From contig MFOV01000012.1 in assembly GCA_001782515.1 (NCBI GenBank), forward strand, positions 5,832-43,214: DNA of 37,383 nucleotides, read 5' to 3'. How positions within the stretch are numbered: position 1 is the first letter of the stretch; each line of letters begins with the position of its first letter. Under the pieces are notes generated by a model. That model was given only the letters and a program-made list of their open reading frames with translations, had not been told where the DNA came from and did not search any database. The translations under genes and the position numbers were made by a program. Positions 1 through 37,383 of this stretch are shown here, in pieces. This DNA is from Candidatus Levybacteria bacterium RIFCSPLOWO2_01_FULL_39_10 (lineage in GTDB: Bacteria; Patescibacteriota; Microgenomatia; Levybacterales; UBA12049).

Positions 1-141
1 CGGGTCTGCTGCATACTTCTCCTGGAGTAGTTGATAGTAAATCCCGACCTCGTTTTGCAGCCTGCTCAATGCTCCACTGAAGAACTCAACCTTCGTCATT
101 CTTGTCGTTTCGAACCTTGCCCCTCTAGGTGACTGTTTCAT
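1..141 (-). CDS. Partial hypothetical protein running off the window start (N-terminus MKQSPRGARFETTRMTKVEFFSGALSRLQNEVGIYYQLLQEKYAADP...)
   Basis: Minus-strand frame open from ATG at 141 to the window edge; SD-like AGGGAGGAGAAACATAATG upstream; overlaps the end of the 125-682 ORF, suggesting coupling. Not in the ORF track. Confidence 0.5.
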   Translation of the reverse strand, partial: MKQSPRGARFETTRMTKVEFFSGALSRLQNEVGIYYQLLQEKYAADP

Positions 142-682
142 TATGTTTCTCCTCCCTGGATTGCCGTATTGTATCTTGATTCTCACTCAGCAAAAACACC
201 TGAAAGTAAATTGTACCTCCTTCTGTTGTGAGATTTCTTGCTTTGAGCTTACCTTCTCGTACCATCTTTCTTACTGTTGAAGAATGAATTTTCAACTTAT
301 CCTGAATTTGCCAGCTCGCGTACCAACTATCCCGATCACGACAGATGTTCCGAGGTACTACACCATTCTCAATATTTCGCTGACAATCAAGACACTTCTG
401 ACCATCCAGATCCCACCAACCATCTTTGCCTGAAATCATCTTGTGACAGATTATGCAGTTGTAGGTACTTCCGTCTTCTTCAAGGTGAAATCCTTTTGGC
501 TCGTCCTTGAGTCTTTGTTTACGAAGTCTTTCTCTATGTTCGCACTTCAGTAAAACCTCAAAAAGGTTCAGAAGTCTCTGTGCCGAGTCAAGAGCTTCGA
601 CATCTGATTTGAATTCCTTACCATACTGCTCTTTGTAAATTTTTTTGAATTCTTCGAGTGCTTTTGGTGTTACTGTAGCCAT
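125..682 (-). CDS. Hypothetical protein: N-terminal 'TPKALEEFKKIYKEQYGKEF' module, CxxC...CxxC zinc-ribbon-like centre, C-terminal HTH (WQIQDKLKIHSSTVRKMVREGKL)
   Basis: ORF track entry trimmed to internal ATG (MATVTPK...); cysteines CIIC/CLDC and an excisionase/HTH_17-like segment. Confidence 0.6.
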   Translation of the reverse strand: MATVTPKALEEFKKIYKEQYGKEFKSDVEALDSAQRLLNLFEVLLKCEHRERLRKQRLKDEPKGFHLEEDGSTYNCIICHKMISGKDGWWDLDGQKCLDCQRNIENGVVPRNICRDRDSWYASWQIQDKLKIHSSTVRKMVREGKLKARNLTTEGGTIYFQVFLLSENQDTIRQSREEKHNETVT

Positions 683-686
683 AAAA

Positions 687-1754
687 CTATGACAACCCTT
701 GTGGGCAGGGGTTTTGTGCGGCAATTAGTAAAAATTTTGCAGGAAAAGTAATCCTACCCGATGCACGGGATATTGTAACAAATCCGTCTTCCATGGGTTG
801 TCGTAATGCCTCCAAAACATGACGGGGAAACTCTGCAAACTCGTCCAAAAATAATACACCACGGTGCGCAAGAGATATTTCGCCGGGCTTTGGAATATTT
901 CCTCCACCAATCAGCCCAATATGTGAAGTTGTGTGATGTGGAGAGCGAAAAGGCCGCTTTATGAAAAGCTCTTCTTTGTCCAAAAGTCCTGAGATGCTAT
1001 AGATTTTCGTTATTTCAATTGCTTCATCAAAGGTGGGCTTAGGAAGAATTGACGGAAGAGTGCGTGCCAAAAGCGTTTTTCCGGCACCGGGCGGGCCTTT
1101 AAACAAAACATTATGTCCTCCGGCAGCCGAGATTTCAAGTGCTCTTTTCGCCTGTTCCTGGCCTTTTATATCTTTCATATCAAATTCAAAATCTTCATGA
1201 GAAATCGCATCCATCGATGTTGATTTTTGTTTTTTAATAAGTGATGCGCCAGCTAGATGATTCAAAAGTTCGTGCAAAGAAGAAACAGGCAGAATATCAA
1301 TTCCTTTAATGATTGCAGCTTCTTTTGCATTTTGGTGAGGAAGGAAAAAAGACGTCAATTTTTTTTCTTTTGCTAAGATTGCTTGAGACAAAGCGCCTGA
1401 TGTACGGCGAAGTTTTCCCTCCAACGAGAGTTCTCCCATGAATAAAAAAAATCCAATTTTTGCTCTAACCTGTTCGGAAGCCAAAAGTATTCCAAGAGCA
1501 ATAGGAAGATCATATAAAGCGCCTTCTTTTGGAAGATCAGCAGGCGCAAGGTTTACAGTTATTCGCTTTGCCGGGAATTCTGCTCCGGTATTTTTAAGAG
1601 CAGATCTCACTCTTTCTTTTGCTTCCTCGACTGCTTTATCAGGAAGCCCAACTATTGTAAAACTAGGTAAACCTTGAGATGCGATATCTACTTCTACTTC
1701 CACAGGAATTGCATTTAGTCCAACAATTGCAGATGAATTAACCTTCGCAAGCAT
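687..1754 (-). pseudogene. comM: ComM/YifB-family Mg-chelatase-like AAA+ ATPase, C-terminally truncated
   Basis: N-terminal [55 protein letters not shown]; Walker A GPPGAGKT; Walker B LFLDEF; ends at [11 protein letters not shown] where family members continue NPCPCGY plus about 140 more residues. Confidence 0.8.
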
Positions 1755-1809
1755 ACTATTATAATAACATTTTAGAAAATGATTGCTGTTGTAGTATAAT
1801 TTTACCCTT

Positions 1810-3006
1810 ATGAGTGTTGAAAGAAGATCAGTGCAAGTGTTTAATGTGGAAACCAGAATACAAAATGATTCAATAGCATTATATGTTATTAATAGAAGCG
1901 GGGGTGAATCAATAGATGAATTGCCCTTTGAAGTTGGAAAGGAATTAACTGCAGTAGATTCCGTACAAGCAAATCTCTCTACAAAAATAAAACTGCTTGC
2001 TTATCGATTCTGGTATCAAGATGGAAAGTTTAGTCTTATAAAAGAATATCTTGGAGAAACTGAAGGACCAAAGTTAGATGATTTGACAGATAGTGTAATG
2101 ATGGACGAGGCTGATTTAGCCGAATTATACAGGAAAATTGATTATTTAGTAGAAATTGCTGATGAGTTAATGCCTGTCGGAAAAAGGAATATTTTCAGAT
2201 ATAAATCAATTTTTGAGCAGGTGAGAAGAGCAGTTGGGGCTGGATTTACTCCAGAAGAGATAATGTCTGAAAAAGATAGGATTTTGAAAAATAGCATAAA
2301 TCAGGCAGAGCAATTTCGAGTAAAAGAGCGCATAGGAATAATGAGAAGAGCAGGAGTCAGCGATAGAGGAATCTCAGAAAAACTCGGCATAAATCTTGTT
2401 GAGGTTAGGAAAGCAACGTTCGAGCTAATAAGCATGAGAGAAATATCTCCTGGTATTAGAACAAGAGGGAAAAATTTAGAATTCGAAGCTTTTTGTGATC
2501 AAGTTAAGTCTCTTCGTTCACATTCGTATACTAACGTCGAAATTGCTGATGAACTAAGCTGCTCAGTAAGGAAAGTGAACAGAGCTATTAGAAGGCTTAT
2601 TATGAGAAATGAAGTTGAACCAAGATTCAGAAGCAGGAGACAGATTAGAAGAAAAAGAGAAGCAATAAGAATTCAAAACCAAATTGCAGAACTTTGGAAT
2701 AATACAGATTTAACTGGGCAGCAAATTGCAGCAATGCTTGGAATCTCAATGGACTCATTACGCTATAATTTATGGGTTCTACATGGAACAGGAAAAGCTG
2801 TTAAAAAAACAGAAGTCTATCTTACGGAGAAAAAAAAGGAAAAATTACGACAAGTTTTAAATCAAATAACTCTTAATCCGCAGGATAAACCTTTAAGTAT
2901 ATGGAAAATTAATGAAATATATTTTCCAAACACAGACCTCAGAACACTCAGAAGGTTATGTGAGGAAATTTCTGAAGAGCAAGAGCCCCACCTGTTAGAA
3001 AAATAA
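1810..3006 (+). CDS. Hypothetical protein with several tandem helix-turn-helix segments; possible DNA-binding regulator
   Basis: 398 aa ORF; HTH-like repeats '[30 protein letters not shown]', '[28 protein letters not shown]', '[27 protein letters not shown]'; TATAAT 9 nt before the ATG. Confidence 0.6.
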
Positions 3007-3052
3007 CAAGGAGGAAATCAGCTGATTCTTTCTAGTTCTTCTTCTGTTAGTC

Positions 3053-5693
<2,641 letters not shown>

Positions 5694-5716
5694 TCAAGTG
5701 GTACAATGTTTCCACA

Positions 5717-7468
5717 ATGGATCAAGTATCACAAGTCAGAGAAAAAATAGACATTGTTGGGCTCATTTCCTCATATATCCCGCTTAAAAAATCCGGGAGA
5801 AATTTTACAACAAATTGTCCGTTTCACAATGAAAAAACCCCGTCATTTGTAGTATCGCCAGAGCGGCAGATCTGGCATTGTTTTGGATGTGGCAGGGGAG
5901 GAGACGCTTATTCATTTTTAATGGAGTATGAAAATATAGAATTTATTGAAGCACTCCGTACTCTTGCAAAAAAAGCAGGAGTAAATCTTAAATTTACTAG
6001 TGATGCATTTTCATCATCAAAAAAAGAAAAAATATTTGAAGTAAACAAAATAGCATCTTTGTTTTATAATTTTATTCTTTTAAAGCATCAATCAGGAAAG
6101 CAAGCACTTGAATATTTAATTAAAAAAAGGGGACTAACCAGCAGACTCATTAACACTTTTGGTATTGGATTTTCACCAACCGGAAGACGAGATTTATCAA
6201 ATTATCTTATCAACAAAAAGAATTTTTCAAAAAAGGATCTAGTTGATGCAGGATTATCTTACGAAAAGGATGGCGAGATTTTTGATTTTTTCAAGAGAAG
6301 AATTATGTTTCCATTAATTGATCACAGGGGAAATATAATAGGATTTTCCGGAAGAAAAATAACAGATGACTCTTTTGGGCCAAAATATATCAACACAAAA
6401 GAAACTGAGGCGTATCATAAGGGGAGCACTTTTTTTGGGCTTAATATTGCAAAAGATGAAATAAAAAAACAAGGAGCAACACTTGTTGTTGAGGGGGAGT
6501 TTGATGTAATTTCAGCATTCTCGCAAGGAATAAAAAATACTGTTGCTCTAAAGGGAACCGCATTTACCGAAGCACAAGCCCTTCTTCTATCCAGATTTTC
6601 GCCAAAAATATTACTTTGTTTTGACCAGGACGAAGCGGGATTCACAGCACTTAAAAAAAGCATTCCGATTATTGAAAAAAGAGGACTATCAATATCTGTT
6701 GTAATTCTTGACGGAAAAGATCCTGATGAGGTGATTAAAAAAGATCCTGTTGTTTTTAAAAAGGCAATTAAAAACGATATAGAAGTTTACGATTTTTTAT
6801 TGGATAAACTTATAAAAGAAAATGATACCCAAGAAGCATCTGGTAAGAGAAAAATAACGGATGATATTCTGCCACTTATTTCAGGAATTCAAAATGAGAT
6901 TGTAAAAGAGCATTATCTAAAAAAACTGAGTAAAAGTATAGATACATCATATGAATCACTACTGCGACAATTGAATAAAAAAGAAGATGAGAAAAAGGAA
7001 AAAGTTTTCAAAAAAATCCAGGTCAGAGACAGAAGAGAAATTCTTGAGGAGTATCTTCTGGCTTTAATTCTTCAAAGCGAAAACCCCAGAGATTCATTTA
7101 CAAAATCAAAAGATATTTTATCCTCTTATGAATTCAGAATTTTAAGCGTTGGAAAAATATTTGCCGAAATATCAAACTTTTCAAAAGAAGGAAATAGATT
7201 TAATCTCAAGTCAATGTCCGCTATTTTGTTAAAAGAACTTCTTCCATCCTTTGATAAATGTTTTTTAGTTCCTCTTCCAAAATTTGAGAATTATACAAAA
7301 TATGAGGAGGAAATAATTAGAGTTTCAAAAGAACTTAGAATTTTTTTGCTTAAAGAAAAAGTTAAAAAAATAAGTACAGAACTCAAAGGCAAAAATACAG
7401 ATATTTTGGAAATTGAGAAAATAAGAGAGGAAATAACAAATATAACAATGCAACTCTCATCGCAATAA
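5717..7468 (+). CDS. dnaG: DNA primase
   Basis: N-terminal zinc-binding domain CPFHNEKTPSFVVSPERQIWHCFGCGRGGDAYSF; TOPRIM VVEGEFDVIS...; adjacent to rpoD. Confidence 0.95.
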   Translation: MDQVSQVREKIDIVGLISSYIPLKKSGRNFTTNCPFHNEKTPSFVVSPERQIWHCFGCGRGGDAYSFLMEYENIEFIEALRTLAKKAGVNLKFTSDAFSSSKKEKIFEVNKIASLFYNFILLKHQSGKQALEYLIKKRGLTSRLINTFGIGFSPTGRRDLSNYLINKKNFSKKDLVDAGLSYEKDGEIFDFFKRRIMFPLIDHRGNIIGFSGRKITDDSFGPKYINTKETEAYHKGSTFFGLNIAKDEIKKQGATLVVEGEFDVISAFSQGIKNTVALKGTAFTEAQALLLSRFSPKILLCFDQDEAGFTALKKSIPIIEKRGLSISVVILDGKDPDEVIKKDPVVFKKAIKNDIEVYDFLLDKLIKENDTQEASGKRKITDDILPLISGIQNEIVKEHYLKKLSKSIDTSYESLLRQLNKKEDEKKEKVFKKIQVRDRREILEEYLLALILQSENPRDSFTKSKDILSSYEFRILSVGKIFAEISNFSKEGNRFNLKSMSAILLKELLPSFDKCFLVPLPKFENYTKYEEEIIRVSKELRIFLLKEKVKKISTELKGKNTDILEIEKIREEITNITMQLSSQ

Positions 7469-7508
7469 GGTTTAAAGATTAATTCTTTTTGTGATAAAAT
7501 ATAAGATT

Positions 7509-8591
7509 ATGGCAAGCGACCCCAATAAAATCTTAAGTGAAATAGTGGATACGGCGAAAAAAAGAGGTTTTATAACACAGGATGAGATACTCTCAATTTT
7601 TCCCAAACCCGAGCAACATATAGAAGAACTAGATGAGCTTTACGAAAAACTTCTAAAAGCAAATATTGATGTTTTTGAATCTGTTGCTGGGGATCAGGAC
7701 ACGGAAAAGCCAATTGAAGAACTTGAAAAAGAACTCGAAGCCTTAACAGTTCTTACTGAAGGAACAGTTTCGGATCCTGTTAGAATGTATCTTAAAGAAA
7801 TTGGAAGAATCCCACTTCTTAATTTTGAACAGGAAATTCTTCTTGCTAAAAGGGTAGAGAAAGGAGATAAGGAAGCAAAAAGAATCTTAGTTAATTCAAA
7901 TCTTCGTCTTGTTGTGTCAATTGCCAAAAAATATGTAGGCCGCGGACTCACACTTCTTGATTTAATTCAAGAAGGAAATCAAGGGCTAATTCGTGCAGTT
8001 GAGAAATATGATTGGAGGCGGGGATTTAAATTTTCAACGTATGCAACCTGGTGGATTAGGCAGTCAATCACCCGCGCAATTGCTGATCAGGCCAGAACTA
8101 TTCGCATCCCTGTTCACATGGTTGAAAATATAAATAGATTTTTAAGAGCCTCAAGAAAACTTATGCAGGAGTTAGGTAGGGAGCCAACGCCGGATGAAGT
8201 GGCAAAAGTTCTGGGTATTGATCCTGAGAAAGCGCTTGAGATAATAAAAATTTCCCAAGAACCTGCAAGTTTGGAGTCTCCTGTATCTGATGAGGAAGAC
8301 TCACGTCTTGGAGATTTTATTCATGACGCGGCAGCGCCCACCCTTTTTGATAGTGCATCAAGAGAACTTCTTAAAGAGCAGGTTGATGATGTTTTGTCAA
8401 CCCTTTCAGATCGCGAAAGAAGAGTTTTGGAAGAACGATTTGGTCTTAAAGACGGAAGGCCAAAAACGCTTGAGGAGGTAGGGAAGATGTTTGCGGTAAC
8501 AAGAGAACGAATAAGACAAATTGAAGCAAAGTCTCTTCGTAAACTTCGTCATCCGTCCCGCGGAAACAAATTAAAAGACTACCTCGGATAG
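7509..8591 (+). CDS. rpoD: RNA polymerase primary sigma factor
   Basis: Sigma-70 region 2 [57 protein letters not shown]; region 4 [14 protein letters not shown]...[22 protein letters not shown]. Confidence 0.96.
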
Positions 8592-8838
8592 GAAATAGGG
8601 GAGTTTGTGTTTGATAGTTATCAAAAATTCAATTCGTTTCTCCAAACGATAAGATAATTTCACAGGACTTTTCACAAGCATATTATCGCGTCGCAGAATG
8701 ATAATTGGATAGAGAAGATGTTAAAGTTTTAGGATAGTAAATATCATTATTTTTTAATTTTTTAAAAAATAACTGGTTAAATTTTCTGTTTACTTTCCCG
8801 CACTACCATTAGATGGTAGTATTATGGCTACGGAAAGA

Positions 8839-9441
8839 TTAGTAATTTACAATGTCGTTAACTATAAAATTAATGATTCTTGGTTTTTTGCCAGACCTAT
8901 CGTATTGAGATTTGCTTGCTATAGTAGCTACTTTTCCTTTCCCCTGTCTTCTAGTTATTACTGTTCCGCGATTTCTATGCCTAGTCCAAATAAAGCCATT
9001 TCTTCCGCCCGCAGTGACAAACCAATTCCACATACCCTCCTCTTGTTCGTTTGGTGCCACTATAAATTTAACTGGTGTACCTGGGCTTATCTCTGTTCTA
9101 TCTGCACTCCCAGCACCATATCCATAGCTGGATCCATGTAGTATTATTGGTTTGTCAAAAACATGCACTGGATTATCTTGATTTTCTCTAACATCAGGAT
9201 TTATTCGTGTACTATTAAAAGGGATTATTAATTTTTCTTTATCCTTTTTGCTTATTGAAGATTCTGGCGACTGATCTATTTGCGGAGGGGTAAAGGCTGC
9301 TAAAAAGTCTTCTTCAATTTGCCCATCAGTAAGTGTATCTGGAGATAGCATTTGAGAATGTGATCCTCTGTGTTCGATTGGAATTGACGAAATTCTTCCA
9401 CCTGGCTTATCGACACCTTTTTCTAATGATGCTTCTGACAT
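8839..9441 (-). CDS. Hypothetical protein
   Basis: ORF with internal ATG (MSEASLEKGVDKPGG) preceded by GGGGGGAATAAT; follows the YfhO-like gene. Confidence 0.5.
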   Translation of the reverse strand: MSEASLEKGVDKPGGRISSIPIEHRGSHSQMLSPDTLTDGQIEEDFLAAFTPPQIDQSPESSISKKDKEKLIIPFNSTRINPDVRENQDNPVHVFDKPIILHGSSYGYGAGSADRTEISPGTPVKFIVAPNEQEEGMWNWFVTAGGRNGFIWTRHRNRGTVITRRQGKGKVATIASKSQYDRSGKKPRIINFIVNDIVNY

Positions 9442-11759
9442 ATTATTCCCCCCTTTTTCTTTTTTGTAGTATACCATTTTGCAGAAATTATTCCGATTCC
9501 TACAATTGAAATAAGAGCAATCACTATTCCCCATTTAAAACTTTCGGGATAATAATACATTTCAACCCTATTTTTTCCTTCTAGCACTACAACCCCTCGA
9601 AAAGTATAGTTTGTCCGCAAGACTTCTGTGTCTTTTCCATTCATTTTTGCGTGCCAGCCCGGATAAAAATTATCGGATATAACAAGAATCGCTTCCCTAT
9701 CCGAGTCAGTGTCAATTATTAGTTTATTGGGAGTATATTTTATAATTTCTGCGCTTCCTGATATTTTGCTGCTTTTATCTACATTTATTTCTTTTTCCAA
9801 AACTGCACTTTTTCGTAAATCAAAACCCTGACTTAAAATTTTATTTATTATCTTTTGATCATTTTTTATTACCTCATAATTTCCTACTAAGAAAGCTTTT
9901 GGAAACACTTCCTTATTCTCATAAATAAAAAAATCTTTTTCTCTATAAATTAAATTAAATTTATTATCTTCAAATTTACTAAACGGAAAATCCCAGACTT
10001 CACCCTTGTCCAGTCTTTTTTGAAGAATGTATCTTATTCCTAAAAAGTCAATAATTTTTTGAAAATATTTATCATTTGTTGAGATTTTTATTCCTGATCT
10101 TGGACCTTGTTTAATTTTCCCGTCTCCAAGAGAAGTTATAAACTCCCCGTATCTATTTATATATAAGGGGTCATAACCTTCGGTTATCGGAATTTTAAAA
10201 TAGACTGATCCCTCAGCGCCAAATGGCCCATAAATCCTGTCAATACTTCCCAAATTTGTTAATTTTTGAATAATTGGAGTCCTAGGAAATATGAGATCCG
10301 CAGGATCAAATGCCTGCCATTTTGATGCAAATCTTAACATATCAAATGCAACTAAAATTATTATTAAAATTAAGAATATTTTTATCAGTTTTTGTTTTAT
10401 TAAAACCGTAGCTATCCCAACAATAAATACAATAAACATAATTGTTGGAAGAATAAAATTTTTTAAAGAAATAAGATAACCATCCCCTACTTGTTTGGTA
10501 ACAACTAAAATCCAAAGACTTAGGAAAATTAAAAGGAAAAACACAAAAAAGTAAATTATTTTTTTCTTATTCTTTTCTTTTATATCCAAAACTAGCTGAT
10601 CAAGTCCAAAAGCGGCAAGTACTGTTATTGAAAAACTGAAAAGAACAAGAAGTCTTCCAACAGCAGAGGTTGATAAGACAGGGATTTTTAAATTTATCAA
10701 TAAATCTAGAATTGGTGTATTAAGGGAAAAAATTAGAGAAACAATTCCTAAGATCAGAAAAAATATTATTTTTTTTGATTTTGCTGAGAGCGAATATAAC
10801 GCGAGAAGAAAAGGAATTGTTCCTGAAAACATAGCCCATTCTATGTAGTTTCCGAAAAAATTATTTCGAGTCACAGGATTTCCGTAGAAATCAGGAGAAA
10901 AAATAGTTGGCAGGAAACGAAAAGACAAAGGTTCAACTTTTTGAAAAATGGTTGATCTTACTGCTTCTTTGTAAAACTCAATTGAAGGAAGAATTTGAGG
11001 AAAAGAAATAAAAAGTCCAAGAATTGCGAATATTAAAGTTTTTAAAAATTGCGGTTTATCTTTTTCTTCATAGAACTTAAACAGCAGATATAAAAAAACG
11101 GTGATTAAGAAATACAAAGAAACTTGAAAGTGTCCGCTGAAAAGAGACAGGGCAATAGAAATTGCAAGAATAATAAGGAATCTCATTTTATTTCGAGAGT
11201 AAAATTTCTCAATTGAGAAGAGAGCAAGCGGAAGAAATGATATTGCTAAAGAGAGCGTTGCGTAACTCATCCAAACTGTGATAAATCCGCAGAACATAAA
11301 CGAAAGACTTGAGATAATTGCAGCAAATATACTTAGTTTTAAGCTTCTTATATAAAAATACATAAATATTCCGGAAAGTAAGGGCTGAATAAGAACACCC
11401 AAACTCCAAGCGTAGTTAAAATTGAATATAAAGTAGAAAATGTTTGTTATCGAGAAAACTCCGGACTGATAATTGGCAAGATGTGGAGTTCCTGAAAAGC
11501 TGTAAGGATTCCAGAGGGGAATACTTCCTTCCTTCCATGCATCAATTGTCAATTTTTTCCACGGCATGATCTGGTCAATCACATCTGGAGTTGAAGGATT
11601 TTTAACAGGTCCCCAGAAGTTTTGATATGAAGACCAAAGCGAATAATTGTTAACCAGAAGTGTTGAGGGGAAAGGAATTTTGTTGTCAAGGAAAAAAGGT
11701 TTTGAAAATATAAGCCATATAATAATTATAAAAACTAGAGGTAGGATTTTTTTTACCAC
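9423..11759 (-). CDS. YfhO-family polytopic membrane protein
   Basis: 778 aa; multiple TM helices; 'PWKKLTIDAWKEGSIPLWNPYSFSGTPHLANYQSGVF' and 'ISDNFYPGWHAKMNGKDTEVLRTNYTFRGVVV'. Confidence 0.8.
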   Translation of the reverse strand: MVKKILPLVFIIIIWLIFSKPFFLDNKIPFPSTLLVNNYSLWSSYQNFWGPVKNPSTPDVIDQIMPWKKLTIDAWKEGSIPLWNPYSFSGTPHLANYQSGVFSITNIFYFIFNFNYAWSLGVLIQPLLSGIFMYFYIRSLKLSIFAAIISSLSFMFCGFITVWMSYATLSLAISFLPLALFSIEKFYSRNKMRFLIILAISIALSLFSGHFQVSLYFLITVFLYLLFKFYEEKDKPQFLKTLIFAILGLFISFPQILPSIEFYKEAVRSTIFQKVEPLSFRFLPTIFSPDFYGNPVTRNNFFGNYIEWAMFSGTIPFLLALYSLSAKSKKIIFFLILGIVSLIFSLNTPILDLLINLKIPVLSTSAVGRLLVLFSFSITVLAAFGLDQLVLDIKEKNKKKIIYFFVFFLLIFLSLWILVVTKQVGDGYLISLKNFILPTIMFIVFIVGIATVLIKQKLIKIFLILIIILVAFDMLRFASKWQAFDPADLIFPRTPIIQKLTNLGSIDRIYGPFGAEGSVYFKIPITEGYDPLYINRYGEFITSLGDGKIKQGPRSGIKISTNDKYFQKIIDFLGIRYILQKRLDKGEVWDFPFSKFEDNKFNLIYREKDFFIYENKEVFPKAFLVGNYEVIKNDQKIINKILSQGFDLRKSAVLEKEINVDKSSKISGSAEIIKYTPNKLIIDTDSDREAILVISDNFYPGWHAKMNGKDTEVLRTNYTFRGVVVLEGKNRVEMYYYPESFKWGIVIALISIVGIGIISAKWYTTKKKKGGIICQKHH

Positions 11760-13435
11760 TCCAACCTCCTTACTTTTGTTTTTGATAAGAGATAAAGTAA
11801 AAAAGGAACAACAATAATAAATAATAAACTTAATAAAGATATTAAATTTGAGCAGTATCTAAGCTTTGTTTCTTCAAATTTTAAAATTATATTATGCATT
11901 CCCTGATCCAAATAAAATGTAATAATACCCCTGTTTTCAGGATCTTGAAACTCAACGCTCTCAATTAGTTTTCCGTTGTCATAAACTTTCCAACCAGGAA
12001 AATAGAGAGTGTTTTCTCTAATTCTAATTTTTGATTTAGCATCAATAACATATTCATGGTATGTCGATTTTCGTGGCAGCTCAACCATTTCCCCTTCCCC
12101 TTCAATTATTTCAATATTGGAATATGCATGCGATTCCATAAATCTAACCGACCAAATCGGAGAACTTTCTCCAGTGTCTGTTGTGCTTTCAATTATCCCT
12201 TCAAGATAAAAGTCTTTAATTTGTCTGTATTCTTTCGCTTGCCAGAAACCAATTGTTTGAACAATTGCGAGAATGATTAAAACTGATGTTAAAACTTCTT
12301 TTCTTTTTATATTCAAACTATAAATAAAGAGAGCCCCTATTAAAGATGTAGTGAAAACAGCAATTGATAAGAATCTCCACGGAAATTGAAGTTTCTGAAG
12401 AGTGGATACGTTTTCCCAGATAAAATTAGATGAATGAAGCATTAAAAATACGGAAATTAATAAGTAGATCAAAGTCCCGATATATAGGTATTTTAGCTTG
12501 TCTTTTTTTCTGAATAACTTAAAAAATAATACAACTGATGATATTAAAATAATGATTTGAATAATTCCAATCTGAACACTAAACTGTCCTGTTCCCCCAA
12601 AACTCCAAACTCCATAAAATAGGTCAGCTAAATCAACAAACCTGTCTTTATAAACACCCTCAGTTACAATATCTCTTAAAGTGTATTTCCCTTCGAAAAA
12701 TGCCGGAAACCAGAAAAAGAACGAAAACAGGAATCCAAAAAAAAGTGATGATAAAGTTAAAACAAATTTCAATTTTGATTTATGATCGAAAAACAGATAA
12801 AGAACGTAGAATAAGATAAAAGGAATAAACAGAAGACTGATTGCATTATGAGAAAGAATAAGACCGGCAAAAGATATTGATGAAAACAAGAATGTGAAAT
12901 AATATTTTCTCAGCCTTTCGTTTTTCGACAAATTATTGATCAAATAAATTGATAGTAGAGCCAAAGGAAGAAAAAGAAATGCCACATGCTCTCCAAGCGC
13001 TCCTCTTACATATAAATCAATAAATCTGTATGGTGCATATAAAAAAAGAACACTGCCAAAAACTGCTGAAACATTTCCCAAAAACCTTGAGAGCCACAAA
13101 TACATAAAAATTCCGCTTAGAATATAGGTTGATGTCAGAGTCAGTTTAAAGCTGTCTGCATAGGATGCGCCCAGAAAATGAAAGACTGATGATATGTATG
13201 AAGGCAGAGGATATAAAAACATAAGAATCGGATGACCGAATCCGAAGTTTAAGTTTCCGGCCCATCTTGGAATAAATATCCCTTCCTTAAGATTAGTGTA
13301 AAAACTGGCAATCCTTACAACATGATCAAGCGAATCGTGAGCGACAGGAAGCCCGGGTGTTAAAAGATTGATAAGGGGAATAAGAGATAGTAAAAATACG
13401 ATTATTAATCCTAAATTATTTTTTATATGAATCAT
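11753..13435 (-). CDS. Polytopic membrane protein, 6-pyruvoyl-tetrahydropterin synthase-related domain type
   Basis: 560 aa; 'GLPVAHDSLDHVVRIASFYTNLKEGIFIPRWAGNLNFGFGHPILMFLYPLPSY'; overlaps the next gene by 7 nt. Confidence 0.7.
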   Translation of the reverse strand: MIHIKNNLGLIIVFLLSLIPLINLLTPGLPVAHDSLDHVVRIASFYTNLKEGIFIPRWAGNLNFGFGHPILMFLYPLPSYISSVFHFLGASYADSFKLTLTSTYILSGIFMYLWLSRFLGNVSAVFGSVLFLYAPYRFIDLYVRGALGEHVAFLFLPLALLSIYLINNLSKNERLRKYYFTFLFSSISFAGLILSHNAISLLFIPFILFYVLYLFFDHKSKLKFVLTLSSLFFGFLFSFFFWFPAFFEGKYTLRDIVTEGVYKDRFVDLADLFYGVWSFGGTGQFSVQIGIIQIIILISSVVLFFKLFRKKDKLKYLYIGTLIYLLISVFLMLHSSNFIWENVSTLQKLQFPWRFLSIAVFTTSLIGALFIYSLNIKRKEVLTSVLIILAIVQTIGFWQAKEYRQIKDFYLEGIIESTTDTGESSPIWSVRFMESHAYSNIEIIEGEGEMVELPRKSTYHEYVIDAKSKIRIRENTLYFPGWKVYDNGKLIESVEFQDPENRGIITFYLDQGMHNIILKFEETKLRYCSNLISLLSLLFIIVVPFLLYLLSKTKVRRLEW

Positions 13436-13555
13436 TAAGTATTTAATGAAATTGATAATTCAATAGATCTTTTTTGGAAGTATCTATAATAAATTCCATT
13501 TGTAGGATTTATATCATATTTAATATTTAATTAAAATAAAATAAAAAGGAGCAAG

Positions 13556-14017
13556 TCAGGAATTTAAATACTTTTTATACAAAAACATAAGAATTGTAAT
13601 AATCACAAATGCGGAAAGTGATAAGAATGGAATTGTTATAAATCCAAACCACTCAATGAATTTAGTTGTGCATGAAATTCCTTGCACACAGGGAGCTTCG
13701 GATTCAGGAATTATATTATAGTACAAAAGATTGTGATATACGGCAATCAAAAGCCCGGCTATGCTTAAAGGAAGAACAAAAAGTGGAGTATTTTTGTCTT
13801 TTCTTAAGATCCCGACGGCAAGGATAACAACAATAGGATACATTGCAACCCTTTGATACCAGCAAAGTGTGCAGGGTGGAAACTTTAAAACCTCGCTAAA
13901 AATAAGACTTCCAACTGTTGCCGTTGTCGCAATAAGAAGTGATATTTGCGTTGAGTTTTTCTTGATAAGCTCCATAAAGCTACTCATAATAGAAAGACTG
14001 TTGGGGTATTGTATCAT
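13556..14017 (-). CDS. Disulfide bond formation protein of the DsbB/BdbC family
   Basis: PPCTLCWYQRVAMYPIVVIL and second Cys pair PCVQGISCTTKFIEWFGFITIPFLSL. Exact start uncertain. Confidence 0.88.
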   Translation of the reverse strand: MIQYPNSLSIMSSFMELIKKNSTQISLLIATTATVGSLIFSEVLKFPPCTLCWYQRVAMYPIVVILAVGILRKDKNTPLFVLPLSIAGLLIAVYHNLLYYNIIPESEAPCVQGISCTTKFIEWFGFITIPFLSLSAFVIITILMFLYKKYLNS

Positions 14018-14156
14018 TAATTTCTGAATTCCCAGAATTATTATTTGTCAAAAAGTAAAATATTAAAAAATACACAATGACTCCGATTACAAGATAGATA
14101 ATTAGCCATTTAGTCCATGAGCTTTTTTTTGAATAAACTTTTCTAGGCTTTGCCAT
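13980..14156 (-). CDS. 58-aa single-TM microprotein (MAKPRKVYSKKSSWTKWLIIYLVIGVIVYFLIFYFLTNNNSGNSEINDTIPQQSFYYE)
   Basis: Open frame read by hand; overlaps the 5' end of the DsbB-like gene; basic N-terminus plus one hydrophobic helix. Not in the ORF track. Confidence 0.55.
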   Translation of the reverse strand: MAKPRKVYSKKSSWTKWLIIYLVIGVIVYFLIFYFLTNNNSGNSEINDTIPQQSFYYE

Positions 14157-14208
14157 AAATTAATTATTTCAAATGACTTATATATAGTCAATTTGATAAA
14201 ATTAAATT

Positions 14209-14715
14209 ATGAAATTTTTAGAAAATCTAAATATTCATGAGGACTACTTAAGAAGCATAATCTTCGGATTTCAAGATTCATTGGTTTCAACAACAGGAGT
14301 AATAGTTGGTGTTGCTGCGGGGTCCAACAGCAAAGAACTAGTAATACTCGCTGGAATTGTAGCAATAACAGTTGAATCTTTGTCAATGGGCGCAGGACAA
14401 TTTATGAGTGAAAAAACAGTTCATCAAATGGATAAGACCGGCAGGCATACTGACAATTTATATATAGGAGGGACACTTATGGCGCTTTCATATTTTTTGG
14501 GTGGCCTTGTTCCCTTGACTCCAATAATCTTATTTAATCTGCCGTACTCGGCAACTTTAAGTATTGTATTTTCATTACTTGGACTTTTTGTCTTGGGCTA
14601 TCTAAAAGCACATATTGTGAAAGTAGATCCAATTAAAAGCGCAATTGAAATACTTATACTTGGCGGTGCAGCGACTCTAATTGGACTTATTGTTGGAAAT
14701 CTATTTAGAATTTAA
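14209..14715 (+). CDS. VIT1/CCC1-family Fe2+/Mn2+ transporter-like membrane protein
   Basis: 'RSIIFGFQDSLVSTTGVIVGVAAGSNSKELVILAGIVAITVESLSMGAGQFMSEKT'. Confidence 0.85.
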   Translation: MKFLENLNIHEDYLRSIIFGFQDSLVSTTGVIVGVAAGSNSKELVILAGIVAITVESLSMGAGQFMSEKTVHQMDKTGRHTDNLYIGGTLMALSYFLGGLVPLTPIILFNLPYSATLSIVFSLLGLFVLGYLKAHIVKVDPIKSAIEILILGGAATLIGLIVGNLFRI

Positions 14716-14719
14716 TTTT

Positions 14720-14830
14720 TTATTTGGTTAAAATAAATAAAATTACCGCAAGCGCTATCCCAAAAGAAGCAATCAGAAAACCGAGTGAAAAATATTTGTA
14801 ATATTCTAAATTATTGTTTTTCTTTGCCAT
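14720..14830 (-). CDS. 36-aa single-TM microprotein (MAKKNNNLEYYKYFSLGFLIASFGIALAVILFILTK)
   Basis: Open frame with basic N-terminus and hydrophobic helix. Not in the ORF track. Confidence 0.4.
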   Translation of the reverse strand: MAKKNNNLEYYKYFSLGFLIASFGIALAVILFILTK

Positions 14831-15020
14831 AGATTTATAAAAATAAATATAATACAGAGGAAGTGGAAAAAGCAACCTCAAGAACTACTATGAGAGAAAT
14901 AAAGATAAATTTTACTGTCAATATATGATTAATTCAAAACTCAAAAAATTATTGCATAAATACAGTAAAGTTGTCAAAGACGAATACAAGAATTAATGTT
15001 AAAATAAAAAAAGGAGGAAT

Positions 15021-15104
15021 ATGGCTGTTTCAAAACGAAAAAGACTAGGTAAAGGCCAGTTTGCTAAAAGAAAAAAAGGAAGAAGGCGCGGAACATATAG
15101 ATAG
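15021..15104 (+). CDS. 27-aa very basic microprotein (MAVSKRKRLGKGQFAKRKKGRRRGTYR)
   Basis: Strong SD (AAGGAGGAATATG) and clean short ORF with TAG stop. Not in the ORF track. Confidence 0.5.
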   Translation: MAVSKRKRLGKGQFAKRKKGRRRGTYR

Positions 15105-15261
15105 ATTATCCAAAGGTGAATGTAAATATACTAACACCTGAGCCTAGAAATTCAATTTTTCAGCTGTCTATTGCTAACACAAAGGCAAGATTTATTTATA
15201 GATGGTTTAAGTAGTATAACATATAAAAATGATGCTTCTTAAAAAGTAACAACTTTAAATC

Positions 15262-15306
15262 TTGACAAGAATATTTGAAGAATGATATATTCGAAATATC
15301 GAATAT
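15262..15306 (+). promoter_or_regulatory. Promoter TTGACA-N18-TATATT with overlapping perfect 8-bp inverted repeat ATATTCGA-AATA-TCGAATAT (15287-15306)
   Basis: Direct sequence reading; the inverted repeat covers the -10 and the first bases of the presumed ATG at 15305. Confidence 0.65.
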
Positions 15307-15784
15307 GTATTCACAAGTATTTAATTTGCATGCAAATCTTTTAAAAGCTCTGTCTAATCCTAAGAGGCTTGAAGTTCTTCAACTTCTGCGCGACCAAGAA
15401 TTAACAGTTACTCAGATTCAAGAAATGCTATATCTTCCCCAAGGGAATTTGAGTCAACATCTTCATGTTCTTAGAAGTGCAAATGTTGTAAGCACACGGC
15501 GCGAAGGAAAACAGATTTACTATAAAATTGCACATAAAAATTTTATTAAGGCAAGTGACTTAATGAGGGAAATCCTTATTGAGCAACATAAAAACGATAT
15601 TTTAGTCAGCGAGCTTAGTAAAAAAATGACAGACCTTATTCCCTTAACTGCGGATCCAGTTTGTGGAATGAGGATAAGCCCAAAAACCGCATCTTTCATT
15701 TCAAAACAAAACGGCCATTTATATTACTTTTGTGCATCCGGTTGTCTTGAAGCTTTTAATAAATATCCAAAAAGATATGTCTAA
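15305..15784 (+). CDS. ArsR-family winged-helix regulator fused to a C-terminal YHS domain
   Basis: LLKALSNPKRLEVLQLLRDQELTVTQIQEMLYLPQGNLSQHLHVLRSANVVSTRREGKQIYYKI followed by DPVCGMRISPKTASFISKQNGHLYYFCASGCLEAFNKYPKRYV. ORF track start at 15275 is in the same frame. Confidence 0.88.
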   Translation: MYSQVFNLHANLLKALSNPKRLEVLQLLRDQELTVTQIQEMLYLPQGNLSQHLHVLRSANVVSTRREGKQIYYKIAHKNFIKASDLMREILIEQHKNDILVSELSKKMTDLIPLTADPVCGMRISPKTASFISKQNGHLYYFCASGCLEAFNKYPKRYV

Positions 15785-16724
15785 ATATTCTAGAAAAAAA
15801 ATATATAAAAAGGTAGGTAGGCTAATACGTCGGAAAGGATTAGAGATTTTACTTATATTTCTTATTGTTATCGCCTCCTTTTTATCAGGGATTCTTTTTA
15901 ACAAACTGAATAGCTTAGAGAAGAATATTACTTCAAACTCTCCGATAAACTTTGTGTCGAGCGAAGATTTGTCAAAGATCCAAAATAAAGTTCTTAAAGA
16001 TAAATATATTTTTAAAATTAAATGGGGAGACTTAGGGAAAAGGATGGTCGAAGATGGAGTAATTGATAAAGTAAAATTAGCTCAGGCAATAGGAGGAGAG
16101 GATGAGCTCCCAAAAGATCTGGATAAATATTTTACAGGCGATCAAAACAAGATCGAAGTTAATCAAGGAAATGCGCAGTTTTGGGTAGATGTTTTATGGG
16201 GCTTGGGTCTTGCCAATAAAAATAAAATTCTGGAGGAAGGGGATATGATGATGGAAGACGATGCATCCATTTTTGCATCAACAGGGGGCTGGAGTTTGGG
16301 AGCAGGTGATCCGATGGATCATTACTCAAGACATTCATATATTACACTTTCTGAAGAACAACAAAAGACTGTTTCTGAAATTGCCGGAAGCATATACAGA
16401 CCATGCTGCGGAAATTCAACAGCATTTCCTGACTGCAATCACGGTATGGCAATGCTTGGGCTAATTGAGCTGATGGTTTCCCAGAACTTTTCTAAAGACG
16501 AAATTTATAAAACGGCTCTTGCCTTTAATACATACTGGTTTCCCCAGACTTATCTTGACAGCGCTTTATATCTTCAAAAAAATGGAAAAGATTATGAAAA
16601 AGTTTCACCGAAGGAACTTTTATCTGAGAATTTTTCAAGCGCAATGGGATCACAAACCATATCTGAAGAGGTAGGACAAGTGCAGTGGCCGGCGTTTGGA
16701 AATGGAGGCAGCTGCGGCGCATAA
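15777..16724 (+). CDS. Membrane-anchored hypothetical protein with CCGNSTAFPDCNHGMAMLG motif and C-terminal GGSCGA
   Basis: N-terminal basic stretch plus TM (GLEILLIFLIVIASFLSGILF); 8-nt overlap with the ArsR-YHS stop (ATGTCTAA) implies translational coupling. Confidence 0.7.
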   Translation: MSKYSRKKIYKKVGRLIRRKGLEILLIFLIVIASFLSGILFNKLNSLEKNITSNSPINFVSSEDLSKIQNKVLKDKYIFKIKWGDLGKRMVEDGVIDKVKLAQAIGGEDELPKDLDKYFTGDQNKIEVNQGNAQFWVDVLWGLGLANKNKILEEGDMMMEDDASIFASTGGWSLGAGDPMDHYSRHSYITLSEEQQKTVSEIAGSIYRPCCGNSTAFPDCNHGMAMLGLIELMVSQNFSKDEIYKTALAFNTYWFPQTYLDSALYLQKNGKDYEKVSPKELLSENFSSAMGSQTISEEVGQVQWPAFGNGGSCGA

Positions 16725-16730
16725 AATTTT

Positions 16731-17618
16731 ATGGAACTTCTTGTTAGCGCATCATTTATCGCGGCCTTTATAGCAGGAATTGCAGCCTTATTTGCTCCTT
16801 GCTGTGTAACAATACTTTTACCCACTTATCTTGCTTCTATTTTTAGAGATCGATCAACAGTATTTTTGATGACGTTTATTTATTTTCTAGGACTTTTGGT
16901 TGTATTTATGCCGATTGGTTTAGGTGCAGTTTTCTTAACGCAAATATTCAGCACTTATCACAACACTATTTTCTTCCTAGGTGCTTTATTTTTAATTTTT
17001 TTAGGCACATTTTTACTTCTGGGACAACAGTTTTCTCTCCCGTTTAATATCCACCCCGAACTTAAAAGAGCGAATGCTGGATCTGTCTTTATCCTTGGGA
17101 TTATTTCAGGTATTGCCACAACTTGCTGCGCTCCGGTTCTGGCCGGCGTTTTAACGCTGGCAGTACTACCTGGATCATTTTTATTAGGAGCAGCTTATAC
17201 CCTCGCTTATGTTTTAGGAATGGTTTTGCCCCTTTTTATTCTTGCCACAGTACTTGATAAAACTAAGTTTACAAAAAAATTTTTCGTTTTTCGAAGAAGC
17301 GTGAGTTACTCTCTATTTGGAAAACAAATCAGATTAACTTTTTCTAATCTGTTCTCAGGAGCAATGTTTTTGGTTCTTGGAATAATTATCTTATTTCTAG
17401 CCAGAACAAATAATTTAACATCTCATGCTTCTTATCAAGTAAGTATTAACATTTATTTAACAAAGCTTATTCAGCTTATAGGAGAGTATACAAAACTTAT
17501 ACCCGAACCTATCTGGGCTTTGATTTTTGTTGGTATATTCATTTTCATTACTAAAATTGCACTTGGGCAATTAAAAAATCTAAAGAATGTAAATAAGAAA
17601 GAAGGTGAGAATGAATAA
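16731..17618 (+). CDS. ccdA: CcdA/DsbD-type transmembrane thiol electron transporter
   Basis: Polytopic; 'FAPCCVTILLPTYLASIFRDRST' and 'GIISGIATTCCAPVLAGVLTLAV' cysteine motifs. Confidence 0.82.
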   Translation: MELLVSASFIAAFIAGIAALFAPCCVTILLPTYLASIFRDRSTVFLMTFIYFLGLLVVFMPIGLGAVFLTQIFSTYHNTIFFLGALFLIFLGTFLLLGQQFSLPFNIHPELKRANAGSVFILGIISGIATTCCAPVLAGVLTLAVLPGSFLLGAAYTLAYVLGMVLPLFILATVLDKTKFTKKFFVFRRSVSYSLFGKQIRLTFSNLFSGAMFLVLGIIILFLARTNNLTSHASYQVSINIYLTKLIQLIGEYTKLIPEPIWALIFVGIFIFITKIALGQLKNLKNVNKKEGENE

Positions 17619-18246
17619 ACAAATCCTTGCGATAATTGGAATAGTGGGTGTAATAGTTTTATTGGTGGTTATAGTTGCATCTTTTTCCGACGAAAGTAAA
17701 CCATCGGAAACCCAATCACAGACACCCTCTGATATAAGTGGGCATCATGGATCTGATACGACAAACGATGAGAAATTCCAGTCACTTATTGAGAAGGAAG
17801 CACCTGATTTTATACTTGAAAGTTATACAGGTGAGCAAGTGAGCTTACAAGAACTCCGGGGCAAAAAAATTGTACTCTTCTTCACAGAAGGACTTATGTG
17901 TTATCCGTCATGCTGGAATCAAATGGCCGCATTCGGGGAAGATAGCGCATTTAACAATAGTAACGTAGTAACTTTAAGCATCACCGTTGATAGAAAAGAA
18001 GATTGGAGGCAGGCAATTGAAAAAATGCCTGAGCTATCTCGTGCAATAGTACTTTTTGATACTAACCGTCAAGTATCCAGTGAGTATGGCGTTCTCTCAT
18101 TATCATCGTCCATGCATAAAGGTCAGTTTCCAGGGCATACTTATCTCATATTAGATGAAGAAGGCGTGGTCCGTTTTATTAAAGATGATCCTCAAATGGG
18201 AATAAGAAACGATGAGTTGAAGGCTGAGCTTGGGAAGTTAAAGTAA
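17611..18246 (+). CDS. Membrane-anchored redoxin/AhpC-TSA-like thioredoxin-fold protein with CX3C motif
   Basis: EAPDFILESYTGEQVSLQELRGKKIVLFFTEGLMCYPSCWNQMAAF and FPGHTYLILDEEGVVRF; N-terminal TM. Confidence 0.8.
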   Translation: MNKQILAIIGIVGVIVLLVVIVASFSDESKPSETQSQTPSDISGHHGSDTTNDEKFQSLIEKEAPDFILESYTGEQVSLQELRGKKIVLFFTEGLMCYPSCWNQMAAFGEDSAFNNSNVVTLSITVDRKEDWRQAIEKMPELSRAIVLFDTNRQVSSEYGVLSLSSSMHKGQFPGHTYLILDEEGVVRFIKDDPQMGIRNDELKAELGKLK

Positions 18247-18248
18247 AA

Positions 18249-18335
18249 ATGAGTAATAAAAATCTGTTTGCTCATGCATTTATTATACACAAAGGTCATG
18301 GAGATCACAAAAATAAGAAAAAGAGAGGTGAATAG
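18249..18335 (+). CDS. 28-aa His/Lys-rich microprotein (MSNKNLFAHAFIIHKGHGDHKNKKKRGE)
   Basis: Short open frame between redoxin and YHS genes. Weak SD. Not in the ORF track. Confidence 0.35.
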   Translation: MSNKNLFAHAFIIHKGHGDHKNKKKRGE

Positions 18336-18338
18336 ATT

Positions 18339-18503
18339 ATGTTTGGAATAGGAAGTGACGATAAAGTAAGGGATCCTGTCTGCGGGATGAAAGTAGACAA
18401 AAATAAAACTCAGTTTTCTTACGAAAAAGGGAGACATAAGTTTTATTTCTGTTCTCAAAATTGTAAAGACACGTTTATCGAAGACAATAAAAAGGGAGCT
18501 TGA
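18339..18503 (+). CDS. Stand-alone YHS-domain protein, 54 aa
   Basis: MFGIGSDDKVRDPVCGMKVDKNKTQFSYEKGRHKFYFCSQNCKDTFIEDNKKGA; SD AGAGAGGTGAATAGATTATG; TGA stop. Missed by the ORF track. Confidence 0.85.
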   Translation: MFGIGSDDKVRDPVCGMKVDKNKTQFSYEKGRHKFYFCSQNCKDTFIEDNKKGA

Positions 18504-18542
18504 GAAGGCAATAAATGTTTTTGGTAATGATTTAAAAAATAT

Positions 18543-18992
18543 ATGGAGAATATAAATATATCAATTGTTAAGGACTCTTCGGTAAAAGGATTATTGGCCA
18601 CTTTTGCTTTGCTGGTTATATATCTTACAATAGTTACATTAGTTTCAGGTTGGGCCTTTGCTCAGATTCAATTTAGGCAGTTTTGGTTTTTTATTATAAC
18701 GCTTGCAATTGGTTTTGGGATTCAGGTGGGTCTTTTTACTTATCTTAAAAATGCAATTAAACAAAATACGTCTCCAAGAGTTTTAGCTATTTCAGGAACA
18801 ACCTCGACTGTCGCTATGGTTTCTTGCTGCGCTCATTATTTGGTAAACATTTTACCAATTCTTGGTGTAGTTGGAATTATTACTGTTATTTCTTCATATC
18901 AAGTACAACTTTTTTGGGTAGGATTGGTTTTTAACATTGCAGGAATAATTTATATAACAAATAAAGTTATCAAGTACACGCGCGGAATATGA
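18543..18992 (+). CDS. Four-TM membrane protein with SCCAHYL motif
   Basis: 149 aa, hydrophobic; 'GTTSTVAMVSCCAHYLVNILPILG'; sits within the metal-related cluster. Confidence 0.65.
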   Translation: MENINISIVKDSSVKGLLATFALLVIYLTIVTLVSGWAFAQIQFRQFWFFIITLAIGFGIQVGLFTYLKNAIKQNTSPRVLAISGTTSTVAMVSCCAHYLVNILPILGVVGIITVISSYQVQLFWVGLVFNIAGIIYITNKVIKYTRGI

Positions 18993-19450
18993 AAATAAAA
19001 TCAAAATTATTATTAGTTTTTTTAATTCCAGTTATTATTGCAGGTGTTTTTATTGTCGCAAGAGCGAATGATAAATCTTCTGAGAGCAATAAAAACCAAG
19101 TTACTACGGAAAAAAACTTATATTCATCGCAAACAAATTCTGAAGGAAACGTAGAAGTTGAGGTTGTTCCGAATGTTTCAGCGGACAAAAAATCATGGAG
19201 TTTTCAAATTACTTTAACGACTCACGAAGGAAGTTTGGACGAAGATTTAACAAAAAAAGCATTTCTTGAAGGCGATGGCGTAGAAAAAATAAAACCCTCA
19301 AAATGGGAAGGATCACCGCCAGGTGGTCACCATCGTGAGGGGAAATTAGTCTTTCCATCATTTTCCCAAACGGCAAAATCAGTCAGACTAATATTAAAAG
19401 ATATTGGACAAATCTCAGAACGAAGTTTTATTTGGAACTTTGACGGGTAA
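18989..19450 (+). CDS. Secreted/anchored hypothetical protein
   Basis: N-terminal hydrophobic helix; 'KWEGSPPGGHHREGKLVFP'; 4-nt overlap with previous gene. Confidence 0.6.
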   Translation: MKIKSKLLLVFLIPVIIAGVFIVARANDKSSESNKNQVTTEKNLYSSQTNSEGNVEVEVVPNVSADKKSWSFQITLTTHEGSLDEDLTKKAFLEGDGVEKIKPSKWEGSPPGGHHREGKLVFPSFSQTAKSVRLILKDIGQISERSFIWNFDG

Positions 19451-19464
19451 AAGGAGGTGATTAA

Positions 19465-19875
19465 ATGAAAAAAGAATATTTGTACGGAATAATTGGATTT
19501 CTAGGAGGTATAGTTCTTACAGTTTTGTTTGCTTCCAATGCAGTGAACAATAACAGCCAACAAATGATGGGAATGATGGGAATGAAAGCTCAAGCACCTT
19601 CCTGTCAAATGGGAGAATCTAGGGAGTTACAAATGAGCATGGAAGATCATATGATGGGTATGACTAGCTCTTTAGAAGGGAAAACCGGAGATGAATTCGA
19701 CAAGACTTTTATTGAGGAGATGATAGTTCATCATCAAGGAGCAATTGATATGGCGCAGCTCGCTCAAGAAAATGCCGGACATGATGAGATTAAATCTATG
19801 GCAGATAATATCATTTCTGCCCAAAGTAGCGAAATAGAAATGATGAGGAATTGGCAACAAGATTGGGATTATTAA
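19465..19875 (+). CDS. DUF305-family protein, Met/His-rich, membrane-anchored
   Basis: DKTFIEEMIVHHQGAIDMAQLAQENAGHDEIKSMADNIISAQSSEIEMMRNWQQDW; QQMMGMMGMKAQ and MEDHMMGMT Met clusters; SD AAAGGAGGTGATTAAATG. Confidence 0.9.
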   Translation: MKKEYLYGIIGFLGGIVLTVLFASNAVNNNSQQMMGMMGMKAQAPSCQMGESRELQMSMEDHMMGMTSSLEGKTGDEFDKTFIEEMIVHHQGAIDMAQLAQENAGHDEIKSMADNIISAQSSEIEMMRNWQQDWDY

Positions 19876-19890
19876 GTTTAATATATGAAA

Positions 19891-19925
19891 GGCCGCCGGC
19901 CCGCGAGGGCCTCTGGCCCGGAGGG
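19891..19925 (+). promoter_or_regulatory. 35-nt GC-dominated element with two mutually exclusive hairpins just upstream of the DUF5676 SD
   Basis: GGCCC-GCGA-GGGCC (19898-19911) versus GGGCC-TCT-GGCCC (19907-19919), in otherwise AT-rich DNA. Confidence 0.5.
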
Positions 19926-19936
19926 AGGTGAAAATT

Positions 19937-20203
19937 ATGCTTAAATCTATCGCTTTTGCAAATGCTGCGACAATAGTTATAGCAATATTTTTTATAGCTT
20001 GTGCACTTTTGTCTTATGTTGCGCCGAATTTAGTAGCTGGTATTGGAAATTCATGGGTTCATTCATTGAATCTGGAAGCAATTAAAATAAAAACTCAGCT
20101 TTCGCTAGGAACTCTTGTTTACGGACTGGTGACAATTTCGGTAGTAACATGGGTAACGTCATACGCATTTGTAGAATTATATAACAGACTTGCAAAAAAA
20201 TAA
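19937..20203 (+). CDS. DUF5676-family two-TM membrane protein
   Basis: LKSIAFANAATIVIAIFFIACALLSYVAPNLVAGIGNSWVHSLNLEAIK...; SD GGGAGGTGAAAATTATG. Confidence 0.75.
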   Translation: MLKSIAFANAATIVIAIFFIACALLSYVAPNLVAGIGNSWVHSLNLEAIKIKTQLSLGTLVYGLVTISVVTWVTSYAFVELYNRLAKK

Positions 20204-20208
20204 TAACA

Positions 20209-22293
20209 ATGGATATGAATAACAAAATTTATACGTGTCCTATGGATCCGGATATAATTCTGGACAAACCCGGCGATTGTCCAAAATGCGGAATGAAACT
20301 TACCCCGCTTAAAGAAGAGTATGATGGACATGAAAATCATTCCTCAATGGAGCAGGAATTTAAAAAGCGTTTTTTCATAACCCTTCCGTTTGTAATCCTT
20401 GCAATGATTTTGTCCCCAAATATCCAAAATTGGCTTTCATTAGGTATTGATTTTGCCGGCCGAGAAATTGCACTTTTTGTCATTGGCACATTTATATTTT
20501 TCTATGGAGGACTTCCTTTTTTCAGGGGCGCAAAAGGAGAACTCTTTGCAAAGAATGCGGGAATGATGACGCTTGTCGCTTTGGCAATAACTGTTGGATA
20601 TACATTTTCTGTTGCTGCGACATTCCTTTTCCCTGGAGAATCTTTGTACTGGGAAATCTCAACTCTTATTTCAGTATTTTTGCTTGGACATTGGCTTGAG
20701 ATGAGAGCAGTTCGTGGGACAACAGGGGCACTTGCCGAACTTGCAAAACTTACCCCGCCCCAAGCCCATCTTTTAAAAGACGGCAAGGTAATTGATATTA
20801 AAACTGATGAAGTAAAATTAGGTGACAAGCTTCTTGTAAAACCGGGCGAGAAAATTCCAATTGACGGGCAAGTTTTGGATGGAGAAAGTTCTATTAATGA
20901 GTCAATGGTAACAGGCGAATCTCGCCCTGTAGGAAAATTAAAAGGAGACAAAGTTATAGGTGGAACCATTAATCAAGACGGGTCGCTTACGATTCAGGTT
21001 ACAAAGACAGGGAGCGATACGGCAATCTCCCAAATTATGGATTTGATAAGACGCGCACAGGAATCAAAGCCTAAAGTTCAGGAGCTTGCAGACCGCGCCG
21101 CAAACGTTTTGCCATTAACCGCTATAACCATCGGTACGGGAACATTTATATATTGGCTAATTATTAATCCTCAAGGCGCAGTCTTTGCATCAACCCTTGC
21201 CGTTGCGGTTGTGGTTGTTGCCTGTCCGCACGCTTTGGGCCTTGCTATTCCAACGGTTACAACAATTACATCAACTCTTGGTGCCCGCAATGGAATTCTA
21301 ATAAAAGATATGAAGGGGTTAGAGATAGCGCGGAAAATAAATTATGTAGTATTTGATAAAACAGGGACACTTACCCGCGGAGAATTTGGTATAGCAGAGG
21401 TAGTTCGCGTATCAAGTTCAATAGTTGGGGAACAGGAACTATTAAGGCTTGCTGCAGCTGTTGAATCTTCCTCCCAGCATTCAATAGCAATGGGTATAGT
21501 GAATGAAGCAAAAAAGCATAAAATTACGATCCCGACTCCTAAGAATTTTAAATCATATCCAGGCAAAGGTGCGATGGGTAAGGTTGATAATAAAGAGATT
21601 ATTATAGGAAACGGACGCATGATGGAAGAATTAGGTATTAAGAAAGAAGATATTAATAAGCTTGAAACGAAGAAAGTAGGGACATTAGTTTATATTGCTA
21701 TTGATAAAAAATTATCCGGCGCTTTCGTATTATCCGACTTAATAAGAGACGAATCCCGTCCTGCGATTGATAAGCTCCACGAGATGGGCATAAAAATAGC
21801 AATGCTGACAGGGGACAAAAAAGAAGTGGCGGATGAAGTTGGTCGTACCTTAAATCTTGATACGGTTTTTGCAGAAGTTTTGCCGGGTGATAAAGTTGAG
21901 AAAGTCAAAGAACTCCAGAATAAAGGCTATATTGTCGCAATGGTAGGGGACGGCGTGAATGATGCTCCAAGTCTTACCCAAGCACACATGGGAATTGCAA
22001 TAGGGGCAGGAACTGACGTTGCCGTAGAATCAGCAGAAATAGTACTTATGAAAAACAATCCGCAAGATGTTGTTAAGGCAATTTCCCTCTCCCGCAAAAC
22101 CAACTTCAAAATGGTTCAAAACCTTGCGTGGGCAACAGGATATAATGTCTTTGCAATACCAATAGCAGCGGGTGTACTTTTTCCTACATTTGGAATACTG
22201 CTTCGCCCCGAATGGGCAGCAGTTTTAATGTCTGCTTCATCCATAATCGTTGTTTTTAATGCTCTTATTTTAAGACGAGCAAAGCTAAGTTAG
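20209..22293 (+). CDS. copB: CopB-type heavy-metal (copper) translocating P-type ATPase with N-terminal heavy-metal-binding domain
   Basis: YTCPMDPDIILDKPGDCPKCGMKL at N-terminus; TM CPH motif (VVVVACPHALGLAIPT); DKTGTLTRG; GDGVNDAPSL. Confidence 0.92.
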   Translation: MDMNNKIYTCPMDPDIILDKPGDCPKCGMKLTPLKEEYDGHENHSSMEQEFKKRFFITLPFVILAMILSPNIQNWLSLGIDFAGREIALFVIGTFIFFYGGLPFFRGAKGELFAKNAGMMTLVALAITVGYTFSVAATFLFPGESLYWEISTLISVFLLGHWLEMRAVRGTTGALAELAKLTPPQAHLLKDGKVIDIKTDEVKLGDKLLVKPGEKIPIDGQVLDGESSINESMVTGESRPVGKLKGDKVIGGTINQDGSLTIQVTKTGSDTAISQIMDLIRRAQESKPKVQELADRAANVLPLTAITIGTGTFIYWLIINPQGAVFASTLAVAVVVVACPHALGLAIPTVTTITSTLGARNGILIKDMKGLEIARKINYVVFDKTGTLTRGEFGIAEVVRVSSSIVGEQELLRLAAAVESSSQHSIAMGIVNEAKKHKITIPTPKNFKSYPGKGAMGKVDNKEIIIGNGRMMEELGIKKEDINKLETKKVGTLVYIAIDKKLSGAFVLSDLIRDESRPAIDKLHEMGIKIAMLTGDKKEVADEVGRTLNLDTVFAEVLPGDKVEKVKELQNKGYIVAMVGDGVNDAPSLTQAHMGIAIGAGTDVAVESAEIVLMKNNPQDVVKAISLSRKTNFKMVQNLAWATGYNVFAIPIAAGVLFPTFGILLRPEWAAVLMSASSIIVVFNALILRRAKLS

Positions 22294-22330
22294 GTAGGAT
22301 GTGAAAGGCGATCACGTAAATCATTAAACT

Positions 22331-22807
22331 ATGAAAGACAAGATATTTATTTTTGGAGGGGGAATACTAATAATTCTTGCAATTGTTGGGGCAGCTGTTT
22401 TCTTATCGAAAGGTCAGGACAAGGCAACAGATATTTCAAAAGATCAAATTGTTGCCTCAAATGGAATTCATTGGCACCCAAAACTAAATGTTTACATAAA
22501 TGGAGAAAAGCAAGAGTTTGAAAACAATATTGGGTTGGGCGCTATTCACCAACCAATGCATACACATGATGAAGATTTTAAAGATGGCGTAGTTCATATG
22601 GAAATGTCAGGAGTTGTGACAAAAGATGATACTAAACTTGGTAATTTCTTTAAAATCTGGGGGAAAGAATTTAATTCTACACAAATATTTGACAAAAAAA
22701 GCGGAGAAGACGGACAAATTACAATGGCAGTAAACGGAAAAGAAAATAAAGATTTTGAAAATTACCAAATGCGCGATGGAGATAAAATCGAGATTCGATA
22801 TGAGTGA
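22331..22807 (+). CDS. Secreted/anchored His-rich hypothetical protein (SNGIHWHPKLNVYINGEK...HQPMHTHDEDFKDGVVHMEM)
   Basis: N-terminal TM; clustered His residues; follows copB. Confidence 0.65.
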   Translation: MKDKIFIFGGGILIILAIVGAAVFLSKGQDKATDISKDQIVASNGIHWHPKLNVYINGEKQEFENNIGLGAIHQPMHTHDEDFKDGVVHMEMSGVVTKDDTKLGNFFKIWGKEFNSTQIFDKKSGEDGQITMAVNGKENKDFENYQMRDGDKIEIRYE

Positions 22808-22925
22808 TTAATCAAATCACCCCTCACTAGAAAGAATAAGATTCTTGAGACATTATAAAGTTTAATGACCCGCTTGGAGTTTCTATTTAATTAATAATAT
22901 CAGGTATTAGATTTTGTGTTAAAAT

Positions 22926-23879
22926 TTGTTGACAATTATGGGAAACGCAAAACAAAAACTGACTATTATTTTATTATTTTTGCTTCTTCTTATAGTAATT
23001 CCTGTTTTTCTTTATTTCATATCAAAATCTCAAAATATTACCGATAAGAGAATTACCTCTCCTATAGTTAATTTTGTGGAAACAATATCCCGAAGCAAAC
23101 TTAAACATATAGTTGAGAGTAATTTCTCAAAGGAGAAAGGAGAATGGGCTGTTGTTGTCAAAAACTTAAAAACAGGGGAAAGCTTCAAGTATAACGGAAA
23201 TCAAAAGTTTGATTCTGCAAGTCTTTATAAACTTTGGGTAATGGCTGTTGCTAAAGGGCAAATTGAAAACGGCAATTTAAACGAAGGCACTTTATTAAGT
23301 GCTGAGAAAGAAAAACTTGATGAAACTTTATCAACAGTTACACCAACACCAACCCCTCTAGATTTTATTCCAACTCCCACACCAGAGGAATTTAAGAAAG
23401 AAATTATTTCGATGACAGTTTCAGATGCACTCGAGAAAATGATAACAATCTCTGACAATTACTCGGCACTTCTTTTGTCAGCAAGAGTCGGACCATCAAA
23501 TATTACAAGTTTTCTAAAAGATTACGGATTCGATAATTCAAATTACGCTTCTCCACCCGAGACCTCAGCTTCTGACATTGCAGAATTTTTTGAGCTTCTT
23601 TATAAAGGCGAAATAGTTAGTGAAAAAACCTCAATTGAAATGATTGAAATTTTAAAACAACAAACATTTGATGACAGAATTCCAAAATATTTGCCCAAAA
23701 ATACAGAGGTTGCTCACAAAACTGGAGAACTTTTTGGTGCAAAACACGACGCTGGCATTGTTTTTAGTAAGGGTGGGGATTATATAATTGTAGTTTTATC
23801 AAAAACAGAAAATGAAAAAGAGGCAGCTGAAAAGATTGCAAGGTTCTCAGAAGAAATTTACAAATATTTTAACAACTAA
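22926..23879 (+). CDS. Class A beta-lactamase-like serine hydrolase, membrane-anchored
   Basis: S-x-x-K in FDSASLYKLWVM, SDN in TISDNYSALLL, KTG in EVAHKTGELFGAKHDAGIV; TM anchor; PT-rich insert TVTPTPTPLDFIPTPTPEEF. Confidence 0.8.
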   Translation: MLTIMGNAKQKLTIILLFLLLLIVIPVFLYFISKSQNITDKRITSPIVNFVETISRSKLKHIVESNFSKEKGEWAVVVKNLKTGESFKYNGNQKFDSASLYKLWVMAVAKGQIENGNLNEGTLLSAEKEKLDETLSTVTPTPTPLDFIPTPTPEEFKKEIISMTVSDALEKMITISDNYSALLLSARVGPSNITSFLKDYGFDNSNYASPPETSASDIAEFFELLYKGEIVSEKTSIEMIEILKQQTFDDRIPKYLPKNTEVAHKTGELFGAKHDAGIVFSKGGDYIIVVLSKTENEKEAAEKIARFSEEIYKYFNN

Positions 23880-24000
23880 ATTTATTTTTTGAAAAATCTA
23901 GTCTCTTAAATTGGTCTGTTAGCAGTAAATACAACAAAGACTCATAGCTATTTCCTCAAACTTAAATGAGAAAACATTAGAGTTTTTATTGCAAAATCTA

Positions 24001-24684
24001 TTAGGATTTTTGTTTTTTGGCTTTAGTCTCATATTCTTTAACAGTTGAATCATATGAATATGCTTCGGGAACATAAGACTGTGCCATCTGACTCATTTGA
24101 TATTGTGTTCCAACACCAACTCCGGCAATAACAACCCATACCAATATCCAGAACCAAGACTCAGCAATGTATGGTTCAATAAGAGCAAGTCCAAGCTGGC
24201 TTGGTGGAATCTGTACGAAAAGAACAAGCACCCCGCCAATCAAAGCTGACGCTCCTGCAAAAGCTGTTATTACCATTATGTATATTTTCGGCATGTCTCC
24301 TTTCCAGAAAAGGTAACCGAGAGCAACAGCTCCGATTACCCCAACCATAAAAGACATGAATCCTCCGAATCCTATTGGAAGCATAATGCCAGCTCCCAAA
24401 GTGTATCCGAGAATAAGGCCCGCTAAAAGAATTGCTAAGGAATATACAAAATAGGCAACAGCTGCAAAAATTACACCCAAGACTACTCCCACAACAAGTC
24501 CAAGAGAAACCCCTAAGAATGGATAATTTGATGCAAAGTTACTAACGAGATCAAGTCCAAGCCATAGCCCTCCGAAAAATCCAAGAATTGGAAGGAGCAC
24601 TCTGAAAGCAGCATAGCCCATGAATGTAAGTCCAAGTCCAAGGACTATCGCCAAAAATGAAAATAATAAAACTTCAAGTAACAA
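24001..24684 (-). CDS. Polytopic Gly-rich membrane protein (DUF4203-like)
   Basis: Multiple TM helices; TTG start preceded by AAAGGAGGTGAATAAC. Confidence 0.6.
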   Translation of the reverse strand: MLLEVLLFSFLAIVLGLGLTFMGYAAFRVLLPILGFFGGLWLGLDLVSNFASNYPFLGVSLGLVVGVVLGVIFAAVAYFVYSLAILLAGLILGYTLGAGIMLPIGFGGFMSFMVGVIGAVALGYLFWKGDMPKIYIMVITAFAGASALIGGVLVLFVQIPPSQLGLALIEPYIAESWFWILVWVVIAGVGVGTQYQMSQMAQSYVPEAYSYDSTVKEYETKAKKQKS

Positions 24685-24782
24685 AGTTATTCACCTCCTT
24701 TCTTAAGATTAGATTACATTTTTCAGCCTCGATTTACAATATATCAAAGGGTATATTATGTGCTCAAACTAGAGAGCGGGGA

Positions 24783-25577
24783 TTACTTATTTATAAAAGT
24801 TGCCTGTAAGGAGCCACTGCTGTCTAGCAGTTCTAGGCCATCGAAAGTCATCTGGTAAACTGTAGAATTTTGAAGAGCATTTAAGTATTCTTGTTCTTGA
24901 AGCATAACATCCTCCTCGCATGCAATAAGAGTTACCGCGGGTGTTCCAATACTTATACTATTATTTTCGCCCAAAGCATAAGGCGCGCTATATGAGTTAC
25001 AACTTGAGGTTCCTGTTACTGTTCCGTTTTCAAAAAGTGCGGTAATTTTAGTTCCTATCACCAAAGATACAACTCCACCCCTGCCGTTATTGTAACCAAG
25101 TGCGTTCCAGTCTGTTCCTTCAAGGGCAGGCTCGTCTCTTAGTTTGTAAACTAATAAACCGTTCCCGTTTGAATCTTTTAAATAAAGATTGCTGCCGCTT
25201 ATTTCAAATTTTGTGACATTTTCCAAATGTCTTAAATAAATATTTTCAAGCGTCATGATATCTGGAAGACAGGCTTTTTCAGTAGTTACAAATGGGGAGA
25301 ACTCAATATCGTTTCCGCTGGTTGAATAAGTTCCGCTATATAGATTGCAAAACGCGGTGCCGGTTACTCTTCCGTTATCTTCAAAAATAATGTTTGCAGT
25401 TTGTGTTTCATCGGGAACCTGGTTGGTTTGTTTGCCTTTCGAGTACTCTGTCAAATTCCAATAACCGTAAATTTCCGAGGAATTATTATTAATTAAAGAG
25501 TTGTCCCGCGTAAATAAAAGAAAAAGAGCTGTCAAAATTAAAACAATTCCTATTATTGCAAGTATTGCGTTTTTCAT
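24783..25577 (-). CDS. Protein with two tandem META/HslJ-like domains, membrane-anchored
   Basis: Repeated units: GRVTGTAFCNLYSGTYSTSGNDIEFSPFVTTEKAC...YL and GTVTGTSSCNSYSAPYALGENNSISIGTPAVTLIAC...YL. Confidence 0.8.
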   Translation of the reverse strand: MKNAILAIIGIVLILTALFLLFTRDNSLINNNSSEIYGYWNLTEYSKGKQTNQVPDETQTANIIFEDNGRVTGTAFCNLYSGTYSTSGNDIEFSPFVTTEKACLPDIMTLENIYLRHLENVTKFEISGSNLYLKDSNGNGLLVYKLRDEPALEGTDWNALGYNNGRGGVVSLVIGTKITALFENGTVTGTSSCNSYSAPYALGENNSISIGTPAVTLIACEEDVMLQEQEYLNALQNSTVYQMTFDGLELLDSSGSLQATFINK

Positions 25578-25584
25578 ATATTCG

Positions 25585-26157
25585 CTACAAACTATGCATC
25601 GTGCCTTCTACTATATGGTCGGCAGGAGATGGATCGCCATTATTCGGCTCGATTGTCAGCACATAAAAATCATAATTTGTCAGGTCCTGCCTTGATTTAT
25701 AAATGTTTGTATAGACTCCTCCAATTTTTCGGACAATTCCGGTGCTTAAAAACATGAAAGGGTCCTTTTGTACAATCCAGCCCTCATAAAAATCATCACT
25801 TGTGGGTGTTGGTAAATTTTCAAATGTTGCAAGAAGTGAGTACTGTGCTCCATCATAATTTGATTTTGCAATTCCCACTGCCTCGCCACCTGTATTTATG
25901 TCCCTTACTTCTCTTTTCGTAACATCTGAAAGTTCACCTTCATATTGATATGTAATTTCCTTCATAGCATCTAGATCATTTTCATCGGTTTCAATCATCA
26001 TCTCATCATCAGTTGGCTCACCGGTCATTGATTTCTCCGAAGTATTTTTGTTTATCATACCCAAATCAACTGGTAGGTTATCTGGCTTTAAAAAATAAAA
26101 ACCAATACCCCCGATTATTATTAAAACCAGAAATATAATTATTAATTTCTTAACCAT
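25585..26157 (-). CDS. Membrane-anchored hypothetical protein, weakly anti-sigma-K (RskA C-terminal)-like
   Basis: N-terminal TM; 'FENLPTPTSDDFYEGWIVQKDPFMFLSTGIVRKIGGVYTNIYKSRQDLTNYDFYVLTIEPNNGDPSPADHIVEGTM'. Confidence 0.55.
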   Translation of the reverse strand: MVKKLIIIFLVLIIIGGIGFYFLKPDNLPVDLGMINKNTSEKSMTGEPTDDEMMIETDENDLDAMKEITYQYEGELSDVTKREVRDINTGGEAVGIAKSNYDGAQYSLLATFENLPTPTSDDFYEGWIVQKDPFMFLSTGIVRKIGGVYTNIYKSRQDLTNYDFYVLTIEPNNGDPSPADHIVEGTMHSL

Positions 26158-26166
26158 AATTAAGAT

Positions 26167-26301
26167 TTATTTTTTATTCAGATGTTTAAAATATTCAATT
26201 TGCATGAGGCGTTTCTTCGCTTCCTCGTAAGTCCGGTAAGTTCCCATATTTCGTCCTTTCTCAGAGAGAACTCGGAAGCCTTCTTTTACTTTTCTAATCA
26301 T
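26167..26301 (-). CDS. 44-aa small protein (MIRKVKEGFRVLSEKGRNMGTYRTYEEAKKRLMQIEYFKHLNKK)
   Basis: Clean open frame; resembles a recurring small-protein type with this pattern. Not in the ORF track. Confidence 0.7.
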   Translation of the reverse strand: MIRKVKEGFRVLSEKGRNMGTYRTYEEAKKRLMQIEYFKHLNKK

Positions 26302-26325
26302 ATATAAATTATAGCAAAAGAGTTT

Positions 26326-26790
26326 TTAGATAGATAAAGCATCAAGTGCTTTTAGTGCATAATATTTGACATTCGGAACAATCTCATTATTTTCTTCTAT
26401 TTCTTTCTTTGTAAACCATCTACACTCCTCGTTTAACTCATCTTTCATACCCTGAGTTATTTGATCACTTGTTGCTTTAGCAAAATAAACAAACGTTATG
26501 TGTTCATGTGTTTTGTCAATTTTATGTCTGTTTAAAAAATATGGGGGTATTAACTCTATGGTTTCATCCTTTTCATAATTAGGTCTTAGCTTATCATCCA
26601 GTTCAATATCCAATCCAACCTCTTCTTTAACTTCACGAATCGCCGCCTCAACTGGGTCCTCGTGAAGCTCAATATGTCCACCAATACTCAACCACTTTTT
26701 ATATTTATCATGTCTTCTTAAAAGTACTTTATGTTTATGAACGATAAAAACTTCAACTGTAAAATCGATAAGTTTATGGATGTGTGGCAT
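26326..26790 (-). CDS. NUDIX hydrolase
   Basis: Nudix box GGHIELHEDPVEAAIREVKEEVGL. Confidence 0.92.
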   Translation of the reverse strand: MPHIHKLIDFTVEVFIVHKHKVLLRRHDKYKKWLSIGGHIELHEDPVEAAIREVKEEVGLDIELDDKLRPNYEKDETIELIPPYFLNRHKIDKTHEHITFVYFAKATSDQITQGMKDELNEECRWFTKKEIEENNEIVPNVKYYALKALDALSI

Positions 26791-26833
26791 GGAGAGATTA
26801 TAACAAATTGAACTTGTATTGTAGAATGAGTTT

Positions 26834-27127
26834 ATGGCGAGAAAGGACCTGCCTGCCGGCAGGCAGGAGTGGTCGAATGAGGTTACTAAACATAGTATTG
26901 CGCTGGATCTTGAAGAAGGGGTTTTTACATGGGATGATCCGAAAAAAATTGCCTCAAGTCTTAAGCGTTCGGCTGATGTTAGTACAAGAAGAAAAGCCTC
27001 ACCTTTTCAATCCGCAATGAGCATGCTTAATTTTTATATTAACCGCGCTGGTAAAAATCTAAACCCTAGGAAAAAGAAAATACTTGAGGAAGCAAAAATA
27101 GAGCTTCGAAAGATATTCACCGAATAA
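26834..27127 (+). CDS. DUF3175-family protein containing an in-frame palindromic insertion near the N-terminus
   Basis: EWSNEVTKHSIALDLEEGVFTWDDPKKIASSLKRSADVSTRRKASPFQSAMSMLNFYINRAGKNL; preceded by MARKDLPAGRQ encoded by the palindrome. Confidence 0.82.
   Translation: MARKDLPAGRQEWSNEVTKHSIALDLEEGVFTWDDPKKIASSLKRSADVSTRRKASPFQSAMSMLNFYINRAGKNLNPRKKKILEEAKIELRKIFTE
26848..26867. repeat. 20-bp perfect palindrome CCTGCCTGCCGGCAGGCAGG
   Basis: Direct reading; inside the DUF3175 CDS. Confidence 0.95.
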
Positions 27128-27164
27128 GGGCAATTATAGCACTTCGCTTTTGCTCAGCGTAAAC
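27126..27164. repeat. Diverged, inverted partial copy of the 76-bp repeat family
   Basis: AGGGCAATTATAGCACTTCGCTTTTGCTCAGCG... versus reverse complement of the 76-bp repeat GGGGCAATTATAGCCCTTCGACTTTGCTCAGGG... Confidence 0.65.
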
Positions 27165-27169
27165 AGAAG

Positions 27170-27793
27170 TTATTTACTGAATATTGTTATTCCGCCGTTA
27201 GAGCCGGGGAAGTTGAAAGCTTTTTCAAAATCTTTTAGAGTAATTTTTCTTCCTTTGATTGGTGGTAGTCCAGGGTCGTGAAGAATTATATTTCTTCCGT
27301 CAAAATCATAAAGCAAAATGTAATGTAAAGAAAAGCCTGGCTTGTTGTTTAAAATTCTGGAATTTACTTCTACGCTAACCAAAAAGCCGTCTTTTAAGTT
27401 TTCTGTTATTTCATTAACAGATCCTTTTCTTATCTCGTGCTTTACGTTTTTGAGAAATTCCGGAATAAAAGGGATTACTGATTTGATATTGCTTTTGTCC
27501 AGATAATAATCCGCTGTGTCTTTGCCGACCACTTTTCTAAGGTAATCCGGGCCGTCTTTGTAAAGTTTTTTGTAATCGACGGGTTCTACGCTCGTGATTT
27601 TTAAACCTTTTTTTGCAAAGTATGTAAGTCCGGGGAATGTCCAAGTTCCTTTTCTGGAGACAGATTTCATTATTCTATCTATTTCGCGCCAATTTAAATC
27701 TTCACCAAAATAATATTTGCTAAGCATTCGAAAGACTGCGGGACAACAGTGCATGTTATCGGAAGAATTAGCTACAAACGGGATCTTTTTCAT
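27170..27793 (-). CDS. C39-like papain-fold peptidase domain protein
   Basis: HCCPAVFRMLSKYYFGEDLNWREIDRIMK... and HYILLYDFDGRNIILHDPG; spacing of Cys and His typical of C39-like proteins. Confidence 0.6.
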   Translation of the reverse strand: MKKIPFVANSSDNMHCCPAVFRMLSKYYFGEDLNWREIDRIMKSVSRKGTWTFPGLTYFAKKGLKITSVEPVDYKKLYKDGPDYLRKVVGKDTADYYLDKSNIKSVIPFIPEFLKNVKHEIRKGSVNEITENLKDGFLVSVEVNSRILNNKPGFSLHYILLYDFDGRNIILHDPGLPPIKGRKITLKDFEKAFNFPGSNGGITIFSK

Positions 27794-27846
27794 GGGGCAA
27801 TTATAGCAGGTTTGTTATATAAGCTATGTTATAATCTAAGTCATTA

Positions 27847-28374
27847 ATGAATATAAATTATATATCTTCCGTTGTTGAAATATTTACCCAGCTTACAACA
27901 GCGATTGCAATAATTCTCGGTGGCATTTGGGGATATTGGAATTTTGTGATCAGAAGGACTGGTATATGGAATCTTCAAATGAGTATTTTGCCCCAAGTCC
28001 ATAGTTATCATGGAAAAGACCGCTTACTAATTGTTGTTAATATTACGTTAAAAAATGTTGGTAATGTAAAGATTGTTCCTGGACCAAGCGGATGCAGATT
28101 AACAGTGATTAAATTACCAAAAAATATTAAAGAATATAACGTTTTAGATTGGAAAAAAGGACAGGTGCTGTTTAAAAATATTGACATATTAAGGAATTGT
28201 AAAGTAAATAATAGTTATGAAGGAGGATATGAGCTTGAACCAAATAATGAATATCATGAATTCGAAACATTTATTGTAAAAAAAGGTGATTTGTTAGCGA
28301 TAAGATGTAAATTTTATTGTGAAAACAATAAGGATGTTATTCACGAAAGTACTATATTTCAAGTAAATACCTGA
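27847..28374 (+). CDS. Hypothetical single-TM protein
   Basis: 175 aa ORF; N-terminal TM; upstream TGTTATAAT. Confidence 0.55.
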   Translation: MNINYISSVVEIFTQLTTAIAIILGGIWGYWNFVIRRTGIWNLQMSILPQVHSYHGKDRLLIVVNITLKNVGNVKIVPGPSGCRLTVIKLPKNIKEYNVLDWKKGQVLFKNIDILRNCKVNNSYEGGYELEPNNEYHEFETFIVKKGDLLAIRCKFYCENNKDVIHESTIFQVNT

Positions 28375-28392
28375 AAAATTACTCTTAATATT

Positions 28393-28536
28393 TTAAAAAG
28401 ATAATTGTTGTTTATAGAAATCAATTGAATTTGTTACAGCGCTATTCCAACCTGATGGCAGCAAATTATGGTCAGCTCCGGGATATTTAAAATAAGTAAC
28501 ATCTACATCATTTTCCTTTAAAGCTTCTCCTTTCCC
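28393..28536 (-). pseudogene. C-terminal remnant of an alpha/beta hydrolase (dienelactone hydrolase/prolyl oligopeptidase-like)
   Basis: Reads ...GKGEALKENDVDVTYFKYPGADHNLLPSGWNSAVTNSIDFYKQQLSF*; no start or upstream catalytic region; abuts repeats. Confidence 0.6.
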
Positions 28537-28555
28537 ACTTTACTTTCCCACTTGG

Positions 28556-28587
28556 AATGTGGGAAGCAAGAAATGTGGGAAGCAAGA
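28556..28587 (+). repeat. Two perfect tandem copies of AATGTGGGAAGCAAGA
   Basis: 28556-28571 and 28572-28587 identical; inverted TTCCCAC units immediately upstream. Confidence 0.9.
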
Positions 28588-28679
28588 ACCTCGGTTTCAC
28601 TCAGTGCAAGCGCGCAAGGCTACGAAGGATTCATCTTGAGGGTTTCATCCTGAAGGGCAAGGAAGAAAGAGTATATTGT

Positions 28680-28988
28680 TTAGGATAAAATTCCTGAGAA
28701 GAATATAAGAAGAATAACAACTGTTATTGCGGCAAAAATTCCAAGAGTTTGAAGGAATATATTAACGGCTTCTTTTTTCTTCCCGTCAAAATAAAGCTGT
28801 AGCGGCTGGAAAAGAAAAATATATCCCATAACTGCTGCAGAGAGTGAAAAAAGAGAGAGTGCAGCAATTGGCGCAAGTACAGAATTATCATTAGTTCCTG
28901 AAAACTGCGTACCATAATACATTACACTTGCCACAACTACTATATATAGTACTCCGGCCCCAGCATTGATGATTGGATTCTTAGTCAC
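28680..28988 (-). CDS. Small polytopic membrane protein, GTG start
   Basis: 102 aa, three hydrophobic helices; TGTGCTATAAT upstream. Confidence 0.55.
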   Translation of the reverse strand: MTKNPIINAGAGVLYIVVVASVMYYGTQFSGTNDNSVLAPIAALSLFSLSAAVMGYIFLFQPLQLYFDGKKKEAVNIFLQTLGIFAAITVVILLIFFSGILS

Positions 28989-29084
28989 TTATTTATTATC
29001 AGAATTATAGCACAAACGGGCAATTCCAAAATTTTAAATCTTGCATGAATTTTTAAATATCTTTACTATAAATGTATAGACTAA

Positions 29085-29762
29085 ATGGCGGTTGCGCAGG
29101 AAACACTAAACGCTCCACACCACACCGATTCAGAAGCGGAATCTGCTTTTATCCCCCTAAAAATGACACAACGATCAGTAGACATTGATATCGATTTTTC
29201 AAAAGTAAATCCTGATAATATAATTGGTAAAATATACGAAGATGAATGTTTCAAGAGAGTAATTGAAGAGCTTGGGCCAAGCGAGGTTGCGTATGGTGCA
29301 CATTTTTTAAACAGAGCATTTAACTCTCACCTTAAAGCAAGAGGGGTTTCAATACCAGATGCATTAGTTGGTGAAGTTGATTACTCAACGCAGGTGTTAG
29401 ATCAATCTGGTGTTCCAGTTGATAGGTCCGTAATAAGAGTGAAACGAATTATTGAAGCGCGAACTGGAGAAATCAATGGTATATATAAACTAAAAAGATT
29501 TGGAAACTTAACAGCGGAAATTAGAAGAAATCCGGAATTTTTTACAATGGCAATTAGAAAGTTACTTGCTGGTAGGGGTGGGGTTTTAAATCTTGCTTTT
29601 TTATTTGCTCCGCCCGATGGGGAACTAGAAGTTGATTTTTATTCCCCACATCAACATACAGAAAGAGAAGTAGCTGATGCTAAAAGACAGCTTGGAGAAC
29701 ACCCTTTTAGAAAAATAGGATATAAAACTGTTCCTCTTCCGATTTTCACCCCTGCAGTATAG
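29085..29762 (+). CDS. Hypothetical protein
   Basis: 225 aa ORF, no recognised motif. Confidence 0.5.
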   Translation: MAVAQETLNAPHHTDSEAESAFIPLKMTQRSVDIDIDFSKVNPDNIIGKIYEDECFKRVIEELGPSEVAYGAHFLNRAFNSHLKARGVSIPDALVGEVDYSTQVLDQSGVPVDRSVIRVKRIIEARTGEINGIYKLKRFGNLTAEIRRNPEFFTMAIRKLLAGRGGVLNLAFLFAPPDGELEVDFYSPHQHTEREVADAKRQLGEHPFRKIGYKTVPLPIFTPAV

Positions 29763-29893
29763 AGAATTAAATGGATATTTTATTGCTCGAACGATGGTAT
29801 GTTTATAAAACAACTGACTGGACAAATTACCATAAATATCCAGAATTTACTCTAAAACAAACCCAGCATTGTTAGCAATAAATTAACTACCCA

Positions 29894-30529
29894 TTATAAC
29901 TGTTTTACAAATCTGACTGTATAGTTCCAAAAGTTTCCCAACACTTTATCAAGAATAAAACCTGCCTCCTCTCCTATCTTGATTGTGGTTGATTTAAGCG
30001 GATAATCTGGGTCAGGCAAAAACTCGGTTACTGCTAGAACACCCCCTGGCTTTAACACCCTTCCTGCCTCCTTCAAAGCTTTCTGTTTGTCTGGTGTCTC
30101 TTGAAGGACTGTCACCATATACACTAAGTCAATAGAATTATCTTCAAAGGGTAGTTTGTATGCGCTTCCAAGAATCAACTTGATGTTTTTTATATCCTGA
30201 TTTTCAGGTTTTGTAAGTTTGACTTTTAGCTGCCTTAACATTGCAGGTTGAATATCAAGCGCATACACTTTTCCTGTCTTCCCAACGACTCTTGCAACAG
30301 ATGTCACAAATGCTCCGCTTCCACATCCAACCTCCAATACACGCATACCCTGCTTTATTCCACTACGCTCTATTAACTTATCGGGTGGTTGCATCTCCCT
30401 TCTTATATCACTATCCAGGAATCGTCCAATAAACGCAGGTGCAGGAAAGTGATACCTTTTTCTAAACAGTCTTATAACTACTTGCCATACCAGAAGAACT
30501 CCTAAGATTGTTAATACAATCGTCGTCAT
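29894..30529 (-). CDS. Class I SAM-dependent methyltransferase (UbiE-like), membrane-anchored
   Basis: GMRVLEVGCGSGAFVTSVARVVGKTGKVYALDIQPAML; DLVYMVTVLQE; RVLKPGGVLAVTEF. Confidence 0.88.
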   Translation of the reverse strand: MTTIVLTILGVLLVWQVVIRLFRKRYHFPAPAFIGRFLDSDIRREMQPPDKLIERSGIKQGMRVLEVGCGSGAFVTSVARVVGKTGKVYALDIQPAMLRQLKVKLTKPENQDIKNIKLILGSAYKLPFEDNSIDLVYMVTVLQETPDKQKALKEAGRVLKPGGVLAVTEFLPDPDYPLKSTTIKIGEEAGFILDKVLGNFWNYTVRFVKQL

Positions 30530-30688
30530 TCCTTAAATTATAGCAACATTTAATGCCTTAAAAACTGCCAACTCGGTTAGATTATTGACAACTCAGCTCC
30601 CCCTATCGGACTTATTCATCAACAGGGAGATTGAGTTTGATGTTAACTTGGAGGATTTTAAGAATTTATATTCAAATCTGAATATTAT

Positions 30689-31174
30689 CTAATTAACTAG
30701 GATATATTTTTCATCCTCGCTGGGTGATTCCCAGTATTTCAAATATTTATCAAACATTTCTCCACTTATTTCAAAGGAATCTATAGGAGGATTTTTACTT
30801 CGTGAAACAACCCTTTCTCTCATTTTCTCTACAGAGCATTCAACATAATATAAAATTGGCTTTGCTCCTGCATTTAATATTTTCTTCTTTATATCGTCTC
30901 TTTGTGATTTAACCCAGAAACCTTCATCTATTATCACATCTTTCCCAGATTCCAAAATTTTGAAAGCAATATTTGTAGCCAATTTCGTTATTTTTCCGTC
31001 ATATACTGCAAAATTCTTATCTGAAGTAATTTTATTTCCATAAATTTTTATAATCCATTCGTCTTTAGTTATGCGAATTGCTCCCGTTTCCTTTTCTAGT
31101 TTTCTAGCAAAAGTAGTTTTTCCCGAACCGATAAATCCGCAGATAACATAAGCAATAGGTTGTTTCTTATTCAT
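30689..31174 (-). CDS. P-loop kinase (AAA_33/zeta-like)
   Basis: AYVICGFIGSGKTTFARKLEKETGAIRITKDEW; DVIIDEGFW; lid-like RERVVSR. Confidence 0.78.
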   Translation of the reverse strand: MNKKQPIAYVICGFIGSGKTTFARKLEKETGAIRITKDEWIIKIYGNKITSDKNFAVYDGKITKLATNIAFKILESGKDVIIDEGFWVKSQRDDIKKKILNAGAKPILYYVECSVEKMRERVVSRSKNPPIDSFEISGEMFDKYLKYWESPSEDEKYILVN

Positions 31175-31233
31175 TAAGACATTATAACAAAGTGGAATCT
31201 ATTTATATTATGATGGAGCTCTAAAATTACTTG

Positions 31234-31305
31234 CTCCGCAGCTAGGACTCGAACCTAGAACCTTATCCTTAACAGGGATCTGCTCTACCATTGAGCTACT
31301 GCGGA
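31234..31305 (-). tRNA. tRNA-Asn (GTT)
   Basis: TCCGCAG-TA-GCTC-AATGGTA-GAGC-A-GATCC-CTGTTAA-GGATA-AGGTT-CTAGG-TTCGAGT-CCTAG-CTGCGGA-G; anticodon GTT. Confidence 0.9.
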
Positions 31306-31362
31306 ATGTTTGATAATTATATAAAATTAGCCTCAAGATGTAAACCTGCTATAATTGATCCA

Positions 31363-31521
31363 ATGAAAATAAATGCAGAGTGGCATAAGAAAAATAAAAT
31401 GCCAAAAAATCCAACCGAGGAGCAAAGAATAAAATGGCATATAGCGCATGCCAAAAATTGCGCTTGCTGGCCTATACCCAAAAAACTCCAAGAGATAATT
31501 GACAAAAAATATCCGTCCTAA
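31363..31521 (+). CDS. 52-aa conserved-type small protein (MKINAEWHKKNKMPKNPTEEQRIKWHIAHAKNCACWPIPKKLQEIIDKKYPS)
   Basis: ATG 7 nt downstream of TGCTATAAT; the longer ORF start falls inside the tRNA. Confidence 0.75.
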   Translation: MKINAEWHKKNKMPKNPTEEQRIKWHIAHAKNCACWPIPKKLQEIIDKKYPS

Positions 31522-31606
31522 TATAATTTGCTAAATTATGAAAACCCGTCACGTTAGAGAAGTGTGATTGTTTAAGTTTTTATAGAGACAAACAGAAAAC
31601 AGTATT

Positions 31607-32032
31607 ATGAAAAAATCCCAAAACAACAAAAAATCCTCTAACGTGATGAATCCCGTAGTTCACTTTGAGATGCCGGCAGTTAATAAAAAAAGAGTTGCGA
31701 AGTTTTACGAAACTGCCTTTGGCTGGGAGACGCAGCAGTTAGGAGCAGAGATGGGTCATTATCTTCTGGCAACAACAACACCTCTTGACAAGAATAGAAT
31801 GCATCTTAATAAAGGCGCCATAAACGGAGGTTTTTTCCAAAAACCAAAAGAAGGCAAGGTGCCTCATCTGGTAATCTCAGTTGATAATCTTAAAAAACAC
31901 ATGGAAATTGTTAAAAAAGCAGGTGGAAAAGTTCTGGGAAAGCCAATGGATATTTCAGGAATTGGAGAATTTGTAATGTTTAAAGACACAGAAGGAAACC
32001 AAGTCGGAATGCTTGAGCCCTCTCAAATGTAG
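31607..32032 (+). CDS. VOC (glyoxalase/bleomycin-resistance) family protein
   Basis: 'VVHFEMPAVNKKRVAKFYETAFGWETQQLGAEMGHYLLATT' and 'FVMFKDTEGNQVGMLEPS'. Confidence 0.88.
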   Translation: MKKSQNNKKSSNVMNPVVHFEMPAVNKKRVAKFYETAFGWETQQLGAEMGHYLLATTTPLDKNRMHLNKGAINGGFFQKPKEGKVPHLVISVDNLKKHMEIVKKAGGKVLGKPMDISGIGEFVMFKDTEGNQVGMLEPSQM

Positions 32033-32059
32033 ATTTATCTCATTTGCTATAATTGCCCC

Positions 32060-32548
32060 ATGAAGGTTAACGAAAATATTATTTGGGACTTACTTAGACT
32101 TTCGCTTTCATTTATTTTTCTCTGGGTATTTTTTGATAAATTATTTGGACTTGGATTTGCAACCGGAGCAAGTAAATCATGGCTTGCAGGGGTCTCTCCT
32201 ACAACCGGATTTTTAGCAAATGCTCCCGATGGACCACTTGCTCCGCTTTTTAACAGTCTCTCAGGAAATATTGTGATAGATATTTTATTTATGGGAGGAC
32301 TTTTTTTAGTTGGATCTGCACTACTTCTTGGAATCGGGATGAAGATTGCTGGTTACTCAGGATCTTTAATGATGTTTTTAATTTATCTTTCTCTTTTTCC
32401 TCCGGAGAATAATCTCTTGATTGACGAACACATTGTTTATATTATTATTCTGATTGGCTTGGTCATAAGAGGTGAAAAACAAAAATTTGGGTTCGGCAAA
32501 AAATGGTCAGAAGTTAAATTAGTTAAAAAGTATTCAATCCTTCAATAG
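32060..32548 (+). CDS. DoxX-like/TQO small-subunit-like membrane protein
   Basis: 'LLRLSLSFIFLWVFFDKLFGLGFATGASKSWLAGVSPTTGFL'; four TM helices. Confidence 0.7.
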   Translation: MKVNENIIWDLLRLSLSFIFLWVFFDKLFGLGFATGASKSWLAGVSPTTGFLANAPDGPLAPLFNSLSGNIVIDILFMGGLFLVGSALLLGIGMKIAGYSGSLMMFLIYLSLFPPENNLLIDEHIVYIIILIGLVIRGEKQKFGFGKKWSEVKLVKKYSILQ

Positions 32549-32577
32549 ATAAATTCCCCTTTTGCTATAATTGCCCC

Positions 32578-33039
32578 ATGACTTCCTCTGAATTTTTCAA
32601 AATAATTGAATATATTACCCAAAACTGCAGGGATTTAAAAAATAAATATATAAGCGAAGATTTAAAAATTGATTACGTTTGCATATTTTCGAAAAGCCAA
32701 AAGGAATTTGATGAACTTTTAAAATTTGCGTCAAGCATAGGAGAATTGGCAGAACAAACAAAAACAGGGCCTGTTTTTAAATTAAATAATTCTCCAGATA
32801 CAATTATTGGCAAACCAAAAATGCTAAAAATAAGAATTCCCGATAAAACAAGACTGGAAAGAGGAGACGTGGATTTTAATACAGACTATGAAAATTTCAA
32901 AAAAAAGTATCTTGATAACAAAAGATTTACTTTAATAAAAAGGGACAACTTTGAAATGCTTGAACTGCGAGATAATTCCTTTGATGTTCTGGTTTACTTC
33001 TCAAGCATTCCTCTTAGCGAACAGTTAGGAGTAAATTAA
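32578..33039 (+). CDS. Hypothetical protein
   Basis: 153 aa ORF directly downstream of TGCTATAATTGCCCC. Confidence 0.6.
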   Translation: MTSSEFFKIIEYITQNCRDLKNKYISEDLKIDYVCIFSKSQKEFDELLKFASSIGELAEQTKTGPVFKLNNSPDTIIGKPKMLKIRIPDKTRLERGDVDFNTDYENFKKKYLDNKRFTLIKRDNFEMLELRDNSFDVLVYFSSIPLSEQLGVN

Positions 33040-33063
33040 AAGCTAAGCTGCTATAATTGCCCC

Positions 33064-33390
33064 ATGATTATAATCCTCAAAAAAAGAGCTACGAAAGATG
33101 ATATTAAAAAAATGTCAGAAGATTTTGACGGATATATTAAGCTTGTTGTCGACATTGAAAAAGAAATATTGGCCGGAGGCGGAGAGAGGCATTTTGAAGC
33201 AGAACAAAAATTAATTAATGATGGTTCACACCAAACAAGTCTTTGGGGCGGCGGATTAGATTGGGATACTCGCGAGATAGATTATAATTCAATTTTAAAT
33301 CTTCGGCCGGGGGTAAATCCAAGCCGTGATATTCTCTCCGAAATTATAAGAAAAAAGTTTGATAAAATAGTTGAAGATATTCTTCTATGA
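33064..33390 (+). CDS. DUF5674-family protein
   Basis: 'IEKEILAGGGERHFEAEQKLINDGSHQTSLWGGGLDWDTREIDYNSILNLRPGVNPSRDI'; directly downstream of TGCTATAATTGCCCC. Confidence 0.8.
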   Translation: MIIILKKRATKDDIKKMSEDFDGYIKLVVDIEKEILAGGGERHFEAEQKLINDGSHQTSLWGGGLDWDTREIDYNSILNLRPGVNPSRDILSEIIRKKFDKIVEDILL

Positions 33391-33698
33391 CAAGTACAAA
33401 ATTAAAAATTCTAGACATAGCGATGAACCTTAATAGAGTTGGTAACTTTGCCGCAGATGGGTATGATATAAAACAAAAAAGAATAAAAATATTTCTTAAT
33501 CAAACCTCAGAATACATAGACTCTCTCTCTATCAAAGATTTACCAGACTCATTTAAAAGAACATACTTAAATTTTCTAAATCAATATAAATATCTTAAAA
33601 AGGAAGGATTATCAGGACCTAAAAATGAGCTTGAATGGGCTGAAAAAATGATGACATGGGGAAATATTTTGACTCACCGTGCAAACCTCATAAAATAA
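33387..33698 (+). CDS. Hypothetical protein, coupled to the DUF5674 gene
   Basis: 103 aa, 4-nt overlap (ATGA). Confidence 0.6.
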   Translation: MTSTKLKILDIAMNLNRVGNFAADGYDIKQKRIKIFLNQTSEYIDSLSIKDLPDSFKRTYLNFLNQYKYLKKEGLSGPKNELEWAEKMMTWGNILTHRANLIK

Positions 33699-33701
33699 CT
33701 T

Positions 33702-33777
33702 CCTTGCCCTATCGTAGCCTTAGGGCGAAGTGGGGTGCTTGCCCTGAGCAAAGTCGAAGGGCTATAATTGCCCCAGT
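33702..33777 (+). repeat. 76-bp direct repeat, copy 1
   Basis: CCTTGCCCTATCGTAGCCTTAGGGCGAAGTGGGGTGCTTGCCCTGAGCAAAGTCGAAGGGCTATAATTGCCCCAGT; identical to 34292-34367. Confidence 0.97.
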
Positions 33778-33992
33778 TATTTTAGCCTGAGGAATTCTTC
33801 TTCACTAGACTCCGCTTGTTTGATTATACTTCTTACCAAACCTTTTTTCAGTTCTCTGGCATGAATGGGAATAGGAATAATCCTCTTTAACTTGGGATTA
33901 TACATAATAAGATGGCTGCCGGTTTGTCTTTTTTGAATGTACCCCAGTTTTTGAAGAATTTTAACTATCTCTCTTGCTTTAAAACTTGCCAT
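33777..33992 (-). CDS. hicA: HicA-family mRNA interferase toxin
   Basis: KAREIVKILQKLGYIQKRQTGSHLIMYNPKLKRIIPIPIHARELKKGLVRSIIKQA. Confidence 0.9.
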   Translation of the reverse strand: MASFKAREIVKILQKLGYIQKRQTGSHLIMYNPKLKRIIPIPIHARELKKGLVRSIIKQAESSEEEFLRLK

Positions 33993-34262
33993 TTATAGAG
34001 ATACTGCTGGATTTTGTACGGAAATTTGCGTGATGACAACATTTGGCCCTTCTTGTGGAATTTCTTGTTTTTCTTCTTTAAGAACCTCCAAATACCCTTC
34101 CATGGCATCTTTTATCATAGACACCGCTTCCTCAAAAGTTTCCCCCTGGCTAACGCAGCCAGGAAGTGCCGGAACACTTACCACATATCCGCCTTCTTCA
34201 GCCGGTTCAAAGATAGCAGTATATTTTAAGATTTTTTTTGAAAGAGATTTTACTTTTACCAT
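33993..34262 (-). CDS. hicB: HicB-family antitoxin
   Basis: YTAIFEPAEEGGYVVSVPALPGCVSQGETFEEAVSMIKDAMEGYLEVLKEE. Confidence 0.9.
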   Translation of the reverse strand: MVKVKSLSKKILKYTAIFEPAEEGGYVVSVPALPGCVSQGETFEEAVSMIKDAMEGYLEVLKEEKQEIPQEGPNVVITQISVQNPAVSL

Positions 34263-34291
34263 GAATTAATTATAGCATACTCAAACTCTTC

Positions 34292-34367
34292 CCTTGCCCT
34301 ATCGTAGCCTTAGGGCGAAGTGGGGTGCTTGCCCTGAGCAAAGTCGAAGGGCTATAATTGCCCCAGT
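34292..34367 (+). repeat. 76-bp direct repeat, copy 2
   Basis: Identical by eye to 33702-33777. Confidence 0.97.
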
Positions 34368-34403
34368 GCGTGACAAAATGTATGCTAATATGGTAATATA
34401 TTT

Positions 34404-34688
34404 ATGAATACATCCTTTGAATGGGATGAGAGTAAAAATACCGAGAATTTAAGAAAGCATGGAGTAGGTTTTGAGACTGCCCAATTCGCATTTATTGATT
34501 TAAGACGCGTAATTGCTCGGGATCTAACTCACAGTAAGAGAGAAAAGAGATATTTTTGTTTCGGAAAAGTTAAAGGAGGTGTACTGACTGTTCGCTTTAC
34601 CTATCGGAGCAATAAAATTCGCATAATTGGCGCTGGATATTGGAGAAAGGGCAAAAGCATATATGAAAAACAAAATAAAATACAGTAA
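34404..34688 (+). CDS. brnT: BrnT-family toxin
   Basis: FEWDESKNTENLRKHGVGFETAQFAF...KREKRYFCFGKVKGGVLTVRFTYRSNKIRIIGAGYWRKGKSIYE. Confidence 0.9.
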   Translation: MNTSFEWDESKNTENLRKHGVGFETAQFAFIDLRRVIARDLTHSKREKRYFCFGKVKGGVLTVRFTYRSNKIRIIGAGYWRKGKSIYEKQNKIQ

Positions 34689-34893
34689 TGAACCAATCGA
34701 GGCTCGTGTAGTGAGTGATTTCTTACCTAAGCCTGAGGATTTGGTTTTAAAAGAAAAAAAGATAAGGGTAACCTTAACTCTTACCGAGAAAAGTTTGGAC
34801 TTTTTTAAAATAGCTGGTAAAAAACATGGGGCTCCTTATCAGGCAATGATAAGACGCCTTCTTGATTTTTACGTTGCTAATCAAAAAGCCTAA
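34663..34893 (+). CDS. brnA: BrnA/CopG-like antitoxin
   Basis: KKIRVTLTLTEKSLDFFKIAGKKHGAPYQAMIRRLLDFYVANQKA; overlaps brnT; start chosen at MKNKIKYSNEP. Confidence 0.82.
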   Translation: MKNKIKYSNEPIEARVVSDFLPKPEDLVLKEKKIRVTLTLTEKSLDFFKIAGKKHGAPYQAMIRRLLDFYVANQKA

Positions 34894-35009
34894 ATAAGTT
34901 TTGGAAGAATTTCCTCTTCTGCTATAATTGTCCCCATAGCCGATTTCCAAGAAGTCACTATAGGATATTGTGTTTTGAGGGGAGTAGTGCTATTATCGCT
35001 CAGCAAAAA

Positions 35010-37383
35010 ATGCGAAAGGGGTTTTGGAGAAAGTTCTCTGCATTCCTTGCCCTAATTTCGATACTTGCCCAATCGTTAGTCCTTTTATTGGCTTCGGCAC
35101 CAAGAGTATATGCACAAGAAGAGGTAGAACAAGTTGCACTTGAAGAATCTGTAACAGAAACTCCTATTCCTACTACCTCTGATGAAATAACCGCATCTCC
35201 CTCACCAGAAGATCAACCTCAAATAACTCCCGAAGAGGCAATCTTTGAGATAGACATAACCCTCACACCACCAGAAAACGTTACGCCTTCAAATGCTCAG
35301 ACACAAAATGAGTTGGAGCAACTAGAAAATCAGGAAAACAATAATAGTCCAAATGAAAAACCACAAGATGAAGAGCCACAAGAGTATAATGAAGAACTCC
35401 ACGTTATAGTTATCAATAATGTTTCTGCTGAATCTTTAGATTTAGAAACAACTGTAAAAGATTCTTCGGCAACACTTACTACCGATAAGGCCGACTATTC
35501 TCCAACAGACACGGTTATTATTAGCGGGAGCGATTTTAAGCCGGAGCAAACATATAAGCTAATAATTACATCAGAAAATGAGCCTCCTGCCCACTTTGAA
35601 ACAGAAATTAAATCTGATGAAAACGGATCTTTCATATACGCTTATCAGCTAGACGGGACGTACAGACCAAACTATAAAGTTGAGGCAAAAGACGAAGATG
35701 GAAATATTATCGCAACTATAACATTTACAGACGACATCCAAGCCCCTGTTCCCTTTTCAGACTCCTTTGGGACTGTAAATTCGTCTTCGGTAACTAATTG
35801 GGATGAACAAGATCCTGCGGAAATAACAAGTGGTTCAGGTGAGGATTCTTCAAGACCGGGGTCTCCTACTACAAAATTTGCAAAAATTGGACAATCAAGC
35901 GGCGGAACAGATGGATGGATTAGGCGAACGATCAACGCAACAGGATTTCAATCTCTTCAACTTAAATATTACTGGAGAGGAGATAGTGACGCAGAAAGTA
36001 ATGACTTAGGAATTGTAGAATATTGTTTGGGAGCGACTTGCACTTCTTTTAACCAGCTCGTGACTCATGCTTTGAACAATACTTCCTGGAGCGGCCAGCA
36101 AACCATAAATTTGCCCTCATCGCTTAATAATTCTGTCTTTAGAATAAGATTTAGAAATAGTTCCAGCAATACTGATGAATATTTTAGAGTAGATGATGTT
36201 GAAGTAGCGGGCTCTGGGATAGTTCCGCCGGATACCATTCCTCCAACTGACCCAGCTGATGTCCATAGTACTGACCACACAATCAATGTACCATCAAGTG
36301 ACAATACTATTGCTATTGCTTGGACCTTAGCCGGTTCTGCTCCCGGGGCTACTGATTCAGAATCCGGGATTGACGGATATTCATATTCATTTAGTGGCGG
36401 GGCTGCTGATTTACCAGATACAGTAAAAGACTCGGAAGAATCATCAATAGGGACAACGAGTAGCTCTCTTTCAGACGGCAATTGGTGGTTTCATTTAAGA
36501 ACCAGAGATAATGCAGGCAACTGGACATCAACGGTGCATATCGGCCCATTTATAGTAGATACCGGTGCTCCGGTTTTATCAGAGGCAACAGCTGTCCAAA
36601 CCCCAACAAATGATACGACCCCAGCTTATGTATTCAATTCTGATGAAGAAGGGACGGTTTCATATGGAGGCAGTTGTTCCAGCCCAGATTCGTCTGCAGT
36701 TTCTGGCAACAATACTATTACTTTTAACTCTCTTTTGGATGGAACCTATTCTGATTGTACAATTATAGTTACGGATTCTGCGGAGAATAGTAGTACGCCT
36801 TTGGGTGTATCTCCATTTACAGTTGATACGCTGGCTCCTACATCTTCATTTACTTCTCCAGAAAACAACAGTTTCTGGAACAGCTCAATAGAAATCTCCG
36901 GAAGCTCAATTGACCCATCAGGTAATTTTGTAGATTATGTTACGCTATATTACTCCCTCTCAGGAGAAAATGACTGGAATGAGATTACCCAAGTTACTAA
37001 TAATGCAGATACCCCTTTTAATTGGAGCTACAGCTGGGAACCCGAAAATGAGGTGACTTATGACATAAAGGCTGAGGCAACAGATGTTGCTGGAAACACG
37101 GAGACAAGCCCCATAGTCACAAATATAACTTATGATATTACATCACCCACAGATCCCGATGTTTTCTCAAGTAGCCATGCAGTTGGTACTTGGTCAAATG
37201 ATCCAACCGTTGATATTGAGTGGGGTGGGGCTGCGGACTTTTTGTCTGGAGTAGCCGGTTATTCATTTCATTTTGATTCCTCGCCAAGCACGCTTCCTGA
37301 TGAAGTATCAGAAGGGTTAGTAACATCAACAACAAGTGAGGGGCAAGGCGATGGAGACTCACACTACTTTCATTTAAGAACAC
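35010..37383 (+). CDS. Large secreted surface protein with Ig-like/fibronectin-like repeats, partial at window end
   Basis: Signal peptide MRKGFWRKFSAFLALISILAQSLVLLLASAPRVYAQEE; repeats 'SGIDGYSYSFSGGAADLPD...NWWFHLRTRDNAGNW' and 'SGVAGYSFHFDSSPSTLPD...HYFHLRT'. Frame checked at three points; absent from the ORF track because it has no stop in the window. Confidence 0.85.
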   Translation, partial: MRKGFWRKFSAFLALISILAQSLVLLLASAPRVYAQEEVEQVALEESVTETPIPTTSDEITASPSPEDQPQITPEEAIFEIDITLTPPENVTPSNAQTQNELEQLENQENNNSPNEKPQDEEPQEYNEELHVIVINNVSAESLDLETTVKDSSATLTTDKADYSPTDTVIISGSDFKPEQTYKLIITSENEPPAHFETEIKSDENGSFIYAYQLDGTYRPNYKVEAKDEDGNIIATITFTDDIQAPVPFSDSFGTVNSSSVTNWDEQDPAEITSGSGEDSSRPGSPTTKFAKIGQSSGGTDGWIRRTINATGFQSLQLKYYWRGDSDAESNDLGIVEYCLGATCTSFNQLVTHALNNTSWSGQQTINLPSSLNNSVFRIRFRNSSSNTDEYFRVDDVEVAGSGIVPPDTIPPTDPADVHSTDHTINVPSSDNTIAIAWTLAGSAPGATDSESGIDGYSYSFSGGAADLPDTVKDSEESSIGTTSSSLSDGNWWFHLRTRDNAGNWTSTVHIGPFIVDTGAPVLSEATAVQTPTNDTTPAYVFNSDEEGTVSYGGSCSSPDSSAVSGNNTITFNSLLDGTYSDCTIIVTDSAENSSTPLGVSPFTVDTLAPTSSFTSPENNSFWNSSIEISGSSIDPSGNFVDYVTLYYSLSGENDWNEITQVTNNADTPFNWSYSWEPENEVTYDIKAEATDVAGNTETSPIVTNITYDITSPTDPDVFSSSHAVGTWSNDPTVDIEWGGAADFLSGVAGYSFHFDSSPSTLPDEVSEGLVTSTTSEGQGDGDSHYFHLRT

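Follow-up and report, generated by a model that had tools for sequence, protein, structure and literature searches.

IntI, the integrase of integrons, is a tyrosine recombinase with an IntI-specific extra domain; the attI site adjoins its gene, and the attC sites are imperfect inverted repeats that end in an R box (GTTRRRY) and are conserved by structure. REP elements, to our knowledge, carry no gene cargo. Integron and CALIN arrays consist of tandem short cassettes with uniformly oriented site-like junctions and toxin–antitoxin (TA)-rich accessory cargo; they include some reversed genes, gene-less cassettes and cassettes shared between species, and they occur without a linked integrase (PMC8618304, PMC9024848). 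The array described here is like them in all these respects. It is also like the dif modules (pdif; XerCD) of Acinetobacter plasmids, in which TA and other accessory genes form discrete modules beside short Xer-type sites and no dedicated recombinase is needed (PMC10132070, PMC6449649). The pdif sites have the composition XerC-spacer-XerD and lie on plasmids, and their modules are found between inversely oriented sites.

The window analyzed here is the whole stretch of 37,383 nucleotides, C12:5832-43214 of the studied Candidatus Levybacteria genome (G000), a 98%-complete draft of 921,647 bases. Coordinates without a prefix refer to this window. The region from about 27100 to 37383, and on to C12:47457, is probably an integron-like gene-cassette array with hicAB as one of its cassettes, because its units are shared or duplicated with homology that ends at a common core. 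About fifteen related junctions turn out to split it into small movable gene units. Each unit would hold one short gene or two paired ones, with the core (C)TG-CTATAATTGCCCC as its boundary, and a 76-nt repeat would represent the full two-hairpin form of the junction.

The hicA toxin gene (33777-33992, minus strand; HicA, PF07927, 2.9e-20) is reversed relative to the core orientation and lies side by side with the hicB antitoxin gene (33993-34262, minus strand; HicB-like, PF15919, 3.1e-13), the domain pair expected of a HicAB module by Pfam. A 95% identical relative of hicB is present in the congeneric metagenome-assembled genome (MAG) Ca. Levyibacteriota NC_groundwater_515_Ag (G008). From its sequence, a putative leaderless hicBA promoter, TGCTATAAT-N6-ATG (TATAAT-N6-ATG), can be placed at 34260-34274 on the minus strand; hicB would thus have its own promoter, with the same geometry as that of the core, and by inspection it is found in G008 too (GATATAATTAGAGCATG). 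A repeat search of the window returned exactly two 76-nt copies around the module, at 33702-33777 and 34292-34367 (both plus strand), which are 100% identical, direct and spaced by 590. Genome-wide, there is no third full 76-mer and only two partial copies, both on the same contig. Such a perfect pair is far beyond chance. Copy 1 forms the 3′ end of the DUF5674 unit and copy 2 that of the hicAB unit, and both are composed of hairpin A (GCCCTATCGTAGCCTTAGGGCGAAGTGGGGTGC), then hairpin B (TTGCCCTGAGCAAAGTCGAAGGGC), then the 14-nt core GCTATAATTGCCCC. Hairpin B, CCCTGAGC-N3-GTCGAAGGG, is REP-like, with a covarying stem and a tandem G.A mismatch (33742-33761 and 34332-34351, plus strand). The core copies (plus strand) bound the hicAB unit on the left at 33761-33774 and on the right at 34351-34364, where the brnTA unit has its left boundary. 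The sequence-only reading of this DNA had reported identical 76-nt repeats enclosing hicA and hicB, and it was accurate on their positions. Copy 1 does touch the hicA stop, overlapping its last base; copy 2 does sit upstream of the hicB promoter, starting at a distance of about 30 nt from the hicB start, on the far side of the likely promoter; and the 3′ end shared by both copies is GCTATAATTGCCCC (plus AGT).

The two repeats are part of a longer series, since the window holds 9 copies of the 14-mer at up to 2 mismatches versus 0.17 expected. The next unit contains the brnT toxin gene (34404-34688, plus strand; PF04365, 6.4e-22) and the brnA antitoxin gene (34663-34893, plus strand; PF14384 at 3.9e-5, below the curated cut-off), and is followed by a core with 1 mismatch (34921-34934, plus strand). 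On the other side of hicAB, plus-strand cores abut the ATG of the DUF5674 gene (33064-33390; core 33050-33063), of ORF 32578-33039 (core 32564-32577) and of ORF 32060-32548 (core 32046-32059). The first core on the plus strand, degenerate with 2 mismatches (31348-31361), stands beside a tRNA-Asn (31233-31305, minus strand); arrays in other genomes are without an adjoining tRNA-Asn. An Rfam search of 26500-37383 gave a tRNA and nothing else. Further away, the C39-peptidase-like unit (27170-27793) has a core before it (27794-27807, minus strand) and, at its far end, a core with 1 mismatch together with a hairpin B variant (27127-27140, minus strand).

In sequence searches of whole genomes, the exact core has 13 copies in the 921,647 bases of G000, 12 of them within a single 14-kb stretch (C12:33625-47457), where the spacing is mostly one core per small gene unit. 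It is present in 5 of 73 family genomes, absent from the other 68, and present in 9 of 374 class genomes. The comparison genomes given by name rather than by handle alone are MAGs, all fragmented. Core arrays were found in G008, which belongs to the same genus (contigs C13 and C16), in G072 from another genus of the same family (C2), and in G093 from another family of the same class; a few copies occur in G001 and G030. The G093 array sequence sits on a 3,188-nt contig of Ca. Gottesmanbacteria NC_groundwater_155_Ag and includes full two-hairpin junctions 85–89% identical to the 76-mer.

In an all-against-all comparison of the arrays, unit homologies between genomes, or between duplicates, start or stop at the core. 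The CopG-antitoxin unit (C12:45734-46459) is 98.9% identical across species to G008 L060:12518-13243. In both genomes, the left end of the homology lies 2 nt before the core; on the right, the sequences diverge exactly after GGGTGC, one running into TATAATTGCCCC and the other into a hairpin block, then TATAATTGCCCC. Because the conserved 310-aa Xer gene of these two congeners has a DNA identity of about 74%, this unit points to recent transfer. The hicAB unit matches G008 L060:13427-13991 at 86.6%, from the first core base to the next junction, with DUF5674 and brnTA units as its neighbors in G000 and gene-less units in G008. The C39-peptidase-like unit occurs twice on C12 in opposite orientation (the other copy at C12:44575-45198; 90.9% over 649 nt), G000 and G072 have a stomatin-like unit in common (85.6%) despite belonging to different genera, G000 and G030 share the brnTA unit (87%), and a 92-nt gene-less unit has four copies in G008, each bounded by a core or near-core. 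A placement test with 20,000 random placements covered 12 homology segments, each at least about 200 nt long. Fourteen of the 24 homology ends fall within 6 nt of a core, compared with a random mean of 0.77 and a maximum of 6, and 0 of 20,000 trials were as high; the other 10 ends lie away from cores, partly owing to intervening hairpin blocks or to matches shortened by divergence. As separate observations, the 31-nt hairpin of the G008 92-nt unit (L060:13363-13393) appears once in the window (28541-28571, 97% identity), and at three sites (L038:6329-6365, L061 near 9493 and C12:50600-50633) a core or near-core is followed by the conserved hairpin RTGAATCCCGTTAGATTTTTAACGGG.

The array cargo is toxin–antitoxin-rich. 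G000 carries HicAB, BrnTA, the CopG-antitoxin pair, a 2′-5′ RNA ligase, the C39 peptidase-like protein, DUF5674 and a glyoxalase, while the G008 cargo comprises Phd/ParE twice, RHH-PIN, DUF433-DUF5615, a Zeta-like kinase, Mrr, SDR and SPFH; gene-less units of 92–153 nt exist as well. This profile matches that of integron cassettes (PMC8618304). The hicAB module is not always in an array setting, since its relatives in other family members (61–80%) are without core or hairpin nearby. ORF 26834-27127 begins with MARKDLPAGRQEWSNEVTK, whereas the homologue in G008 has MSKKKWSGEVTK, as if a palindromic element (LPAGRQ) had been inserted in frame into the coding sequence. Elsewhere in the window, 15275-22293 holds a cluster with an ArsR-like regulator, a CcdA-like membrane protein, a thioredoxin-like protein and a P-type ATPase, all named from translations.

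The core itself looks like a promoter. It supplies TGCTATAAT, an extended −10, and in many units it abuts the ATG (gap 0). TATAAT-N6-ATG occurs 64 times in the genome versus 12 for a reversed-pattern control; therefore, leaderless genes with a −10 at N6 spacing are probably general in this genome. From this abutment and this genome-wide enrichment, the 14-mer could be taken for only a strong conserved leaderless promoter, of a regulon or an island, the units being just genes transferred with it. Such an explanation is unlikely. The GCCCC tail of the core is nearly confined to the array and hardly used by the genome's other promoters, and thus something besides transcription conserves it. Furthermore, the cores of each array lie on one strand (12/12, 11/11, 6/6 and 6/6; 13/15 on C12), while the longest ORF is reversed in about a quarter of the units. 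Gene direction was assigned by an ORF-length rule, so that single calls may be wrong, although hicAB, SPFH, RHH-PIN and DUF433, all of them reversed behind a core, are clear by Pfam. This uniformity argues that the core is more than a promoter, as a plain promoter would not stay pointed into the back of reversed genes. A promoter alone also fits poorly with the gene-less units and with between-genome homology that, at either end of a unit, goes no further than the core. The two 76-mers have GG, not TG, before CTATAAT and are accordingly without the TG of the extended −10. In copy 1, the −10 geometry fits the antisense direction into hicA, in the second species as well; to judge from the sequences, the antisense RNA that the earlier reading had envisaged would look like a by-product of core orientation.

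Many units have REP-like hairpins just upstream of the core. Hairpin B is multicopy, its stem covaries (94.9% of cells paired; the covariation score was reached by 1 of 500 shuffles), and it is scattered across the phylum, with a match in 43 of 380 genomes, most often to the hairpin B part alone. Y1_Tnp genes are present in G000, G008, G072, G030 and G093, and absent from G001. Hairpin B resembles REP/RAYT elements in being a short covarying palindrome scattered over genome and phylum, with Y1_Tnp in most core-bearing genomes, and the hairpin blocks resemble optional inserts beside the core. If a Y1 (RAYT-like) transposase had spread the 76-mers as REP-type elements, hicAB would lie between them by chance or have been mobilized by the same HUH enzyme. 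This is quite improbable, since it accounts for the hairpins but not for the cassettes, whose boundaries, unlike those of REP/RAYT, track the core and not the hairpin. Junctions without any hairpin are common and many units are hairpin-free; among hairpin B instances inspected elsewhere, 0 of 31 were followed by the core; and G001, which is 98% complete, has cores without Y1_Tnp, for which reason the Y1 transposase was rejected as the mover. In hairpin A variants, the loop is replaced by other inverted sequences (L066:5173-5264 and L060:7846-7931; e.g., GCCAGGTACCGTACGGCACCTGGC in G030), a pattern consistent with selection on folding rather than on sequence.

The sequence-only reading had proposed that the repeats make hicAB a TA cassette, captured or lost by recombination between them. 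Its idea is right in kind, as hicAB is a discrete transferable unit that recurs core-bounded in a second species among other neighbors. What finds no support is a TA-specific bracket of 76-bp homologous repeats, because the repeat is one junction form and the mechanism is array-wide. That reading had also named repeats scattered without link to cargo as evidence against itself; such scatter was found, phylum-wide, for the hairpin half alone and not for hairpin plus core. Being identical and direct, the two copies make RecA-type or slippage loss physically possible, yet a hicAB-specific homologous-recombination cassette is highly improbable: the G008 homologue has no matching 76-mer pair, only a bare core on its left and a half block on its right, and the same core bounds hairpin-free units. 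Hairpin blocks at other junctions are at least 10% divergent from the two 76-mers, and the best explanation of the pair is that adjacent junctions were made identical recently. Gene conversion between neighbors would have this effect, as would a recent insertion of the hicAB unit beside a junction from its own lineage. Finally, draft assemblies are prone to misjoining at perfect repeats, but an assembly artefact or collapsed repeats can be set aside almost entirely, as the independent assemblies of G008, G093 and G072 share the organization and G008 has the same hicAB unit between cores.

Like integrons, the locus has exchanged cassettes in tandem and sites of uniform orientation, but it is not filed as an integron or CALIN because IntI and the attC R box were both missing. 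The genome encodes two tyrosine recombinases (PF00589), both Xer-like; no IntI was found in the 98%-complete draft, where integrase_gron scores of 121.7 and 70.5 fall short of the cut-off of 265 and XerC/XerD fit better. GTTRRRY is absent from both strands of the core (CTATAATTGCCCC). In addition, a near-invariant 14-nt core here stands against the sequence-variable, folded attC, hairpins are optional, and a promoter-like core would free expression from reliance on a single Pc. When two junctions, including the whole 76-mer, were folded as DNA, they showed no significant improvement over shuffles (z −0.4 to −1.4), and the 76-mer was thus rejected as an attC-like structure; hairpin-free sites have no evident folded form, unlike attC. 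The array likewise fails the pdif definition: its cores are directly repeated rather than inversely oriented, they lie on chromosomal-type contigs, and there is no XerD arm. The left flank of the core, TTCTGCTATAA, resembles a XerC arm (by eye, 7/11 to TGTTCGTATAA; PMC10132070), and no conserved XerD arm follows it in an arrangement of XerC arm, 6-bp spacer and XerD arm.

A PF00589 search of seven genomes found no dedicated recombinase that tracks the cores. A 310-aa Xer-like gene lies about 1–3 kb from small arrays on G000 C17 and G008 C16, an integron-like layout; it was rejected for this role, because core-bearing G072 and G001 lack it and G002 has it with no cores in the vicinity. A housekeeping-like Xer of 286–290 aa occurs in all seven genomes and is the only tyrosine recombinase found to be common to all core-bearing genomes among them, which makes it a lead only. 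As for carriers, IMG/VR had no match for the core+hairpin or core+ATG patterns, and the hicAB region had none in phage or plasmid records.

For an integron-like cassette array of this kind, conservative site-specific recombination inside the core would bring units in and cut them out. The candidate enzymes are a host Xer recombinase and a recombinase provided in trans. The core may double as a leaderless extended −10 promoter, in which case a unit inserted in the sense direction would be expressed at once. It is conceivable, though the chances are somewhat against it, that the array represents a Patescibacteria capture system other than the integron, in which a non-IntI recombinase acts on a leaderless-promoter core and sense units are transcribed at once with no platform promoter.

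Candidate-phyla bacteria have tiny genomes, and their gene exchange is poorly understood. No description of a cassette platform or of such arrays in Patescibacteria was found in the open-access literature searched. If true, a cassette array with a promoter-like junction would be a second way of achieving what integrons achieve, and it would explain how such cells gain TA and defence genes singly, across species and family boundaries. The 14-nt core would then offer a concrete handle for finding the enzyme.
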